Shown here piece after piece: positions 1 to 64,000 of a DNA stretch of 64,000 nt (positions within the stretch are counted from its first letter, which is position 1; every line of letters begins with the position of its first letter). Below the pieces are notes generated by a model. The model saw nothing but the letters and a program-made list of their open reading frames with translations. It did no database searches and had not been told where the DNA came from. Source of the stretch: an uncultured Desulfobacteraceae bacterium (GTDB lineage Bacteria > Desulfobacterota > Desulfobacteria > Desulfobacterales > UBA5852); contig CAJXSL010000001.1 of NCBI GenBank assembly GCA_913060875.1, positions 1,267,398-1,331,397 on the forward strand, given 5' to 3'. Made by a program: the position numbers and the translations under genes.

Positions 1-675
1 GGATTTGAAGGCTTCAATGAGTTCAAGCAGGCCATCCAGAAGGAACTCATGCAGCAGTTGAGTCCCTACTCCAAAGTGCTGTGCAATGATCTGGACATGC
101 TGTCCAAGGAAAAGCAGCTCAAAAAACTGGTGGACAACGAAATCGCCAACCTGGGCAAAACCCTGAATGCCCTGGATGTGACCATTGTGATGGATATCGT
201 GGAGCACATGGGCAAGGCCGGAAAGATCTTCGTGAGCGGGTTCGGGCGCAACGGCCCCATGGCCAAAAAGTTCATCCACTCCTTGAGGATCATCACGGAC
301 AAACGCATCGAGCAGATCACCGGCGCCGTATCGGATTTTTCTCCGGCCCTGTCCTCGCTGGCCAAGGGGGATATCGTCTTCATCATGACCCTGCCCAGTT
401 ATTCGGCGGAAGTCTTCCCCCTGGCCGAGTATGTCAAAAAGCAGAAAGGATTTCTCTGTCTGCTCACCGATTCGCCCCGATGCCCCATCTACGATTTTGC
501 CGATGCGGTTCTTCTGTGTGAGAGCAACTCGATAACCCTGGCCAACTCCTATGTGGCGATCATGGCGGTGACGCAGGTGATTACGGACATGTTCTTTTTG
601 TACTGCAAGAAAGAGGGGGTCCGAAGTGTCCGAACCATCTGGAAGATGGAAGAAAAGGGATATGATTTCCAATAG
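1..675 (+). CDS. MurR/RpiR-family transcriptional regulator (5' end outside window)
   Basis: The frame is open from base 1, so the first Met inside the window (49) is not the true start. The opening residues (GFEGFNEFKQAI) match the end of the N-terminal RpiR helix-turn-helix domain. The remaining ~200 residues form a SIS phosphosugar-binding fold, with the typical VSGFGRNGPMAKKF and TLPSYSAEV loops. RpiR proteins are DNA-binding regulators that usually sense phosphorylated sugars or related metabolites. About 200 bp downstream lie an isoaspartyl peptidase and a peptide ABC importer on the same strand, so it may regulate them. The ligand is unknown. Confidence 0.85.
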   Translation, partial: GFEGFNEFKQAIQKELMQQLSPYSKVLCNDLDMLSKEKQLKKLVDNEIANLGKTLNALDVTIVMDIVEHMGKAGKIFVSGFGRNGPMAKKFIHSLRIITDKRIEQITGAVSDFSPALSSLAKGDIVFIMTLPSYSAEVFPLAEYVKKQKGFLCLLTDSPRCPIYDFADAVLLCESNSITLANSYVAIMAVTQVITDMFFLYCKKEGVRSVRTIWKMEEKGYDFQ

Positions 676-706
676 TGCAGCGGCTTGCCCGAAAAAGCAG
701 GTCATA

Positions 707-840
707 TTAACCCGGCGATTAATCATGCCAAGGTTGTCATTCCGGCGAAAGCCGGAATCTATTGGCCAATGGGCGGCTTGCATGGAGATCCCGGCTTTCG
801 CCGGGATGACGTGAATTTGTAGATTTTGTTGCCAGGTTAA
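707..840. repeat. Nested inverted-repeat element in the intergenic region
   Basis: An inner inverted repeat has 24-bp near-perfect arms at 736-759 and 787-810, built around CCGGCGAAAGCCGG and CCGGCTTTCGCCGGG. An outer pair, TTAACCCGGC (707-716) and GCCAGGTTAA (831-840), matches at 9 of 10 positions. The inner arms resemble a GTCATTCCGGCGAAAGCCGG-type repeat that, from general knowledge, is scattered between genes in many proteobacteria. It sits between the regulator and the peptidase and may act as an mRNA hairpin or be a small mobile repeat. No coding role is suggested. Confidence 0.75.
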
Positions 841-871
841 TAACGAATCCAATTATTCAGGAGACATCCAT

Positions 872-1789
872 TTGAAGCAGGTATTGGTTATCCACGGAGG
901 GGCCGGGGTTATTCCCCAGACCTTTCCGCCTGAAAAAATCGCGGCCTATAAACAGGGGCTTGCAAGGGCGCTGGGGAAAGGGTTTCTGGTTTTAAAGAAT
1001 GGCGGAAGCGCGCTGGATGCGGCCATGAATGCGATCCTCGAGTTCGAGCGGGATCCTTTGTTCAACGCCGGCCGGGGCGCAGTCTATACGGCCGATGAAA
1101 CCCATGAAATGGATGCGGCCATTATGAACGGCCGGACCCTTGATTTTGGCGCGGTCTGCACGGTTCGCCATGTCAAGCACCCCATTCGCCTGGCCCGGGC
1201 CGTTATGGAACAAAGCCCCCACCTGTTTTTGTCGGCGGACGGGGCTGAAACCTTTGCCCGGGAAAAAGGGCTGGAATTTGTCGACAACCGCTTTTTCGAC
1301 GATGCCTACAGGTACCAGCAGCTCCTGGAAGCCAAAGAGGCCGGCGCCATTGTAAGGGACCACGATATCGAAGCGGCCAAGCCCATGGGCACGGTCGGGG
1401 CCGTGGCCCTGGATGCGAGCGGCAACCTGGCGGCGGCCACATCCACGGGCGGGACCACCAACAAGGCCTGCGGCCGGGTGGGCGATACCCCCATTCCGGG
1501 AGCGGGCACCTATGCGGACAACCGGACCTGTGCCGTCTCCTGCACCGGGTTCGGGGAAGAGTTCATGATCAAAGCGGCCGCCTACGACGTGCATGCCCGG
1601 ATGATCTACCAGGGGCTTTCCCTGGAGCAGGCCGCGCGGAAAGTGACTTTCGAGCACCTGGAACCGGGGTCGGGGGGCCTGATCGCTTTGGATCGGCACG
1701 GCAATTTTGCCCTGCCATTCAATACGCCGGGCATGTTCCGGGGGGTCCAGACCAACGATTCCGAACCCCGCGTCAACATATGGGAGTAG
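872..1789 (+). CDS. iaaA: Isoaspartyl peptidase / plant-type L-asparaginase (Ntn hydrolase)
   Basis: 305 residues, the usual length for this family. It starts with HGGAG and carries the autocleavage site MGTVGAV, where Thr174 becomes the N-terminal nucleophile of the beta subunit. The later conserved ATSTGG and GAGTYAD motifs are present. The enzyme hydrolyses beta-aspartyl dipeptides and often asparagine in the cytoplasm. The start is TTG at 872, supported by AGGAG at 859-863. In E. coli iaaA lies directly before the gsi glutathione/dipeptide importer; the same order is seen here, which suggests scavenging of isoaspartyl or gamma-linked peptides. Confidence 0.92.
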   Translation: MKQVLVIHGGAGVIPQTFPPEKIAAYKQGLARALGKGFLVLKNGGSALDAAMNAILEFERDPLFNAGRGAVYTADETHEMDAAIMNGRTLDFGAVCTVRHVKHPIRLARAVMEQSPHLFLSADGAETFAREKGLEFVDNRFFDDAYRYQQLLEAKEAGAIVRDHDIEAAKPMGTVGAVALDASGNLAAATSTGGTTNKACGRVGDTPIPGAGTYADNRTCAVSCTGFGEEFMIKAAAYDVHARMIYQGLSLEQAARKVTFEHLEPGSGGLIALDRHGNFALPFNTPGMFRGVQTNDSEPRVNIWE

Positions 1790-1883
1790 ATGTGAATTGC
1801 TTTAATTCGGTGCGGTTTACCCGAACATATCATGAAATGTTCGGGTTCATTTGCCAATACCAACTTCAGCAAAGGAGAACGAA

Positions 1884-3449
1884 ATGAAAAAACTGTTAAC
1901 CGGCTTGGTCATCCTATGCATTGCCGCGGCGTTCAGCCTGCCCAGTGCCATGGCCAAAGACAACACCCTGACCATCGGCCGACCCTCCGATGCCATTTCC
2001 CTGGACTCCAACACCGAGACGACCGCTCCCGGGGCCATCGTCTACGGCAACATTATCGAGCCGCTCATTCTCATTGACGCCAATGGCGCCATCCAACCCA
2101 ACCTGGCTGAAAAATATGAAGTCGTTTCTCCGGACCGGATCCGTTTTTCGATCCGCAAGGGGATCAAGTTCCACGACGGCACCGACCTGGATGCCAAAGC
2201 GGTCAAGTTCACCTTTGATCGGGCCATCAATCAACCGGCCCGCTGGAAAGCCCTGTTCGGCCCCATCGAGGCCGCGGAAGTCGTGGACGATTTCACCGTG
2301 GACATCGTAACCAGCGTGCCCTACGGACCGCTGATGGCCTCCATGGCCATGGTCTATACCGGCATCGTAAGCCCCACCGCCGTGGAAAAATACGGGGACG
2401 ACTACGGCCGTCATCCTGTGGGCACCGGTCCGTTCAAGTTCCTGGAGTGGAAAACCAAAGACCACATCACCCTGGTGAAAAACGAGAACTACTGGGGCAC
2501 ACAAGCCAAACTGGACAAGGTCGTCTTCAAGGTCATCCCCGAAGCCGGCGCACGCATGATGGCCCTTCGCACCGGTGACATTGACATGGCCATGCAGCCC
2601 ACGCCGGCCGAGCTCGGGATGTTCCGGGCCGACAAGAATTTCACCGTGGCCGAAACCATGGGCCTGCGGGTTTTTTACCTTGGCTTTCACAATGAAAAGT
2701 TCCCCACCGACGATCCCAAGGTCCGCCAGGCCCTGGCCATGTCCGTCGATGTCAAGGGCATCGTCGAGAACATCATGGAAGGCGCGGCCGTGCCCCCCAA
2801 AGGCTATCTTGCACCGGCCGTTTTCGGGTTCAAGGACATGGAACTGGATAAGCGTTTCCCCTACAACCCCGAGAAAGCCAAAGCCCTCCTGGCGGAAGCC
2901 GGATGGAAAGACACGGACAATGACGGCATTCTGGACAAGAACGGCAAGAAGTTGACCATCAACTTCCTGGGGGCCAAAGGGCGCTATCTCATGGACGCCG
3001 AGGTCTGCGAAGCGGCCCAGGCCATGTTCAAGGACATCGGCGTGGATGCCAAACTCGACTTTTTTGAATGGGCCACCACGTTCACGGCCCTGAGAAAAGC
3101 CGATCTGGAATACAACCTGTTCACGCTGGGCTGGCTGACCACCAATGCGGACGCGGATTATTCCCTCTACGCCATGTTCCACTCCAGCCAGTTTTCCCCC
3201 AAGGGCTGGAACAACGACCGGTTCAAGGATGCCCGGGTGGACGAACTCCTGGACAAGGCCCGCTCATCCCAGGACCGGGCCGAGCGCCTCAAGCTCTATG
3301 ACGAGGCCCAGGAAATCATCGCCCAGTCGGCCACCTGGATTCCGGTCTACAACACCAAGGAGATCTTCGTGCTCAACAGCCGGGTGAAGGGGTTTGAACC
3401 CAATCCCAGCGAATACCTGCTGCTCCTGAAGGATGTCAGTGTTGACTAG
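1884..3449 (+). CDS. ABC transporter substrate-binding protein, family 5 (dipeptide/glutathione type)
   Basis: 521 residues from ATG 1884, preceded by AAAGGAGA. A signal peptide covers about residues 1-24 (MKKLL..., cleavage near AMA|KDN). The body has SBP family 5 features: NIIEPLI, a long Asp-rich central domain and the GTGPFKF motif near one third of the length. It should bind small peptides in the periplasm and deliver them to the permeases encoded next. An upstream in-frame ATG at 1851 would add 11 residues before the signal peptide and is unlikely. A hairpin follows the stop. Confidence 0.93.
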   Translation: MKKLLTGLVILCIAAAFSLPSAMAKDNTLTIGRPSDAISLDSNTETTAPGAIVYGNIIEPLILIDANGAIQPNLAEKYEVVSPDRIRFSIRKGIKFHDGTDLDAKAVKFTFDRAINQPARWKALFGPIEAAEVVDDFTVDIVTSVPYGPLMASMAMVYTGIVSPTAVEKYGDDYGRHPVGTGPFKFLEWKTKDHITLVKNENYWGTQAKLDKVVFKVIPEAGARMMALRTGDIDMAMQPTPAELGMFRADKNFTVAETMGLRVFYLGFHNEKFPTDDPKVRQALAMSVDVKGIVENIMEGAAVPPKGYLAPAVFGFKDMELDKRFPYNPEKAKALLAEAGWKDTDNDGILDKNGKKLTINFLGAKGRYLMDAEVCEAAQAMFKDIGVDAKLDFFEWATTFTALRKADLEYNLFTLGWLTTNADADYSLYAMFHSSQFSPKGWNNDRFKDARVDELLDKARSSQDRAERLKLYDEAQEIIAQSATWIPVYNTKEIFVLNSRVKGFEPNPSEYLLLLKDVSVD

Positions 3450-3453
3450 AAGC

Positions 3454-3470
3454 ATCTCAAATTTTGAGAT
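3454..3470 (+). promoter_or_regulatory. Hairpin between binding-protein and permease genes
   Basis: ATCTCAAA and TTTGAGAT form a perfect 8-bp stem with one unpaired base, just after the binding-protein stop and before the first permease. It is flanked by AGC...AGCTTTT. Such hairpins in ABC operons often protect the 5' message or partly terminate, giving more binding protein than permease. Function is inferred from position. Confidence 0.45.
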
Positions 3471-3496
3471 AGCTTTTAAATCATAGTGAGCACACG

Positions 3497-4417
3497 ATGA
3501 TCGTATTCATTGTCAAACGCATCCTGGCATCGGTGGCCGTGATCCTGAGCATGGCCTTTCTGGTCATGCTCATCATGGATATCATCCCCGGGGATCCGGC
3601 CGCCATGATGCTGGGGGAAAACGCCACACCGGAGATGATCCGGGAGCTGCGCAGCCAGATGGGCCTGGACCAGCCCCTGCCGGTCCGGTACGTCAACTAT
3701 GTCTGGAATGTGGCCCACGGGGACCTGGGCCGGTCTGTCCGGGAGATGGCGCCGGTGGCCAAGCTCATTGGCGATACATTGCCCAACACCCTGCTGTTGA
3801 CCGCCGCGGGCATGTTTCTGACCCTGGTCATCGGTATCCCTTTGGGGCTGATTTCCGGGGCCCGGGCCGGTTCCTGGGTGGACCACCTGTCCCGCATCAC
3901 TTCTCTGCTGGGGCTTTGCATGCCTGTCTTCTGGATCGGGCTGATCATGATCTATGTGTTCAGCTTCCGCCTGGGCTGGTTTCCGGTGGGCGGAACCGGT
4001 TCTTTGGCCCACCTGGTGCTGCCGGCCGTTACCCTGGCCGCCTACACCATGGCGGCCATCGCGCGGATGTCCCGTTCCAGCCTCATGGAGGTCCTGACCG
4101 AGGATTACATCCGAACGGCCCGGGCCAAGGGACTGGGCTTCTGGCTGGTGGTCTGGCACCACGGGTTCCGCAACGCCCTGATTCCCATCATCACGGTATT
4201 CGGCATGCAGGTGGGCAACCTTATGGGAGGGGCCATTTTAACCGAGACCGTGTTTGCCTGGCCCGGTCTCGGACGGCTCATGATGGGGGCGATCATGGAT
4301 CGGGACTATCTGCTTCTGCAGGGCACCATCCTGGTTTTTGCCGCGGCGTATATCTTCATCAACCTGCTGGTGGATTTGTCCTATGGGCTGATCGATCCGC
4401 GCATTGTGGAATCCTGA
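3497..4417 (+). CDS. ABC transporter permease, DppB/GsiC type
   Basis: 306 residues with six predicted membrane segments, starting MIVFIVKRILASV. The N-terminal GLDQPLPVRYV segment of the DppB/OppB family is present. The EAA-type cytoplasmic loop (RTARAKGLG, about residue 210) that docks the ATPase is clear. It forms the inner-membrane channel with the next permease. It lies 47 bp after the binding-protein gene in an ordered SBP-permease-permease-ATPase-ATPase operon. Confidence 0.94.
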   Translation: MIVFIVKRILASVAVILSMAFLVMLIMDIIPGDPAAMMLGENATPEMIRELRSQMGLDQPLPVRYVNYVWNVAHGDLGRSVREMAPVAKLIGDTLPNTLLLTAAGMFLTLVIGIPLGLISGARAGSWVDHLSRITSLLGLCMPVFWIGLIMIYVFSFRLGWFPVGGTGSLAHLVLPAVTLAAYTMAAIARMSRSSLMEVLTEDYIRTARAKGLGFWLVVWHHGFRNALIPIITVFGMQVGNLMGGAILTETVFAWPGLGRLMMGAIMDRDYLLLQGTILVFAAAYIFINLLVDLSYGLIDPRIVES

Positions 4418-4421
4418 CGCC

Positions 4422-5285
4422 ATGACGGACGAGAAAAAGTTTTTAGACCGGCACAAGGCCTTGAAGCGGTTTCTTAAAAACCCTTTGTCCGTGGTGGGCC
4501 TGGTGCTGGTGGTCACCATCACGGTCTGTGCCCTGGCCGCCCCGGTCCTGGCCCCCCACGACCCGGCCGAGCAGCACCTGTTTGACAAGCGCTCCAAACC
4601 ATTCGGCAAGTATGTGTTGGGGGCGGATCAGTTCGGACGGGACATCCTTTCCCGGCTCATCTATGGGGCCCGGGTCAGCTTGATCGTGGCCGTGGGCTCG
4701 ATTGTCATCGCCCTGGCCGGGGGAATTCTTGTGGGCGTGGTGTCCGGATATGCCGGCGGGTTTTGCGATTCCGCCCTCATGCGCCTGATGGATCTTCTCC
4801 TCTCTTTTCCTTATTTACTACTGGCCATTGTCCTGGTGACCGCCTTCGGCTCCGGTGTTTTCAATACCACCCTGGCCATCGGGATCTGGGCCCTGCCCAC
4901 CTTTGCCCGGATGGTACGGGTATCGGTGATGTCCCTGAAGAACAGAGAGTTCGTGACCTCGGCCCGGGCCGCGGGCGCATCGTCCGCACGCATCATTTTT
5001 TCTCACATCATTCCCAATTTTGTCTCCCCGGTCATTGTCTACGCCACCCTGTTCATGGCCAATGCCATTATGATGGAGGCGGCCCTGTCCTTTCTCGGGT
5101 TGGGTGTCCAGCCCCCGACCCCTTCCTGGGGGGAGATGATCAGCTCCGGCCGCAATTTTCTCATGGTGGCCCCCCATGTCTCCACCATTCCCGGGTTTGC
5201 CATCATGGTGGCCGTCCTGGGTTTCAACCTCCTGGGAGACGGTCTGCGGGACGCCCTGGACCCGAAAATGAAGGTGAATGGATGA
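4422..5285 (+). CDS. ABC transporter permease, DppC/GsiD type
   Basis: 287 residues from ATG 4422. A long hydrophilic N-terminus is followed by [21 protein letters not shown], the hallmark of DppC-type permeases, then five to six membrane segments. The ATPase-docking loop ([20 protein letters not shown]) lies near residue 190. It pairs with the upstream permease. An in-frame ATG at 4404 would overlap the previous gene; neither start has a strong ribosome site, so the exact N-terminus is uncertain by six residues. Confidence 0.93.
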
Positions 5286-6259
5286 CCACGCTGCTCGATA
5301 TCCGGAATCTCCACGTGACCTTTAAGACCGACGAAGGACTGGTGCGGGCGGTCAACGGGGTGAGTCTCTCGGTGAGCCCCGGGGAAACCCTTGGGGTGGT
5401 GGGGGAGTCGGGCTGCGGCAAGAGCGTCACGTCCCTTGCCGTCATGGGGCTGATTCCCATGCCGCCGGGCAAGATTGAACAGGGGCGCATTCTTTTTGAG
5501 GGCACCAACCTGCTGGACCTGTCGGAAAAGCAATACCGGCAGGTGCGGGGCAACCGGATTTCCATGATTTTCCAGGAGCCCATGACCTCCCTGAACCCCC
5601 TTCACCGCATTGGCCGGCAGATCGAAGAGGCCCTGGTGCTCCACGACAAGGCTTCGCGTAAAACCGCTCCGGAGTTGACGGTTGCCATGCTGGGCAAGGT
5701 GAGGATCCCGGATCCGGCGCGCCGGGCCCGTGAATTTCCGCACCAGCTGTCCGGCGGCATGCGCCAGCGGGTCATGATCGCCATGGCCCTGGCCTGTGCC
5801 CCTGAGCTTCTCATTGCCGATGAACCGACAACGGCCTTGGACGTGACCATCCAGGCCCAGATCCTGGCCCTGATGAACGACCTCAAAGAGGATCTGGGAA
5901 CCGCCATCATGCTCATCACCCACGACCTGGGGGTGGTGGCCGAAACCGCGGACAAGGTGGCGGTGATGTATGCGGGACGGGTGATCGAGTCCTGTGCGGT
6001 CGACACGATGTTTTCCAATCCACTTCACCCTTATACCCAGGGACTTATGGCCTCGGTGCCCCAACTGGACCGGCCGGTTCCCGAAGACAAACTGCTGACG
6101 GCCATACCCGGCATGGTGCCAAGCCTCACGGACCTGCCCCGGGGCTGTCCTTTTCAGGACCGGTGCGCCCATGTCTTCGCGCCCTGTAAAGAATCCGTTC
6201 CGGATCTAAAGGATGTGGGGGGCAACCATTTTGTAAGGTGTTTCCTCTATGAAAAATAA
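5282..6259 (+). CDS. Peptide ABC transporter ATP-binding protein, DppD/OppD type
   Basis: 325 residues from ATG 5282, which overlaps the previous stop as ATGA. Walker A GESGCGKS, signature LSGGMRQRV and Walker [13 protein letters not shown] are all present. The C-terminal oligopeptide-transporter extension contains [15 protein letters not shown] and a later VRC; equivalent cysteines bind an iron-sulfur cluster in some OppD/DppD proteins. It powers the permease pair from the cytoplasm. In E. coli GsiA the two ATPase domains are fused; here they are separate genes. Confidence 0.94.
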
Positions 6260-7241
6260 GCCCCTGCTCAGCATCCGGCAGCTGACCAAATATTATCCCG
6301 CGTCCAGGAAAGGATGGCTGCATAAGACCGCCGGCCAGGTCAAGGCCGTGGACGGGGTGGACCTGGACTTGTATCCCGGAGAGACCTTCGGGCTGGTCGG
6401 GGAATCCGGCTGCGGCAAATCAACCCTGGGCCGGTGTATCCTGAGACTGGAAGCGCCCACAGCGGGGGGGATTCGTTTCAAGGACCAGGATGTCCTTGCC
6501 CTGGAAGGCCATGCCCTGCGGGCCCTGCGCCAGAACATGCAGATGGTGTTTCAGGATCCTTATTCTTCCCAGAACCCCCGGCACACCATTCGCCATATTG
6601 TGGGCGAACCCTTGAAAATCCACGGCATGGGCAGCAACGCGGAGCAGGAAGCGCGCATTCAGTCCCTTATAAAGACGGTGGGCATGCAGCCGGAACATCT
6701 GGACCGCTATCCCCACGAATTCTCCGGGGGGCAGCGCCAGCGCATCTGCATTGCGCGGGCCCTGGCGCTCAATCCCCAACTGATTATTGCCGACGAACCG
6801 GTCTCCGCCCTGGACGTGTCCATCCAGGCGCAGATTCTCAACCTGTTGGTGACGCTCCAGGAAGAATTTCAGCTGACCTATCTTTTCATCTCCCATGACC
6901 TGAGTGTGGTCCGCCATCTTTGCGATCGGATCGGGGTCATGTATCTGGGCAAGCTTGTCGAAATTGCCCCCCGACGCGAATTGTACACCGCGCCGGCCCA
7001 CCCTTATACCCGGGCGCTGCTCGGCGCCATCCCCACCATTACCGCAAGCCGCCGCAAGCGGCTCGATCCCCTGCCCGGTGACATGCCCAGCCCCCTCAAC
7101 CCGCCGCCGGGCTGCCCCTTCCATCCCCGATGCGCATTCAAGCAGGACCGCTGCACGCGGGAAAAACCGGCGCTGGTCCCCACATCCGATGGGCGGTCCG
7201 TGGCCTGCCATTTTCCACTGTCTGAATTTTCAGCAGGATAA
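6249..7241 (+). CDS. Peptide ABC transporter ATP-binding protein, DppF/OppF type
   Basis: 330 residues, overlapping the preceding ATPase gene by 11 bp. Walker [13 protein letters not shown], signature [15 protein letters not shown] and Walker [15 protein letters not shown] are intact. The N-terminal [12 protein letters not shown] stretch is typical of DppF. The C-terminus keeps the cysteine pattern [15 protein letters not shown] plus a final VACHF. It completes the five-gene importer. Confidence 0.94.
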
Positions 7242-7314
7242 TACGGATAAGCCGATGCTGCATCTGTGGGAATCAGCACTGATCTGTGTCCCATCAGGTT
7301 CTAAGTGTTTTGCC

Positions 7315-7551
7315 GTTTCGCGAAGCGACGAACAGGTGCCGTGCAAATCAGTGTCCATCAGTGTAAATCAGTGGCTGAAAATTGCTTTTGCCCTTATGAA
7401 GTTAGGCTGTTGCGCGAAGCGCCGAATACTTGCCGTTAAATCCGTGTTCACCCGTGTTCATCCGTGTCCGAATTGGGGTGTTTGGTTTTCGGCTGTTAAG
7501 GTGTTTCGCGAAGCGCCGAACAGCTGCCGTGCAAATCAGTGTCTATCAGTG
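7315..7551. repeat. Three copies of a 49-58 bp repeat in a gene-free stretch (7242-7673)
   Basis: Copies start at 7315, 7409 and 7503, about 94 bp apart. Each begins with a short palindrome (GTTTCGCGAAGCG-like) followed by CGAACAG.TGCCGT and then tandem GTGT..ATC phrases. Copies one and three (49 bp each) differ at only three positions. The middle copy carries the variant ATCCGTGTTCACCCGTGTTCATCCGTG. The 432-bp region has no convincing gene. It looks like a dispersed genomic repeat, not a CRISPR array, because spacers are not unique and copy ends differ. Confidence 0.7.
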
Positions 7552-7673
7552 AAGATCTGTGGCGGCATAACGCCGTTAAGCGGGTAAACCGGTGGCCCGA
7601 GCTCGACGTGCATTGACCTTAGATGCCGGCAGGGGTATATAGACTGGCGGTGATCGTGGCCTTCGACTGAATT

Positions 7674-8318
7674 ATGATGAACTGCAAACCGCCATCCATA
7701 ATACCATCACGCAAGCGCCGGCGTTGGATCGTCGGCGCTGTTTTGCTGGGCCTTCTGCTGCTGCCGCTGCCGGTGTTGCAGGCCCACCCCCATGTCTTCG
7801 TCAACCAGCGCCTGTCCCTCGTATTTGACGACAAGGGACTGGCCGGGATCAAGGTGTGGTGGCAGTTCGACGACATGTTCGCCAGCATGATCGCGGAAGA
7901 CCATGATCGCGACCAGAACGGCCGGCTGGAACCGGCGGAGGTGCAGGCGGTCAGGGAAAACGCCTTTGCTTTCATCAAGACCTACAGCTATTTCACCTTT
8001 GTCAAAATCGACGGCCGTCCTTTTGAGGTGAAGTTTGTCCAAGATTTTAACGCCATCCTCGAGGACAACCGGCTGGTGTATGAATTCTTTATTCCCTGCC
8101 ATGTCACCGCCGTGGATACGCCCAAAAAACTGACCATCGCCACCTACGATCCTTCCTACTACACGGCAATTTATTTTACGGAGAAAACCCCGGTTTCGCT
8201 GACGGCGGCGGAACCCTTCGAGGTCCGCACCGCCGTGCGGGAAGACCCGGACACGTCCATCTACTACGATATGGTGCACCCCTGGACCCTTTTCCTGGAG
8301 TTTCGTAAAAAAGCATGA
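7674..8318 (+). CDS. DUF1007-family periplasmic protein with an EF-hand-like loop
   Basis: 214 residues. A basic N-terminus and one hydrophobic segment (about residues 19-36) look like a signal sequence or anchor; the mature part would begin HPHVFVN. Residues 78-89 (D78, D80, N82, R84, E86, E89) fit the spacing of a calcium-type EF-hand loop. DUF1007 proteins often sit next to NicO/RcnA-type transporters, as here, and are thought to serve divalent-metal transport, but the function is unproven. The stop overlaps the next start (ATGA). The Shine-Dalgarno is weak, so the start is uncertain between ATG 7674 and 7677. Confidence 0.8.
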   Translation: MMNCKPPSIIPSRKRRRWIVGAVLLGLLLLPLPVLQAHPHVFVNQRLSLVFDDKGLAGIKVWWQFDDMFASMIAEDHDRDQNGRLEPAEVQAVRENAFAFIKTYSYFTFVKIDGRPFEVKFVQDFNAILEDNRLVYEFFIPCHVTAVDTPKKLTIATYDPSYYTAIYFTEKTPVSLTAAEPFEVRTAVREDPDTSIYYDMVHPWTLFLEFRKKA

Positions 8319-9217
8319 GACGCCTGTGGATTGCGATCCTCCTTGTTGCTGTGTGCGGGACGGTCCTTTCACCGGCCTGGGCGCAGAACCCGTTCACCCA
8401 CAAATCCGAAACCCTCCAGAAAGCCCCCGCACCGCCCATCAAAAGCCGTTTTTTTGTCAAGATCATTCTCTGGCAGCACCAGTTGAAAGCCAAGATGGCG
8501 GATCTCATCCGCCAGACACACCAAGACGGATCACTCCTGGCCCTGATGCTGCTCATGGGGCTTGCCTATGCCTATGGTGCCGTTCATGCGGCCGGGCCCG
8601 GGCACGGCAAAGCGATTGCCACGACCTATGTCTTATCGCACAACGTTCCGATGCTGAACGGCATCCTGTTCGGTGTTTGCATTGCGATGATCCACGCTAT
8701 GTCCGGTGTGGTCGGGGTGGTGGGATTGCGCTATGTTATCGAGGCGAGTGTCAGCCAAACCCTGGCGGATGCGACCACGATCACGCAACTGGTGAGCTTC
8801 GGCCTCATTGCGGTGCTCGGGTTGGCCCTGGTGGTGCAATACGGCCATGCGCTTTTCTTTGCCAGGACGCCGGCCCCCAATACGTCTCCGCAGGCTTCCC
8901 GGAAGTCGCTTTTACCATGGGCTGCGGCCGTCGGATTGGTGCCCTGCCCGGCGGTGGTCATGGTGATGCTCTTTTGCATCTCCATGGAAGTGATGGCGCT
9001 CGGCCTGGTGCTGGCCGCCTGCATTGCCCTGGGCATGGGCACCACCATTGCCGTCGTTGTAACCGCCGTATTGATGGGGAAGGGCGGTTTGCTGAAGCTT
9101 GTTCCCGAAAGACGGCTGCAAACGTTTCAGGGGGTTATCGGTCTGGCTGCAGGGGGCGGGATTGCGACGTTTGGTATTCTCTTCCTGTTGGCGACGCTAA
9201 CGACGGCGTATTACTGA
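8315..9217 (+). CDS. NicO/RcnA-like nickel/cobalt transporter, membrane protein
   Basis: 300 residues with a signal-like N-terminus and about six membrane segments. The family motif HAAGPGHGKA (near residue 90) and a GLVPCPAVVMVML segment near residue 208 mark the NicO superfamily, which moves Ni2+ or Co2+ across the inner membrane. It is translationally coupled to the DUF1007 gene. The long His-rich loop of E. coli RcnA is absent, so metal choice and direction of transport are open. Confidence 0.82.
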   Translation: MRRLWIAILLVAVCGTVLSPAWAQNPFTHKSETLQKAPAPPIKSRFFVKIILWQHQLKAKMADLIRQTHQDGSLLALMLLMGLAYAYGAVHAAGPGHGKAIATTYVLSHNVPMLNGILFGVCIAMIHAMSGVVGVVGLRYVIEASVSQTLADATTITQLVSFGLIAVLGLALVVQYGHALFFARTPAPNTSPQASRKSLLPWAAAVGLVPCPAVVMVMLFCISMEVMALGLVLAACIALGMGTTIAVVVTAVLMGKGGLLKLVPERRLQTFQGVIGLAAGGGIATFGILFLLATLTTAYY

Positions 9218-9238
9218 AGCACGCGAAACCAGGGTTCT

Positions 9239-11278
9239 TTACAAGACAGGACCGGGATGGCTTCCAACTGGAACGTCGTCCCACTTTTTTTCGGCATCCC
9301 TTTTGATGCAGCAGGCGGCATGATTCCACACCACATCATGGGCATAATCGGGAAAGATTCCCTTGATAAATTTCCAAAACAGTTTGCCGGCAAAGGTTCG
9401 GCCGCGTTTGAAATCAAAAGCAGTGTAGATGACCAGACGGTTGTTTCCGTCTTTGGTCGGTGCAATATCAAAAATCAGTTTCCCGTTTTGTGAAAAGAGT
9501 TCGCCGGGCTTATAGAGCAGCGATCTGCCCGGGATGGACCTCGCCAGGCGGATATCCATGGCAAGAGGCATATTCTTCAAGCGGTACCTGATAACGGCGC
9601 CCACTGCATTTGGCGAACCTGAAATGCGTTTGACCTCGAAAAACCGGAGATTAAGAAACCGGGTGCCGATCTCTCCGAACTTACCCAGTTCGTCGAATAT
9701 CAAGTTGGCCGGGGCTCGAATTTTTATCGCATACATCCGTTCCATTTCCGGGGCGGCATCCAGAGTGATATCCAATGGCGCAGCGATCTTTTGTTTAAAA
9801 AAGTCCCGTTTCTCTTTCAAGATGACGGTGGGGTATCTGCCGGTGTCCTCCCAGCTTAAACCGAAGAAGAGCTCCGTAAGAATATTGCGAATGGTCAAAG
9901 CCGTCCCCCTGAAAATGGAGAGGAACACCGGCTTTCGGGTCAGGTTTTTAAAGACATCGGCATAGTCGTTAACACCGCTTCCGAAATCCAGGAGGACTTT
10001 TCCTAGGGGCCTTTGTTCACGGTCTTTGCGTTTCATTTCCGTGGCCAATGTTTGGTAGAGGATCCGGCTCAAAAAAGGGGATTTCAAAACGGTCCGGATA
10101 CAACCGATGACCCGTTCGGCGTACATCGAATCGGTTTTCAGCCAATGGATGACCCCGTCATATCCGCCGGCCAGGCTTTTTCTGTCCACCCCTTTATAGA
10201 TCACGCTTTCGGCAAGGGCTTCGGCACTGACAAAGGCGGCGTAAAGGCCGTCCCGGTAAAGCCGCGAGCCCAGGGCATCCCCCAGAACGGCAATGCGGTC
10301 GCAAATCGGACCCTTGGCGGGGGCGGTCGCCATATAAGGCGTGCAGCTGCAGGCCACCGGGGTATTCTGGAGGGTGATATGCGGCAATATGGTTCGACAA
10401 TGGGGCAGGGCAAGAAACGCATGGATAATGTCACGGGTGTCTCGGGGGAAGGATGCGTCGTCTATGTGGTCTCCAACCAGGGCCACGGTAAGATAATCCC
10501 CCTTGGGAACCAGGGAGATGTGGTCAAGGCGCATTTTTTTCGATCCGGATACAAAAAAGTAGATCTCTTGGTTCATATATTTTTTGAGGTAGGCGCGGCC
10601 AGGTTTCAACTCAAAGATCAATGCCGGTCTGATCTTTGGAGGCGAAAACCCGGGATTGATGCGCTTGAACGACTTGAAGACCGGGTTGTGTTCGCGCGTA
10701 TTGCCTTGGAAGGGATTTATCCCCGTGGCAATGGCGACAAAATCCGCTTCAACGGTTGTTTCTTTTCCGGAATCGTCGGCCACTGTCACGCAGGGCTTTT
10801 TTAACGCGCTATAGTGGATATCGGTGACCTCCCCAGGCATGACGGCCGCCCCCCGGTTTCGGGCCTGGTCTATCAGAAAACCGTCAAGCCCATCCATGCC
10901 TTGCTGCCGGTCAGGGGGTAGAGATCCTCTGAACAGGCTAAACATGTGTTGTTGTCGCGGCAGTTTTAGCGGGAAGTTCTTCCAGCGCCCATGGATCCAG
11001 ATGTGGCTGAATTCTTCACAAATTAGTTCCCTGGGCAGTGAGATGCCACTTTTTATCAAGGCGCTGTTGAGTCTGGGCGAGATGATACCTGCGCAATAAT
11101 TGCATCCCTCGAGTCTACAAGGCTCGTTCTCGGGGTGCTTAACGACTTTCTTGTCAATAATGGTGACGGTGATGTCCAGGCTGGCCTGTTCCGAATGCAA
11201 GAGCAGGTGGAAGGCCAATAATGCGCCGGCAGGTCCGCCGCCAAGAATCAAAATATGGCTGCCATTTTCTATCTGCAT
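9239..11278 (-). CDS. FAD-dependent oxidoreductase fused to a C-terminal SRPBCC-like domain
   Basis: 679 residues from the ATG at 11278. Residues 13-18 (GGGPAG) form a Rossmann dinucleotide fold, and the first half resembles geranylgeranyl-reductase/tryptophan-halogenase-like flavoproteins, with CNYCAGIISP near residue 62 and GDALGSRLYRDGLYAAF in the FAD C-terminal region. The last ~150 residues (from MERMYAIKIRAPANLIFDEL) look like an SRPBCC/START-type lipid- or ligand-binding domain. A TTG 45 bp upstream (11323) is an alternative start. It converges on the NicO gene with about 20 bp between stops and appears monocistronic. The substrate is unknown, perhaps an isoprenoid or other hydrophobic molecule. 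Confidence 0.72.
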   Translation of the reverse strand: MQIENGSHILILGGGPAGALLAFHLLLHSEQASLDITVTIIDKKVVKHPENEPCRLEGCNYCAGIISPRLNSALIKSGISLPRELICEEFSHIWIHGRWKNFPLKLPRQQHMFSLFRGSLPPDRQQGMDGLDGFLIDQARNRGAAVMPGEVTDIHYSALKKPCVTVADDSGKETTVEADFVAIATGINPFQGNTREHNPVFKSFKRINPGFSPPKIRPALIFELKPGRAYLKKYMNQEIYFFVSGSKKMRLDHISLVPKGDYLTVALVGDHIDDASFPRDTRDIIHAFLALPHCRTILPHITLQNTPVACSCTPYMATAPAKGPICDRIAVLGDALGSRLYRDGLYAAFVSAEALAESVIYKGVDRKSLAGGYDGVIHWLKTDSMYAERVIGCIRTVLKSPFLSRILYQTLATEMKRKDREQRPLGKVLLDFGSGVNDYADVFKNLTRKPVFLSIFRGTALTIRNILTELFFGLSWEDTGRYPTVILKEKRDFFKQKIAAPLDITLDAAPEMERMYAIKIRAPANLIFDELGKFGEIGTRFLNLRFFEVKRISGSPNAVGAVIRYRLKNMPLAMDIRLARSIPGRSLLYKPGELFSQNGKLIFDIAPTKDGNNRLVIYTAFDFKRGRTFAGKLFWKFIKGIFPDYAHDVVWNHAACCIKRDAEKKWDDVPVGSHPGPVL

Positions 11279-11541
11279 TGTATCCAGGCCACCGGGGGGT
11301 TTTAAGACGTGGTCACCTTTCAATAAGTGCTTGTTTTTTATCTTTGGGTATGTCCGCCCGATGCTTGGGCGGCAATCGTCTTGTCGTTACAGGGCGTTCG
11401 CTTCATTCCCATGCCTGTGGATATTCATGGCCACTGGGTTCCGGGGCAGGGCAGGGGCATTCAGGTGCGGCTTTAGGTGGGTTTTACCGGCGACAACGAA
11501 GGAACGGTTGCACAACGAACATATCATCGCATACCCAGGCA

Positions 11542-11612
11542 AAAATGAAAAGCGATTTCAGTAAGCTACAGAAATCGCTTTGTAAATGAAACGATGTCGC
11601 CGAAGGCCGGAG
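11542..11612. repeat. Dispersed stem-loop repeat, copy 1
   Basis: The arms AAAGCGATTTC (11549-11559) and GAAATCGCTTT (11571-11581) are perfectly complementary, followed after an A-rich gap by GCCGAAGGCCGG (11599-11610). A second copy with the same order and sequence lies at 50961-51034. This is the main recognisable content of the gene-free stretch 11279-11734, which also has a small GC hairpin (CCGCCC/GGGCGG, 11354-11372). Confidence 0.75.
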
Positions 11613-11734
11613 TAGAGATATGAGCTATAAAAACAATAAGTGTATTTGAGTTCGTTTTTGCACAGTCCTGGCCGCACAACCGTACCTGAAGGAAAACGCA
11701 TAGGGATACTGCCAATCCAAATACCCGCGTGTTC

Positions 11735-12127
11735 CTACTTGACGGTCATCACCGGACAGGAGGCATTGAGAATGACGTATTGAGCATTGGAGCCGAATAC
11801 AAGTTTTCCCACCTTTGAACGTCTCTTGATCCCGAGGAAAACGGCATCGACCTCATTCTCATTGGAAAAATTCACAATGTCCTCGCCAGGCGTCATTCCT
11901 CTTACCAGGAGATGGCTTTTGGCTGAGATGCCATTTTCATGAAGAAAATTTTCGGCATAATCGAGATGTTGGCGTGCTTGCTGAATTTCATCATCTTCCG
12001 TGCTTTTTCCACCCTCTTTAGAAACGATTACATCGACAGCGGCATTGAGGGGTTTTGCGTATTGAGCAACGACCTCAAGAGCTTCTTTGGCTGAATTAGA
12101 ACCATCGTATCCAAGTACGAATTTCAT
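11735..12127 (-). CDS. Universal stress protein, UspA family
   Basis: 130 residues. It opens with MKFVLGYDGS, the typical USP first strand and ATP-contact Asp, and ends with NASCPVMTVK. The nucleotide motif reads GIKR followed by nine residues and GS, so the second glycine of the usual G-x2-G-x9-G(S/T) is replaced by Arg, which may weaken ATP binding. USPs are cytoplasmic stress or energy-status proteins. It stands upstream of nothing obvious on its strand and is probably a single-gene unit. Confidence 0.88.
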   Translation of the reverse strand: MKFVLGYDGSNSAKEALEVVAQYAKPLNAAVDVIVSKEGGKSTEDDEIQQARQHLDYAENFLHENGISAKSHLLVRGMTPGEDIVNFSNENEVDAVFLGIKRRSKVGKLVFGSNAQYVILNASCPVMTVK

Positions 12128-12277
12128 AAAAACCCCCTTCTATTTGGTGATTTGGTTGGTTACATCGTATGCCTGAAAGAAGTTGACGAATCTTTACGGG
12201 TCTCCACGGCACGGAATAACGCCAAGGCCGGGCATTCGGTTGCCAATTGGTTAAAGGGGCGATACGGATGCAAGCGG

Positions 12278-12583
12278 TTATGCTTCGGTCAAGACCTTGA
12301 TGGAAATTTTTTCAATGAGATCTTTAACGCTTTCGCGATAGGCTTGCATGTGGGGCGTTGAAAGGTGTGCTGTCAAATCCTCCAAACTTTTCCACTTTTC
12401 AATAATCGTCACCACATTGGGGTCCAACTCCTGAGGCGGAAGGCTTGCAGGGAGGTCGATCGTCGGTAAATATTCTATACAGCCCTCTTCATCCATAACA
12501 TTTGGAATGTTCGATTTGAAAATTTCAATATACTCGGAGAGTCGTCCTTCTTTGAGGTAGATGGAGGCAATTACATGGACCAT
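12278..12583 (-). CDS. Small antibiotic-biosynthesis-monooxygenase (ABM) fold protein, YgiN-like
   Basis: 101 residues. The pattern MVHVIASIYLKEGRLSEYIE ... EEGCIEY ... EKWKSLEDLTAHLSTPHM is that of ABM-domain proteins, dimeric ferredoxin-like barrels including quinol monooxygenases and many of unknown function. It is the last gene of the - strand group lipA, regulator, lipB, 90 bp after lipB. That hints at a role with the diol/acyloin genes, but nothing shows a substrate. Confidence 0.75.
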   Translation of the reverse strand: MVHVIASIYLKEGRLSEYIEIFKSNIPNVMDEEGCIEYLPTIDLPASLPPQELDPNVVTIIEKWKSLEDLTAHLSTPHMQAYRESVKDLIEKISIKVLTEA

Positions 12584-12673
12584 TCTTCAATTCCTTTTTG
12601 CTGGTGATATCGGATTTCAGTCATATTTCGTCGAACCCATTTGCTTCGCATTTTTAACCTAATACACCTAACG

Positions 12674-13414
12674 TCAGACGGCTGTTTCTTTCTCAAGGGC
12701 AATGCCGAGGAATGCTTCGGGATGTTCGTCATAAACGTCTGACAGAAGCTTTTCCAGCGGTTCATTTGCCAAATCAAATCCGATAAAATTCGGCAGGCAA
12801 GTCGTCAGTTGCCTGGCGATCGTACTGAGGGCTATGGATTTTCCAGAAATTTGGGCCATCGACGTCATGCTGCGAGGACCAAGTCCGCACGGATTAATGA
12901 GATCAAAGTGGGAAAGATTGGGGGTGCAATTGAGGGCGAATCCATGAAATGTTATGCCACCTTTTACGCCAATGCCAATGGACGCGATCTTGTGATGGTC
13001 AACCCAGACACCCCTATGCGCATCAGATTGCTCAGCCGCTATGCCGTGTTCTGTCAATACGGCGATAATGGCCCTTTCGATGAGGTCAACAAGCTGGCTT
13101 GGCCCTATATGATTTCGCTTTAGATCAAACAGGAGGTAGCCAACCAATTGGCCGGGCCCGTGATAGGTTGCCATGCCTCCCCGTTCGACGTGATGAACAT
13201 CGATTCCTCTGTTTTTCAGCATTCTGATGGGACAACGGATTTCTTTTTCAGTGGCGCGCCGTCCTAAGGTAATGACCGGGGGATGTTCCAGCAGCAATAC
13301 GATGTCCGGCCAGGGTTTACGCCTTTTGATACAAACAATGGCATCCATTAAAGACAATGCAAATGCATAATCCAGAGTCCCCGCGTGAACGACGATGCCT
13401 TTTTCGCCTGACAT
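12674..13414 (-). CDS. lipB: Lipoyl(octanoyl) transferase LipB
   Basis: 246 residues from the ATG at 13414. LipB moves octanoyl from acyl carrier protein to lipoyl domains. It has the RGGMATYHGPGQLVGY motif, the acyl-binding Lys142 (HKIASIG) and catalytic Cys176 (NPCGLG), spaced as in E. coli LipB (Lys135, Cys169). Longer in-frame starts (to 13486) would run into the preceding regulator gene. With lipA two genes away, the pair can fully lipoylate a protein; the E2 subunit at 18828 is the obvious client. Confidence 0.93.
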   Translation of the reverse strand: MSGEKGIVVHAGTLDYAFALSLMDAIVCIKRRKPWPDIVLLLEHPPVITLGRRATEKEIRCPIRMLKNRGIDVHHVERGGMATYHGPGQLVGYLLFDLKRNHIGPSQLVDLIERAIIAVLTEHGIAAEQSDAHRGVWVDHHKIASIGIGVKGGITFHGFALNCTPNLSHFDLINPCGLGPRSMTSMAQISGKSIALSTIARQLTTCLPNFIGFDLANEPLEKLLSDVYDEHPEAFLGIALEKETAV

Positions 13415-13436
13415 TTTTCGAGTTGCTCCCCACGTT

Positions 13437-15416
13437 TTATTCAATACCGAATTCACGCATTTTTCGATAAAGGGTACTGCGTGCAATTTTTAGCTCGCGT
13501 GCGGCCTTCGATATATTCCCGTTATTATGATTCAAGGCCGAGATGATGGTGTTTTTGTATTGGTCCTTAATCGTTTTTGTTTGTAGATGGGGGGGCGAAA
13601 TTGCGCGTCGATGCCTGATCAATAGGTGATCCTTTTTGATGCTTTTGCCCTGGCATAACAGCATGGCACGCTCAATGATGTTTTCGAGTTCTCTCACATT
13701 GCCGGGGAAATCATAAGCTTTTAGATGACTGAGGGCCTTGGGGGTTATATCAGGTTTGGGTATGTTTAATTTTTTGCTTTGGTGTGACAGAATGTGATCA
13801 ATCAACTGTTCGATATCACTCATGCGTGCGCGGAGTGGCGGAATAATAATTTCCATAACATTTAATCGATAATACAGATCTTCCCTAAAGCTACCATGCT
13901 CGACCTCTTCCACCAAATCAGTGTTGCTTGCCGCAATGACTCTTACGTCAACCGGGATGTTGCGGTTGTCGCCAATACGCATGATTTCATTTTGCTGCAA
14001 TACCCGCAGTAGTTTACCTTGTAATTGCAGTGGAAGACCATTTATTTCATCGAGAAAAAGGGTGCCCCCATTGGCCAATTCGAATTTTCCGATCATTCCT
14101 TTGCTGCGGGCGCCCGTGAAGGCGCCCCCTTTGTAGCCAAACAATTCGGATTCGATCAAATCTCTCGGAATGGCTGCGCATGAGATGGCCACAAAGGGTC
14201 CTTTGTTGCGGTGGCTATGGCTATGGATCGATTGGGCAAACAATTCTTTCCCCGTCCCGCTTTCCCCCATAATCAAAACCCGTGAATTTGTTTTAGCGGC
14301 CACCTGGGCCATCTTGACCTGGTGTAAAAAATTCTTGTTATGACCGATGATGTCCGTAAATTCATATTTTGAATAGTTGCCGCCGATCTGTTTCGCTATG
14401 GTGATCATCTTCTGCGGCTCAGCCATGGTTACAATACTGCCAAGGAGTTTAAAAACTTTCGAATGGATAGGGTCGATATTACATATAAAGGACTTAATTC
14501 CTGAAGATATGCGGAAGTTGATTTCGGTTGCATTGATGTTTTCGCCATTTTCAATCGAAGATAAAAGCCCCTCGTCGGACAAAATCAATCTGTGAAAAGA
14601 TTTCCCTATGATCGCGTCGTCATCGATTCCAATCATCTTCTTCGCGGCGGCGTTTAAGTGGGTGATGTCAAAATTATGATCCATGGCAATGATGCCGTCG
14701 GAAACCGAATTGTAAATTGACGTAAGCATATAATTGAGGCGCTGGGACTGCTCCATCAATTCCCTTTCGCGAAGCTGGCTTTCAATGTTGGCGGCCGCGG
14801 CCTTGACGAGCGCGAGCGTGTGCTCGTGCTTGCGTGAAAAGCCGCCTGACAACGTAATGGAGGCCAGAATATTCCCTTCACGGTCCCGCACCGGTGCGGA
14901 CGAGCACGTCCAATTGTGGTGATTGATGTTGTAATGCTCGGCGCCCGTCAACTGGATGGGTATCCCTTTTTCTATGGCCAGACTAATCGCATTCGTGCCA
15001 GCGTGCTGGGATGAACGTAAGCAACCGGGCAGATAGTAATTCCGCTGAGCCATTGCCAATACATCATGGTCCCCCTGGGCAATGAGAACATATCCGTTTT
15101 TTTCGGTAAGCGTTGCGATGAAACCGGTTCCTCGAACGGATATTTCCAGCATTTCCATTGCCGGTTTGGCGACCTGAATAAGTTCGTTGTTGCGCTCAAG
15201 GAGTTTCGTTAACTGGGATTTGCTGAGGATTTTGGGTTGCGGCGGCGTTAGAGGATCAACGCCTAACGTCAGGCACTTGTGCCATGACTCCAGGATTTCC
15301 TTTCGTACCGGAATCTTGGATGGCTTACGATCTAATACGATGGCCTGCCAGGCCTTTTTGATCTGATCAAGGACGACCGTGCCTTCAACGGTCGATTTTA
15401 ATTTATTATTGGCCAT
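13437..15416 (-). CDS. acoR: Sigma-54-dependent activator, AcoR type (GAF-PAS-AAA-Fis)
   Basis: 659 residues. Residues ~60-220 form an AcoR-like GAF sensor region, and ~225-330 a PAS domain. The AAA+ domain has Walker A GESGTGK (384-390), the sigma-54 contact loop GAFTGA (431-436) and Walker B LFLDE (453-457). A Fis-type HTH lies at about 632-655. There is no receiver domain, so it should sense a ligand directly. AcoR activates acetoin dehydrogenase genes in other bacteria. Here an aco-type operon with a -24/-12 promoter starts on the opposite strand, so it is probably its activator. The inducer is unverified. Confidence 0.88.
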   Translation of the reverse strand: MANNKLKSTVEGTVVLDQIKKAWQAIVLDRKPSKIPVRKEILESWHKCLTLGVDPLTPPQPKILSKSQLTKLLERNNELIQVAKPAMEMLEISVRGTGFIATLTEKNGYVLIAQGDHDVLAMAQRNYYLPGCLRSSQHAGTNAISLAIEKGIPIQLTGAEHYNINHHNWTCSSAPVRDREGNILASITLSGGFSRKHEHTLALVKAAAANIESQLRERELMEQSQRLNYMLTSIYNSVSDGIIAMDHNFDITHLNAAAKKMIGIDDDAIIGKSFHRLILSDEGLLSSIENGENINATEINFRISSGIKSFICNIDPIHSKVFKLLGSIVTMAEPQKMITIAKQIGGNYSKYEFTDIIGHNKNFLHQVKMAQVAAKTNSRVLIMGESGTGKELFAQSIHSHSHRNKGPFVAISCAAIPRDLIESELFGYKGGAFTGARSKGMIGKFELANGGTLFLDEINGLPLQLQGKLLRVLQQNEIMRIGDNRNIPVDVRVIAASNTDLVEEVEHGSFREDLYYRLNVMEIIIPPLRARMSDIEQLIDHILSHQSKKLNIPKPDITPKALSHLKAYDFPGNVRELENIIERAMLLCQGKSIKKDHLLIRHRRAISPPHLQTKTIKDQYKNTIISALNHNNGNISKAARELKIARSTLYRKMREFGIE

Positions 15417-15450
15417 GTAGCATTCTATCTGAAAGTGGTTTTAGGGACGC

Positions 15451-16437
15451 TCACTCATGCACGCCCTGGGATGCATCGCGAAATGGCTGCGCATTGTCTG
15501 AGATGTGTAGCATTTTAGTACAGTTCGGTTTTCGGTTCAAATTATTATTTTCCCGGGTTTCCTCTTGGTGACGAATGGCTTGCGCATAAAGCTCCTCGGC
15601 GCGGTAGGAGCTTCGCACCAAGGGCCCGCTGGCAACCCCAACGAATCCCAGCCTCAAAGCCTCCTCACGGTATGCATCGAACTCCTGCGGATCAATGTAT
15701 TTTGCGACAGGGAGATGCTTTTTCGATGGCGCCAGGTATTGTCCCATGGTCAGGACCTGGCATCCGGCGCTACGCAAATCGCTCATTGTCGCTATAATTT
15801 CCTTCCGTGTTTCGCCAAGCCCTAGCATCATCCCGGATTTGGTGGTGGTCGATGGGGATGTTTTAGCGACTTCCGCAAGCAGTGACAATGAGCGCGCATA
15901 GATCGCCTGGGGCCTTACCTTGGGATAAAGCCGTTCTACCGTTTCAATATTATGGTTCAAGACGGCGGGCTTTGTCTGCAGAACCTTTGTCAGGGCGCCA
16001 CCACTTCCGGATAAATCAGAAATCAGGAGTTCTATATTAATTTCAGGCGTTTTTGTGCGTATTGTCTTAACGGTCCTTTCAATATGAAATGCGCCGCCAT
16101 CGTTTAAATCGTCTCGGGTGACCATGGTCAGCACACAATATTTAAGGCCTAATTCGCTGATGGCTTCGGCCACCAGAAAGGGTTCTCGGGGATCAGGGGC
16201 GGCAACCCGGCCTTTCTCAACCGCACAGAAAGCGCAGTTTCTCGTACAGACAGGCCCTAACAGCATAAAGGTTGCGGTTCCTCTGTTAAAACATTCCATT
16301 TGATTCGGGCATTGGGCTTCCACGCAAACCGTACATAAAGCGTTTTGCCTGATTTTTTGGATTGTTTCGAATGAGCTTCGGTCCGAGGGGACCTTGACTC
16401 TGAGCCATTCCGGTTTTTTAGGAGGTTTTATCGTCAT
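15451..16437 (-). CDS. lipA: Lipoyl synthase LipA (radical SAM)
   Basis: 328 residues. It contains both iron-sulfur sites: the auxiliary cluster cysteines C38-x4-C43-x5-C49 and the radical-SAM motif C64-x3-C68-x2-C71, plus the family-specific C-terminal RSSY. It inserts two sulfurs into octanoyl groups on lipoyl domains. The C-terminus has about 30 extra polar residues after the core. It is the first gene of the - strand unit, 64 bp from a sigma-54-like site, so its expression is probably tied to the dehydrogenase complex. Confidence 0.95.
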   Translation of the reverse strand: MTIKPPKKPEWLRVKVPSDRSSFETIQKIRQNALCTVCVEAQCPNQMECFNRGTATFMLLGPVCTRNCAFCAVEKGRVAAPDPREPFLVAEAISELGLKYCVLTMVTRDDLNDGGAFHIERTVKTIRTKTPEINIELLISDLSGSGGALTKVLQTKPAVLNHNIETVERLYPKVRPQAIYARSLSLLAEVAKTSPSTTTKSGMMLGLGETRKEIIATMSDLRSAGCQVLTMGQYLAPSKKHLPVAKYIDPQEFDAYREEALRLGFVGVASGPLVRSSYRAEELYAQAIRHQEETRENNNLNRKPNCTKMLHISDNAQPFRDASQGVHE

Positions 16438-16500
16438 CCTTGAAGTCCTGCGGTTTAAATTTCATTTCGATAAATTCCTGAAAATGCTGAACAAGACCAC

Positions 16501-16516
16501 AGCAAAATTTGTACCA
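16501..16516 (-). promoter_or_regulatory. Sigma-54 promoter for lipA-acoR-lipB
   Basis: Read on the - strand: TGGTAC-N5-TTGCT. GG and GC are separated by the required 10 bases, and only one base departs from TGGCAC-N5-TTGC. It lies 64 bp before lipA and points into it. Confidence 0.65.
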
Positions 16517-16584
16517 ATTTAATACAAAAAATATTCGTAAAAATACCGTAGTTTTAAGGCTTGAGGTGGATTTTGTCTTGTTTT

Positions 16585-16699
16585 CAACTGTAGCGATATG
16601 AAGCAGTTGGCTTAAACTGAGACAGCCATCAGGGCACCTGCCACCATCGAAATCATACCCCTCTAAAAAATTGTTCGCAAATAACTAACTGAAACAATT
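16585..16699. promoter_or_regulatory. Candidate activator (UAS) region between two sigma-54 promoters
   Basis: The 16438-16843 intergenic stretch has no gene. Between the two -24/-12 sites are two inverted repeats: CAACTG (16585-16590) with CAGTTG (16604-16609), and AATTGTT (16669-16675) with AACAATT (16693-16699). Either could be an enhancer site for the AcoR-type activator. The AcoR consensus was not matched; this is position-based inference. Confidence 0.3.
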
Positions 16700-16746
16700 A
16701 GTACAATATAATCCGAGTTTGATTTTAAACCTTCCGTTAGGCCTGA

Positions 16747-16762
16747 TGGCATCCCATTTGCT
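16747..16762 (+). promoter_or_regulatory. Sigma-54 promoter for the aco-type operon
   Basis: TGGCAT-N5-TTGCT, a near-perfect -24/-12 element with GG and GC 10 bases apart. It is about 80 bp upstream of the E1 alpha start and divergent from the site at 16501. Confidence 0.75.
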
Positions 16763-16843
16763 AATTTTCCCCGTCACTATTTGCAATCAATCGCATTTGT
16801 CTCGATGGCGAGAAACTAAAACGCAGAAGTGCTCGGAGGGTAT

Positions 16844-17812
16844 ATGGACCCAACAAAGGATCAATTGATTTCGCTGTATAGAACGATGCAGACCATCCGG
16901 CTTTTCGAAGAACGAATCGTCGATCTATATGCCCGTGGTGAGGTGCCCGGACTCGCCCATCTTTATATCGGTGAAGAAGCGGTGGCCGCTGGGGTCTGCG
17001 CGGTCCTTACCGATGATGATTACATCACAAGTACCCATCGTGGTCACGGCCACGTGATTGCCAAGGGAACGGAGCTGGAGCCGATGATGGCCGAACTTTT
17101 CGGGAAGAAAACCGGCTGCTGCAAAGGGAAGGGCGGATCCATGCACATTGCCGACATGGACAGGGGGATTCTAGGGGCTAACGGCATCGCGGGGGGCGGA
17201 TTACCCATCGCGGTCGGTGCTGCCTGGTCTTCGAAATGGCGGGCAACAAATCAGGTTACAGCCTGTTTTTTCGGTGATGATTCTTCCAGCAACGGCACCT
17301 TCCACGAAAGCCTTAATCTGGCTTCGCTCCATAAACTGCCGGTAGTTTTCGTATGTGAGAATAACGGCTACGGCATATCGGTCTGCCAGGCCAAATGTAC
17401 CCCGGTCACGGATGTCGCCTCGCGGGCGGTCGCTTATGAAATGCCCGGTGTGGTGGTCGACGGCAACAACGTGCTGGAAGTCTACGAAGCCGCTGCCAAA
17501 GCCGTCAAAAGAGCCCGGGCCGGTGAGGGGCCAACCCTTATCGAATGCAAGACGTACCGGTGGCGCGGCCATCATGAGGGCGATCCGAATCAAGGCGCCC
17601 GATACCGTACCAAAGAGGAAATTCAGGCATGGAAGGAAAAGTGCCCGATCGAGCGCTTCAGAAAGAAAATGCTGAAGGACCGCATCACGACGAAGAAATC
17701 ACTGGGGAAAATTGATGACGACATCAGTGAGGCCATTTCGGAGGCTGTGAAATTTGCTCAAGAAAGTGATTTTCCAGCTGTCGAAGAGATGTACGACGAC
17801 ATCTATGTGTAA
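16844..17812 (+). CDS. acoA: Acetoin dehydrogenase-type 2-oxoacid dehydrogenase E1, alpha subunit
   Basis: 322 residues from ATG 16844, chosen for GGAGG just upstream; a GTG at 16829 has no ribosome site. It is a thiamine-diphosphate subunit with STHRGHGH, GKGGSMHIAD and the ThDP/Mg motif at residues 144-174. That motif reads GDD...ENN, so the usual third Gly of GDG is Asp146. Sequence blocks are closest to AcoA, the acetoin-cleaving branch, though pyruvate or branched-chain E1 share them. It starts the large + strand operon. Assignment to acetoin leans on the AcoR-type neighbour. Confidence 0.85.
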   Translation: MDPTKDQLISLYRTMQTIRLFEERIVDLYARGEVPGLAHLYIGEEAVAAGVCAVLTDDDYITSTHRGHGHVIAKGTELEPMMAELFGKKTGCCKGKGGSMHIADMDRGILGANGIAGGGLPIAVGAAWSSKWRATNQVTACFFGDDSSSNGTFHESLNLASLHKLPVVFVCENNGYGISVCQAKCTPVTDVASRAVAYEMPGVVVDGNNVLEVYEAAAKAVKRARAGEGPTLIECKTYRWRGHHEGDPNQGARYRTKEEIQAWKEKCPIERFRKKMLKDRITTKKSLGKIDDDISEAISEAVKFAQESDFPAVEEMYDDIYV

Positions 17813-17827
17813 CAGGGGAGAAGCCCA

Positions 17828-18808
17828 ATGAGAGAAATAACCTATTGCGACGCCCTTAACGAAGCGCTCAGACAATGTATGCAGGAAGATGACAGAGTCG
17901 TCGTTCTCGGAGAAGATATTGGATGCTACGGCGGCATTTTTCAGGTGACCAAAGGTTTGCTGGATGAATTCGGACCGGATCGCATTGTGGACACACCGAT
18001 TGCCGAAGCGGGTTTCGTCGGCGCATGTGTCGGCGCGGCTTTGACGGGAATGCGGCCGGTCGCCGAAATCATGTTTATCGATTTTACCACGGTATGCATG
18101 GACATGATCGTAAACCAGATGGCCAAGATGCATTACATGTTTGGCGGCAAGGGGCGCGTGCCCATGGTGTTGCGTACCAACATCGGTGCCGGTCGGGGAA
18201 CGGCCGCCCAGCACTCCCAGAGTTTTCACTCCTTTTTTGCCCACATGCCGGGGCTTGTCGTCGCCGCCCCCGCAACGCCCTACGATGCCAAAGGTCTCCT
18301 CACCGAGGCGATTAAAAATGACAACCCCGTCATATTTGTCGAACACAAACGGCTGTATATCTCGAAAGGACCCGTTCCGGAAGAAAGCTACACGATTCCT
18401 TTTGGAAAGGCGGAAATTAAACGAGAAGGGCGGGATGTTACCATTGTCGCCACGCACGCCCTGGTGGGGTCCGCGCTGGAAGCGGCGGAACAGGCCTCCA
18501 AGGAGGGTATTGAGGCCGAAGTCATCGACCCCAGGACACTATCCCCGCTGGATAAAGATACCATTCTAAATTCCGTTCAAAAGACGGGTCGCCTGCTCGT
18601 TGCCGACGAAGACAACAAAACGTACGGTTTCGCGGCCGAAATTTCGGCGATTGTTGCCGAGGAGGCGATTTACTATCTTAAGGCCCCGATCATCAGAAAC
18701 GCGTCGCCGGACACACCGGTTCCGTTTTCTCCACCCCTGGAAAAAGCCTATATGTTTGGCAAAGAGGCGCTCATGGAATCGATCCGGCGCCTGATGGCAT
18801 ATGCGTAA
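17828..18808 (+). CDS. acoB: Acetoin dehydrogenase-type E1, beta subunit
   Basis: 326 residues. It starts MREITYCDALNEAL and has the E1 beta hallmarks GEDIGCYGGIF, IVDTPIAEAGFVG (with the catalytic Glu region), GRGTAAQHSQSFHS and the C-terminal transketolase domain beginning PFGKAEI. It forms the alpha2beta2 E1 that decarboxylates or cleaves the substrate and passes the acyl group to lipoate. It lies 15 bp after the alpha subunit. Confidence 0.9.
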   Translation: MREITYCDALNEALRQCMQEDDRVVVLGEDIGCYGGIFQVTKGLLDEFGPDRIVDTPIAEAGFVGACVGAALTGMRPVAEIMFIDFTTVCMDMIVNQMAKMHYMFGGKGRVPMVLRTNIGAGRGTAAQHSQSFHSFFAHMPGLVVAAPATPYDAKGLLTEAIKNDNPVIFVEHKRLYISKGPVPEESYTIPFGKAEIKREGRDVTIVATHALVGSALEAAEQASKEGIEAEVIDPRTLSPLDKDTILNSVQKTGRLLVADEDNKTYGFAAEISAIVAEEAIYYLKAPIIRNASPDTPVPFSPPLEKAYMFGKEALMESIRRLMAYA

Positions 18809-18827
18809 GGTAAGAAAGGAGGCTGGC

Positions 18828-20216
18828 GTGGCAGTTGAGGTTGTCATTCCCATGCTGGGCGTCACCGTTGAGAACGGCAAAATCGTCGAGTGGCTGAAAA
18901 CCGAAGGGGACCCTGTCGAAAAAGGGGAAAGCCTTTTCATCGTTGAAGCTGACAAAGTGACCACGGAAGTCGAGTCGCCGGCAACCGGCATTCTGGCAAA
19001 GATTCTGCTGCCAGAAGGGGAAGAGGTGCCCGTCCTCACGGTTGTCGGTCTGATTACCGAACCGGGGGAGGCAATACCGGACGCCTACCTGCCGCCGGGC
19101 GCATCAGGCGGGGTGCCGTCGAAGGGTTCCAAAGCGACGGAAACCGGCGAACAGGTCGATTTTGCTGAAGATGCCCCGGCAACCCAAACGGCGTTATCCG
19201 GTCCCGTCCGAATCGTTCCGGCGGCACGCAAACTTGCCCAGGATCGTGGCCTTGATCTTCATTCCCTTTTGCCAAGTGGACCGGAGAATGTCATTACCTA
19301 TGACGATGTGGTGAAAGCGGATGCTCCGAGCGATGATGCTGTTCCACAGAGAATTTCTACGTTGGCGCGGCGTCAGGCGGAGGCGCATGGTGTATCGACA
19401 GACGCGATCAAGGGGACCGGCGTGCGCGGCCGCATCATGCGTTCCGATGTCACGGCCGCTGCCGACACGGTAAGGCTGGAAAGAAAGGTTTCGCGGTCTG
19501 CTGCCGAGGTCGATGCCACATTTGGTTCGGTCATACCGATGGACAGCATGCGCCAGACGATTGCACGCCGGCTGGCAGGCAGCGCCTTTACGGCACCCCA
19601 TGTAGCCTTCTACACCGATGTCCACATGGATCCGCTGCTCCAATACCGCAAGAGCATTCTCAATGCCTTTGAGAAGCACTACGATCTGCGGCCCTCAATA
19701 AACGATTTCCTGATCAAAGCCGTGGCCCTGACCATTCGGGAGTTCCCCCTTTTAAACGGAATGCTGAAGGACGACGGCATTCACGTTTTACCGAATATCA
19801 ATGTCGGTCTGGCCGTGGCGATCCCCAACGGGTTGGTGGTCCCTGCCATTACCGATGCCGATCAATGCGGGCTTAAGGGGATCGTGCAGCAGCGCAGCGA
19901 TCTCGTAGGGCGTGCCCTCAAGGGCCAGTTGAGCATGGACGAGATGGAACGGGGGACTTTTACCATCTCCAGTCTGGCGCAATTCGATATTACCTTCTTC
20001 ACGTCCATCCTCAACCCCCCTCAAAGCGGCATCCTGTCAGTGGGCAAGACGCGCGATGAACTGTATCTCGTGGACGGGGAAGTAAAGGTCCGGCATGTCG
20101 CCACCATGGGATTGGCCGTGGATCATCGCATCATCGATGGCGCCATGGCGGCCGGTTTTGTGCAGGGCCTCAAGGAAAAACTGGAAACGCCGGCGTTTAC
20201 GTTCATGCACACCTAA
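18828..20216 (+). CDS. acoC: Dihydrolipoamide acyltransferase E2 with two peripheral-subunit-binding domains
   Basis: 462 residues from GTG 18828, preceded by AAGGAGG; a longer ATG start at 18801 lacks a ribosome site and overlaps acoB. Domains: a lipoyl domain (1-80, lipoylated Lys43 in EADKVTTEV), a first E1/E3-binding domain (about 128-164), a second one (about 175-210), then the CAT acyltransferase core with HRIIDG at 433-438. Most E2 chains have one subunit-binding domain; two in tandem is unusual. It transfers acetyl or another acyl group to CoA. Confidence 0.9.
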   Translation: MAVEVVIPMLGVTVENGKIVEWLKTEGDPVEKGESLFIVEADKVTTEVESPATGILAKILLPEGEEVPVLTVVGLITEPGEAIPDAYLPPGASGGVPSKGSKATETGEQVDFAEDAPATQTALSGPVRIVPAARKLAQDRGLDLHSLLPSGPENVITYDDVVKADAPSDDAVPQRISTLARRQAEAHGVSTDAIKGTGVRGRIMRSDVTAAADTVRLERKVSRSAAEVDATFGSVIPMDSMRQTIARRLAGSAFTAPHVAFYTDVHMDPLLQYRKSILNAFEKHYDLRPSINDFLIKAVALTIREFPLLNGMLKDDGIHVLPNINVGLAVAIPNGLVVPAITDADQCGLKGIVQQRSDLVGRALKGQLSMDEMERGTFTISSLAQFDITFFTSILNPPQSGILSVGKTRDELYLVDGEVKVRHVATMGLAVDHRIIDGAMAAGFVQGLKEKLETPAFTFMHT

Positions 20217-20271
20217 AGAAAAATGATCGTCCGGTCGGCGTGAAATGACCGGGGCGCTTAAGGAGTTGTTC

Positions 20272-21702
20272 ATGGCAATCACAACGGAGGGAAATTACGA
20301 CTATGACGTGGCGATTGTCGGCGGGGGACCCGGCGGATATACGGCGGCGATTTGCGCGGCCCGCGGCGGGCTCAGGACGGTTTTAATTGAAAGAGATGCA
20401 CTGGGCGGCACCTGCCTCAACCGGGGCTGCATTCCAACCAAAAGCTATATCTACGATACGAAGCTTTTCCGGTCGGTCCGTGATACCCCGGTAATCCGCG
20501 GAGGAGAGAAAGTCCAGCTGGATTTGGCGGCATTACTGGCGCGTAAACGTCATGTGGTCGATACACTGGTTTCCGGGGTCCAGGGGCTGCTCCGGAGTAA
20601 CGGTGCGGACGTTATAAGGGGCGAGGCGCGATTGATTGGCGCCAACTGCATCCAGATTGCCAAATCGAACGGTGAGCTTGCGGAGCTTAATGTCAGGCAC
20701 GTCGTGCTTGCCAACGGATCCAGGCCGGCTGTTCCGCCGTTTATCAAGGTCGACGGTCGATTGGTCCAAACCACGGATGAGCTTCTGGATACCCCTGAAT
20801 TCAGCGGCAAGGTTCTCATTATCGGAGGCGGGGTCATCGGTATTGAGATGGCAACGATTTTCCTCAATGCCGGTGCGGATGTCACCATCATCGAAATGCT
20901 GCCGGACATTCTGGCAACGGAAGACAAAGACATCCGCCGTGAGATGAAAAGGCAATTAAAAAAACGCAAGGCCGCCGTTCTGGTGGCAACGTCCGTCAAG
21001 GAGATTGCCATTCAGGGCGACCAGGCCCGGGTCACTTTTCAGGCACAAGGGCGTGAGCAGGCGAAAACCGTTACGGTGGACAAGGTGCTGGTGGCAACGG
21101 GCCGCATGCCGGTTCTCGATGGTATCGACTCGAACAAGCTCGGGCTAGAAACCAATGGCCCCTACCTAAAGGTCAATGAACGGCTGGAGACGAACCTGCC
21201 GGGCGTTTTCGCGATCGGGGATTTGATTGGTGGCATGATGCTGGCCCATAAGGCTTCCGCCGATGCCGAAACCGTGGTGGACAATATCCTGGGCGCGGAC
21301 AAAAGCGTTGAATCTCACTTGATCCCAAGATGCATCTGGGGCTTGCTTGAAATTGGCGCCGTCGGATTGAGCGAAGAGGAGGCCATTGCCGCGGGCCGCA
21401 AGATCAGGGTCGGCAAATTCCCTTTTGCCGCCAGCGGGGCCGCGCGTGCCATGGGCCATCCTGAAGGTTTCGTCAAAGTTGTCGGAGACGATGCCACTGG
21501 AGAAATTGTAGGGCTTCACATTATCGGCGAGCATGCCACCGACCTGATTGCCGAGGCGGTTTCCGTTATAAAAATGGAAGGCGCCGTGGAAGACTTGTCC
21601 GAAGCCATCAAACCGCACCCGACTCTGAGCGAAGCCGTCATGGAGGCGGCTTTGGATTGGAACGGGCAGGCCGTTCATTTGCCCAGAAAGTCGAAGCGAT
21701 AG
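20272..21702 (+). CDS. lpdA: Dihydrolipoyl dehydrogenase (E3)
   Basis: 476 residues from ATG 20272, preceded by AAGGAG at 20260. It has the FAD motif GGGPGGYTAA, the redox disulfide GGTCLNRGCIPTKS, the NAD-binding GGGVIGIE and the C-terminal HPTLSEAV His-Glu pair. It reoxidises lipoamide and makes NADH. It closes the E1-E2-E3 set and is only 6 bp before livH of the transporter that follows, so the two modules are probably cotranscribed. Confidence 0.94.
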   Translation: MAITTEGNYDYDVAIVGGGPGGYTAAICAARGGLRTVLIERDALGGTCLNRGCIPTKSYIYDTKLFRSVRDTPVIRGGEKVQLDLAALLARKRHVVDTLVSGVQGLLRSNGADVIRGEARLIGANCIQIAKSNGELAELNVRHVVLANGSRPAVPPFIKVDGRLVQTTDELLDTPEFSGKVLIIGGGVIGIEMATIFLNAGADVTIIEMLPDILATEDKDIRREMKRQLKKRKAAVLVATSVKEIAIQGDQARVTFQAQGREQAKTVTVDKVLVATGRMPVLDGIDSNKLGLETNGPYLKVNERLETNLPGVFAIGDLIGGMMLAHKASADAETVVDNILGADKSVESHLIPRCIWGLLEIGAVGLSEEEAIAAGRKIRVGKFPFAASGAARAMGHPEGFVKVVGDDATGEIVGLHIIGEHATDLIAEAVSVIKMEGAVEDLSEAIKPHPTLSEAVMEAALDWNGQAVHLPRKSKR

Positions 21703-21708
21703 GGAGCT

Positions 21709-22578
21709 ATGGAAGCGTTATCGATCATACCCGTTCAGTTCCTTCATGGTCTGGTATACGGCATGTTGCTTTTTCTGGTGGCCTCGGGCTTGACACTCAT
21801 CTTCGGCATGATGGGCGTGCTCAACTTCGCCCACGGCGCACTCTACATGCTTGGGGCGTATTTTTCTTTCAGTATCCTGCGCTGGACCGGTCAATTCTGG
21901 CTTTGCATGATTGTGGCCCCGCTTTTGGTGGGGGCTTTCGGTATTCTGATGGAGCGGTTCCTTCTGCGGCAAGTGCATCGCTACGGACATGCCCATGAGC
22001 TGTTGCTGACATTTGGACTGGCCTACATTATCGAGGAACTGGTCAAGTGGATCTGGGGTAATCAGCCGCTGCATGTTGAAATACCCGCAATGCTTGCCGG
22101 TTCAGTCCAGTTTTTGGGCATCACTTATCCGACCTACCGCCTGTTCATTTTGTTGATTTCGGCCATCGTTTTTGCGGTCCTTTTCTTGATTCTTTACAAG
22201 ACGCGTGCGGGCATCATCGTCACGGCGGCTGTATCGCGGGCCGAAATGGTTAACGCTTTAGGCATCAACGTGCCGCTTGTCTTTATGCTTCTATTTGGTG
22301 TGGGGGGGGCTCTGGCAGGACTTGCCGGGGTCATCGGCGGCCCCTATCTCATTACCAATCCTGGTATGGCAAGCACCATCATCATTGATTTGTTCGTGGT
22401 TGTTGTTGTGGGAGGGCTGGGATCCCTTCCGGGAGCACTTCTGGCATCGTTTTTAATCGGCGAACTTCAATCTTTCGGCATCCTGCTTATCCCGCAGATG
22501 GCCATCGCGCTGGAGTTCCTGCTGATGGCCGTCGTGCTCATTGTCAAACCTGAAGGGCTTCTGGGAGATAAAGCCTAA
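21709..22578 (+). CDS. livH: Liv-type ABC transporter permease LivH (set 1)
   Basis: 289 residues with about eight membrane segments. It has the LivH pattern: FLHGLVYGMLLFLVASGLTL, GVLNFAHGALYMLGAY and, near the end, VVVGGLGSLPGALLAS. Liv-type importers move branched-chain amino acids but in anaerobes often aromatic acids or other organic acids. Its stop overlaps the livM start (TAATG). Confidence 0.92.
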   Translation: MEALSIIPVQFLHGLVYGMLLFLVASGLTLIFGMMGVLNFAHGALYMLGAYFSFSILRWTGQFWLCMIVAPLLVGAFGILMERFLLRQVHRYGHAHELLLTFGLAYIIEELVKWIWGNQPLHVEIPAMLAGSVQFLGITYPTYRLFILLISAIVFAVLFLILYKTRAGIIVTAAVSRAEMVNALGINVPLVFMLLFGVGGALAGLAGVIGGPYLITNPGMASTIIIDLFVVVVVGGLGSLPGALLASFLIGELQSFGILLIPQMAIALEFLLMAVVLIVKPEGLLGDKA

Positions 22579-23552
22579 TGCACCGGTCCCGTTTCACTTG
22601 GCTGCAGATCGTCGTGGTCATCCTGCTGCTGCTGGTATTGCCCAAGCTTATTTCCGAGTATCGATTGAATCTGGTTATCACCATGATGATCTATTCCATC
22701 TTTGCCTTGAGCTATAACATGTTATTCGGACAAGGCGGTCTGCTTTCTTTCGGCCATGCGGCCTATTTTGGCTTCGGCGCTTATACCACCGTTATTTTAA
22801 TCAAACAGTTGGAGGTGTCCCTGCCGCTTGGCATCATGCTCGGGGGGCTGGCCGGCGCTTTTTTGGGATGTGCCTTCGGCGTGTTCGTGGTTCGCTTGCG
22901 CGGCGTCGCCTTTGCCCTGCTGACGCTGGCCTTCAACCAGCTGATTTACGTTACGGCTGAAAAATGGCGGTCCGTAACCGGAGGAGAGGACGGCATCGCC
23001 TTCATGCGACCCAATCTCTTTCTGGGCGGCTGGGAAATTGATCTGTGGGCCACTTTGAATTGGTACTATTTCGTCCTCATTGTGACCGTCTTCTCGATCG
23101 GCTGTCTTTGGTACTTGACGTTGACGCCTTTGGGGCGCCTCAATCTTTGCATGCGCGAGAACGAGGAGCGCGCTCGTTTCATTGGATACAATACTTACGC
23201 CAGCAGGTTGCTTATCTACACCCTGGCCGGCTTTTTTGCCGGTATCGCCGGGGGCCTTGCAGCGTCATTTCAGGAATTTGTGACAACGACCTTCATTAAT
23301 CTGGACAAGGCCACGGACGTTTTGATGATGACGTTTATTGGCGGCGGTGGCACCTTCTTCGGTCCTGTCATCGGCGCTTGTGCCTTGACGCTGATCAATG
23401 ACCTGCTCAGTAGTTGGTTGGAGCGATGGGCCATCGTACAAGGGGGGTTGTTCATTCTGTTGGTGCTCTACGCACCTAATGGACTGTCCGGCCTCTATAT
23501 GAGCATACGCGAACGATGGGATGCACAAAAGAGAGGGAATACACGGTCATGA
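22578..23552 (+). CDS. livM: Liv-type ABC transporter permease LivM (set 1)
   Basis: 324 residues with eight to ten membrane segments. Typical LivM blocks are LSYNMLFGQGGLLSFGHAAYFG and, near the C-terminus, FIGGGGTFFGPVIGA. It partners with LivH in the inner membrane. Its TGA overlaps the livG ATG. Confidence 0.92.
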   Translation: MHRSRFTWLQIVVVILLLLVLPKLISEYRLNLVITMMIYSIFALSYNMLFGQGGLLSFGHAAYFGFGAYTTVILIKQLEVSLPLGIMLGGLAGAFLGCAFGVFVVRLRGVAFALLTLAFNQLIYVTAEKWRSVTGGEDGIAFMRPNLFLGGWEIDLWATLNWYYFVLIVTVFSIGCLWYLTLTPLGRLNLCMRENEERARFIGYNTYASRLLIYTLAGFFAGIAGGLAASFQEFVTTTFINLDKATDVLMMTFIGGGGTFFGPVIGACALTLINDLLSSWLERWAIVQGGLFILLVLYAPNGLSGLYMSIRERWDAQKRGNTRS

Positions 23553-24310
23553 ACACAACGAGCAAGCTGCTCGATATCCATGGGCTTTACAAAGATTTTC
23601 GCGGCGTGGAAGTGATCAAGGATCTTTCCCTCAGCGTTTGCCAGGGCGAACGCCATGCCATTATCGGACCCAACGGCGCAGGCAAGACCACCTTTTTCAA
23701 TCTTATCACGGGGCGCTACACACCGAGCAAGGGTGATATTTATTTCGAGGGACGTAAGATTTCCGGAATGACCCCCCATCGCATCAACCGCATGGGGATT
23801 TCGCGTTCTTTTCAGATTACCAATATATTCCCTGGGATGACCGTCTTTGAGAATATTCGTTCCGCCATTTTTTCAAAGAAAGGCATTCGTTGGTCCTTCC
23901 GGCAGCGGGTCAGCACAATGAACGATGTCAACCAGGAGACAGAAGATATACTGAAATTGATCGGACTCGATTCCCAGCACCACCTGCTGGCGGGATCCCT
24001 TGATTATGGGGCCCAGCGCGCTTTGGAAATCGGGATTACCCTGGCGACCGATCCGAAGATGATCATGCTCGACGAGCCAACGGCAGGTATGTCCATCGAG
24101 GAAACCAGGGAAATCGTGGCCATGATCGATCGCACGACGCAAGGCAAGGCATTGCTGATCATTGAGCATGACATGGAAGTGGTTTTCTCCCTGGCGGACA
24201 CCATTTCGGTCATCCATTACGGAACCGTGTTGGCCTCCGGCCCCCCGGAGGACATCCGGAACGATGCCACGGTCAAGGAGGCTTACCTGGGAGAGGGCAG
24301 CACATGCTAG
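23549..24310 (+). CDS. livG: Liv-type ABC transporter ATPase LivG (set 1)
   Basis: 253 residues from ATG 23549, which overlaps the livM stop. Walker A GPNGAGKTT, a Q-loop SFQITNIFPGMTV, and Walker B IMLDEPTAGMS are present. The signature region reads LDYGAQRALEIG, a common LivG variant. The in-frame ATG at 23516 would reach 33 bp into livM and is less likely. Confidence 0.92.
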   Translation: MNTTSKLLDIHGLYKDFRGVEVIKDLSLSVCQGERHAIIGPNGAGKTTFFNLITGRYTPSKGDIYFEGRKISGMTPHRINRMGISRSFQITNIFPGMTVFENIRSAIFSKKGIRWSFRQRVSTMNDVNQETEDILKLIGLDSQHHLLAGSLDYGAQRALEIGITLATDPKMIMLDEPTAGMSIEETREIVAMIDRTTQGKALLIIEHDMEVVFSLADTISVIHYGTVLASGPPEDIRNDATVKEAYLGEGSTC

Positions 24311-25017
24311 AACTGAACGATATCAATACCTATTACGACAACAGCCATGTACTGCACAATGTTTCCCTGGATGTGAAAGCCGGCGAAACCGTCGCTCTGC
24401 TGGGCCGAAACGGTGTCGGGAAAACCACGACCATGCGAACGATCATGGGCTTGACCCCTGCCCGCATGGGAGAAATCAAGTTTAAGGGAACAGACATCGT
24501 CCGCTGGAAACCTTATCAGATTGCCCGGGCAGGCCTTGGCTTTGTTCCGGAAGAGCGATGGATTTTCCCGACATTGACCGTTCATCAGAATCTCCTGATC
24601 GGCCAAAAGAATGTGGCCGATCCAGGTGGGCCTGCGGCCGGCAGGTGGACACTGGAGAAATGCTATGAAGCGTTTCCGTCATTGAAAAAACGACAGTACG
24701 CCAAAGGGGGAACGCTCTCGGGCGGCGAACAACAGATGCTCACGATTGCACGGACACTGGTGGGAAATCCGGAGATGATTCTCATTGACGAACCCACCGA
24801 GGGGCTGGCCCCTAAAATCGTGGAGGTGGTGGCCGACATCATAAGGGATATTGCGGAGCAGGGCATGACGGTGTTGCTTGTGGAACAGAAGCTCGCCATC
24901 GCCTTGGATCTGGCCGACAGAATATACGTTATCAGCAAAGGGATGATTCAATGGTACGGGTCGCCGGAAGAATTGCGCGCCAACGACTCGGTCAGGAAAG
25001 CGTACCTGGAGGTTTGA
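24304..25017 (+). CDS. livF: Liv-type ABC transporter ATPase LivF (set 1)
   Basis: 237 residues. Walker A GRNGVGKTT, signature LSGGEQQML and Walker B ILIDEPTEGLAP are intact. It starts inside the last codons of livG (ATG 24304), indicating translational coupling. It pairs with LivG as the second ATPase. Confidence 0.93.
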   Translation: MLELNDINTYYDNSHVLHNVSLDVKAGETVALLGRNGVGKTTTMRTIMGLTPARMGEIKFKGTDIVRWKPYQIARAGLGFVPEERWIFPTLTVHQNLLIGQKNVADPGGPAAGRWTLEKCYEAFPSLKKRQYAKGGTLSGGEQQMLTIARTLVGNPEMILIDEPTEGLAPKIVEVVADIIRDIAEQGMTVLLVEQKLAIALDLADRIYVISKGMIQWYGSPEELRANDSVRKAYLEV

Positions 25018-25085
25018 ACGGGTATTGCATGCGTCGACATCTTATCGGGTTGGGGAGAAACAAAAAACCTAAAGGAGGGCTTGGG

Positions 25086-26300
25086 ATGAAACGAAAACTA
25101 TGGATAGGAACGATTGTAATGGTGGTTGTCACGCTTCTTGCGGCACCAGCGGCCTGGAGTGCGGAAACCGTCAATTTCGGAGTTTGCGAGATACGTTCGG
25201 GCGCTTTCAAGACCAACGGGGATCGAACCATTTGGGGGATTGAGGCGGCCGTAAAAGAGGCCAACAGCCAGGGCGGATTGCTCGGCAAACAAATTAATCT
25301 GGTTATCGAAGATAATCAGGGCAAGGGTGAGATCGGCGTCCAAAAAACGAAAAAGCTGGTCATGCAGGACAAGTGTGTCGTTGTCATCCAGGGATCCTCC
25401 AGCGGGGTGGGCGGCGCCATCGGACAAGCGATGCCCAGGCTCAAACGGATATACCTGGACACCAACGCCGAAGCCATGGGCATTACTGGGGAGAACTTCA
25501 ATCCCTATGTCTTCCGCACGTGTCTGAATGCCGGTATGCATGTTAAAGCGCTGGCCACATACTTCGGAACCAAAACCAAATTGCGTAAAGTATTCCTGAT
25601 CAACCAGGATTACTCCTGGGGATATGATGTCGCCAAGTATTATGAAAAAGCCATTAAAGAAATTGCCCCTGACACCGAAATCGTCGGGAAAGAGTTCCAC
25701 CCGGTGTTCAATAAAGACTTTGCCCCTTACGTAAGTAAAATTGCCGCTTCGGGAGCGGACTATGTCATCAGCGGTAACTGGGGGACGGATTTGACCCAGC
25801 TTATCGTGCAGGGCCGCAAACTTGGAATGAAACTCCCCATCGGGACCACCTTTCTTGATGACGATGGCGTGATGAGTATCGCCCGAGAGTCGGCTGAGGG
25901 ATGCATCCAGGCGAATATGTACATTCTTGGCATCGATACCGACAAGGCCAGGGCATTCGAAAACACGTTCCATAAATATTCGGACGGGAAATGGCCGTCA
26001 TTCGTGATCATGGAAGCCTATATCGGCACGAAGATGTTTATCGAAGCCGTTCGAAAAGCCGGTTCCTTCGATACCGAAAAAATCATCAAGGCCTTTGAAG
26101 GCATGACCTGGGAAGGGCCCATTGGTCCGATCACCATGCGTCCTGAAGACCACCAGGCGCAGAATCCGGCGGTTATCGCCGAATATGCGGCTCAGACCAA
26201 GTATTACGATTTTCCTTATCTGAAGCCGATAATGACGATACCGGCAAGCGACATATCGTTGTCTTTGGAAGACAGTGGATGGAAACCCTATAAACGCTGA
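25086..26300 (+). CDS. Liv-type periplasmic substrate-binding protein (set 1)
   Basis: 404 residues from ATG 25086 with AAAGGAGGG upstream. A signal peptide covers about residues 1-24 (cleavage near WSA|ETV). The mature protein is a type I periplasmic binding fold (Peripla_BP_6) with GIEAAVKEANSQGGLLGKQI and QGSSSGVGGAIGQA. It is last in the transporter cluster, unlike the usual first position. Ligand choice cannot be read; the location behind the dehydrogenase suggests the complex's substrate or its precursor. Confidence 0.9.
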   Translation: MKRKLWIGTIVMVVVTLLAAPAAWSAETVNFGVCEIRSGAFKTNGDRTIWGIEAAVKEANSQGGLLGKQINLVIEDNQGKGEIGVQKTKKLVMQDKCVVVIQGSSSGVGGAIGQAMPRLKRIYLDTNAEAMGITGENFNPYVFRTCLNAGMHVKALATYFGTKTKLRKVFLINQDYSWGYDVAKYYEKAIKEIAPDTEIVGKEFHPVFNKDFAPYVSKIAASGADYVISGNWGTDLTQLIVQGRKLGMKLPIGTTFLDDDGVMSIARESAEGCIQANMYILGIDTDKARAFENTFHKYSDGKWPSFVIMEAYIGTKMFIEAVRKAGSFDTEKIIKAFEGMTWEGPIGPITMRPEDHQAQNPAVIAEYAAQTKYYDFPYLKPIMTIPASDISLSLEDSGWKPYKR

Positions 26301-26309
26301 CCAGCGGTT

Positions 26310-26345
26310 GCCTGCGGATTTTGCCCGGTTGCAGAATCCGCAGGC
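26310..26345 (+). terminator. Hairpin after transporter set 1
   Basis: GCCTGCGGATT (26310-26320) and AATCCGCAGGC (26335-26345) form a perfect 11-bp stem with a 14-nt loop, ten bases after the binding-protein stop. No T-run follows, so it may stabilise or partly terminate the message. Confidence 0.5.
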
Positions 26346-26401
26346 TCAATAAGTCAAAATCCGCCCCGAGGGCTGAAAACGTCGTTTGGAGCACGAAAGA
26401 A

Positions 26402-26833
26402 ATGGATGATGGTTTCCACCATATCGCCATCTCAGTCAAGAAGATGGCGCCCATGGTCCAGTTTTATTGCGACTTGATGGGGTTTACCGTCCAATGGGAC
26501 ATGGACCATCGGGGCGGGAAAGAAATGGCCGCAGTTGTGGGCATGCCGGAGGCAGAGGCGCATATGGTAATGCTCGAGGGCTACGGGATGCATCTGGAAT
26601 TATTCCATTACTACCAACCTTCCGGACATGGAGACCGCCTGGCGCGCCAGTGTGATTTCGGACTGACCCATTTCGCCCTTCAGGTAAAGGACATACACGA
26701 CCACTACCAACGGTTGGCTCAAAACGGGGTTCACTTCAACTGTCCGCCCAAGAATCTGAGATCGGGTGTGTGGGCAACCTATATGCATGACCCTGAAGGC
26801 AACACAATAGAGCTAATTCAATACGACGGTTAG
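26402..26833 (+). CDS. VOC (glyoxalase/epimerase/dioxygenase fold) family protein
   Basis: 143 residues from ATG 26402. Two betaalphabetabetabeta repeats carry four likely metal ligands: His in FHHIAIS, Glu in HLELFHY, His in THFALQV and Glu in NTIELIQY. Relatives include glyoxalase I, methylmalonyl-CoA epimerase and extradiol dioxygenases. In this operon a hydroxyketone or keto-acid isomerase-type role is possible, but no substrate can be named. The start is the least certain point; the upstream frame has only weak ribosome-site candidates. Confidence 0.78.
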   Translation: MDDGFHHIAISVKKMAPMVQFYCDLMGFTVQWDMDHRGGKEMAAVVGMPEAEAHMVMLEGYGMHLELFHYYQPSGHGDRLARQCDFGLTHFALQVKDIHDHYQRLAQNGVHFNCPPKNLRSGVWATYMHDPEGNTIELIQYDG

Positions 26834-26841
26834 GGGGAGAC

Positions 26842-27588
26842 ATGGTTCTTGAGGACAAAATCGCAATCGTTACGGGTGCCGGGGCTGGACTTGGACGTTG
26901 CATGGCCTTGGAACTTGCGCGGGAAGGTGCGGATGTCGCGATTTGGGACGTCCATGGCGATTCCGCCACGGATACACAGATTGAGGTCGAAAAATTGGGA
27001 CGCCGGGCCTTGGCGATGGCCGTCGATGTCGCCGATGGTGATGCCGTACAGGCATCTGTCGAAAAAGTTATAGCGGATTGGGGGCGGATCGATATTCTCA
27101 TCAACAATGCCGGTATCTGTCAGAAAGAAGCGATTGAAGCGATCAGTGAAGACCAGTGGGATCGGATCATGGCGGTCAACCTCAAAGGAACGTTTCTGTG
27201 CAGTCGCGCGGTCATGCCCATTATGAAGCTTCAGCGAGAAGGCCGAATCATAAACATGGGATCGGTCTCTGGTAAGATTGGCGGCATTGCCGCCGGTGCC
27301 CATTACGCGGCATCCAAGGCGGGAGTTATGTGTTTCACGAAGTCCCTTGCCAGAGAACTGGCACCGTTCAGCGTCACCGCGAACGGGATTGCTCCCGGCG
27401 TCGTCGAAACCGACATGACACGAGACCTTTCATGCGGCGAATGGGAAGACTACCTGGATGGTATTCCCCTAAACCGTATTGGCGAAGCGAAGGATGTGGC
27501 GCGGGTGGCGGTTTTTCTGGCATCTCCCGATGCGGCCTATCTGACCGGCGAAATTATCGATGTCAATGGGGGGCAGTTTATGGACTGA
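26842..27588 (+). CDS. Short-chain dehydrogenase/reductase (SDR) 1
   Basis: 248 residues, a classical SDR. The cofactor motif TGAGAGLGR is at the N-terminus, followed by NNAG, the catalytic Ser in MGSVSGKIGG, and Tyr-x3-Lys in HYAASKAG. Asp in WDVHGDS after beta-2 suggests NAD preference. Candidate activities include FabG-like reduction or diol/hydroxyketone oxidation (acetoin or diacetyl reductases are SDRs). It starts 8 bp after the VOC gene. Confidence 0.88.
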   Translation: MVLEDKIAIVTGAGAGLGRCMALELAREGADVAIWDVHGDSATDTQIEVEKLGRRALAMAVDVADGDAVQASVEKVIADWGRIDILINNAGICQKEAIEAISEDQWDRIMAVNLKGTFLCSRAVMPIMKLQREGRIINMGSVSGKIGGIAAGAHYAASKAGVMCFTKSLARELAPFSVTANGIAPGVVETDMTRDLSCGEWEDYLDGIPLNRIGEAKDVARVAVFLASPDAAYLTGEIIDVNGGQFMD

Positions 27589-27645
27589 AGATTACCGCCC
27601 CCAAAAAAGTTCTTCTATATGGACTCCATCCGAAAGGCTTTAACA

Positions 27646-28419
27646 ATGAATAATTATTTGGATGTATTTTCTCTGCAGGGAAAAGTCAGCCTTGTGACCG
27701 GCGGTGGCCGCGGCATCGGGTTGGGGATCGCCAGGGCCTTGGCGGGTGCCGGGTCGGACTTAATGATGTTAGCCCGAACGGAATCCCAGCTAAAGGAAGC
27801 TGCCGATGCCATAACACGGGATTTTGGCCGCAAGGTGGAAGTCATGGCGGTGGATCTGACCCAGGTGGACAATTTCCCCGGGATCATCGACCAAACACTT
27901 GAACGTTTCGGACGCCTCGATGTTTTCGTTAACAATGCCGGCAGCAATATTCGCAAGCCCTTTCTTGAAGTAACCGCCGAGGATTACAGCCAGGTCATGG
28001 AGATCCAACTCCGGTCGGCCTACTTCATGGCCCAAGCCGTCGCCCAGGTGTTGGTCCGGGGCGGAGGGGGGAAAATTATCAACCTGGCATCCCTCACGAG
28101 CAAGATTGCCGTCCCCAATATATCCATTTACGGTGCCGCCAAGGGTGGGATTTTTTCATTGACCAAAGCCATGGCCCTGGAATTGGCACCCCACAATATC
28201 AATGTCAATGCCGTTGCCCCCGGTTACGTGCGTACGGCAATGACGGAAGCTGCCTTTAAAGACAAAGACCGCAGCGCATGGATGCTTTCAAGAATTCCGC
28301 TGGCACGATTTGGTACAGCCGAAGACATCGGCAACACGGTGCTTTTTCTGGCATCTCCGGCGTCGGACTACCTGACCGGAGAAGTGATTTTTGTCGATGG
28401 CGGATGGATGGCGGCTTGA
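27646..28419 (+). CDS. Short-chain dehydrogenase/reductase (SDR) 2
   Basis: 257 residues from ATG 27646; an in-frame ATG at 27619 would add nine residues without a better ribosome site. Motifs are TGGGRGIGLGIA, NNAGSNIRKPF, a Ser in LASLTSK and IYGAAKGG (Tyr-x3-Lys). Arg after beta-2 (MLARTESQ) hints at NADP. It resembles gluconate 5-dehydrogenase or acyloin reductases more than FabG. It is paired with SDR 1, which implies two successive or stereo-specific redox steps. Confidence 0.87.
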   Translation: MNNYLDVFSLQGKVSLVTGGGRGIGLGIARALAGAGSDLMMLARTESQLKEAADAITRDFGRKVEVMAVDLTQVDNFPGIIDQTLERFGRLDVFVNNAGSNIRKPFLEVTAEDYSQVMEIQLRSAYFMAQAVAQVLVRGGGGKIINLASLTSKIAVPNISIYGAAKGGIFSLTKAMALELAPHNINVNAVAPGYVRTAMTEAAFKDKDRSAWMLSRIPLARFGTAEDIGNTVLFLASPASDYLTGEVIFVDGGWMAA

Positions 28420-28478
28420 TCGAATTATCACAATAGTCAAACAGTTCGACGCCTCTCAAAAGGACGGTACGACAACTG

Positions 28479-29519
28479 ATGAAAGCGCTGCGCAAAATAG
28501 GAAAAGGGCCCGGCAATGTCAAAGTGGTCGAAGTGCCGGCACCGGAACCGCAGGCCGATCAGGTACGGCTAAATGTTGCCTATGCCGGCATTTGCGGAAC
28601 GGATCTACACATCTATCACGGAAAATTCGACAAAGTGCGGCCGCCGGTCACCCTCGGACACGAATTGTCCGGTATCGTCGAATCGGTCGGTCCCGGTGTT
28701 ACGAACTGGCAACCTGGTGAACGGGTGACCGTCGAAAGCGAAGCCCATGTATGCGGTCGATGTGCGCATTGCCGAAACGGACAGACCAACTTGTGCAATG
28801 AACGTCTTGCGTTGGGATATGGCGTTGATGGCGGATTTGCTGAGGCCATCGTCGTAAGACAGAGTGCGCTCCACCGATTGCCTGAAGAGGTCTCTTTAGA
28901 GGAAGGCGCACTGTGTGAACCGTTGAGTGTCGCCGTCCACGCCGTGAACGAACGAAGCCGCTTGCAAGATGGCGATTGGGCGCTGGTCACAGGCCCTGGG
29001 CCGATTGGGTTGCTGGTAATGCAGGTGGCCCGCGCCGCCGGAGGGCATGTGATCGTGACGGGAACCTCTCATGATGCCGATCGACTCCAGCGGGCCGAAA
29101 AGCTGGGCGCCTCAGCCGCGGTGCAGGTCGATAAGGAGAATCTCCGGGAACGTGTTGCGCATCTCACCGGCGGGAAGGGCGTCGTCGCGGCCTTTGAATG
29201 TTCCGGTGTAACGGCGGCGATGAACGACTGTTTAGATTGTGTGCAAAGCGGCGGTGAGATCATCCAGGTCGGACTCTACGGGAGCAGGGTCCCGGTAAGT
29301 GTGGATCAATTCGCCATGCGTGAGATCACCCTTAAGGGCGCCTTTGTGCATACCCATGAAACCTGGAAGAAAGCCATCACGCTCATGGCGGGGAACGCCG
29401 TCAATCTCAAAGAGATGATATCGGGGCGCTATTCGATGGCGCATTGGAAGGAGGCCTTTCGACTTTCCGAGTCGGCACAAGGAATTAAATATCTTCTTTA
29501 TCCCAGGGAGCTTGAATAA
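28479..29519 (+). CDS. Zinc-dependent medium-chain alcohol dehydrogenase 1
   Basis: 346 residues. Catalytic zinc ligands are Cys39 (GICGTDLH) and His61-Glu62 (GHELSG). Structural zinc is held by Cys92, 95, 98 and 106. The NAD motif GPGPIGLLVMQ is intact. The family includes 2,3-butanediol, sorbitol and threonine dehydrogenases. In an acetoin-type operon a butanediol or other vicinal-diol dehydrogenase is a fair guess. Confidence 0.88.
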   Translation: MKALRKIGKGPGNVKVVEVPAPEPQADQVRLNVAYAGICGTDLHIYHGKFDKVRPPVTLGHELSGIVESVGPGVTNWQPGERVTVESEAHVCGRCAHCRNGQTNLCNERLALGYGVDGGFAEAIVVRQSALHRLPEEVSLEEGALCEPLSVAVHAVNERSRLQDGDWALVTGPGPIGLLVMQVARAAGGHVIVTGTSHDADRLQRAEKLGASAAVQVDKENLRERVAHLTGGKGVVAAFECSGVTAAMNDCLDCVQSGGEIIQVGLYGSRVPVSVDQFAMREITLKGAFVHTHETWKKAITLMAGNAVNLKEMISGRYSMAHWKEAFRLSESAQGIKYLLYPRELE

Positions 29520-29584
29520 AACAGTAGTTAAGGATCTCTTTGGACGATTAGAGATCAGTGGATGATCATTTGGGGAGGAAAACT

Positions 29585-30775
29585 ATGATTTCGTTTGAAA
29601 GTGCTAACGTCGGCGCATGTCTTTCACCACGGCAAATTTTTATTGGCGACGGTGCGGCGGAACAAATCAAGGAGATGCTCGGCAACTGGCAAGTTAACGA
29701 AGGCCGGATACTGATTGTGGCCGACAAGGAGGTTGCCCGACTTGGCCTGATGGATAAAGTTCGTGAACCGCTTGCGGCGCATTTTGACGTCGATTGTTTT
29801 GACGAAATCGTCGGGGAACCGACATTGGCTATCGCCGAAAGTCTCGTAGACGCATCGCGTGCACAAGCTTATGCCGCCGTGATCGGCGTTGGCGGCGGGA
29901 GTGCGGTCGATATGTCCAAGTTGGCCGCGGCGTTTGCTGCCAATAAAGGCGACGTCACGGAGCATGTCGGGATGACCCAATTCAAGAACGCACCTCTGCC
30001 GCTGATCGCGGTTCCCACGACAGCCGGAACCGGCGCCGAGGCAACGGCAGTCTCCATGCTATCGATCGACGAGAAAAAGTCGATCGTTTTGAGTCCACAA
30101 CTCGTCCCCCTTGCCGCGGTTTTAGACCCTCTGCTCACGGTCAGCCTGCCGCCTAATATTACGGCTGCAACGGGACTGGATGCCCTCAGCCATGCACTGG
30201 AAGCCTTTATGTCCATAAAGGCAAACCCCTTTACCGATACGCAGGCAATTGCCACGATGACGGTCATCGCCCGATGGCTGAAGAGAGCTTATGCGGATGG
30301 AAGCAATCTTGAAGCCCGGCGTGCCATGATCTACGCCGCCTACACGGGCGGATTGTGCCTGAATGCAGGGGTCGTGCTTGGCCATTCCGTGGCCTATACC
30401 ATCTCCAACAGGGCCCATGTCCCCCACGGTGTATCCTGCGCAATGGCCCTGCCTTACACGATTGCCTTCAATCAGACGGCTTTGGCTGCTCGGCTCGGTG
30501 TTGCCGCGGGCCAGGTTTTGGAACAGGCTGATGCTGAAGGAGAGGATCTTATCCTGTGGGCTGGCGATCTGGTAAATGAGCTGGGTATGCCAGGTACGCT
30601 GCAGGATGTCGGCATTCGTGAAAGCGACCTGGAAGCCATGGCCGACGAATGCCTGAACAAGTATCCGCGCCCGACAAACCCGACTCCCATCGTCAAGGAA
30701 CGCCTCATGGTGTTTTACGAAAAGATGTACGAAGGAGATCTCAGAGGCTGTATCAACGCCTTCCGCTCAGTCTAG
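29585..30775 (+). CDS. Iron-dependent (group III) alcohol dehydrogenase
   Basis: 396 residues from ATG 29585, chosen for GGGGAGGAAA upstream. The NAD region GVGGGSAVDMSK and the iron-ligand motif GLDALSHALEAF plus GHSVAYTISNRAHVPHG (three His and one Asp) are complete. Members oxidise or reduce alcohols, 1,2-diols or lactaldehyde, or act as maleylacetate reductases. It follows the Zn-ADH by 65 bp in the same operon. Confidence 0.88.
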   Translation: MISFESANVGACLSPRQIFIGDGAAEQIKEMLGNWQVNEGRILIVADKEVARLGLMDKVREPLAAHFDVDCFDEIVGEPTLAIAESLVDASRAQAYAAVIGVGGGSAVDMSKLAAAFAANKGDVTEHVGMTQFKNAPLPLIAVPTTAGTGAEATAVSMLSIDEKKSIVLSPQLVPLAAVLDPLLTVSLPPNITAATGLDALSHALEAFMSIKANPFTDTQAIATMTVIARWLKRAYADGSNLEARRAMIYAAYTGGLCLNAGVVLGHSVAYTISNRAHVPHGVSCAMALPYTIAFNQTALAARLGVAAGQVLEQADAEGEDLILWAGDLVNELGMPGTLQDVGIRESDLEAMADECLNKYPRPTNPTPIVKERLMVFYEKMYEGDLRGCINAFRSV

Positions 30776-30787
30776 CCGGCAACCAAC

Positions 30788-30803
30788 AGGAAGTTTTATT
30801 GCA
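30788..30803 (+). promoter_or_regulatory. Possible internal sigma-54 promoter before transporter set 2
   Basis: AGGAAG-N5-TTGCA: correct 10-base GG-GC spacing and a perfect -12 half, but a poor -24 half (AGGAAG instead of TGGCAC). It lies 65 bp before the second binding-protein gene. Confidence 0.3.
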
Positions 30804-30867
30804 TTTGAGCGGAATTGCGGAACCGGGGAAAAATGCAACCCCCACATCAATCAGGGAGGGAAAAGGA

Positions 30868-32076
30868 ATGAAAAAGAAAGTGTTGATTTTCGGAATGAGC
30901 CTTTTGCTGCTGTTAACAGGTGCTACAGGTGTTTTCAGTGCGGAAAAGCTAGAAATCGGTGCTCTCTATCCGATTTCCGGCAGCCTCGCACTTCTGGGAG
31001 AAGAAAGCTGGCGAGGTGCCGAAATCGCCCGTCTCATGCGTAACGAGGCTGGTGGCATCGCCGGCAAAGAAATCGTTTTTGTCAAGGGGGATGCCAGCAC
31101 GGTTTCCGCAGCTCGGTCCGAGGCTGAGCGTCTGATCGAGCAGCAGAAAGTGCCTGCTATCCTGGGTACTTATTCGAGTTCACGCTGCATGGCAGCATCA
31201 GAAGTGGCGGCACGAAAAGGGGTTGCTTATTTTGAACTGGGCGCTATCGCCAATGCCATCACAACACGGGGCTACAATACCATCTGGCGAACCAACCCCA
31301 CGGCCGCGGATTTCAGTAAAGCACAAATTGCTTTCATCACCGAGTGGTATGCCCCCAAACTGGGTAAAAAACCCTCCGAGATGCGTGTTTCGATTGCCCA
31401 TGAGGACTCCGACTACGGTACCTCGGTGGCGGACAGCTTCTCGAAAATGGCTGAAGGCGCGGGCGTCAAAATTGTTTCGGTCGAGCCCTATGCCGCCAAT
31501 ACTAGCGACTTGTCCTCGGTGATTTTCCGGCTTCGTAAGGCGAAACCCGACATTGTCATGGCAGTTTCCTATGCCAACGACGCCATCCTGCTTTCGCGCC
31601 AGGCCTACGAACTGAAACTGAAGGCTCCGATCCTGGGAACAGGCGGCGGACATAGCCTGCAGAGTTTTGTTGATGCGCTTGGTAAGGAAGCCAACGGCGT
31701 CCTTAATGTTGACTTTACGCAATATGCCACGAATGAGAATTTCGCTCCGGGTTTGAAAGCGTTTTTAGCGCTTTACAAAAAAACCTTCAATGAGAATCCC
31801 CGGTCAGGTCATTCCCTGGCCAATTACATGGGAGCGAATATCGTATTTGATATTATTGAAAAAACAGGGGGAAGCTTTGACGTCCAAAATATTCGCGAGG
31901 CTGCAATGGCCATGGACGTCCCGGCGGGAAAGACGCCTACAGGATGGGGAGTTAAATTTGGTGAAGACGGCCAGAACGTCAAAGCCATGCCGCTCGTGAC
32001 CCAATGGCGTGACGGGAAGCTGGTGACGGTCTGGCCCGAGGGGGCCGCCGTCATGGAACCGATGATCGATCAATAA
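30868..32076 (+). CDS. Liv-type periplasmic substrate-binding protein (set 2)
   Basis: 402 residues from ATG 30868 with AGGGAGGGAAAAGG upstream. The signal peptide is about residues 1-24 (VFSA|EKLEIG). The mature type I binding fold starts GALYPISGSLALLGEESWRG. The sequence is clearly different from the set 1 binding protein, so the two transporters probably have different ligands. Here the binding protein comes first, the usual order. A strong hairpin follows the stop. Confidence 0.91.
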   Translation: MKKKVLIFGMSLLLLLTGATGVFSAEKLEIGALYPISGSLALLGEESWRGAEIARLMRNEAGGIAGKEIVFVKGDASTVSAARSEAERLIEQQKVPAILGTYSSSRCMAASEVAARKGVAYFELGAIANAITTRGYNTIWRTNPTAADFSKAQIAFITEWYAPKLGKKPSEMRVSIAHEDSDYGTSVADSFSKMAEGAGVKIVSVEPYAANTSDLSSVIFRLRKAKPDIVMAVSYANDAILLSRQAYELKLKAPILGTGGGHSLQSFVDALGKEANGVLNVDFTQYATNENFAPGLKAFLALYKKTFNENPRSGHSLANYMGANIVFDIIEKTGGSFDVQNIREAAMAMDVPAGKTPTGWGVKFGEDGQNVKAMPLVTQWRDGKLVTVWPEGAAVMEPMIDQ

Positions 32077-32091
32077 TTCATTTGGTTCGGG

Positions 32092-32123
32092 AGGATGCTC
32101 CTTCTTTGGGGGAGGAGCATCCT
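32092..32123 (+). promoter_or_regulatory. Strong hairpin between binding-protein and livH (set 2)
   Basis: AGGATGCTCCT (32092-32102) and AGGAGCATCCT (32113-32123) form a perfect 11-bp stem with a 10-nt loop. There is no T-run. It probably stabilises the upstream message or gives partial termination, raising binding-protein yield. Confidence 0.55.
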
Positions 32124-32152
32124 GAACTGCACAAAGCCAAAGGAAGCTAACC

Positions 32153-33040
32153 ATGGATCTGTACGCACAGGTGCTCGTATCCGGCCTGCTGTTGGGTGGC
32201 GTTTACGCACTCATCAGCATCGGTCTGAACCTGATCTTCGGAGTGGTGCGAATCATCAATTTCGCCCACGGAGAGATGGTTATGCTGTCGATGTATTTGA
32301 CGTTCTGGTTGAATTATTTTTTCGGTCTCGACCCGTATCTCTCCGCTCTTATCGTACTGCCGGTCATGTTTGCCTTCGGCTTCTTATTCCAACTATTTGT
32401 GGTGCAGCCGATTCTGTCTACATCGGCGACAATGAAGATCTTCACGACGGTCGGCATCTCCCTCCTGCTGCAGAATCTGGCCCTGATCATGTGGAAGGGC
32501 GACTTTCGATCTGTGCAGACCAGCTACTCCATGAGCTCCATCGAGGTATTCGAGATTATCATCAGTGTGCCCAGACTGGTTGCCTTCGGTGCCGCTCTCG
32601 CATCGATCATTTTCCTCTACTGTTTCCTGAAGTATACCTATATGGGCAAAGCCCTGCGGGCCATTGTTGAAGACCACTCCGTAGCGCGCCTGATGGGTGT
32701 TTCCGTTGAAAAACACTACCTTTTCGCCTTTGGCCTCGGAACGATGTTCACGGCCTTGGGGGGTGTGCTGCTGGTACCCTTTTCGTCGGTATTTCCCACG
32801 GTGGGAATTACCTACACGCTGGTGGCCTTTGTCGTGGTCGTATTAGGCGGGCTTGGCAGTATGAGCGGAACGTTTCTGGCAGGCCTTTTTATCGGTGTCG
32901 TTGAATCTTTCGGTGGAACCTTCGTGTCACCGGCACTCAAAGAGGCCATCTACTTCGCTATTTTCATCCTCGTTTTGCTGGTGCGACCGCAAGGTCTCTT
33001 CGGACAGGGGAAAGGCACTGAGGAGGTGGGATTAAAGTGA
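32153..33040 (+). CDS. livH: Liv-type ABC transporter permease LivH (set 2)
   Basis: 295 residues with eight or so membrane segments. Family blocks LLLGGVYALISIGLNLIFG, INFAHGEMVMLSMY and VVVLGGLGSMSGTFLAG are present. AAGGAAG sits before the ATG. It overlaps livM by four bases. Confidence 0.92.
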   Translation: MDLYAQVLVSGLLLGGVYALISIGLNLIFGVVRIINFAHGEMVMLSMYLTFWLNYFFGLDPYLSALIVLPVMFAFGFLFQLFVVQPILSTSATMKIFTTVGISLLLQNLALIMWKGDFRSVQTSYSMSSIEVFEIIISVPRLVAFGAALASIIFLYCFLKYTYMGKALRAIVEDHSVARLMGVSVEKHYLFAFGLGTMFTALGGVLLVPFSSVFPTVGITYTLVAFVVVVLGGLGSMSGTFLAGLFIGVVESFGGTFVSPALKEAIYFAIFILVLLVRPQGLFGQGKGTEEVGLK

Positions 33041-34035
33041 TTACCAAAAAACTTTATGTCATAGGCGCCTTCGTATTCCTGTTATTGCTGCTCATACCTC
33101 TGTTTTTTGAATCGACTTTCGTTCTGCACATGTATACGCTTATCTTCTTTTATACCGCTCTTACGGCAGCATGGAACATTCCGGCTTTCGGCGGGCAACT
33201 CAGTTTAGGTCACGCCTCTTTTTTCGGCATCGGTGCGTATGCGGGAGCTATTCTATACGTAAAGTATGGTGTCTCACCATGGATTGGTATAGCCGCCGCC
33301 GGGGCTTTTGCCATGCTTGGCGGCATGGTATTGAGTCTTCCTCTCATTCGCTTAAAGGGTCCGTTTTTTACACTCGCCTCTATCGCCTTCGCCGAAGTAT
33401 TAAGAATGATTGCAATTGATTGGCGCAGTCTGACCAACGGGTCGGTGGGAATCAATATTCCCTTCAAGCCCGCTTTGATGAATCTGACGTTTCAGAGCGG
33501 TAAACCGTTCTATTACATTTCTTTAACGCTTGCCGTCGTGGTTGTCTATCTTACCTACCGAATCCGTTATTCTGCCCTTGGGTTCCATCTCAGGGCCGCG
33601 GCCTCCGATGACGAGGCAGCCAAGGCGCTAGGGGTCAATACGTCGCTGGCGCACTTTGTGGCTCTGATGTGGAGTTCCGCTATCACCGGCGTCCTGGGGT
33701 TGTTTTATGTGTTTTATATTTATGTTCTCGAACCGCAAACCATATTTTCCCTGGATCTCTTCTCCCTTCAACCGGCGCTTAATGGCATTATCGGTGGCAT
33801 GGGTACCGTATGGGGGCCGGTTATCGGAGCGGTGTTAATGACGCCTCTGGGTGAGTTCCTGCGGTTTTATCTGGGTACGATTCAGCAAGGTCTCAATTAT
33901 GTTGTGTACGGTCTTGTTCTTGTGGCGACCGTGCGGTTTATTCCCGGGGGCATTGTATCGTTGCTCGCACCAATGATGAAACGAAAAAGTGCCGAAAAGG
34001 CAGCCAAACCTGCCATAGAGAAGGAGGCGCGCTGA
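33037..34035 (+). CDS. livM: Liv-type ABC transporter permease LivM (set 2)
   Basis: 332 residues from GTG 33037. Blocks WNIPAFGGQLSLGHASFFGIG and GIIGGMGTVWGPVIGA mark LivM. The cytoplasmic loop near residue 190 contains AAASDDEAAKALGVN, typical of this family. It ends with a charged tail and overlaps the livG start (TGATG). Confidence 0.92.
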   Translation: MITKKLYVIGAFVFLLLLLIPLFFESTFVLHMYTLIFFYTALTAAWNIPAFGGQLSLGHASFFGIGAYAGAILYVKYGVSPWIGIAAAGAFAMLGGMVLSLPLIRLKGPFFTLASIAFAEVLRMIAIDWRSLTNGSVGINIPFKPALMNLTFQSGKPFYYISLTLAVVVVYLTYRIRYSALGFHLRAAASDDEAAKALGVNTSLAHFVALMWSSAITGVLGLFYVFYIYVLEPQTIFSLDLFSLQPALNGIIGGMGTVWGPVIGAVLMTPLGEFLRFYLGTIQQGLNYVVYGLVLVATVRFIPGGIVSLLAPMMKRKSAEKAAKPAIEKEAR

Positions 34036-34757
34036 TGTCTCTTTTAGAGGTAAAACAGTTGACCAAGCGGTTCGGTGGATTGGTTGCCGTCAACAAAATG
34101 ACTTTTGAAATAAATAAAGGAGAGATTGTCGGATTGATCGGACCGAACGGGGCTGGGAAGACCACCGTATTTAATCTGATATCAGGCATCTTCCCTGCTT
34201 CGGAGGGCAATATTTTATTGAATGGGCGCGAGTTGAAACGCATGCCGGCGCACAGACGCAGCCTGGCAGGCATCGGACGCACCTTTCAAGTCGTTCGCCC
34301 TTTTGAAATGACCGTGTTGGAAAATGTGATGGTCCCGGCATTGGCCCGAAACAAAAGCACCAAACTGGCGCGGCAGAAGGCTGAAAAAGTGCTTGAAATG
34401 ATGGGGTTGGATCAGTTGTCGGATAGCGAACCCGGCAATTTGACGCTGGCCCAACGAAAGCGTATCGAAGTGGCCCGGGCGCTTGCTACGGATCCGGAAC
34501 TCCTCCTGCTTGATGAAGTGCTGGCCGGATTAAACCCTACGGAAGTCGCAGAGAATTTGCCCATCATACGTCAAGTCCGTGACAGCGGTGTAACGATCAT
34601 CTTTATCGAACATTTGATGGATGCAATGATGTCCGTATCCGAAAGAGTGCTGGTAATGGATCAGGGCGCGTTGATATCCAGCGGGACACCTGCTGAAGTA
34701 ACCCAGGACGCATGTGTCATTAAAGCGTATCTCGGAGAGGAGGATCCGCAGTGCTGA
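34035..34757 (+). CDS. livG: Liv-type ABC transporter ATPase LivG (set 2)
   Basis: 240 residues. Walker A GPNGAGKTT, the Q-loop TFQVVRPFEMTV, the signature-like LTLAQRKRIEVARAL and Walker B LLLDEVLAGLNP are present. It is coupled to the genes on both sides by overlaps. Confidence 0.92.
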   Translation: MSLLEVKQLTKRFGGLVAVNKMTFEINKGEIVGLIGPNGAGKTTVFNLISGIFPASEGNILLNGRELKRMPAHRRSLAGIGRTFQVVRPFEMTVLENVMVPALARNKSTKLARQKAEKVLEMMGLDQLSDSEPGNLTLAQRKRIEVARALATDPELLLLDEVLAGLNPTEVAENLPIIRQVRDSGVTIIFIEHLMDAMMSVSERVLVMDQGALISSGTPAEVTQDACVIKAYLGEEDPQC

Positions 34758-35455
34758 AAATAGAAAATATTGATTGCTTCTATGGGGATTTCCAGGCCCT
34801 GCGTGATGTTTCCTTGTCGGTTGCGGAAGGCGAAATCGTCGCCCTTTTAGGGCCAAACGCGGCGGGAAAATCGACGACCCTGGCCGCCATCAGCGGTGTA
34901 TTGGGATATCGCAAGGGACAGATTTCTTTCAGGGGGCGCGAGCTCAACGGGGTGAAGGCCGAGAAAATTGTGGAAATGGGCATCGCGCATGTACCGGAGG
35001 GGCGTAAATTGTTCAAAACCCTTACCGTAAAAGAAAATTTGGAAATGGGGGCTTATGTCAAGCATGCCAGAGACCACGTGCCTGAAACCTTGAAACAAGT
35101 CTACGATCTTTTTCCCATCCTTAAGGATCGCACCAACCAGATGGCCGGATCGTTATCCGGCGGTGAGCAGCAGATGTGTGCGATTGCCCGTGGGCTAATG
35201 GCCAAACCTAAATTGCTGATGATCGATGAAATGTCTTTAGGCCTCTCCCCGCTGCTGGCCAAACAGATGTTCCAGATGGTTCAGCAGATTGCAGATATCG
35301 GCATTACCATCCTTTTGGTAGAGCAGCAGGTAAACCATACCATGAAGATTGCCCACACGGCTTACATCATGGAAAAAGGCCACATTGTCATGTCCGGGCC
35401 TACATCCGAACTTGCCGGTAACGAGCATGTAAAGAAGGCTTATTTGGGCATGTAA
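34751..35455 (+). CDS. livF: Liv-type ABC transporter ATPase LivF (set 2)
   Basis: 234 residues from GTG 34751, overlapping livG by 7 bp. Walker A GPNAAGKST, signature LSGGEQQMC and Walker B LMIDEMSLGLSP are intact. It ends the long + strand run that began at 16844; the next 235 bp carry no gene or clear terminator. Confidence 0.93.
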   Translation: MLKIENIDCFYGDFQALRDVSLSVAEGEIVALLGPNAAGKSTTLAAISGVLGYRKGQISFRGRELNGVKAEKIVEMGIAHVPEGRKLFKTLTVKENLEMGAYVKHARDHVPETLKQVYDLFPILKDRTNQMAGSLSGGEQQMCAIARGLMAKPKLLMIDEMSLGLSPLLAKQMFQMVQQIADIGITILLVEQQVNHTMKIAHTAYIMEKGHIVMSGPTSELAGNEHVKKAYLGM

Positions 35456-35690
35456 GAAAACCCGCAATAGGGAATATAGCTTGATGCGCTGGACGTGCTG
35501 TCAGCCAATTGTCGCTTGCGTCGGTAACCAGGCAGTCTTGATATCTATTTGCGCACGAAAAGGCCTGTGATTCCGATAAGGCGCTCAACTTCACTATACC
35601 CGGAATATACCTTCTTGCACTTCCCTGTTGAATAAAGAGCGTCCGTCGCTTTCCGTAAACGATAATGCCAAATTCGGCCGGTGAATTTCT

Positions 35691-36014
35691 ATGAACCTCT
35701 ATGAGAAACGAACCTACTCAGTCCGTATCGGCCAGATGGCCGAAGTTATACGTCTGTATCAAGATGAGGGATATCCAGTGCTGGAATCCGAAGGGTTTTC
35801 AAATCACCTTGTAGGGTATTTTGTCAGTGATACGGGGCGCCTTCATCAACTTATCCACCTCTGGCGGTTTGATGATGACCAAGCCCGAAGGGCACATTGG
35901 AAGAGATTGTATGCAAGTGACAGATTCATGGGTTTTGTGGCTAAACTCAGGCCGCTGGTCGATACCCAGGAGGTTCAGCTGATGACAGCTGCGCCCTGGG
36001 GACCGCAACCCTAG
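35691..36014 (+). CDS. NIPSNAP-family small protein
   Basis: 107 residues. YEKRTYSVRIGQMAEVIRLY and the HLWRFDDDQARRAHWKRLY block fit the NIPSNAP domain, a ferredoxin-like dimeric fold related to ABM proteins. Biochemical role is unknown. It opens the second catabolic block and resembles the ABM protein at 12278 in fold only. Confidence 0.8.
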   Translation: MNLYEKRTYSVRIGQMAEVIRLYQDEGYPVLESEGFSNHLVGYFVSDTGRLHQLIHLWRFDDDQARRAHWKRLYASDRFMGFVAKLRPLVDTQEVQLMTAAPWGPQP

Positions 36015-36174
36015 CGATTTGGATGGCAGACCCAGGCACTTGTTTGCAAAGACCCGTACTTGATCTTTTAAGCAGAGATGTCGGGGGTGTTTTGAGGTGA
36101 GCAATGTCTTGACAACATACCCGAGGGTTGCGGCAACTGAAATTTGTTGCGTCATTGACTAGCGAGGAAACCCT

Positions 36175-37200
36175 ATGCTTGCGTTTGTGAAATATGGGAC
36201 AGGATCATTTGAGGCCGAGGTTAGAGATATCGCCAAACCGGAACCGAAAGATAACGAGGTGCTGCTGTCCGTTGCCGGGTGCGGTGTCTGCGGCAGCGAT
36301 CTGCATGCCTATCGGTCATCTAAAGGCTACGAGTGGGTTATACCGCCGGTGACATTGGGACATGAATTTGCAGGAACCATTGTCGCCACTGGCAGATCCG
36401 TCCGACATGTGAAAGAGGGCGATCGTGCTGCGGTTATCGGTATTCAAGGATGCGGCCACTGCCCGGTTTGCCGATCGGGCAGTACCAACTTGTGTCTCGA
36501 ACGCCAAGTCATCGGCTTGAACATGGATGGCGGGATGGCGGCCTATGCCGTTGTGGATGCTGCATACCTGGTGCCTATACCCGATTCCCTCGATCCGGTG
36601 ATGGGAGCGCTTATCGAGCCGATCTCGGTGGCCGCTCACGCCATGCGTAAACCCGTGATCCGGCCAGGTGATCGGGTGGTCGTGAGTGGTCCCGGACCCA
36701 TCGGTCTTTTCTGTGGCCTTTTTGCCACTTCAAGCGGTGCCCGCGTTGTCATGGTGGGGGCTGAGGCGGATGCCGAAACCCGCCTTCCATTAGCCCGGCG
36801 ATTGGGGTTTACAACCGTGAATGTTAATCGGGATGCCTTGGATGCAACGCTTGAAACGGCCTTCGAAGGCAGCCCACCAGATCTATGGGTTGAGGCGTCA
36901 GGGGCGCCGCAGGCCTTTATCACAGCCATTGAGAAGGTGCGGGGAGGCGGCAGCTTGGTCATCGTGGGCATGTATGCACAATCGTTTGAATGGAGCCCGA
37001 CACCGTCTGTGAGAGCTGGTCACAGTGTGTTTTTCAGCTATGCATCGATCAGTCGTGATTACCATTTGGCCCTGGATTTGATTGCCGCCGGTTTCATCGA
37101 CCCCACGCAGTTCGCCAACGTATACCCATTGGGGGAAGCCGAAATTGCTTTCAAGGCCGCCCTGTCTGGTAAAACCATAAAACCTGTTTTGGTCCCCTGA
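36175..37200 (+). CDS. Zinc-dependent medium-chain alcohol dehydrogenase 2
   Basis: 341 residues, with GAGGAAA before the ATG. Catalytic ligands Cys39 (GVCGSDLH) and His63-Glu64, structural Cys93, 96, 99 and 107, and the cofactor motif GPGPIGLFCG are present. It differs clearly from Zn-ADH 1. It is followed 43 bp later by a ThDP enzyme, so it may make or remove that enzyme's hydroxyketone. Confidence 0.87.
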   Translation: MLAFVKYGTGSFEAEVRDIAKPEPKDNEVLLSVAGCGVCGSDLHAYRSSKGYEWVIPPVTLGHEFAGTIVATGRSVRHVKEGDRAAVIGIQGCGHCPVCRSGSTNLCLERQVIGLNMDGGMAAYAVVDAAYLVPIPDSLDPVMGALIEPISVAAHAMRKPVIRPGDRVVVSGPGPIGLFCGLFATSSGARVVMVGAEADAETRLPLARRLGFTTVNVNRDALDATLETAFEGSPPDLWVEASGAPQAFITAIEKVRGGGSLVIVGMYAQSFEWSPTPSVRAGHSVFFSYASISRDYHLALDLIAAGFIDPTQFANVYPLGEAEIAFKAALSGKTIKPVLVP

Positions 37201-37243
37201 CAGGACGCCAATTAGAGTGATTACAGCATTGCGAGGAAGGTGT

Positions 37244-38980
37244 ATGACGGCAAAAGACTTCTCTGTTGAAGAGATTGAGGTCACCGAGGCAATCATTCGC
37301 GTTCTGGAAGAATACGGCATCGATTTTGTTTTTGGTGTTCCGGGTGGGAATTCAATGCATCTTTTTGGCGCCTTGAGCCAATGTCGGGAAGTTATCCGGA
37401 CTGTTGCCGTTCGCCACGAATCTTTGGCAGGAGTGATGGCCGAGGTCTACGGACGCTTGACGGGCCGCCCCGGTGTGGTGATGGGGCAGGGGCTCTTCAT
37501 TCTTTCCAATGCCCTGCTGGGCGTCATGGAAGCCAGGATGGGCAGCACGCCGATGCTTGTCATGACAGAGATGTCCGACGGGGCGCCCTTCTCCCACCAT
37601 GCCCCCTACCAGGCCGGCACGGGTGATTACGGCACCTGGGACGCCCCTAAGAGCTTCGGTGCTGTTTCCAAAGAGACATTTGTCGCCCATGCCCCCATTC
37701 AGGCTGTCCAGCACACGCAGACCGCCATTCGAGCAGCCATGCTGGGCCAGGGAGGACCGGTGTCCCTGATCTATCACAGCGAAGCCCTAAAGGGGAAAGT
37801 GGACTCGTCCGGTCAACCTCACCTCTACGCCTCGGCATCTTATGGCCAACCGTATTCACCTTGCACCGGATGGGAGAACATCACCAGGGCAATGAAGGCG
37901 CTGCAAGGCGCGAAGCAGCCGGTCATCATTGCGGGTAACGGCATCCGGCTCGCGAAGGCCTATTCCCAGATGCAACGGTTGGCCGAACTGACCGGCGCCG
38001 GGGTGGTCACAACCTCTGCCGGCAAGGGCGTGTTTCCCGAAGACCACCCTTTGGCTTTGGGCGTTTTCGGCACATTCGGGTTGGCCGCCGCGAATGCATT
38101 TGTCGCCGACGCCGACGTCGTTTTGATTGTGGGCAGCAAGATGTCCCCTAGTGATACGGCTTTCGAGAATACCAAACTCATCGACCCTGCCCGCCAGCAC
38201 CTGATTCAGACTGATATTGAAGGTCGCAACGCTGGATGGACATACCCCTGCGATCAGGTATTGATCGGGGATGCTGCCCGCATTTTGAGGCAGATGAGCG
38301 AAACGGCTGAGAATATTGGTTCCGCATTGCGTGACACCTTGAACAACCGGAAGAGCGCCATCGGGGCGGCGCGTGAAAAATTCGGATTTTTTAATGAGCC
38401 CGATTATACGTCGGATGAGCTTCCGATGCTTCCCCAGCGTGTGATTAGCGAACTTCACCAAGCCATTGCCGATGATGCCTTTGTCAGTTGTGACGCTGGG
38501 GAAAACCGGCTTTTTATGACCCGTTACTTTCAAACCAAGGGTAACGGGAACTTCCTTTCGCCCGCCGCCACTGGTGGCATGGGCTATGCCATCCCCGCCG
38601 CGATGGCCGCTAAGCTGCTTTACCCCGAACGCCAGGCGATTGCCGTGTGTGGCGACGGCGGGTTTACCATGTCGATGAACGGCATGCTGACGGCGGCTGA
38701 GGAAAACATCCCGATTGTCACCCTGGTTCTCAACAATAGCGCCTACGGTTGGGTAACTCACTACCTCGAGGATAAGGCCATTGCAGCCGAATTCCCTGAC
38801 ATGAAGGCGGCGGACATCGCCCGTGCCATGGGATGCCAGGGGGTTCGGGTGGAAACTCCCGACCAGCTCAAGGAGGCTTTAAGACTGGCTCTGGGGGGCA
38901 ATCAACCGACCGTGCTGGACGTCATGTGTTCCAAGCGTATTAGCTATCGGGATATTCTTTCACCGTTGGCAAAGGGATAG
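37244..38980 (+). CDS. Acetolactate-synthase-like thiamine-diphosphate enzyme
   Basis: 578 residues from ATG 37244 (GAGGAAGG upstream). It has the three-domain layout of the family: an N-terminal pyrimidine domain with GVPGGNSMHLFG and the cofactor-activating Glu in RHESLAGVMAEVYGRLTG, a central domain, and a C-terminal pyrophosphate domain with CGDGGFTMSMNG...NNSAYGW. True acetolactate synthase is less likely because no small regulatory subunit or isoleucine-valine genes are near. Related members cleave acyloins, 2-hydroxyacyl-CoAs, sulfopyruvate or cyclic diketones. Confidence 0.85.
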   Translation: MTAKDFSVEEIEVTEAIIRVLEEYGIDFVFGVPGGNSMHLFGALSQCREVIRTVAVRHESLAGVMAEVYGRLTGRPGVVMGQGLFILSNALLGVMEARMGSTPMLVMTEMSDGAPFSHHAPYQAGTGDYGTWDAPKSFGAVSKETFVAHAPIQAVQHTQTAIRAAMLGQGGPVSLIYHSEALKGKVDSSGQPHLYASASYGQPYSPCTGWENITRAMKALQGAKQPVIIAGNGIRLAKAYSQMQRLAELTGAGVVTTSAGKGVFPEDHPLALGVFGTFGLAAANAFVADADVVLIVGSKMSPSDTAFENTKLIDPARQHLIQTDIEGRNAGWTYPCDQVLIGDAARILRQMSETAENIGSALRDTLNNRKSAIGAAREKFGFFNEPDYTSDELPMLPQRVISELHQAIADDAFVSCDAGENRLFMTRYFQTKGNGNFLSPAATGGMGYAIPAAMAAKLLYPERQAIAVCGDGGFTMSMNGMLTAAEENIPIVTLVLNNSAYGWVTHYLEDKAIAAEFPDMKAADIARAMGCQGVRVETPDQLKEALRLALGGNQPTVLDVMCSKRISYRDILSPLAKG

Positions 38981-39087
38981 GCGCATCCTGTGTGTAAGCC
39001 ACCTTGTATCGGCGAGTATTGGGCGGCGATGGCATCACGATCTTCACATCAATTTCTGATAAAGGCCCCGATTGAGAGAGGTAATCC

Positions 39088-39825
39088 ATGAATCAAGTTA
39101 TCGAGGTAATGAAACAACACCGCTCCATTCGCAAATTTGAAGAAAAACCCGTGGAAGAAAACCTGATCAGGACGATTCTGGAAGCGGCCCAACATGCTTC
39201 CACTTCCAATTTTGTTCAGGCCTACAGCGTCATCAATGTCGTGGACACGTCTAAACGCGCACAGATCGCGGAACTGGCGGGTCCCCAGCCGTGGATCGAG
39301 CAGTGTCCCCTGTTTCTGGTTTTTTGTGCGGATCTTAAACGGCACGATAAGGCTTGCGGCATGTGCGGCATGGAAATGGTCAAAGGCTACACAGAGCAGT
39401 TCATCATTGCAACGGTGGATGCTGCCTTGGTGGCGCAAAACACGATGCTGGCAGCTGAATCCCTGGGCCTTGGCGGCGTCTACATCGGCGGCATCCGAAA
39501 TGATCCGGAAAAAGTCTGCCATCTTTTGGATATTCCCGATCTTGTCTATCCGGTCTTTGGCATGTGTCTGGGCTACCCGGCTGAGGATCCGCAACTCAAG
39601 CCGCGCCTGCCATTGGACATCGTGCTGAAGGTGGACCGCTATACCGATGCAACAGAACAAGTTCAGCTGTCCTCCTATGATCAAGTGTGCTGCGACTACT
39701 ACAATCAGCGCGAATGCGCCAATCGGGACGACAACTGGACCCAGCAGATGTCCCGGCTGATGTGCAGGGAGATGCGGCCGCATATGAGGGCTTTTCTCGA
39801 AAGCAAAGGGTTTCCCATGAAATGA
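39088..39825 (+). CDS. Nitroreductase-family flavoprotein (NfsA/FRP-like)
   Basis: 245 residues. It starts VMKQHRSIRKFEEKPVEE, the FMN-binding nitroreductase opening, followed by ASTSNFVQAYS and GLGGVYIGGIRNDP. Members use FMN and NAD(P)H to reduce nitro groups, quinones or enones. The C-terminal 50 residues are rich in Cys and Arg. The physiological substrate is unknown; it lies directly before the first AOR gene (26 bp). Confidence 0.85.
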   Translation: MNQVIEVMKQHRSIRKFEEKPVEENLIRTILEAAQHASTSNFVQAYSVINVVDTSKRAQIAELAGPQPWIEQCPLFLVFCADLKRHDKACGMCGMEMVKGYTEQFIIATVDAALVAQNTMLAAESLGLGGVYIGGIRNDPEKVCHLLDIPDLVYPVFGMCLGYPAEDPQLKPRLPLDIVLKVDRYTDATEQVQLSSYDQVCCDYYNQRECANRDDNWTQQMSRLMCREMRPHMRAFLESKGFPMK

Positions 39826-39851
39826 ATCGCTGGCAGAAAGGGAGTTTGTCA

Positions 39852-41624
39852 ATGAAAGGCTATTTTGGAAAGATACTTGTCATCAACCTGTCCGACCGAA
39901 CCTATCGGGATGAAACGGTCGATGAAGCCGTTTATCGCGATTTTCTTGGCGGCAAGGGGCTTGCCACCCACTTGCTTCTCGAGAAGAATAGGGCGGGGGT
40001 CGATCCGTTTTCTCCTGAAAATCATCTCATCTTTGCCCTAGGGCCCATGAATGACACCCGTATTTGGGGGTCGAGCCGCTGGGGTGTCTACACGAAATCG
40101 CCCCAGACCGGGATATTTTCGGAATCCTATTCCGGCGGTCGTGTGGCGGAACCCATGAGCCGCACCGGTTACGATGCGTTTATCCTTGAAGGGGCGTCCG
40201 AACATCCCGTCTATGTTGAAATTGGCGATGACGGGGTCCGTTTTCATGATGCCGCCGAGATCTGGGGTGCCGATGCCTATACCGCCCAGGACATGGTGGC
40301 GGCCAGGGTGGACCGCAAAGATGCCGGGATCCTGGTGATTGGGCCCGCCGGCGAGAAGCTGGTTCGATTTGCAGTGATTGCCAATAACTACTGGCGGCAT
40401 GCCGGGCGATCCGGAGCAGGCGCTGTCATGGGAAGCAAAAAAGTCAAAGCGCTGGTATTTCACGGATCACAGAAACGTGAAGTGGCTGATCCGGAAGCCG
40501 AGAAGGCTTTCGTGAAAGAGTGGGCACAGAAATCCAAAGATCTTCCTGTGACCAAATTTTTTAAGAACCTGGGAACACCCGGAATGGTGGATATGCTGAA
40601 CGAGGTCAATGCCTTTCCCTCCCGATATTGGTCTCAGGGCTCCGTGGAACACCGCGAGGCCATCAATGCCCACACGCTCAACAGGGACTTCACGGTCAAG
40701 CCCAACGCGTGCCATCGATGTTTTATGGCCTGCGGCCGCATGACCACGATACGCGAAGGCCGTTTCAAGGGCTTGAAAATCGAGGGGCCCGAATACGAAA
40801 CCATCTTTGCGTTCGGAGGATTGTGCATGGTCGAAACCTTGGATGAAATCATGCACTTGAACGATGTATGCGATCGCCTGGGGATGGACACGATTACCGG
40901 CGGCAACCTTGCTGCTTTTGCCATAGAGGCCAGTATGCGGGGTAAAATCGAGGAAAAGCTCACTTACGGCGATTCGGATGCGATTGCGGACCTTTTAACC
41001 GCCATTGCCAACAGGGAGGGGATTGGCGCTGTGCTGGCGGAGGGTATCCGTCATGCCGCCAAGTCCTGGGACATGGAGGATGTCGCCGTCCATGTGAAGG
41101 GCATGGAGCCGGCCGGATATGACCCGCGCGTGTTGAAGAGTATGGCATTGGCCTATGCCACCTCGGACCGAGGCGCCTGCCACGCGCGGACGACGGCTTT
41201 CAAGGGTGAATTTGCCGGCCTGGTGGAATTCGACCAGATTGAAGGTAAGGCCGCCATGCTGGTGGATTTCGAGGACCGCCTGACCCTGATGGATGCCATG
41301 ATCGGCTGTCGCTTTTATCGAGATCTCTATCTATGGGATGAATTCGCTCAGATCATCAAAATCATCACGGGAAGAGAGATGGACAAATCCGGTTTGCAGA
41401 AGATCGCGGCGAACATTCGGGATGCCACCCGCACATTCAACCTGCGGGAAGGCATCACCGACAAGGACGACAATTTGCCGGATCGCTTTTTTGAGCAGGG
41501 GATCGGACCGGACAATAAGGTACTCGCAAGAGAAGATTTCGCCAAGATGAAGAAAGATTATTACGAACTAAGGGGGTGGAGTGACCGGGGTATCCCCACA
41601 ATGGCAGAAATTGACTATCAATAA
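39852..41624 (+). CDS. aor: Aldehyde:ferredoxin oxidoreductase 1 (tungsten type)
   Basis: 590 residues from ATG 39852 (GGGAG upstream). The N-terminal AOR domain runs from GKILVINLSDR through FLGGKGLATHLL and SGRSGAGAVMGSKKVKAL-like blocks. The [4Fe-4S] cysteines are Cys287, 290, 294 and 486, nearly the same numbers as in Pyrococcus AOR (288, 291, 295, 494). AORs oxidise aldehydes to acids, or reduce acids, with ferredoxin and a W-bis-molybdopterin cofactor in the cytoplasm. It is paired with an LhgO-type oxidase gene. Confidence 0.93.
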   Translation: MKGYFGKILVINLSDRTYRDETVDEAVYRDFLGGKGLATHLLLEKNRAGVDPFSPENHLIFALGPMNDTRIWGSSRWGVYTKSPQTGIFSESYSGGRVAEPMSRTGYDAFILEGASEHPVYVEIGDDGVRFHDAAEIWGADAYTAQDMVAARVDRKDAGILVIGPAGEKLVRFAVIANNYWRHAGRSGAGAVMGSKKVKALVFHGSQKREVADPEAEKAFVKEWAQKSKDLPVTKFFKNLGTPGMVDMLNEVNAFPSRYWSQGSVEHREAINAHTLNRDFTVKPNACHRCFMACGRMTTIREGRFKGLKIEGPEYETIFAFGGLCMVETLDEIMHLNDVCDRLGMDTITGGNLAAFAIEASMRGKIEEKLTYGDSDAIADLLTAIANREGIGAVLAEGIRHAAKSWDMEDVAVHVKGMEPAGYDPRVLKSMALAYATSDRGACHARTTAFKGEFAGLVEFDQIEGKAAMLVDFEDRLTLMDAMIGCRFYRDLYLWDEFAQIIKIITGREMDKSGLQKIAANIRDATRTFNLREGITDKDDNLPDRFFEQGIGPDNKVLAREDFAKMKKDYYELRGWSDRGIPTMAEIDYQ

Positions 41625-41671
41625 TAACAGACCGTTATTGTACGGGAAAATCGAAACATTTGAATCCGGGA

Positions 41672-42880
41672 ATGATGATGCGAACATACGATTTGGTAAT
41701 TATTGGCGGCGGCATTGTCGGGGTCTCTAGCGCCTGGCAGCTTAAGCAGCGTTATCCTGATGCGGCCATTCTTCTCGTTGAAAAGGAAAACGCTCTCGCT
41801 CGACATCAGACGGGACACAACTCCGGGGTAATCCACGCCGGCGTATATTACCAACCTGGCAGCCTGAAAGCAGAATTCTGCAAACGCGGCGCTGTCCAGA
41901 CCATTGAATTCTGCCAAGCGTACAACTTACCTTTTGAACAGTGCGGGAAGCTCTTGGTTGCCACCGACGCCATCGAGTACGAACGCATGGCCGCATTGGA
42001 AGACCGTTGTGTTCAAAACGGCATCGAAATAGAGCGGCTTGATGAAAAGGCGCTCAATGCACGTGAACCAAACATTGTCGGTCTGGGAGCGTTATGGGTG
42101 CGGGCGACCGGCATTACGGATTATCTACAAATCACCGAAAAGATGGCCGATCTTTTTACCGCCCAAGGGGGCGAGATAAAGACGGGATCTGCCGTAAAGC
42201 GCATCGAGGAAAACCGCCATTCGGTGCATATCCGTATAGGGTCTGAGGCCATTGAAAGCCGGTATCTGCTGGCATGCGGCGGCCTTATGGCGGATCGATT
42301 GGCAAAGATGGTCGGTATCGATGTGGATTTTCAGATCATCCCCTTTCGAGGTGAATACTATCGTCTGCCGAAGCGGCTCGATACCATCGTTAAACATTTG
42401 ATTTACCCGATCCCTGATCCCGAACTGCCGTTCCTGGGTGTTCACCTGACAAGGATGATCGACGGTGCCGTTACGGTTGGCCCCAATGCTGTGCTGGGGT
42501 GGAAGCGGGAAGGGTACGGGCGCTTCAACTTTGATTGCAAAGACAGCTGGGACACGTTGACATTCCCGGGGTTCTGGCCGGTCATCCGGGCGAATCTGCT
42601 ATCGGGCTTGTCCGAAATGAAGGACTCGCTTTTCAAAACCGGTTATCTCAAGCGGGTCAGAAAGTACTGCCCCGGGATTGAACGCGATGATCTTCTCCCG
42701 TATCCGCCCGGTATCCGGGCCCAAGCGGTCAAGGCGGACGGCACCCTGGTTCATGATTTTCTGTTTGCCGAGAGTGACCGCTCGTTTCACGTTTGCAATG
42801 CCCCTTCACCGGCCGCCACATCGGCCATGCCGATCGGCGAATATATCGCCGATCGTATCGCTGAAAAGTTCGCGATGTGA
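41672..42880 (+). CDS. lhgO: L-2-hydroxyglutarate oxidase/dehydrogenase LhgO
   Basis: 402 residues from ATG 41672; two more ATGs follow at once. Similarity to E. coli LhgO is strong throughout: IIGGGIVGVSSA (FAD), HQTGHNSGVIHAGVYY, IPFRGEYYRLP, LIYPIPDPELPFLGVHLTR and CNAPSPAATSAMPIG. LhgO oxidises L-2-hydroxyglutarate to 2-oxoglutarate and passes electrons to the membrane quinone pool. A related 2-hydroxyacid is possible in this context. Confidence 0.9.
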   Translation: MMMRTYDLVIIGGGIVGVSSAWQLKQRYPDAAILLVEKENALARHQTGHNSGVIHAGVYYQPGSLKAEFCKRGAVQTIEFCQAYNLPFEQCGKLLVATDAIEYERMAALEDRCVQNGIEIERLDEKALNAREPNIVGLGALWVRATGITDYLQITEKMADLFTAQGGEIKTGSAVKRIEENRHSVHIRIGSEAIESRYLLACGGLMADRLAKMVGIDVDFQIIPFRGEYYRLPKRLDTIVKHLIYPIPDPELPFLGVHLTRMIDGAVTVGPNAVLGWKREGYGRFNFDCKDSWDTLTFPGFWPVIRANLLSGLSEMKDSLFKTGYLKRVRKYCPGIERDDLLPYPPGIRAQAVKADGTLVHDFLFAESDRSFHVCNAPSPAATSAMPIGEYIADRIAEKFAM

Positions 42881-43006
42881 CGTATAATGGAGATGAAATA
42901 CGTTTGCCTGTCGGGTATCGGGGGCTGACCGAAATCTTCCATGAGGATCCAGTCATCGTGACGATGGCGCTGGGCTCCGCCCTTATGAAAACGAAAGGCG
43001 TTTCAG

Positions 43007-43891
43007 ATGACGATGCAGAATGGAATCACCCATCGTAGCAAGGTCCAGGAAGGACTGACAGAAAACCAACATAGATGGTTGTGTGACAGAGCGCAGTTCG
43101 TGCGACTGGAAGCGATTCGTTTGATCGAGATCGCCAAAGTGGGGCACTACACATCGGTGTTTTCATGTGCCGAGATTTTGGCCGCGTTGTTCTATGATGT
43201 CATGTCGCTTCGCCGCGGTGAACCGCACTGGCAGGATCGCGACCGATTTCTTCTGGGCAAGGGGCACGCCGCGGTCGGACTTTTTCCTATCCTGGCTGAT
43301 TTCGGTTTCATAACTCGGGAGATGCTCGAAAGCTATACACGACTTGGCAGCCCCCTGGGTGATCATCCGGACATGACGAAAGTACCGGGCATTGATTTCA
43401 GTTCCGGATCCCTTGGCCATGCCCTTTCCGTTAGCGCGGGCATGGCGCTCGGCGCTCGCCGCCTTCATAAGGATTTCACGGTTTTTACACTGCTCGGGGA
43501 TGGCGAAATGCAGGAGGGACAAGTCTGGGAAGCCGCTCTTTTTGCGGCCCATCACCGGTTGGGGCGTCTCATTGCGATTGTCGACCGGAATGGTTTCCAG
43601 CTTGACGGGCGGGTGGACGATGTCATCGGCATTGAGCCTTTATCGGCAAAATGGCGGTCCTTCAACTGGGAAGTCCACGAGGTGGATGGCCACAATGTCG
43701 CTGATCTCACAAGCCTTCTGCGTCAGCTGAAAGCGGATAAGGTACGTGATAAGCCCGTCTGCGTCATTGCCCAGACGGTTAAGGGCAAAGGCATTCCCTA
43801 TATGGAAACGGAACCCGGCTGGCATTTAGGCTACTTGGCACCTGAGGATGCCCAGAAAGCAATCAATCATATCAAGGGGCAGGAGGGTTGA
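43007..43891 (+). CDS. Transketolase, N-terminal subunit
   Basis: 294 residues. This is the ThDP pyrophosphate-binding half: GHYTSVFSCAEILAAL, GKGHAAVGLFP, GSLGHALSVSAGMALG, and GDGEMQEGQVWEA with VDRNGFQLDG. Split transketolases occur in many bacteria and archaea. It transfers two-carbon ketol units between sugars or related hydroxyketones. Four bases overlap the C-terminal gene frame, so the halves are coupled. No other pentose-phosphate gene is nearby, suggesting a catabolic role. Confidence 0.9.
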   Translation: MTMQNGITHRSKVQEGLTENQHRWLCDRAQFVRLEAIRLIEIAKVGHYTSVFSCAEILAALFYDVMSLRRGEPHWQDRDRFLLGKGHAAVGLFPILADFGFITREMLESYTRLGSPLGDHPDMTKVPGIDFSSGSLGHALSVSAGMALGARRLHKDFTVFTLLGDGEMQEGQVWEAALFAAHHRLGRLIAIVDRNGFQLDGRVDDVIGIEPLSAKWRSFNWEVHEVDGHNVADLTSLLRQLKADKVRDKPVCVIAQTVKGKGIPYMETEPGWHLGYLAPEDAQKAINHIKGQEG

Positions 43892-43893
43892 CC

Positions 43894-44898
43894 ATGGACA
43901 AAACTATAAGCTCCGATTCATGGCAATATCGAGCTTTGAACGCCATTACGCCCGGACTGAACTACCTGTCTGATGCATTGATCGATCTCGTCGAGCAGGG
44001 CCATCCGGTTATGGCCGGGTCGGCTGATCTCCAGTATTCGAACGGGCTGAACAAGTTTGCGGCATGCTATCCGGAGCGCTACATCCAGTTCGGCATTTCA
44101 GAGCAGAATATGGTGTCGGCGGCAGCAGGACTTGCCACAGTGGGGCATATGCCGTTTGTGGCGACATTCGCATCCTTTTTGGGACTGCTATGCTGCGAAC
44201 AGATTCGAATGGACGTCGCCTACTGCAAGCAGCCGGTTCGCTTAATCGGACATCATACCGGCATTTCTCTGGGGTTTTACGGAACCTCTCACCATGCAAC
44301 CGAAGATATTTCCACCATGCGTGCTATTTCGGGATTGACGGTGATATCGCCGGCGGACGGCCCCTCTCTTGCGGCGGCCATTCGTGCTTCCGTGGATTGG
44401 CCGGAGCCGATTTATTTCCGGATTGGGAGGGGGCGTGAGCCGGATGTTTATGCCCAAGATATGACATTTCAAATCGGTACGGCCATTGAGCATAGCCAGG
44501 GCGATGATTTGACCATCATTGCGTGTGGCATGCCGGTAAAAGAAGCTCTCGATGCGGCGAATGTGCTCAGAAGCGATGGCATATCGGTTGGTGTAATGGA
44601 TATGGCGACCCTCAAACCTCTTGACCGCGAAGCGGTCCTGCGCGCGGCGCAGCGGTCCGGGCTGTTGATGACCGTAGAAGAGCACAACATCATTGGTGGT
44701 TTAGGGGCTGCTGTTGCGGAGGTGCTGGCCGAGGAGGGATGTGGTACCCGGCTGCTGCGGCATGGTATCCGGGACGAATATAGTTTGATCGCGCCACCCA
44801 ACCACCTTTATGCTCATTATAAACTTGACGCGGCGGGTATCGAGGCCATGGCCCGAGACGTGTTGAAAAACAGCAGGGTGGGTTCACAACAATCTTGA
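43894..44898 (+). CDS. Transketolase, C-terminal subunit
   Basis: 334 residues from ATG 43894, preceded by AGGAGGG inside the end of the N-terminal gene. It holds the pyrimidine-binding domain with catalytic Glu in QFGISEQNMVSAAAGLA and the C-terminal domain ending in MTVEEHNIIGGLG. With the previous gene it forms one functional transketolase. Confidence 0.9.
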   Translation: MDKTISSDSWQYRALNAITPGLNYLSDALIDLVEQGHPVMAGSADLQYSNGLNKFAACYPERYIQFGISEQNMVSAAAGLATVGHMPFVATFASFLGLLCCEQIRMDVAYCKQPVRLIGHHTGISLGFYGTSHHATEDISTMRAISGLTVISPADGPSLAAAIRASVDWPEPIYFRIGRGREPDVYAQDMTFQIGTAIEHSQGDDLTIIACGMPVKEALDAANVLRSDGISVGVMDMATLKPLDREAVLRAAQRSGLLMTVEEHNIIGGLGAAVAEVLAEEGCGTRLLRHGIRDEYSLIAPPNHLYAHYKLDAAGIEAMARDVLKNSRVGSQQS

Positions 44899-44957
44899 CC
44901 CAGATAACCATCAATTAAAGGATATGGCCGTCCTATAGAATTGTTGGAATATCCAAT

Positions 44958-46079
44958 ATGGAAATCGGGACTACAATCATTGGCGCCGGTGTCATTGGGC
45001 TTGCCATTGCCGCGGAAATTTCGAAACAGGACCGGAATATCTATGTCATAGAGAGCAACGCCAGCTTTGGTAACGAGATCAGTAGCCGCAGTGGAGAGGT
45101 CGTGCATGCAGGCGTCTACTATCCCACTGATTCGCTTAAGGCGCGCCTGTGTGTGGAAGGCAACCACCGCTTGCGCAAACTGTGCGAATCCAGGCAGATC
45201 CCGCTCCGCTTGTGTGGAAAAATTATCGTGGCCACGAGCGAGGAGGAGGTGCCCCGATTAGAGGCGTTGGCCCGGCGTGCGCGAGACAATGGCGTGAACG
45301 GCTTGGATCTTCTCTCGGGGTCCGCGTGCCGCAAACTGGAACCGCAGCTTAATGCTGTGGCCGCCCTTCATGTGACGACCGCCGGAATTATCGACAGTCG
45401 ACAGCTGATTCGGCATTTCGTTGCGCAGGCCGGTATGAATGCGGTTTCCTTCGTCTACCAGACGCGGATTCTGAGCGTTGTCAAACGTGAACCCGGTCGA
45501 TACGTCGTCCAAGTCGTCTACCCGGATGGGGAAACGGAAAAATTCGTCACCCAAAGGATCATCAACGCCGCCGGGCTCGATGCGGATCAAATTGCCGCCG
45601 GCATGGGGCTCGACATTGATCGCCAGGGCTATCGCCAATATTTTTGGAAGAGTGATTACTACGCCGTTCAATGGCCAAAAGACACGCTCACGCGGCTGAT
45701 TGATCCTGTCCCCGAACTTCATGTGCCAGGATGCGATGTGAGAACCCTGCCCGATTTAAACGGCCGTCTCAAACTGAGGCCAAGGTCGACCTATATGCCC
45801 GAACGCGAGTTGAACTACACCGTCGACCCCATGCGGCTGGACGCCTGTTTCAATGCTGCGCGACGCTACCTGCCAAACCTCAGACGCGAGGATATTCGTC
45901 CGGAAATGGTTGGTATCCAACCAAAGCTGCAGCGGCCGGGTGATTCCGAACGTGATTTTGTCATTCAGGAAGAATCGGAGAACGGACTTCCTGGTGTCGT
46001 CAATCTGGCCGGTATTGAGTCGCCGGGTCTGACGGCGTGCATGGCCATCGCAAAATATGTCAGCAATCTGATCGCATGA
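44958..46079 (+). CDS. LhgO-like FAD-dependent oxidoreductase (second copy, diverged)
   Basis: 373 residues. FAD motif IIGAGVIGLAIA and the family loop SSRSGEVVHAGVYYPTDSLKA align with LhgO, but the HQTGHNSG and PSPAATSA blocks of the first copy are replaced (SRSGE; GIESPGLTACMAI). It is therefore a distinct branch, probably a different 2-hydroxyacid or amine oxidase-type dehydrogenase. It directly precedes the second AOR gene, mirroring the first AOR-LhgO pair. Confidence 0.83.
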   Translation: MEIGTTIIGAGVIGLAIAAEISKQDRNIYVIESNASFGNEISSRSGEVVHAGVYYPTDSLKARLCVEGNHRLRKLCESRQIPLRLCGKIIVATSEEEVPRLEALARRARDNGVNGLDLLSGSACRKLEPQLNAVAALHVTTAGIIDSRQLIRHFVAQAGMNAVSFVYQTRILSVVKREPGRYVVQVVYPDGETEKFVTQRIINAAGLDADQIAAGMGLDIDRQGYRQYFWKSDYYAVQWPKDTLTRLIDPVPELHVPGCDVRTLPDLNGRLKLRPRSTYMPERELNYTVDPMRLDACFNAARRYLPNLRREDIRPEMVGIQPKLQRPGDSERDFVIQEESENGLPGVVNLAGIESPGLTACMAIAKYVSNLIA

Positions 46080-46114
46080 ACACAAATTTTAACCCGCAGC
46101 ATAAGGATTGACCC

Positions 46115-47881
46115 ATGCATGGTTTTCATCAGCGGCTGTTGTCCATCGACATGAACAATCACACATTCTCCATCGAAGCGATTCCGGATGATTTAATAAA
46201 AGATACCCTGGGAGGCAAAGGATTGGCGTCTTATCTGCTTCTCAAACATAATCCCCAAGGGGTCGACCCTTTCGATGGCGCGAATCACCTCATTTTTACG
46301 CTTGGGCCGGTGACTGACACTGTGGTGTGGGGCGGAAGCCGGTATGGTGTTTATAGCAAATCACCCCAAACAGGATTTTATTCAGAATCCTACTCGGGTG
46401 GCAAAGCCGCAGAATATATGTCGCGTTCGGGCTTCGATGCTTTTATGATTTATGGAAAGTCCAAAACACCGGTTTGGCTCGAGATTAATGAAAAAGGTGC
46501 CACTTTTCACCATGCGGAAGAGCTTTGGGGCAAAGAAACCTACGAAGCCGAAGATTACGTTAAGGCCTGGATTAAAGAACATCGTCCTCAGGTAAAAGGG
46601 TGTGCCGCTTTGACGATCGGACCCGGCGGAGAAAATGGCGTGGCCTTTTCCGTCATTGAAAATGATTACTGGCGGAGTGCGGGAAGAACCGGTGCCGGGG
46701 CGGTTATGGGATCCAAAAATATCAAGGCCGTTGGATTCTGGGGCCATCGCAAACGGGAGGTTGCCGATCGTAAGAAATTGTTGGACATGGCCAAGAAATT
46801 TTCAAACGAATTTAAAACACATCCCGCCACCGATGCATATAAAAGCATGGGGACACCGATGATGGTCGACATCATGAGTTCAGTGGGCAGCTTCCCAACG
46901 CGTTATTGGCACCAGGGAAAAGCTCCACATCAAGACGCGATCAATGCCAAAGCGTTGCATGAAAGGTGCACCGTAAAACCGAACGCTTGCCGCAAGTGTT
47001 TTATCGCTTGCGGGAGGCTCTCGACGGTGAAGTCGGGGCGGCATGCCGGTTTGAAAATGGAAGGACCGGAGTATGAGACGATTTATACTTTTGGTGGGTT
47101 GTGCATGGTCGACAACATCGAAGATATTGCCTACCTGAACGATATTTGTGATCGACTTGGCATCGACACGATCAGTGCCGGTAATTTGGTCGCAATGACC
47201 ATCGAAGCGTCTAAACAAGGAAAAACTGATTATGCCATCGATTATGGGCAAACAGATCAAATTGCCGCACTGTTGCATGACATTGCCAACTGCAAAGGGA
47301 TTGGGAAAATTCTTGCCAAAGGCATAAAATCTGCGGCTATAGAGCTTGGCATGGAGGATCAGGCGATACATGTAAAAGGGTTGGAGCCGGCGGGGTACGA
47401 TCCGCGGGTACTCAAAGGTATGGGACTTTCGTACGGAACTTCTCCAAGGGGCGCATGCCATCTGCGAACGACGTTTTACAAACCGGAACTTGCCAAAATG
47501 ATTCCCCCTCAGCAAATTGAAGGCAAAGCCAGGATGCTCGTCGACTGGGAGAACCGGCTCATCATTTTTGACTGTCTGGTTCTTTGTCGTTTTTATCGCG
47601 ATTTTTACCAATGGGAGTCTCTTGCGGATTTGATTGGCACCATAACCGGAATGGAATGGGACAAGGCGGCATTGTGGGCCGTCGCATCTCGGGTATCCGA
47701 CAATACCAGGCGGTTTAACCTCAGAGAAGGCCTAAAACAAACGCATGATAAACTGCCCAAGAGATTTTACACCGAGCTTTTGCCGGAAACAGGTGAAGTG
47801 ATCACTGAAGGTGATATGGATCAATTGCTCGTCGACTACTATGCCGAAAGAGGATGGGATCAAAAGGGGTTGGTGGGATAG
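46115..47881 (+). CDS. aor: Aldehyde:ferredoxin oxidoreductase 2 (tungsten type)
   Basis: 588 residues. It has the AOR layout with cluster cysteines Cys292, 295, 299 and 491, and the blocks LGGKGLASYLLL, SPQTGFYSESYSGG and GRTGAGAVMGSKNIKA. It is a close relative of the AOR at 39852 but clearly diverged along its length, and with a different N-terminus (HGFHQRLLSIDMNNHTF). Two AORs in one cluster suggest two different aldehydes or opposite reaction directions. Confidence 0.93.
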   Translation: MHGFHQRLLSIDMNNHTFSIEAIPDDLIKDTLGGKGLASYLLLKHNPQGVDPFDGANHLIFTLGPVTDTVVWGGSRYGVYSKSPQTGFYSESYSGGKAAEYMSRSGFDAFMIYGKSKTPVWLEINEKGATFHHAEELWGKETYEAEDYVKAWIKEHRPQVKGCAALTIGPGGENGVAFSVIENDYWRSAGRTGAGAVMGSKNIKAVGFWGHRKREVADRKKLLDMAKKFSNEFKTHPATDAYKSMGTPMMVDIMSSVGSFPTRYWHQGKAPHQDAINAKALHERCTVKPNACRKCFIACGRLSTVKSGRHAGLKMEGPEYETIYTFGGLCMVDNIEDIAYLNDICDRLGIDTISAGNLVAMTIEASKQGKTDYAIDYGQTDQIAALLHDIANCKGIGKILAKGIKSAAIELGMEDQAIHVKGLEPAGYDPRVLKGMGLSYGTSPRGACHLRTTFYKPELAKMIPPQQIEGKARMLVDWENRLIIFDCLVLCRFYRDFYQWESLADLIGTITGMEWDKAALWAVASRVSDNTRRFNLREGLKQTHDKLPKRFYTELLPETGEVITEGDMDQLLVDYYAERGWDQKGLVG

Positions 47882-47898
47882 GGGGCTTGGTTTTCGGG

Positions 47899-48801
47899 AT
47901 GGCAACCTTATCTCCTGTAACCTACGGCAATTTGATGCAAACGCTTCGGCAGCGCGCAGATCATGGAAACGATTTGCACCAGATGCGAAAAGACCTGCAT
48001 GCCTTTGGCGCGCTGTACCCGCCTCATCCCAATGTCACCATCCAGGCGATGACGGTCGGTGGCCGGCCGACCGAAATGCTCACCCCTGCCGATCATTACA
48101 AAAAGCTCGTTCTCTTGTACTTGCATGGCGGTGGTTTTGTGATGGGGTCCATTCAAACCCACCGCCAGTTAGCCTCCCATCTGGCTGCCGCGACGGGTGT
48201 AAGGACAATGGTTGCAGAATATCGCCTGGCCCCTGAAAATCCCTTTCCTGCCGCCCTAGAGGATGCCCTGAGCGTCTATACATCACTTTTAAGGAACGGT
48301 TTCGATCCCTGCCACATTGGTTTGGCGGGTGATTCAGCCGGCGGCGGCTTATGTGTTTCCCTAATGACGCGTCTCAAGCAGGAAAAGTTACCGCTGCCCC
48401 GAGTATGCTGTCTCTTGTCACCCTGGGTAGATCTCTCCATGCGAGGCCCTTCGTGGCATCGCAATGCCGATCAGGACGTTCTGGTAAAAAGCAATGATGC
48501 GAAACGAATGGCGGCATTGTATCTGAATGGTAAAGATCCGCTTGATCCCCTGGTCTCGCCCGTTTACGCTGATTTGGAGGGGATCCCTCCTTTACTTATC
48601 CACGTAGGATCCGGTGAAGTTTTGCTGGACGACGCGGTCTCCCTGCATAAACGGGCAACTCACTACGGCGTGACCTCCCATCTCGACATCTGGGACGGTA
48701 TGCCGCATGTCTGGCACTTCATGTCGCCCGTATTGAAGGAAGGCCGAGTGGCATTGCAGCAGGCCGCGGCATTCATCACCGCCCACATGCCGGGAGGGTA
48801 A
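47899..48801 (+). CDS. Alpha/beta hydrolase, hormone-sensitive-lipase type
   Basis: About 300 residues from ATG 47899 (start uncertain; an in-frame ATG at 47854 overlaps the AOR gene). Oxyanion motif HGGGFVMG, nucleophile GDSAGGG, Asp in VGSGEVLLDD and His in GMPHVWHF complete the catalytic set. Esterases of this class cleave short acyl esters or lactones. It would fit removal of an ester or lactone in the catabolic route. Eight bases separate it from the next gene. Confidence 0.85.
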   Translation: MATLSPVTYGNLMQTLRQRADHGNDLHQMRKDLHAFGALYPPHPNVTIQAMTVGGRPTEMLTPADHYKKLVLLYLHGGGFVMGSIQTHRQLASHLAAATGVRTMVAEYRLAPENPFPAALEDALSVYTSLLRNGFDPCHIGLAGDSAGGGLCVSLMTRLKQEKLPLPRVCCLLSPWVDLSMRGPSWHRNADQDVLVKSNDAKRMAALYLNGKDPLDPLVSPVYADLEGIPPLLIHVGSGEVLLDDAVSLHKRATHYGVTSHLDIWDGMPHVWHFMSPVLKEGRVALQQAAAFITAHMPGG

Positions 48802-48808
48802 TGGGTCG

Positions 48809-49549
48809 ATGGCTTTGGGGCTTCACCAAGCGGAGGCGGACCGTCCGCTTTATATCGTTGCGGTCCAGTCCGCTGAACTCGAACAGTGGCTGTCCCGGGT
48901 CGGTATCGAAGCGGGTGATCCTGTTGTCAAATCTACTGTTGCCTCGCCGATTTCATCTGTCTGGGTAACAGGAGAATGGGGACAAATGATCATAAGTCCC
49001 GGTGTGGCCGTCGGCATGCTGGTTGAAAACCCTAACGGCCTTACGCTGCCTTTGGATCAATTGCCGGTTGGCATAACGGGAAAATTGGTGGACTATAAGC
49101 GCTGTGACGCCAGCAGACGTTTTTGGGATTTCACCAATATTAGGATCGGATCCTGTCTGCATGTCCGGAAAAAAATTGACCGGCTGGATTTTTATCTTTT
49201 CGGGGGCGGCAAAAGCCTGCTAATTGATGATGAAACGGCTTTTCATGCTTGGATGAATGAGGGTGGACGGTGGCTTCAACTTGGCGCTTTTCCGATCGGG
49301 CGCACCTTCCGCCCGCAGCGATTTACGGGCTGCAGAAATGCCATCCCTGTTTTCGAACGAATCAAATCCATAGCAGTCCCCTCGGTGACCATCGGTAAAA
49401 TCGCCATGCGCAGCGCTGCAGGGACGGAATTAAACGGCGTTGTGATAAATACACCGACTGGAAGACGGTTGTGGTTGTCCTCAAAAGAGGCCCAAAGAAT
49501 CAAGGTTCGACTCTGTGATATTTGCTGGTCGTGCGGGATTTGCAGATAG
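48809..49549 (+). CDS. Unknown protein with FeoA-like repeats and C-terminal CxxCxxCxxC
   Basis: 246 residues, with GGGAGGG ten bases before the ATG. Three segments (about 14-73, 78-150, 154-233) resemble each other and the small SH3-like FeoA fold; segments two and three share an LP(V/I)G opening, a central Cys (98, 175) and a late basic strand. The chain ends with four cysteines at exact three-residue steps (236, 239, 242, 245), a likely Fe-S or metal site. No signal peptide is seen. It may serve the adjacent AOR/hydrolase genes as an electron carrier, metal chaperone or regulator. I do not recognise a named family. Confidence 0.6.
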   Translation: MALGLHQAEADRPLYIVAVQSAELEQWLSRVGIEAGDPVVKSTVASPISSVWVTGEWGQMIISPGVAVGMLVENPNGLTLPLDQLPVGITGKLVDYKRCDASRRFWDFTNIRIGSCLHVRKKIDRLDFYLFGGGKSLLIDDETAFHAWMNEGGRWLQLGAFPIGRTFRPQRFTGCRNAIPVFERIKSIAVPSVTIGKIAMRSAAGTELNGVVINTPTGRRLWLSSKEAQRIKVRLCDICWSCGICR

Positions 49550-49568
49550 AAACAGCACCATAACGGCT

Positions 49569-50738
49569 TTATGCGCAGCCCAATAGCTGAATAGCGGCGC
49601 GGCAATAAATTTCAACACCTGTCAGCAAAACATCCTCACTGAAATCAAAATGCGGGCTGTGCAGAGGAGCGCCTTCCTCACGTCCTACCCCTAAAAAGAA
49701 AAAGCATCCCTTGGAACGCTCCAGGAAGAAAGACATATCTTCACCGCCCATGGTGGGCTCGGGTATAACGACATTTTCTTTTCCCACGACCGACTCGGCA
49801 ACATACCTTATTTCATCAGTCATCCAAGTATCGTTCTCGGTGACGGGATAGCCGGGCTGGTAGTCCAGAGAGTAGGTAGCACCCATTGCATCACAGATGC
49901 CTTTGACGACGGTCTCGATCCGATCCGGCCATGACCGCCATATCTCACGATCAAAGGTCCGGGTCGTTCCACTGAGATGGGCTTCCTCCGGAATAATATT
50001 GAAGGTCGTCCCGGCCTTAAACTGCCCAATGGTTATCACTGTTGGGCTTAACGGATTCATTTGGCGGCTTACAATCCGCTGGAGTGCATTGACGATTTGG
50101 GTTCCGGCATCCAGCGCATCGACGCACAGGTGGGGCATGGCCCCATGTCCCCCTTTACCTTTAACCGTAAGGTCGAAACGATCCATTGCCGCCATCAATG
50201 GCCCTGCCTTTATGCCCACCTGGCCTTGCTTAACCCCAGGCCACAAATGGCACCCCAGCGCATAGTCGACCTTGGGATTGTCCATGATCCCTTCGTCAAT
50301 CATGGGTTTTGCCCCGCCGGGACCTTCCTCAGCCGGCTGGAAAACAAAATTGATTCGTCCTGACAGCCGATTTGAAAGCTCGGAGATAACCATTGCAGCC
50401 CCCAAGACCATCGCCATGTGACCGTCATGCCCGCAGGCATGCATGGCCCCCGTATGGGATGAGGCAAACGGCAGATCCGTCTTTTCGTTCACCGGAAGGG
50501 CATCCAATTCACTTCTAAACATGAGTGTTTTCCCAGAATCTGAAAAGCATTTCGACCCTATTACGCCATATTTGGCGATTCCAGTCCTGACCTCCAAACC
50601 TATTTTTTTTAAATAATCAGCTACATATGTGGAGGTCTTTGCTTCCGTATAGGCCGTCTCCGGGATTTGGTGCAGGTCCCTTCTTATTTGAATGATTTTA
50701 TCAGAATGTTTATTCAGGAGATGTTTAATATCGTTCAT
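49569..50738 (-). CDS. M20 family amidohydrolase (HipO/AbgB-like)
   Basis: 389 residues. Zinc ligands lie in HACGHDGH, the catalytic Glu pair in FQPAEEGPGG, and further ligands in GCHLWPG and near the C-terminus (SPHFDF). Relatives hydrolyse N-acyl amino acids, hippurate or N-acetyl-diaminopimelate. It converges on the gene before it with about 20 bp between stops and has GGGGGAGCGG upstream of its start. The exact amide is unknown; a hippurate-like aromatic amide is possible given bamA nearby. Confidence 0.9.
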   Translation of the reverse strand: MNDIKHLLNKHSDKIIQIRRDLHQIPETAYTEAKTSTYVADYLKKIGLEVRTGIAKYGVIGSKCFSDSGKTLMFRSELDALPVNEKTDLPFASSHTGAMHACGHDGHMAMVLGAAMVISELSNRLSGRINFVFQPAEEGPGGAKPMIDEGIMDNPKVDYALGCHLWPGVKQGQVGIKAGPLMAAMDRFDLTVKGKGGHGAMPHLCVDALDAGTQIVNALQRIVSRQMNPLSPTVITIGQFKAGTTFNIIPEEAHLSGTTRTFDREIWRSWPDRIETVVKGICDAMGATYSLDYQPGYPVTENDTWMTDEIRYVAESVVGKENVVIPEPTMGGEDMSFFLERSKGCFFFLGVGREEGAPLHSPHFDFSEDVLLTGVEIYCRAAIQLLGCA

Positions 50739-51395
50739 TTAGGTCCGCTCCCCCAAAAGATTGCGTTGGTGTTTCATCTGCTAACCTATTTTATATTACA
50801 GTAGAATCAAGCTCTTGCTGAGTGTTTCATACCTCGTAGGCACCACAGGAATCAATGTTGTTTATAGAAAAAATCATTTGATGAAAATCAATGGCCGAAT
50901 TGGCCTTTGGGGAGTCAGCCGCAGCTGATGCGACGTGTACGGCAATTGCACCAAATTGCACCAAAAAGAAAAGCGACTTCAGTAAATCACTGAAATCGCT
51001 TTAAAAAGAAAGTGATTGGTGCCGAAGGCCGGATTCAACAATAATACTATTAAAATCAGTATGTTATCGAAATATTTGATGAAAATATATGACATTAGAT
51101 GACATTTTGTACCATTCCGGCAGCATAATCGCATATCGTTTGCACGTTTATTTTTAAGTAGATGTTTTGCACAAAGGTGATTTTATAGTTCAAGCTTGCC
51201 TTTAAAACTCCGTGGATCGCTCCCCAGGCCAAAACCCTCATGAGTGCCGTCATCTCGAACACCATCGTTTTTTCCATGTGATATCAAAATATATTCCTTA
51301 ACAACCTACATTTATTGACAAAAAATTCTGAATCTGCAACGAATATAGACGCCCACCATGTATAACCCACCAATTAAGATACTGGAGTTCGAAGC
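50739..51395. other. Gene-poor AT-rich stretch with a dispersed repeat
   Basis: This 657-bp gap holds the stem-loop repeat at 50961-51034 and no convincing gene. The 60-codon frame at 51095-51277 (- strand) has no known features and a weak start. A TTGACA box at 51316-51321 could be a -35 element for the IHF-like gene, though no well-spaced -10 follows. Confidence 0.6.
50961..51034. repeat. Dispersed stem-loop repeat, copy 2
   Basis: Arms AAGCGACTTCAGT (50971-50983) and ACTGAAATCGCTT (50989-51001) pair with one mismatch, and GCCGAAGGCCGG follows at 51021-51032. Layout and sequence match the copy at 11542-11612. Confidence 0.75.
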
Positions 51396-51698
51396 ATGTC
51401 CCTCACCAAAGCAGGCATTATCGAGAAAGTTACCCAAGAAACCGGCTTAACGAAACATCAGTCCCGTCACGCTGTTGAACGTGTTTTGGAAATCATGAAA
51501 GGCTCCTTGACCTCCGGCGAGGATGTTTTGATCAGCGGATTCGGGAAATTCTGTGTGCGTGAAAAATCAGAGCGGCATGGCCGGAACCCGGCAACAGGAG
51601 ACTCGCTCATGTTGCCGGCCAGACGGGTCGTGACCTTCAAGTGCTCGGGTAAGCTGCGGTATCGATGTAACGGAGTAGAATGTGGGGTAGGGGATTAG
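51396..51698 (+). CDS. ihfA: IHF alpha-like DNA-bending protein
   Basis: 100 residues. The HU/IHF fold is clear: MSLTKAGIIEKVTQETGLTKHQ, GEDVLISGFGKF, and the minor-groove arm tip GRNPATGDSLMLPARRVVTF, with the intercalating Pro in RNPATG. The LTK start and ARRVVTF block favour IHF alpha over HU. IHF bends DNA and helps activators reach sigma-54 polymerase, which fits a window full of -24/-12 promoters, but it may be one of several copies. A short Cys-containing tail (CNGVECG) is unusual. Confidence 0.85.
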   Translation: MSLTKAGIIEKVTQETGLTKHQSRHAVERVLEIMKGSLTSGEDVLISGFGKFCVREKSERHGRNPATGDSLMLPARRVVTFKCSGKLRYRCNGVECGVGD

Positions 51699-51979
51699 TG
51701 CACCCTATCTAGTATATCTTATAATCGCGATAGTGGCACGTTATTCCAGCAATTTTATCCTTAGAAAGATTGCAGGTTACATCAAATCTGGCCATCTCTT
51801 CTCAGCCTTGGCAATTAAGATGTTAGCCCTGCGAATAAGAACATGCGGGCCTGATAAATTCGCATTTCAAATCCATATTTATACCTGGTTGGCTCTCAAC
51901 CTATTCAAGATAGGATCAAATTACAGATTGTAATTCTGCCGGGGGTAATTAGAGGCCCCGGCAGAATGAACAGCGTTTC
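51699..51979. terminator. Bidirectional terminator hairpin between ihfA-like gene and bamA
   Basis: Within this gap ATTCTGCCGGGG (51933-51944) and CCCCGGCAGAAT (51956-51967) form a perfect 12-bp stem with an 11-nt loop. It lies just past the bamA stop and beyond the ihfA-like gene, so it can serve both convergent transcripts. No T-run flanks it. The rest of the gap shows nothing. Confidence 0.6.
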
Positions 51980-53122
51980 TTATTCTTTTGGCGTGCCTAT
52001 CACTTCGGCAAACATTTCCATGTCCCAAACTTTGCGTTCGGCAATATTTTGGCGGAGTTTGATAAAATCAATTGTACTACTACCGGTTATTTTTTTGGTA
52101 TTGAAGGCCCCGAATCCGAGGAACGCTTCGCCTCCCATGTTGGCGGCCAACCAGTGGCGATTCGGGTTTTTCATGATGTCCCAGAAAAACTTTTTCTTCT
52201 GCCGAATACCGTCGATCGATTTGATCAGGCATCCAGGAAAAAGATTTGCGAAGGTCCACACTATTTTTCTGACCTCCTTGTCGAGAAGCTCGAAATCCGA
52301 ATTTGCTTGATGGGCTTTGACGATAGCCTTAGCTTCTTTGAAGGCCTCTCCGGTTTTATATTCTCCGTAGACGATCTCGCCGTCATCGATATACCTGTCT
52401 GTTACAATCATGGGATTGCGCACCCACTTCCCATCGATTTTCAATACGGGGACCACTTTGCTGATTAAATTTTTCATCTTCATTTTGTAAGCGGACCACA
52501 TCTCACAAGAAATACAGTTCCACATGGCATCTTCTATACCGAGGTACCAAGGCAAAAAATCGGTTGATCCCCCATCCGGAGCACTGCCGTGTTTGGAACC
52601 TGCTTGACCGAAGATCGCCAGATCCGAACTTATCGCCAGATCGCAAGCCATACCGATTTCCTGGCCACCCGCGACACGCATCCCGTTGACCCGACAGATC
52701 GTTGGCTTTTTACACATTAAAATAGAATCGACCATATGGTTGAATAACTCCATGTACTGGCCATATTCATCGGGTCGACGACTGTAATATTCGCTATATT
52801 CCTTTGTGTTACCGCCTGTACAGAACGCATACGGACCGGTTCCGGTAAACACCGCGGCCACCACGCTACGGTCCACTGAGGCGTTTTCAAAACCGGCAAT
52901 CACGTCTTTAACCATCTGCGTAGTATAGGAGTTGTATTGTTTGGGGTTGTTGAGCCGAATCCAAGCCTCATAGAGGCCGTCGATTACTTTCCCTTCCGGA
53001 TCGGTGAGGGGGCGTTTTTCATATACGACACACGGATCTTCCTCATCCGTTTTCCATTGTTTTCCAACATGAATAAAATGATCCTTTTGTTCATTTTCCC
53101 GTGGCATCCAATCTAAAGCCAT
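51980..53122 (-). CDS. bamA: 6-oxocyclohex-1-ene-1-carbonyl-CoA hydrolase (BamA/Oah)
   Basis: 380 residues, the usual length. It is a crotonase-fold ring hydrolase that opens the 6-oxocyclohexene-carbonyl-CoA ring in the anaerobic benzoyl-CoA pathway. Typical blocks are RLNNPKQYNSYTTQMVKDVI, FCTGGNTKEYSEYY, RVNGMRVAGGQEIGMACDL and KHGSAPDGGSTDFLPWYLG. The name is shared with the unrelated outer-membrane factor BamA. No reductase, dehydrogenase or ligase of the pathway is adjacent; a sigma-54 promoter and a two-component system lie upstream. Probably induced by aromatic compounds. Confidence 0.93.
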   Translation of the reverse strand: MALDWMPRENEQKDHFIHVGKQWKTDEEDPCVVYEKRPLTDPEGKVIDGLYEAWIRLNNPKQYNSYTTQMVKDVIAGFENASVDRSVVAAVFTGTGPYAFCTGGNTKEYSEYYSRRPDEYGQYMELFNHMVDSILMCKKPTICRVNGMRVAGGQEIGMACDLAISSDLAIFGQAGSKHGSAPDGGSTDFLPWYLGIEDAMWNCISCEMWSAYKMKMKNLISKVVPVLKIDGKWVRNPMIVTDRYIDDGEIVYGEYKTGEAFKEAKAIVKAHQANSDFELLDKEVRKIVWTFANLFPGCLIKSIDGIRQKKKFFWDIMKNPNRHWLAANMGGEAFLGFGAFNTKKITGSSTIDFIKLRQNIAERKVWDMEMFAEVIGTPKE

Positions 53123-53262
53123 TAGATCTACCTCCTTTTGACTGGTATACTGTCAATCGTTAATAATTACTCACTTCATCCTATTTTCATACGTGTTTAA
53201 ACACTTATATATTTCGGCGTCTTATATTCCGGGCGATGAAAATGGATTTCAGCATTGAAACA

Positions 53263-53278
53263 AGCAAAATCTATACCA
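53263..53278 (-). promoter_or_regulatory. Sigma-54 promoter for bamA
   Basis: On the - strand: TGGTAT-N5-TTGCT, with GG and GC 10 bases apart. It is 141 bp before the bamA start and points to it. The regulator gene lies further upstream on the same strand. Confidence 0.65.
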
Positions 53279-53337
53279 CTGGAAAAAGATCCGTACTACG
53301 CTGTATTCACATTGTTATTTTTTGTTCTAATAAAGAA

Positions 53338-53452
53338 ATTGAAACACCTTTTCACAAGGATTGAAAGGAGTAGACTATGGCGAAAGAATATTTTGCTTGT
53401 GTCTAGGGAAAATCGAAAATAGGTGGTTTGTGACGAAACGGAGTGTTTCAAT
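53338..53452. promoter_or_regulatory. Inverted-repeat pair upstream of the bamA promoter, candidate activator sites
   Basis: ATTGAAACAC (53338-53347) and GTGTTTCAAT (53443-53452) are perfect 10-bp inverted copies 95 bp apart, 60-175 bp upstream of the -24 box at 53278, where NtrC-type enhancers normally sit. They are likely half-site clusters for the adjacent response regulator. In between lies a nine-codon frame (53377-53406). Confidence 0.4.
53377..53406 (+). other. Nine-codon leader-like frame with a strong ribosome site
   Basis: ATG 53377, with AAAGGAG seven bases before it, encodes MAKEYFACV then TAG. It is on the strand opposite to bamA and no gene follows in that direction until the + strand gene at 56681. 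It could be a leader peptide, a gene remnant or chance. Confidence 0.25.
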
Positions 53453-53465
53453 TCTTCGAGGTGAG

Positions 53466-54815
53466 CTATATTTGAATATCGTATTTTTGAATTTTCTTTC
53501 TTAGCGTCGGGCGGGAAATCTTTAATAAATCACAGGCTTCTCCTTTATTATTCTTTGCTTTTATCAGTGCATTTTCAATGTGCTCTCGTTCCATCTCTTC
53601 TAATGATTTAAATTTTCCATCAAGGTCTGAGCGACTACCTTGGTTTTCATTGAAGGTGGAGATATGGTACTCCATTATAACATTGTCTCTCGAAAGTACA
53701 ATCGCTCTCATCAGCACATTTTCAAGTTCCCGGACATTACCGGGCCAGTCATACTGCATAATTTTATCCATGGCTTTTTCTGAAATATCGATGGACTTTC
53801 TGTGCAGTTCTTTACTGATTTTCCCTATGAAAAATTCAACGAGCAAAGGTATATCAGATTTTCTTTCTCTCAGTGGGGGGACATTAATGGTAATTACCTT
53901 CAACCGGAAAAAGAGATCTTCCCTGAAACGGTGTTCTCTGACCATCTTAGCTAGATTCCGATTAGTTGCAGCTATTACCCTGGCATTGGAATGAATGGTT
54001 TTCTCTCCTCCAACTCTTTCGAACTCCTTTTCTTGGAGAAAACGCAAGATTTTAACCTGTGTGTTGATCGGCGTCTCACCGATTTCATCAAGAAAAATCG
54101 TTCCGTTCCCGGCCAGTTCGAATTTTCCTTTCTTGACATCGACGGCATGAGTAAATGCCCCTTTTTCATGGCCGAAAAGTTCGGTCTCCAGTAATGACTC
54201 CACCAACGCACTGCAATTAATGGAAATAAAGGGTTCATTTTTCAACATGCCATTATAGTGGATCGCTTTGGCAATTAAATTTTTGCCCGTCCCGCTTTCC
54301 CCTTGGATCAGAATCGTCGCCATATTGTTGCAGGTTAGTCCGATCAGTTTGAATATCTGATGAATTTTTTTGCTTTCGCCGATAATGGTATCCATTTTGT
54401 AATGGGTTGGTTGTTGGATAGGGTGAATCAAGAGGTTGCTTTTCAGTTTGATCGCCTCTATGGCCTTTTCGACGCAAGCATTGAGCTCCTTGATTTTAAT
54501 CGGCTTGTGAATGTAGTCGAATGCCCCGAACTTCATGGCCTCAATTGTCGTATCCATCAAACTGAAGGCCGTGATCATGATCACCACAATCATTTCATTG
54601 GCTGCTTTGATCTCTTTCAATACCTCAATACCGTTGATGTCCGGCAATTTGATATCAAGAATGACGATGTCCGGTTGCTCGATCTCTATTATTTCAAGCC
54701 CCTCTTTTCCGTTTTCGGCTATACTGATTTGGTATCCTTTTTCTGAAAAAAACATACTCAGGGACTCCAATATAGCCGTCTGGTCGTCTATGATTAATAT
54801 TTTCATACGTTTCAA
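53466..54815 (-). CDS. NtrC-family sigma-54 response regulator with GAFTHA loop
   Basis: 449 residues. The receiver domain (1-120) has the phosphoacceptor Asp54 and acidic pocket IIDD at 8-11. The AAA+ domain has Walker A GESGTGK (172-178), Walker B FLDE (241-244) and a Fis-type HTH at about 424-445. The sigma-54 contact loop reads GAFTHA (219-224) instead of GAFTGA, a change in the residue group that touches sigma-54. It lies 8 bp after the kinase gene; bamA is the next gene on the same strand, so it is the likely activator of bamA and perhaps the CoA-transferase. Confidence 0.92.
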   Translation of the reverse strand: MKRMKILIIDDQTAILESLSMFFSEKGYQISIAENGKEGLEIIEIEQPDIVILDIKLPDINGIEVLKEIKAANEMIVVIMITAFSLMDTTIEAMKFGAFDYIHKPIKIKELNACVEKAIEAIKLKSNLLIHPIQQPTHYKMDTIIGESKKIHQIFKLIGLTCNNMATILIQGESGTGKNLIAKAIHYNGMLKNEPFISINCSALVESLLETELFGHEKGAFTHAVDVKKGKFELAGNGTIFLDEIGETPINTQVKILRFLQEKEFERVGGEKTIHSNARVIAATNRNLAKMVREHRFREDLFFRLKVITINVPPLRERKSDIPLLVEFFIGKISKELHRKSIDISEKAMDKIMQYDWPGNVRELENVLMRAIVLSRDNVIMEYHISTFNENQGSRSDLDGKFKSLEEMEREHIENALIKAKNNKGEACDLLKISRPTLRKKIQKYDIQI

Positions 54816-54823
54816 GGTAGAAT

Positions 54824-56362
54824 TTAATGTGTGATTTCAGTTGGAATGATAAAACTGAAGAATGTTCCTCGCCCCTCTTTACTTTTAATATCGAAATATC
54901 CATTATGGGCATCGATAATTCGTTTTACAATCGGCAGACCGAGCCCAACACCGCCTTTCTTTCCTATGGTGACGAACGGCTCGAACATATTTTTTCGGTC
55001 CATTACTTTTATCCCTTTTCCGTTGTCCCTGATCGATAACCGAAGGTGCCGTTTCGAATCTACCATCATGTTTCGGGTTGATATTTCAACCCGTTTTTCC
55101 TTTTGATCGTCTTCATCAAACGATTCAATGGCATTTTTAAAAACGTTTGCCACTGCTTCTATAATGCGTGCGCGGTCGGCCATGACATAATCGATATCTG
55201 TGTCCATTCTGCGACTTACGTTTATGCCAGACTGCCTAATTTTATTTTCGAACAAGTCCATTATATGATTAATTACTTTAGCGACATCGGTCATGGAATA
55301 GTCTAATTTTATCGGCTTAGCGAAGCGGAGTATTTCTAAAAGGATGTTTTCGAGTAAAACAGATTGTTCCTGGGCAATCTGGAGGCGTCTTAGATCATTT
55401 CCATCGAGATTTAGGTTTTCTTGGAGGATCTCTATGTTCACCTTGATCGCGGAAAGAGGGTTTCGGATTTCATGTGCAATGGAAGTTGTCAATCGGCCGA
55501 TCAATGCAAGACGATCCTTTTGTTTAATCTTTTCCTCCATCTCAATACGTTGGGTGATGTCGGTACTAAGTCCAAGCACCGCCGGTCTCCCTTTGTATTT
55601 AATCAGCTTAATTCTGTTTTCCGTCGGTATCCGCCGACCGTTTTTGTCTTGGCGGCAATAGATGAAAGTGTCGAATCGGTTTTTCCCCTTGAGATGCTGA
55701 TAAAATCGCTGCATCACCTTATCGCGTGAATCTTCCGAAATGAGATTCTGGCATTCCATGCCGATGATTTCATTCCTTTCATAGGCATGCATCTCACAAA
55801 ACGCCTTGTTGGCGAATACGATTCTGCCGTTTTGGTTCACGAAACATCCGTCATTTATTTTTTCGAATAATACCTGGTAATTGCTTCGGGATTCCTCCAG
55901 TTCACAGGTACGTTTTTGAATCTGCCTTTTCAGCTGAGCAGCGTAATCTTTACACTTTTTTTCCTGGGTTTTATGAAAAAATCCCCATAGATTGGAAAGG
56001 CTATGATCGAATAGCTGGTTGGCTTGGGCAATCATTTGAATCAATACCTCCCCATGGTACTTGTGCCCAAGATTCGTTAGAAGCGCGTTTCGCGCCAAGG
56101 AAATGACCGATTGGGCGTCCGTCATAGAAACGCCTTCTCCGTTTTCCGAAACTACCAAAATTTCCGTTAACCGGGTTAATTGTTCCAAGTCGTCATTTTC
56201 TATCGCTTCGCATAACAGGTCAATGACGCGGCGTCCGATTTGGGTGTGCTGCTCGAGATTCCCGACCGTTTTGGTCTTCTGGAAGCTTTTGTAAAGATTG
56301 ATCCATTCTTCAGCGATACGTTCTCTGTTTTCTTTTATGTAATGTGCCAACTCGCTTCCCAT
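54824..56362 (-). CDS. PAS-domain sensor histidine kinase
   Basis: 512 residues with no clear membrane segment, so probably cytoplasmic. An N-terminal ~150-residue helical region (RsbR/Tar-like, unassigned) is followed by a coiled stretch, a PAS domain (about 160-275) and the kinase core. The H box is SIAHEIRNP with His297, and N, G1 and G2 boxes (NVFKNAIES, DNGKGI, GGVGLGLPIV) are complete. It should phosphorylate the downstream regulator. The PAS domain and position suggest an intracellular aromatic or CoA-linked signal. Confidence 0.9.
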   Translation of the reverse strand: MGSELAHYIKENRERIAEEWINLYKSFQKTKTVGNLEQHTQIGRRVIDLLCEAIENDDLEQLTRLTEILVVSENGEGVSMTDAQSVISLARNALLTNLGHKYHGEVLIQMIAQANQLFDHSLSNLWGFFHKTQEKKCKDYAAQLKRQIQKRTCELEESRSNYQVLFEKINDGCFVNQNGRIVFANKAFCEMHAYERNEIIGMECQNLISEDSRDKVMQRFYQHLKGKNRFDTFIYCRQDKNGRRIPTENRIKLIKYKGRPAVLGLSTDITQRIEMEEKIKQKDRLALIGRLTTSIAHEIRNPLSAIKVNIEILQENLNLDGNDLRRLQIAQEQSVLLENILLEILRFAKPIKLDYSMTDVAKVINHIMDLFENKIRQSGINVSRRMDTDIDYVMADRARIIEAVANVFKNAIESFDEDDQKEKRVEISTRNMMVDSKRHLRLSIRDNGKGIKVMDRKNMFEPFVTIGKKGGVGLGLPIVKRIIDAHNGYFDIKSKEGRGTFFSFIIPTEITH

Positions 56363-56680
56363 TGGACATCCCTCTCGATGGCATTCTCGTTGTGAAGGGT
56401 TCCCAAAAAGTCGTCCGTGTCGATTTTAGAATCTTATCTATTCATAGTTGCAAATATCTTTCAATATCTTTTTGGTTCGGCCGCCAACCGTAACCATAGA
56501 GATCTCGAAATCGTCCGTCTTGGTAACAATCCAGGGCGGTTTGCCCGCATCTAGATCCTCAACCGCCTTCAAGGGAGATTGGCATGTTTTTCGCTTATAA
56601 GTATAGATACATTGAACACCTATTGATCGTTTCAGACTTCATCCGTAATCCGACAGACAGACCAAAGAGGAGAAACATTC
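56363..56680. other. Divergent intergenic region between the kinase and the CoA-transferase
   Basis: No gene is seen in these 318 bp. It carries a sigma-54-like site at 56580 for the + strand gene. No clear promoter for the kinase operon could be picked out. Confidence 0.5.
56580..56595 (+). promoter_or_regulatory. Sigma-54-like promoter for the CoA-transferase gene
   Basis: TGGCAT-N5-TCGCT: a perfect -24 half, correct 10-base spacing, and one mismatch (C for T) in the -12 half. It is 86 bp before the start at 56681. Confidence 0.5.
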
Positions 56681-57892
56681 ATGAAGCTGCCTTTACAAGG
56701 TATCCGAGTCATCGATTGTGGAATTTATCACGCGGGTCCCGGGGGACCGGCGATTTTGGGAGATCTCGGTGCCGAGGTGATCAAAATCGAGCAGCCCATC
56801 GTCGGTGACCCGATCCGCTATCAAAACCGGGTAGGCAGAATCTCCATGGAACTGAAAGCTAACTGCAACCTCTATTATGAAGGTGCCAATCGGAATAAAA
56901 AAAGTGTAACTATCAACTTAAAAACCAATGAGGGACAAGAAATCCTTCATCGACTTGTCGGTCAATCCGACGTCTTTTTGACCAACATGCGTCCAAAGGC
57001 CGTCAAATCCTTGAATATCGATTATCCGACATTGCGTAAAATCAATCCAGCTCTGGTTTACGCCAAAGTTTCGGCCTTCGGTCCCAAGGGACCGGACCGG
57101 GATCGGGGAGGGTTCGATTACCAAGGTCAGGCAAGATCCGGTTTCATGTATTCCATGGGCGAAGAAAATACACCTCCGATGGTATCCCAGTTCGGCGTCC
57201 TCGATCAAGCCACGGCCATAATGGCCAGCTACCAGATCATCACCGCTCTTTACATGCGTGAACGCTTCGGCATATCCCAAGAAGTTCATGTCTCGCTTCT
57301 CGGTACGTCCACCTTTCTATTGTATTTCAATATCCTCATGGCCCAGGTGGGACGATTCGAACCCCCGCGTCATGAGCGACATCGTGAAAACCCTATGAGA
57401 AACTATTACCGTTGTTCGGATGGATGTTGGATTATGATGACCCTGACGCCTGAAGATCGCCATTGGGGACCGCTGTGCCATGCTTTGGGAGTGCCCGAAA
57501 TTGAAAGCGATACCCGCTTCAGCCATTCCGATGGACGCTTGGCCAATGCAGAGATGTTGGTGTCCATGTTCGATGAAATTTTCGCCACCCGTACGAAGGA
57601 AGAATGGCTTTCGATATTTTCCGAACACGATCTTTTCGCTTGCGCGGTGAACCGCCTATCAGATCTTGAGAACGATCCTCAGATCATCGAAAATGAATAT
57701 CTGGTTGATTTCGAACATCCGGCACTCGGAAAAATCATGATTCCCGGGTTCCCAATACATTTTAGTCGTAGCGTCGCCGGTACCCAAAGCGCCGCCCCCG
57801 AACTCGGTGAGCAAACAGAAACCCTGCTGACAACGCTCGCTGGTTACAGTTCGGAGGAGGTCGCTGCCTTCAGAAAAAATGGCATCGTTTGA
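56681..57892 (+). CDS. Class III (CaiB/BaiF) acyl-CoA transferase
   Basis: 403 residues, with AGAGGAGA upstream. It begins LPLQGIRVIDCGIYHAGPGGPAILGDLGAEVIKIE, followed by NRNKKSVTINLKT and, near residue 145, the GGFDYQGQARSG block; Asp at this last site would be the covalent-catalysis residue in the family (here GFDYQ). These enzymes move CoA between organic acids, such as succinyl-CoA to aromatic or hydroxy acids. It is the only gene on its strand in this region and is probably activated via sigma-54. Confidence 0.9.
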   Translation: MKLPLQGIRVIDCGIYHAGPGGPAILGDLGAEVIKIEQPIVGDPIRYQNRVGRISMELKANCNLYYEGANRNKKSVTINLKTNEGQEILHRLVGQSDVFLTNMRPKAVKSLNIDYPTLRKINPALVYAKVSAFGPKGPDRDRGGFDYQGQARSGFMYSMGEENTPPMVSQFGVLDQATAIMASYQIITALYMRERFGISQEVHVSLLGTSTFLLYFNILMAQVGRFEPPRHERHRENPMRNYYRCSDGCWIMMTLTPEDRHWGPLCHALGVPEIESDTRFSHSDGRLANAEMLVSMFDEIFATRTKEEWLSIFSEHDLFACAVNRLSDLENDPQIIENEYLVDFEHPALGKIMIPGFPIHFSRSVAGTQSAAPELGEQTETLLTTLAGYSSEEVAAFRKNGIV

Positions 57893-57925
57893 TCCGCCGG
57901 TTTTATTGAAGACCTCGAACCATCA

Positions 57926-57949
57926 ACCCCGAATGAAAAGATTCGGGGT
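57926..57949 (+). terminator. Hairpin after the CoA-transferase gene
   Basis: ACCCCGAAT (57926-57934) and ATTCGGGGT (57941-57949) form a perfect 9-bp stem with a 6-nt loop, 33 bases after the stop. No long T-run. Confidence 0.55.
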
Positions 57950-58081
57950 CTCCGCTGTCCTGCCCGCCGCTTAATGGATCGGTTTGGGGTGCGCCTGACT
58001 CCCCGAACACCGGGGACGCCGACATTGCGCTGCAATTCATCCTGCACATTTGCAGGCCCGAACCGGTGGCCTGGCTCAGAT

Positions 58082-58127
58082 AGGCGATCCCAACACTTTT
58101 AAAGTGAACGCTTTACAGGGATCGCCT
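58082..58127. terminator. Long stem-loop between convergent genes
   Basis: AGGCGATCCC (58082-58091) and GGGATCGCCT (58118-58127) are perfect 10-bp arms with a small inner palindrome (CACTTT-T-AAAGTG). It lies just past the stop of the acyl-CoA ligase and likely ends that transcript. Confidence 0.5.
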
Positions 58128-58133
58128 TGTCGG

Positions 58134-59693
58134 CTACGAAGGGTTCGATAGTTGCTCTTTAAGGGTGTCCTTTTTGATTTTTCCGACGGCGGTGAGCGGT
58201 AAGCTATCGAGAAAAGCGACTTCGCGAGGAATCTTGATGCTGGCCAGTTTTCCCTTGCAATAGCCGATGACCTGTTCCGCATTTAATTGGCTACCCTCTA
58301 TGGCAACCACACAAGCCTTTCCCACTTCCCCCATTTTGTCGTGAGGCGTTCCGATCACCGCAACCATCATAATGTCCGGATGCTTCTGGAGAACAGCTTC
58401 AATTTCGGCGGGATAAATATTTTCTCCACCGCTGATGAACATATCCTTTTTTCTGCCCTTCAACACCAAATAATTGTCTTTGTCCAGGCTGCCGATGTCT
58501 CCCGTATAGAGCCATCCGTCTTCATCGATGGCCTTTGCCGTTTCAACGGGATTGTTGTAATACCCCCTGATCCAGGAGGATCGCACAGCGATTTCACCGG
58601 TAACATCCAGCGGAACCTCTTTTCTGTCGTCATTGACAATTTTTAACTCGACCCCTGGTATCGGTTTCCCAACGGTTTTCATGGACTGATAGTCGTTTTC
58701 TTCGACGCGGTTCAGTGTTACAGCGCCACCATCTTCAGTCAACCCATAGAAATTGATGATTCGCATTCCTCCGAGCTTTGTCTGTACATCGTTGAAAATT
58801 TCTTCGGGGAAGACCGACCCTCCGGTAAGACCTATCCGCAGAGAACTCAAATCGTACTGATCCACATCGGGATGGTTGTACTGGTATATGTACATTGTCG
58901 GCACCTGGGCCAAAAAGGTAATTTTCTCTTTCTGGATCAATTCCAAGGATTCCTTGGTTTCGTATTCCTCCATCAGTACGATTTTTGCACCCGAGATAAA
59001 CGATCGGATAATCGTATGCCAGACGTACAGATGAAACAGCGGCAGGTCGACCAGGATCACTTCGGAACGATCTACATTCATTTCGTCCCCCCAGGATTTA
59101 TCCACGGAGTAGCGCGCCCGATGTGTTACAATCGCCCCTTTTGGGATCCCCGTCGTTCCTCCTGTATAGACGATAAAAGCGATATCATCTTCCTGGATGG
59201 CAGCCTGGATTTCCTTGTATCGCTCCCTTTGCTTATCGTATTGGTGTTCAAGCATTTCGTGAAAATCGACGGTTCCTGGATGCACCTTTTCATTGAGCAG
59301 GTAAACTTTTTGCAGTCCGGGCGTCATGGAACGGATGTTTTCCAACCTCTTGAGATAGTTGTATTTGGCATAGCGATCAATCATGACGAGGTGTTTTACA
59401 TCGGCATTCGTCAGTGCATAGGAAATTTCATTATCCGTGTAATGATAATTAATCGGAAGAATTGCTGCGCCGATTTTCCATGCTGCCAAAGAGGTGTAGA
59501 TGTATTCTATTCTGCTGGGCATCAGGATGCCGACGATATCCGTTTTCTGAACGCCGTTCTCGAGAAATGCCAAGGCAAGGATTTCGGCCTTACGGTTTAG
59601 TTCCCCGTAAGTGATTCTTTCATCTTTTAACACCACCGCGATATCTTTTGGATAATCTATCGCGGATTTTTCGACTAATTGGTGCAATAACAT
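58134..59693 (-). CDS. AMP-forming acyl-CoA synthetase (class I adenylate-forming)
   Basis: 519 residues, with GGAGGG before the ATG. P-loop YTGGTTGIPKGAIVTH (about residue 175), the YGLTEDGG core motif, GWLYTGDIG, hinge GRKKDMFISGGENIYP and the C-terminal catalytic Lys in LTAVGKIKK are present. It activates a carboxylic acid to its CoA thioester using ATP. It is the last gene of the TRAP operon (20 bp after dctM), so it probably activates the acid that the transporter imports. Confidence 0.92.
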   Translation of the reverse strand: MLLHQLVEKSAIDYPKDIAVVLKDERITYGELNRKAEILALAFLENGVQKTDIVGILMPSRIEYIYTSLAAWKIGAAILPINYHYTDNEISYALTNADVKHLVMIDRYAKYNYLKRLENIRSMTPGLQKVYLLNEKVHPGTVDFHEMLEHQYDKQRERYKEIQAAIQEDDIAFIVYTGGTTGIPKGAIVTHRARYSVDKSWGDEMNVDRSEVILVDLPLFHLYVWHTIIRSFISGAKIVLMEEYETKESLELIQKEKITFLAQVPTMYIYQYNHPDVDQYDLSSLRIGLTGGSVFPEEIFNDVQTKLGGMRIINFYGLTEDGGAVTLNRVEENDYQSMKTVGKPIPGVELKIVNDDRKEVPLDVTGEIAVRSSWIRGYYNNPVETAKAIDEDGWLYTGDIGSLDKDNYLVLKGRKKDMFISGGENIYPAEIEAVLQKHPDIMMVAVIGTPHDKMGEVGKACVVAIEGSQLNAEQVIGYCKGKLASIKIPREVAFLDSLPLTAVGKIKKDTLKEQLSNPS

Positions 59694-59712
59694 ATTTTAC
59701 CCTCCTATTTCA

Positions 59713-60990
59713 TTAAGGATAGAACAAATTTGGAACAAACAATACCAAATCGGGAAAAAGGCTGATAGATAGCAGTACTACCAACAGAATCATGAAAAAG
59801 GGTATGATCGATTTGCATATGAATACTACCGATTTGCCGGTAATTGCACTGCCTACGAAGATATTCAAACCCAATGGAGGCGTAATATAACCAATGCCGA
59901 GATTCATAATCATGATCAGACCGAAATGAATGGGGTCGATTCCATAGCTTTGCGTGATTGGCAGTAAAATCGGAGCCAAGAGGACAATGGCCGACAATAC
60001 GTCGATGAAGGTTCCAACGATCAGAAAGATCGCGTTTAACACAAGGATGAACATATATTTGCTGTGAATGAATTGATTGAAAAAATTCAAGATGATTTTC
60101 TGGATATTGATCATCGAAAGATATTCGGTAAACGTAGAGGCACCGGCGACGATAACCAGAAAACTTGCAGTGACGATGCTGGATTCGACGATGATCTCGC
60201 CCATCTGGGAGAGTCCCAATTCTTTGAATACGAACAATTCGATGACGATGGCATAGACCACCGATACTGCTCCGGCCTCGGTAGGTGAAAAAATACCTCC
60301 GAAGATGCCAACAAATATGATCACCGGCAGCATGAGGGCGAGAAACCCTCCTTTGATCGAATCCCAAACCTCCGAAATGCTGAACACATACCGCATTTGA
60401 CTGATGTTTTTGCCATCGACCATGGTATAGATCGCAAATGCCACCATAATGAGAGAGGCTGGAATGAACCCGGCGGCGAACATTTTTCCCACCGAAACAT
60501 CCGAGACCATGGCATAGAAAATCATTGGGATGCTCGGAGGAATGATGATGCCGAGCATCGAGCACGAGGTGATCAGTCCCGCGGCGTAATTTTCACTGTA
60601 TCCTTCCTCTTTGAGCGAAGGGTACAGCAAGCTTCCGATCGCAACAAGGGTGGGCGTCGCCGCTCCGGATATGGCACCGAAGAGTCCGTTGGCGGAAATC
60701 GTGGTTATCCCAAGGCCGCCCCGAACCCATCCGACGATTGATTTCGAGAACTGAATAAGTTTCTCTGAAATTTTACCCCTGCCCATGATGTTGCCGGCTA
60801 TAATGAAAAACAAAACAGCCAAAAGCGTGTAGGAGTTCAGTTTGTTGAACATGTCCTGGCCGATGATGATGATGGGGATATCTTGGTAGACTGTCAGGGC
60901 GATGAAGGATACGATAAATAGAGAGATATAGATTGGAACCGATAAAAGAAAGAGAAGGAACAACAAGGCCATTACGCTCAGAATTTCCAT
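59713..60990 (-). CDS. dctM: TRAP transporter large membrane subunit DctM
   Basis: 425 residues with about twelve membrane segments. Family blocks are GAISGAATPTLVAIGSLLYP, GYSENYAAGLITSCSMLGIIIPPSIPMI and GYITPPLGLNIFVGS. DctM is the ion-coupled translocation subunit. It is preceded by the small subunit (138 bp gap) and followed by the CoA ligase. Confidence 0.94.
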   Translation of the reverse strand: MEILSVMALLFLLFLLSVPIYISLFIVSFIALTVYQDIPIIIIGQDMFNKLNSYTLLAVLFFIIAGNIMGRGKISEKLIQFSKSIVGWVRGGLGITTISANGLFGAISGAATPTLVAIGSLLYPSLKEEGYSENYAAGLITSCSMLGIIIPPSIPMIFYAMVSDVSVGKMFAAGFIPASLIMVAFAIYTMVDGKNISQMRYVFSISEVWDSIKGGFLALMLPVIIFVGIFGGIFSPTEAGAVSVVYAIVIELFVFKELGLSQMGEIIVESSIVTASFLVIVAGASTFTEYLSMINIQKIILNFFNQFIHSKYMFILVLNAIFLIVGTFIDVLSAIVLLAPILLPITQSYGIDPIHFGLIMIMNLGIGYITPPLGLNIFVGSAITGKSVVFICKSIIPFFMILLVVLLSISLFPDLVLFVPNLFYP

Positions 60991-61128
60991 AGTTCTTTTC
61001 CTTCAACAAGCTAAGCGTAAACGACACGAGCCGATAGTACATGTCATTACGATTTGCCGATCTTGTTTGCCCAATCGACTGTGGCGATTGGGATAAGGAT
61101 ACCATTGGTACAACCGCTTATCGTGCGG

Positions 61129-61602
61129 TTATGATGTATCTGCGATACCCCTTTTAAACAGATAACGGATAACGCTCATGCTCAACTTGATGGCTAAAGA
61201 AAGTACGGACAGGCCGATAGCCAAGCCTACAATCCAGATCGGAATTCCGATAATCATCGACGTTTCCATGATCTGAAATTTGTTATAAGTGAATTGGTAG
61301 ATGGAAACAAATAAAATTATCGTCCCGAGCAGCGTTATCACATCGGCCAGAAAATTGACGCCTCTTTCGTTTTTTATCACCATGTGCAGAAAATCAATCT
61401 TCAACACCCTCTTTCTCGTAAACGAGGCACTCGCACCCATCCACACGATGTATAGCTGCAGATACCGGGATAGCTCATCGGGCCAGGACAGGACGATATT
61501 GAACACGTAGCGTAAAACAATACTCGAAAAGACGAAGACGATTATAGCAACCGCAGCAAAAAGGATACTGTAATATTCTAATTTATCGTATATTTTTTTC
61601 AT
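61129..61602 (-). CDS. dctQ: TRAP transporter small membrane subunit DctQ
   Basis: 157 residues with four predicted membrane segments, starting MKKIYDKLEYYSILFAA. The WPDELSRYLQLYIVWMGASASF block is characteristic of DctQ. It forms the membrane complex with DctM. The 138 bp before dctM and 123 bp before this gene have no other coding frame of note. Confidence 0.92.
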   Translation of the reverse strand: MKKIYDKLEYYSILFAAVAIIVFVFSSIVLRYVFNIVLSWPDELSRYLQLYIVWMGASASFTRKRVLKIDFLHMVIKNERGVNFLADVITLLGTIILFVSIYQFTYNKFQIMETSMIIGIPIWIVGLAIGLSVLSLAIKLSMSVIRYLFKRGIADTS

Positions 61603-61725
61603 ATTCTGGACTTGGCATTCTTGTGTCTGGAAACAGAAGGGTACAATCGAAACTTGGCTATGAACGGATGAGGTTTTCCATTGAACCCTTCTGCACCTAT
61701 TTGACTTTCGACTTCACCGCATGGA

Positions 61726-62760
61726 TTAATTGTTATCGATGAGCTTTTCGACTTTTTCGTAATAATCCTTTCCGATTTGATCTACGAATTTATCCTTGTA
61801 GTCGCGCCACATTTCCTTCATTTTATCGATCTCTGTGGACTTCATTTCGGTAATTTCAACGCCGTTGTTGCGAAATTTATTGAGAAGCTGAAGATAGCGG
61901 AATTCAGCACGTTCCATCTGCTCCCAAGTCATGCGCCTTCCCGCATCGAGAACGATTGTTTTCAAGTCTTGCGGCAGTTTTTCGACCCATTTTTGATTGG
62001 CAACAAAAACCAAATACCCATGATAGAAACCAACCTTGGTGTAATACTTGCAAAGCTCTTCCCATTTTCCTAATGTTATCACATCCGGAGAATTGATAAT
62101 GCCGTCGAGGATGCCTTGTTTCAATTGGGTGTAAACTTCGGGAAACGGTATAGGTGAAGCTTCAATACCGATGGCCTTAGCGGGGATGACCCCCCATTTC
62201 CCTGGATTGCATCTCATCTTCATGCCTTTCAAATCGACGATGCTGTTCACAGGCTTTCTGGTCAAAAAGTCGATTTTTCCGAATGAACAGATACCCAGTA
62301 TCTTCAAGTTTGCATGGGACAGCGAATCGTAAACGGGGTTTACCAGATCGCTTTTCAAAAATTTCTTGGCATCCTCATAGTCGAAAAACAGAAAGGGAAA
62401 ATTTAGAATATTGTGCACCGGTTTGGCTAGATTAGCTGTAACCGGGGCTCCGTTGAAGGCACCTTGCAAAACACCTGTCTGGCACTTGTTCAGCACCTCG
62501 GCATTTCCCCCCATCGAGCCGCTGTGGAATATTTTTACATCGATCCGGCCACCGGAACGCCCCTCAACCTCTTCCTCGAAATCAAAGATTCCACGAAATC
62601 CCGCAAGGGAGGGAGGCGTTGCCATTCCAATTTTCATCATGTATTCGGCATTTGGAAAATCCAGACCCTTTTCCAACTCATGCTTGTACGCATAGGAAGT
62701 CCCGGATATCAAAAAAAGTGTAATCACTCCTGCAATAAAGAATTTGGACGGATTTTTCAT
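61726..62760 (-). CDS. dctP: TRAP transporter periplasmic binding protein DctP
   Basis: 344 residues, with AAAGGGAAAGGC before the ATG. A signal peptide covers about residues 1-24 (TSYAY|KHE). The mature chain has the ligand-contact block GMKMRCNPGKWG (conserved Arg for the carboxylate) and EVYTQLKQGILDGI of the DctP family. It should bind a carboxylic acid in the periplasm. A 155-bp AT-rich gap separates it from the MmgE/PrpD gene upstream; no clear promoter was found there. Confidence 0.92.
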   Translation of the reverse strand: MKNPSKFFIAGVITLFLISGTSYAYKHELEKGLDFPNAEYMMKIGMATPPSLAGFRGIFDFEEEVEGRSGGRIDVKIFHSGSMGGNAEVLNKCQTGVLQGAFNGAPVTANLAKPVHNILNFPFLFFDYEDAKKFLKSDLVNPVYDSLSHANLKILGICSFGKIDFLTRKPVNSIVDLKGMKMRCNPGKWGVIPAKAIGIEASPIPFPEVYTQLKQGILDGIINSPDVITLGKWEELCKYYTKVGFYHGYLVFVANQKWVEKLPQDLKTIVLDAGRRMTWEQMERAEFRYLQLLNKFRNNGVEITEMKSTEIDKMKEMWRDYKDKFVDQIGKDYYEKVEKLIDNN

Positions 62761-62915
62761 GCCTTTCCCTTTCGATGAGTATTTTTTTTATAGAGCTTCC
62801 CTTTCCAAAACAGACAAACAAAATTGGCTTCAGGACAACTATATCTATCCATTCGGCGGGTTGCATACGGACCCAAATATTTCAATGTGGGCGACCCACT
62901 GGATTCCCCATACGG

Positions 62916-64000
62916 TTATCGCAAGTGCGTATTAATTTTATGTAAATCTGTTTGAGACTCGAGGCTTTGGATGTAGTCGAATAAAAAGTCCGGTACAGAT
63001 GATGCGATTTCGAATTTCTTTTCCTTGGCGTAGTCGACGGCCTCTAAGAATTTTTGTTGAATATCGCTATATTCCAGGGGGTTTTCGGGGTGTCCCTTGC
63101 ATTTGAGAATTTCTTTATGAAATTTTTCTCCGGAGGTTAAACCTACCGTTACCCTCGCTTGGAATTTCTTGAGTGATTTGTCCACGCGTGTAGACACTTT
63201 TTGGCTCAGCCGCCTGATTTCTTCGTTTTGGATCGTTTTTTCATCGAGAAGTTTCAGCATCGGGGTGTTACTAAATGCACAGGCAACACAAAAGGGATAG
63301 CTAAACTTGGCTTGTTCGCTGCTTTTCGGGTTTTGTTTATCTTCAATCGGGGAACCGACGATATTGTAACAAAAGTCGAACATTTCGATATCGACCTTTT
63401 CGACATCCCCGATATCGAATAGGTTCGTATTGATGATTTCAATGGCCGCATCGATACCTGCGTGCGTCGCTCTGGATGAAGGGTAGAGTTTGATGCTCGA
63501 CTTTTTTCCGTAGTAGTTGGCACCCATCTCGGCGGTTATCGCCTTTTTGTTGACATCGGATTCGAAGGCGCTGAAAAAACCGTATTGACCATCGAAAATA
63601 TCGCGGGTTCCGTGAACATTTCTTTTTGCAAACAGGACAGAGAAAATCGTGTTGATGGCGCTGAATCCACCCGATGCAAGCAAGCATGAAAAAGCGCCTT
63701 CCCTCAATCCCTGCAATTCGCCGCTGGCTACACCAAAAGCGATGCCTAGGGCGTTTCGCAGTTCTTCTTCGTTGAATTCGAGCAATTTGGCCACGGCGGC
63801 GACGGCGCCGAAAATCTTAAAAAGGTTGTATCGCCCTGAAACCGTGCACGGCTCGTTATTGGCGCTGGCTAAGCGGCAGTTGATATCCGCCCCTACATTC
63901 AATGCCGTGATAAACTGTTTGCCTGTGCACGATTCCATCGATTCGGCGGCAACGAAAAGAGGCGGCAAAATGTGACCGTATACCTGTAAAAATCCGTCTT
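62916..64000 (-). CDS. MmgE/PrpD-family protein (5' end outside window)
   Basis: The frame is open to the right edge of the window, so the protein is cut at its N-terminus; a TTG at 63968 is internal, with DGFLQVYGHIL encoded before it. About 360 residues are visible, including YGHILPPLFVAAESM, ALGIAFGVASGELQGLREG and SIKLYPSSRATHAGID, matching the two-domain MmgE/PrpD fold. Members dehydrate 2-methylcitrate or related hydroxy-tricarboxylates, or isomerise itaconate/aconitate. It is probably cotranscribed with the TRAP genes and may act on the imported acid. Confidence 0.88.
   Translation of the reverse strand, partial: DGFLQVYGHILPPLFVAAESMESCTGKQFITALNVGADINCRLASANNEPCTVSGRYNLFKIFGAVAAVAKLLEFNEEELRNALGIAFGVASGELQGLREGAFSCLLASGGFSAINTIFSVLFAKRNVHGTRDIFDGQYGFFSAFESDVNKKAITAEMGANYYGKKSSIKLYPSSRATHAGIDAAIEIINTNLFDIGDVEKVDIEMFDFCYNIVGSPIEDKQNPKSSEQAKFSYPFCVACAFSNTPMLKLLDEKTIQNEEIRRLSQKVSTRVDKSLKKFQARVTVGLTSGEKFHKEILKCKGHPENPLEYSDIQQKFLEAVDYAKEKKFEIASSVPDFLFDYIQSLESQTDLHKINTHLR

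Follow-up and report, generated by a model that had tools for sequence, protein, structure and literature searches.

A mirror-like block of aldehyde oxidoreductase, flavoenzyme and split transketolase genes is the distal portion of a long operon-like run in an uncultured Desulfobacteraceae bacterium

Six adjacent genes of an uncultured Desulfobacteraceae bacterium stand in an order that reads the same from either end, with two aldehyde:ferredoxin oxidoreductase (AOR) genes outermost, two flavoenzyme genes inside them and a transketolase split over two genes at the centre. Does this symmetry reflect a single pathway of paired enzymes, as an earlier note on the same DNA proposed, or has it another origin? 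The block lies within a stretch of 64,000 nucleotides (the window; contig CAJXSL010000001.1, positions 1,267,398 to 1,331,397), and its open reading frames, coordinates and families fit the enzyme classes that the note had named:

AOR1, 39852-41624, + strand: tungsten aldehyde:ferredoxin oxidoreductase family, by ORF coordinates, domains and tree
LhgO1, 41660-42880, + strand: L-2-hydroxyglutarate dehydrogenase by curated model and residues, with all six substrate-site residues kept
TKN, 43007-43891, + strand: N-terminal chain of the split transketolase, with T at the position of E. coli R91
TKC, 43888-44898, + strand: C-terminal chain of the split transketolase, with G in place of R358 and Y in place of D469; the catalytic residues E411 and H473 are intact
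LhgO2, 44958-46079, + strand: DAAO-family flavoenzyme with an altered substrate pocket, its residues unlike those of L-2-hydroxyglutarate dehydrogenase
AOR2, 46115-47881, + strand: aldehyde:ferredoxin oxidoreductase family, by domain and structure matches and tree

The description of these genes as a mirror block holds in part. The palindromic order is real, but all six genes lie on the plus strand, so that the block is no inverted repeat, and the gene run extends past the block on both sides:

Upstream core, 16829..35455, + strand: E1a, E1b, E2 and E3 of the acetoin/2-oxoacid dehydrogenase type, two Liv-type ABC transporters, a VOC protein, two SDRs, a Zn-ADH and an Fe-ADH
ADHzn2, 36175..37200, + strand: Zn-dependent alcohol dehydrogenase
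ALS-like gene, 37217..38980, + strand: ThDP enzyme resembling acetolactate synthase and pyruvate oxidase
Nitroreductase, 39088..39825, + strand: 26 bp 5' of AOR1 (NF008033, 291.3 bits; cut-off 223)
Esterase, 47854..48801, + strand: hormone-sensitive-lipase type, overlapping AOR2 by 28 bp
orf246, 48809..49549, + strand: no Pfam family; 54% conserved in the congener G003

From the nitroreductase gene to orf246 the gaps measure -28 to 59 bp, with one exception of 126 bp. The block is the distal portion of a long operon-like run and not a self-contained mirror unit. Given a promoter-like site just 5' of TKN (42861-42888), TKN and the genes that follow it might be expressed separately; such sites are not clearly more numerous than in shuffled sequences. 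The ALS-like enzyme has BbmA as its nearest solved match and falls below the cut-offs of all listed NCBIfam models. Its identification as cyclohexane-1,2-dione hydrolase was rejected, that enzyme being absent from the eight solved sequences that match it at up to 1e-45. Acetone activation as in Desulfococcus biacutus was set aside from the description of that organism's cluster in the portion of PMC4103992 available; there, acetone induces a ThDP enzyme that likewise belongs to COG0028, together with an SDR and a Zn-dehydrogenase, but the cluster contains a methylmalonyl-CoA-mutase-like enzyme, and the main text, as far as it was available, contains none of the terms 'aldehyde ferredoxin', '2-hydroxyglutarate' and 'acetoin'.

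The arrangement is retained in one congener, G003, in which the upstream core has the same order and an additional succinate-semialdehyde dehydrogenase (SSADH) gene stands between LhgO1 and TKN. Gene order has been kept even though dS between the two genomes exceeds 1 for all measured genes but one, and dN/dS values of 0.048-0.252 for seven genes indicate purifying selection; for TKN, saturation of dS precludes a value. The set turned up in no genome other than G003 when LhgO2 (58 relatives), TKC (389 order-level genomes) and AOR (best 80 loci) served as queries. The earlier note had named absence of the set from every other genome as a refutation, which its proposal narrowly escapes through a single genome of the same genus. 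Since the block is present in just two genomes, its conservation tests a single lineage.

The comparison with G003 also bears on the symmetry itself, which the extra gene breaks. At the position of the intact SSADH gene of G003, the window carries what is probably its remnant:

Probable SSADH scar, 42881..42928, + strand: left by the 3' end of a GabD-type SSADH gene now missing, with a MEMKYVCLSGI match at 42887-42919

Of 5000 stretches drawn at random from the window, 5 match the SSADH C-terminus equally well. Most simply, the mirror-like symmetry is the product of a central SSADH deletion. Other ALDHs are still encoded in the genome, at identities of 50% and below.

The note was right that the paired copies are clearly diverged, with AOR1 and AOR2 sharing 52.6% identity and LhgO1 and LhgO2 only 25.9%. 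AOR1 has AFOR_N and AFOR_C domains, both over cut-off; AOR2 has AFOR_N over cut-off and matches PDB 9mqx and 1aor over nearly its full length. Its residues C292, C295, C299 and C491, invariant in 5/5 rows and aligned to Cys in 9mqx, fit the pattern C-x2-C-x3-C plus a later Cys, which we take to be the cluster cysteines of AORs. In a tree built by a quick method, which carries a long-branch warning outside an 84-row subfamily and leaves out L167 and L170 (no AOR over 480 aa), AOR2 falls within a 71-row set that excludes AOR1 (SH-aLRT 97). AOR1 and AOR2 are not sisters and not a locally duplicated pair. Among the best 80 loci, the nearest relative of AOR2 outside G003 is an AOR of Desulfosarcina cetonica (72%). 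The 5.88 Mb genome holds 12 AFOR_N matches, for which about 0.18 AOR pairs less than 8 kb apart are expected by chance, so that the AOR pair by itself is only mildly unusual.

Both flavoenzymes had been described as of 2-hydroxyacid type, a description that suits LhgO1 better than LhgO2. Against a cut-off of 299 bits, the L-2-hydroxyglutarate oxidase model gives LhgO1 588.5 bits and LhgO2 200.1. The substrate site of the fly L-2-hydroxyglutarate dehydrogenase is described, in the part of PMC10726252 available, as S88, H92, Y289, L299, H302 and R393. LhgO1, which matches the Drosophila enzyme (PDB 8w75) with an E-value of 2.5e-91, keeps all six (S H Y L H R) and looks like a true L-2-hydroxyglutarate dehydrogenase. 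LhgO2 has G H D C R Q in the window, retaining the catalytic His alone, and N H Y L G R in G003; the seven other LhgO2-type homologues in the alignment (38-48%) all carry S H Y L H R. The substrate-carboxylate residues kept by most relatives are lost in the window's LhgO2 which, judged by its residues, is not an L-2-hydroxyglutarate dehydrogenase. In the E. coli glaH-lhgD-gabD-gabT operon, LhgO adjoins GabD as it does in the G003 block and, to judge by the SSADH scar, probably did in the ancestor of the window. That operon differs in that transketolase and AOR are absent from the 8 kb of E. coli sequence covered; conversely, the block ORFs fall in families other than the GlaH dioxygenase and GabT. 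GlaH requires oxygen.

Transketolase models match TKN over their N-terminal half and TKC over their C-terminal half, with scores under the full-length cut-offs, and DXP synthase models likewise match TKC (155.5 bits). All of H26, H66, H100, G114, D155, E160, N185, H261, E411 and H473, which we take to be the ThDP and catalytic residues of transketolase, are kept. The closest solved structure to TKC (E 3.9e-65) is the split transketolase of Carboxydothermus hydrogenoformans (PDB 6yaj), which likewise consists of two chains; its motif GEDGASHQ is aligned with GFYGTSHH in TKC. In the acceptor pocket, S385, H461 and R520 are retained and R358, D469 and R91 are replaced by G, Y and T in both genomes. 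These three residues are present in E. coli TktA, and in 5/5 canonical split transketolases compared, one of which is a second split transketolase encoded elsewhere in the same genome. FGQAG-type transketolases have N, A and A in place of R91, R358 and D469 in 11/11 distinct sequences (13 rows, in which L200/L184 and L201/L179 are duplicate genes; L156 was omitted from the alignment, TKN not having been found there).

In the available part of PMC5073344, D469 of the E. coli enzyme forms a salt bridge with R91, while the substrate phosphate is contacted by S385. As reported in excerpts of PMC3657141, the specific activity of the D469Y variant of E. coli transketolase on propanal is 8.0 times that of the wild type, and its enantioselectivity is reversed (68% R). 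The block enzyme shares this residue at 469, but it is a natural protein, with changes at R91 and R358 too, whereas D469Y is a laboratory mutant. The acceptor pocket of the block transketolase looks as if it had been adapted in nature to simple aldehydes that carry no phosphate. The same excerpts describe a library at position 469 in which L, T, S and A were taken from natural variants over 17 enzyme types (PMC3657141); position 469 also differs between enzymes of the ThDP superfamily at large, so the loss of D469 may signal a different ThDP reaction and not a different acceptor. A broader proposal, of a natural transketolase subfamily that lacks the residues reading phosphate and alpha-hydroxyl, uses plain aldehydes such as succinate semialdehyde and is coupled to ferredoxin-reducing AORs, which would give anaerobes a ketol-transfer step like that made in the laboratory by enzyme engineers, seems to us somewhat unlikely. 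Open-licence PMC literature yielded nothing joining 'split transketolase' with 'aldehyde ferredoxin oxidoreductase' or 'gene cluster', nor 'aldehyde ferredoxin oxidoreductase', 'transketolase' and 'Desulfobacterota'.

Our tentative reading, to which we give somewhat less than an even chance, is that the block forms the distal portion of a long catabolic operon-like cluster, serving as a module for plain aldehydes, and that SSADH was lost in the window lineage. The ancestral order would have been AOR1-LhgO1-SSADH-TKN-TKC-LhgO2-AOR2-esterase, from which loss of SSADH would leave the mirror-like order. The run is presumably cotranscribed, and short aldehydes from the upstream ThDP/acyloin-type core would be the block's substrates. 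TKN/TKC would transfer a C2 ketol unit to an aldehyde partner bearing neither phosphate nor alpha-hydroxyl, for which succinate semialdehyde may be the best single candidate, and the AORs would oxidise aldehyde to acid with ferredoxin as acceptor. LhgO1 would convert L-2-hydroxyglutarate to 2-oxoglutarate independently of the other enzymes, and LhgO2 would oxidise some different hydroxy compound. That SSADH itself is lost from the window counts against this reading.

Relatives of the AORs offer a parallel. Among the best 80 loci, 15 have a GabT homologue within 5 kb of a member of the AOR subfamily, and at 12 loci it adjoins the AOR gene on the same strand, no more than 0.46 kb away, with 44-47% identity to E. 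coli GabT in 11 (L107, L108, L110, L114-L116, L118, L121, L124, L125, L130) and 29% in one; both of the two homologues run against NCBIfam exceed the TIGR00700 GabT cut-off. The AORs of these 11 pairs belong to the block's subfamily (56-59% to AOR1 or AOR2), but their partner is an aminotransferase in place of LhgO and transketolase. Fe-ADH (23/80) and Liv genes (30/80) are commoner neighbours than GabT, and in the tree neither AOR1 nor AOR2 has a close relative among the AORs of these 11 pairs, which leaves succinate semialdehyde as one of several choices.

The genes may instead be a loose collection that shares an operon and not a pathway, in which the AORs would detoxify aldehydes that escape the core pathway, LhgO1 would serve metabolite repair and the transketolase and LhgO2 other ends. 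The LhgO, transketolase and AOR families are distributed separately; 17 of 19 genomes with an LhgO1 orthologue, including a congener, have no AOR, transketolase or SSADH within about 1.5 kb of it; and the stretches read of G393 (genus g32) have most of the upstream core but not the block. All this agrees with such a collection, against which stand the order kept in G003 at high dS and the alteration of both the transketolase and LhgO2 pockets; we hold it possible but doubtful. The note's joint route, in which ketol transfer, aldehyde oxidation and 2-hydroxyacid oxidation would proceed through the paired enzymes, draws on one operon-like run, conserved in G003, holding all the genes. It receives no support from independent genomes, because LhgO1 orthologues mostly lack these neighbours, TKC occurs at >50% identity in just 2/389 genomes of the order and most of the core occurs apart from the block in the G393 stretches read. 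The asymmetry of G003, an AOR pairing that did not arise by local duplication, the loss of most 2-hydroxyacid-binding residues from LhgO2 and the absence of the set from any second lineage in the LhgO2, TKC and AOR searches further make this route improbable.

A role of the block in the breakdown of sugars or sulfosugars, in which the split transketolase would be an ordinary one of the pentose phosphate type or akin to SqwGH of sulfoquinovose breakdown, is suggested by the best-matching models, which are transketolases, and by the 6-deoxy-6-sulfofructose transketolase pathway known from the part of PMC11659671 available. An ordinary pentose-phosphate enzyme is unlikely given the changed residues and the second split transketolase; R358 and the D469/R91 pair are lost although S385, H461 and R520 stay, and no sulfosugar or sugar-phosphate enzyme was recognised among the annotated neighbours. 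We consider this reading very unlikely. A local duplication that placed copies of an AOR-LhgO pair on both sides of the transketolase, which the palindromic order might suggest, is contradicted by the AOR tree, the low identity of the two LhgO proteins and the same-strand orientation, and is scarcely credible.

Should the reading as a plain-aldehyde module prove true, transketolases like those engineered by mutation at D469 would already exist in nature. Tungsten AORs may then act on succinate semialdehyde in sulfate-reducer relatives, where GabT-AOR pairs occur. The block would also illustrate how the loss of a gene can produce a striking symmetry.

The six genes named in the earlier note are correctly identified; all are ORFs on the + strand with the expected family matches:
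39852–41624, + strand: AOR1, tungsten aldehyde:ferredoxin oxidoreductase (AOR) family
41660–42880, + strand: LhgO1, LhgO family
43007–43891, + strand: TKN, one chain of a split transketolase (TK)
43888–44898, + strand: TKC, the other chain
44958–46079, + strand: LhgO2, LhgO family
46115–47881, + strand: AOR2, AOR family

They do not form an independent unit, as a longer + strand run flanks the block at both ends. On the 5′ side lie E1a/E1b/E2/E3, two Liv-type ABC transporters, VOC, two SDRs, Zn-ADH and Fe-ADH and, nearer to AOR1, NIPSNAP, a second Zn-ADH, an ALS-like ThDP enzyme (acetolactate synthase/pyruvate oxidase kind) and a nitroreductase; on the 3′ side lie an esterase and orf246. Gaps from the nitroreductase to orf246 are 26, 35, 126, −4, 59, 35, −28 and 7 bp, with some wider ones farther upstream (e.g. 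235 bp ahead of NIPSNAP). When promoters and terminators were scanned for, neither promoter-like sites (15 versus 10.6 ± 3.6) nor terminator-like sites (10 versus 15.3 ± 4.1) were clearly more frequent than in shuffles; one promoter-like site lies directly ahead of TKN. LipB, a DhaR/AcoR-like sigma-54 regulator and LipA precede E1a (12674–16437, all − strand), and we read LipB and LipA as a lipoate supply dedicated to the E1a/E1b/E2/E3 complex. A 6-oxocyclohex-1-ene-1-carbonyl-CoA hydratase (51980–53122, − strand; TIGR03200 556.6 bits, cut-off 464.45) is read as anaerobic aromatic degradation.

The mirror order pointed out in the earlier note is probably accidental. In the congener G003 a 482-residue succinate-semialdehyde dehydrogenase (SSADH; TIGR01780 723.7 bits, cut-off 646.35; 64.7% identity to E. 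coli GabD) sits between LhgO1 and TKN; LhgO likewise adjoins GabD in E. coli. The 126-bp LhgO1–TKN gap of the window opens with RIMEMKYVCLSGIGG-stop, and its peptide MEMKYVCLSGI aligns to LEMKYLCMAGI, the C-terminal end of the G003 SSADH; the DNA alignment spans 42 columns with two gaps. Among random 126-bp stretches of the window, 5 of 5000 reached as good a score against the last 25 SSADH residues and, with the whole protein as target, 1 of 2000 did so; some of these stretches may overlap the gap itself. Since an insertion in G003 would leave no scar, loss of SSADH in the window is the simplest account of the symmetry. Other aldehyde dehydrogenases (best 50%) are kept in the genome.

In G003 gene order is preserved over the whole cluster, E1a through orf246 (54–92% identity), and dN/dS against this genome is 0.048–0.252 for seven genes of the stretch that runs from AOR1 to orf246 inclusive; for TKN it was not computable, dS being saturated. 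The ALS-like gene (37217–38980) has a dS of 0.68 against G003, compared with 1.19–2.60 for the other 13 measurable genes, which may reflect recent exchange or strong codon constraint. TKC is matched at 1e-75 in 44 of 389 order-level genomes, exceeds 50% identity only in its own genome and G003, and reaches 49% at best outside its own genome among 247 phylum-level genomes. From 300 AOR relatives found in named genomes the best 80 were retained, 23 of them at loci shorter than 11.7 kb; within 5 kb of the AOR, TK, LhgO1 or SSADH occurs at one of the 80 loci, that of G003 (L053), and an LhgO2-like gene at two. Of 194 order genomes, 19 have an LhgO1 orthologue; in 17 of them AOR, TK and SSADH matches are absent within ~1.5 kb, or within a shorter stretch next to contig ends, and in one of these 17 a GabT homologue lies at that distance. 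Among 58 relatives, seven genomes carry LhgO2 homologues at 39–50% identity with no block genes in the stretches read, and G003 carries one at 71% with block genes alongside.

Among 291 genomes, four from other genera carry ALS-like orthologues (57–62%), and three of the four belong to one genus. A single contig of G393, one of these four, holds the regulator, E1a, E1b, an E3-like ORF, parts of both Liv sets, VOC, SDR1, ALS-like, ADHzn2, Fe-ADH, SDR2 and ADHzn1, in partly different order and orientation; AOR1, LhgO1, TK, LhgO2, AOR2 and the esterase are all absent from the stretches read. Parts of this core recur in G368, where a 36% AOR adjoins it, and G441. None of the full-length AORs listed in G307, G368, G393 and G441 exceeds 38% identity to AOR1; a 264-residue fragment is 45% identical. 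Three other congeners (80–85% complete) lack a TKC match at 1e-75 and an ALS-like match at 1e-130. With the core present elsewhere without it, and these congeners lacking both matches, the block appears to have been added within this genus. In two further genomes (L055 and L094) a VOC protein adjoins an AOR2 relative, and the two share a similar ~430-aa ORF, the L055 copy without an NCBIfam match at 1e-40; L055 also has E1a/E1b/E2/E3 at 72/75/57/55%.

The AORs are not sisters in a quick tree of 96 rows. The only partner of AOR1 there is its orthologue in G003; AOR2 clusters with the sequences of G003 and Desulfosarcina cetonica (support 100), within a set of 71 rows (SH-aLRT 97) to which AOR1 does not belong. 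In-place duplication is thus rejected in favour of an assembled pair. Within 5 kb of the best 80 of 300 relatives, Liv permease or ATPase genes occur at 30 loci, Fe-ADH at 23 and a GabT homologue at 15. At 12 of these loci the GabT homologue adjoins the AOR on the same strand (gaps −4 to 458 bp), with 44–47% identity to E. coli GabT in 11 (L107, L108, L110, L114, L115, L116, L118, L121, L124, L125 and L130) and 29% in L127; both homologues run against NCBIfam passed the TIGR00700 cut-off. In the 11 genomes this points to a tungsten AOR as the oxidant of succinate semialdehyde formed from GABA, which makes succinate semialdehyde a reasonable substrate for the GabT-paired members of the subfamily and a lead for AOR1 and AOR2.

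With 588.5 bits LhgO1 lies above the cut-off of 299 set by the curated model for L-2-hydroxyglutarate oxidase; LhgO2, at 200.1 bits, lies below it. Fly L-2-hydroxyglutarate dehydrogenase is described as binding 2-oxoglutarate via S88, H92, Y289, L299, H302 and R393 (PMC10726252). All six residues are present in LhgO1; LhgO2 has G, H, D, C, R and Q in the window and N, H, Y, L, G and R in G003. Among 29 other alignment rows S88 and H92 are invariant, Y289 and H302 occur in 27 and R393 in 26, and 3dme, the nearest solved match of LhgO2, carries Y, H and R at the corresponding positions. LhgO2 thus retains the catalytic His, and the window copy lacks the substrate-carboxylate residues. As G003 departs at two of the six sites in its own way, the pocket has gone on changing; a dN/dS of 0.133 speaks against plain decay.

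The block TK retains H26, H66, H100, G114, D155, E160, N185, H261, E411 and H473, as well as S385, H461 and R520, and carries three substitutions: R358 to G, D469 to Y and R91 to T. R91, R358 and D469 are present in E. coli TktA and in all five canonical split TKs compared, including the genome's own second copy; the same places read N, A, A in 11 of 11 distinct TKs of another split group, the FGQAG type, and Y, R, L in a divergent TK (L176). In the tree the block TK stands beside the FGQAG group (support 84/80), and these with L176 are separate from canonical TKs (100/99). In the acceptor pocket R358 presumably has a phosphate role and D469 an alpha-hydroxyl role. E. coli TK D469Y is reported to show 8.0 ± 0.5 times wild-type specific activity on propanal and an enantioselectivity of 68% R, versus 58% S in wild type (PMC3657141). 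A D469–R91 salt bridge and contact of S385 with the substrate phosphate are also described (PMC5073344). From all this and the three changes we infer that the acceptor may be unphosphorylated and not alpha-hydroxylated. Against a plain-aldehyde acceptor stand the retention of three phosphate-side residues and the variability of position 469 across other ThDP enzymes. FGQAG-type TKs lie near class III aminotransferases and 254–260 aa proteins (L200:745-7135, L167:5734-15684, L169, L179-L181, L201); Pfam searches with three of these proteins gave an SCP2 match for one (24.2 bits, cut-off 21.3), a score just under the cut-off for another (20.5) and no match for the third.

The three-reaction route of the earlier note, combining ketol transfer, aldehyde oxidation and 2-hydroxyacid oxidation, is unproven; the main interest of the block lies in its transketolase first and in LhgO2 second.
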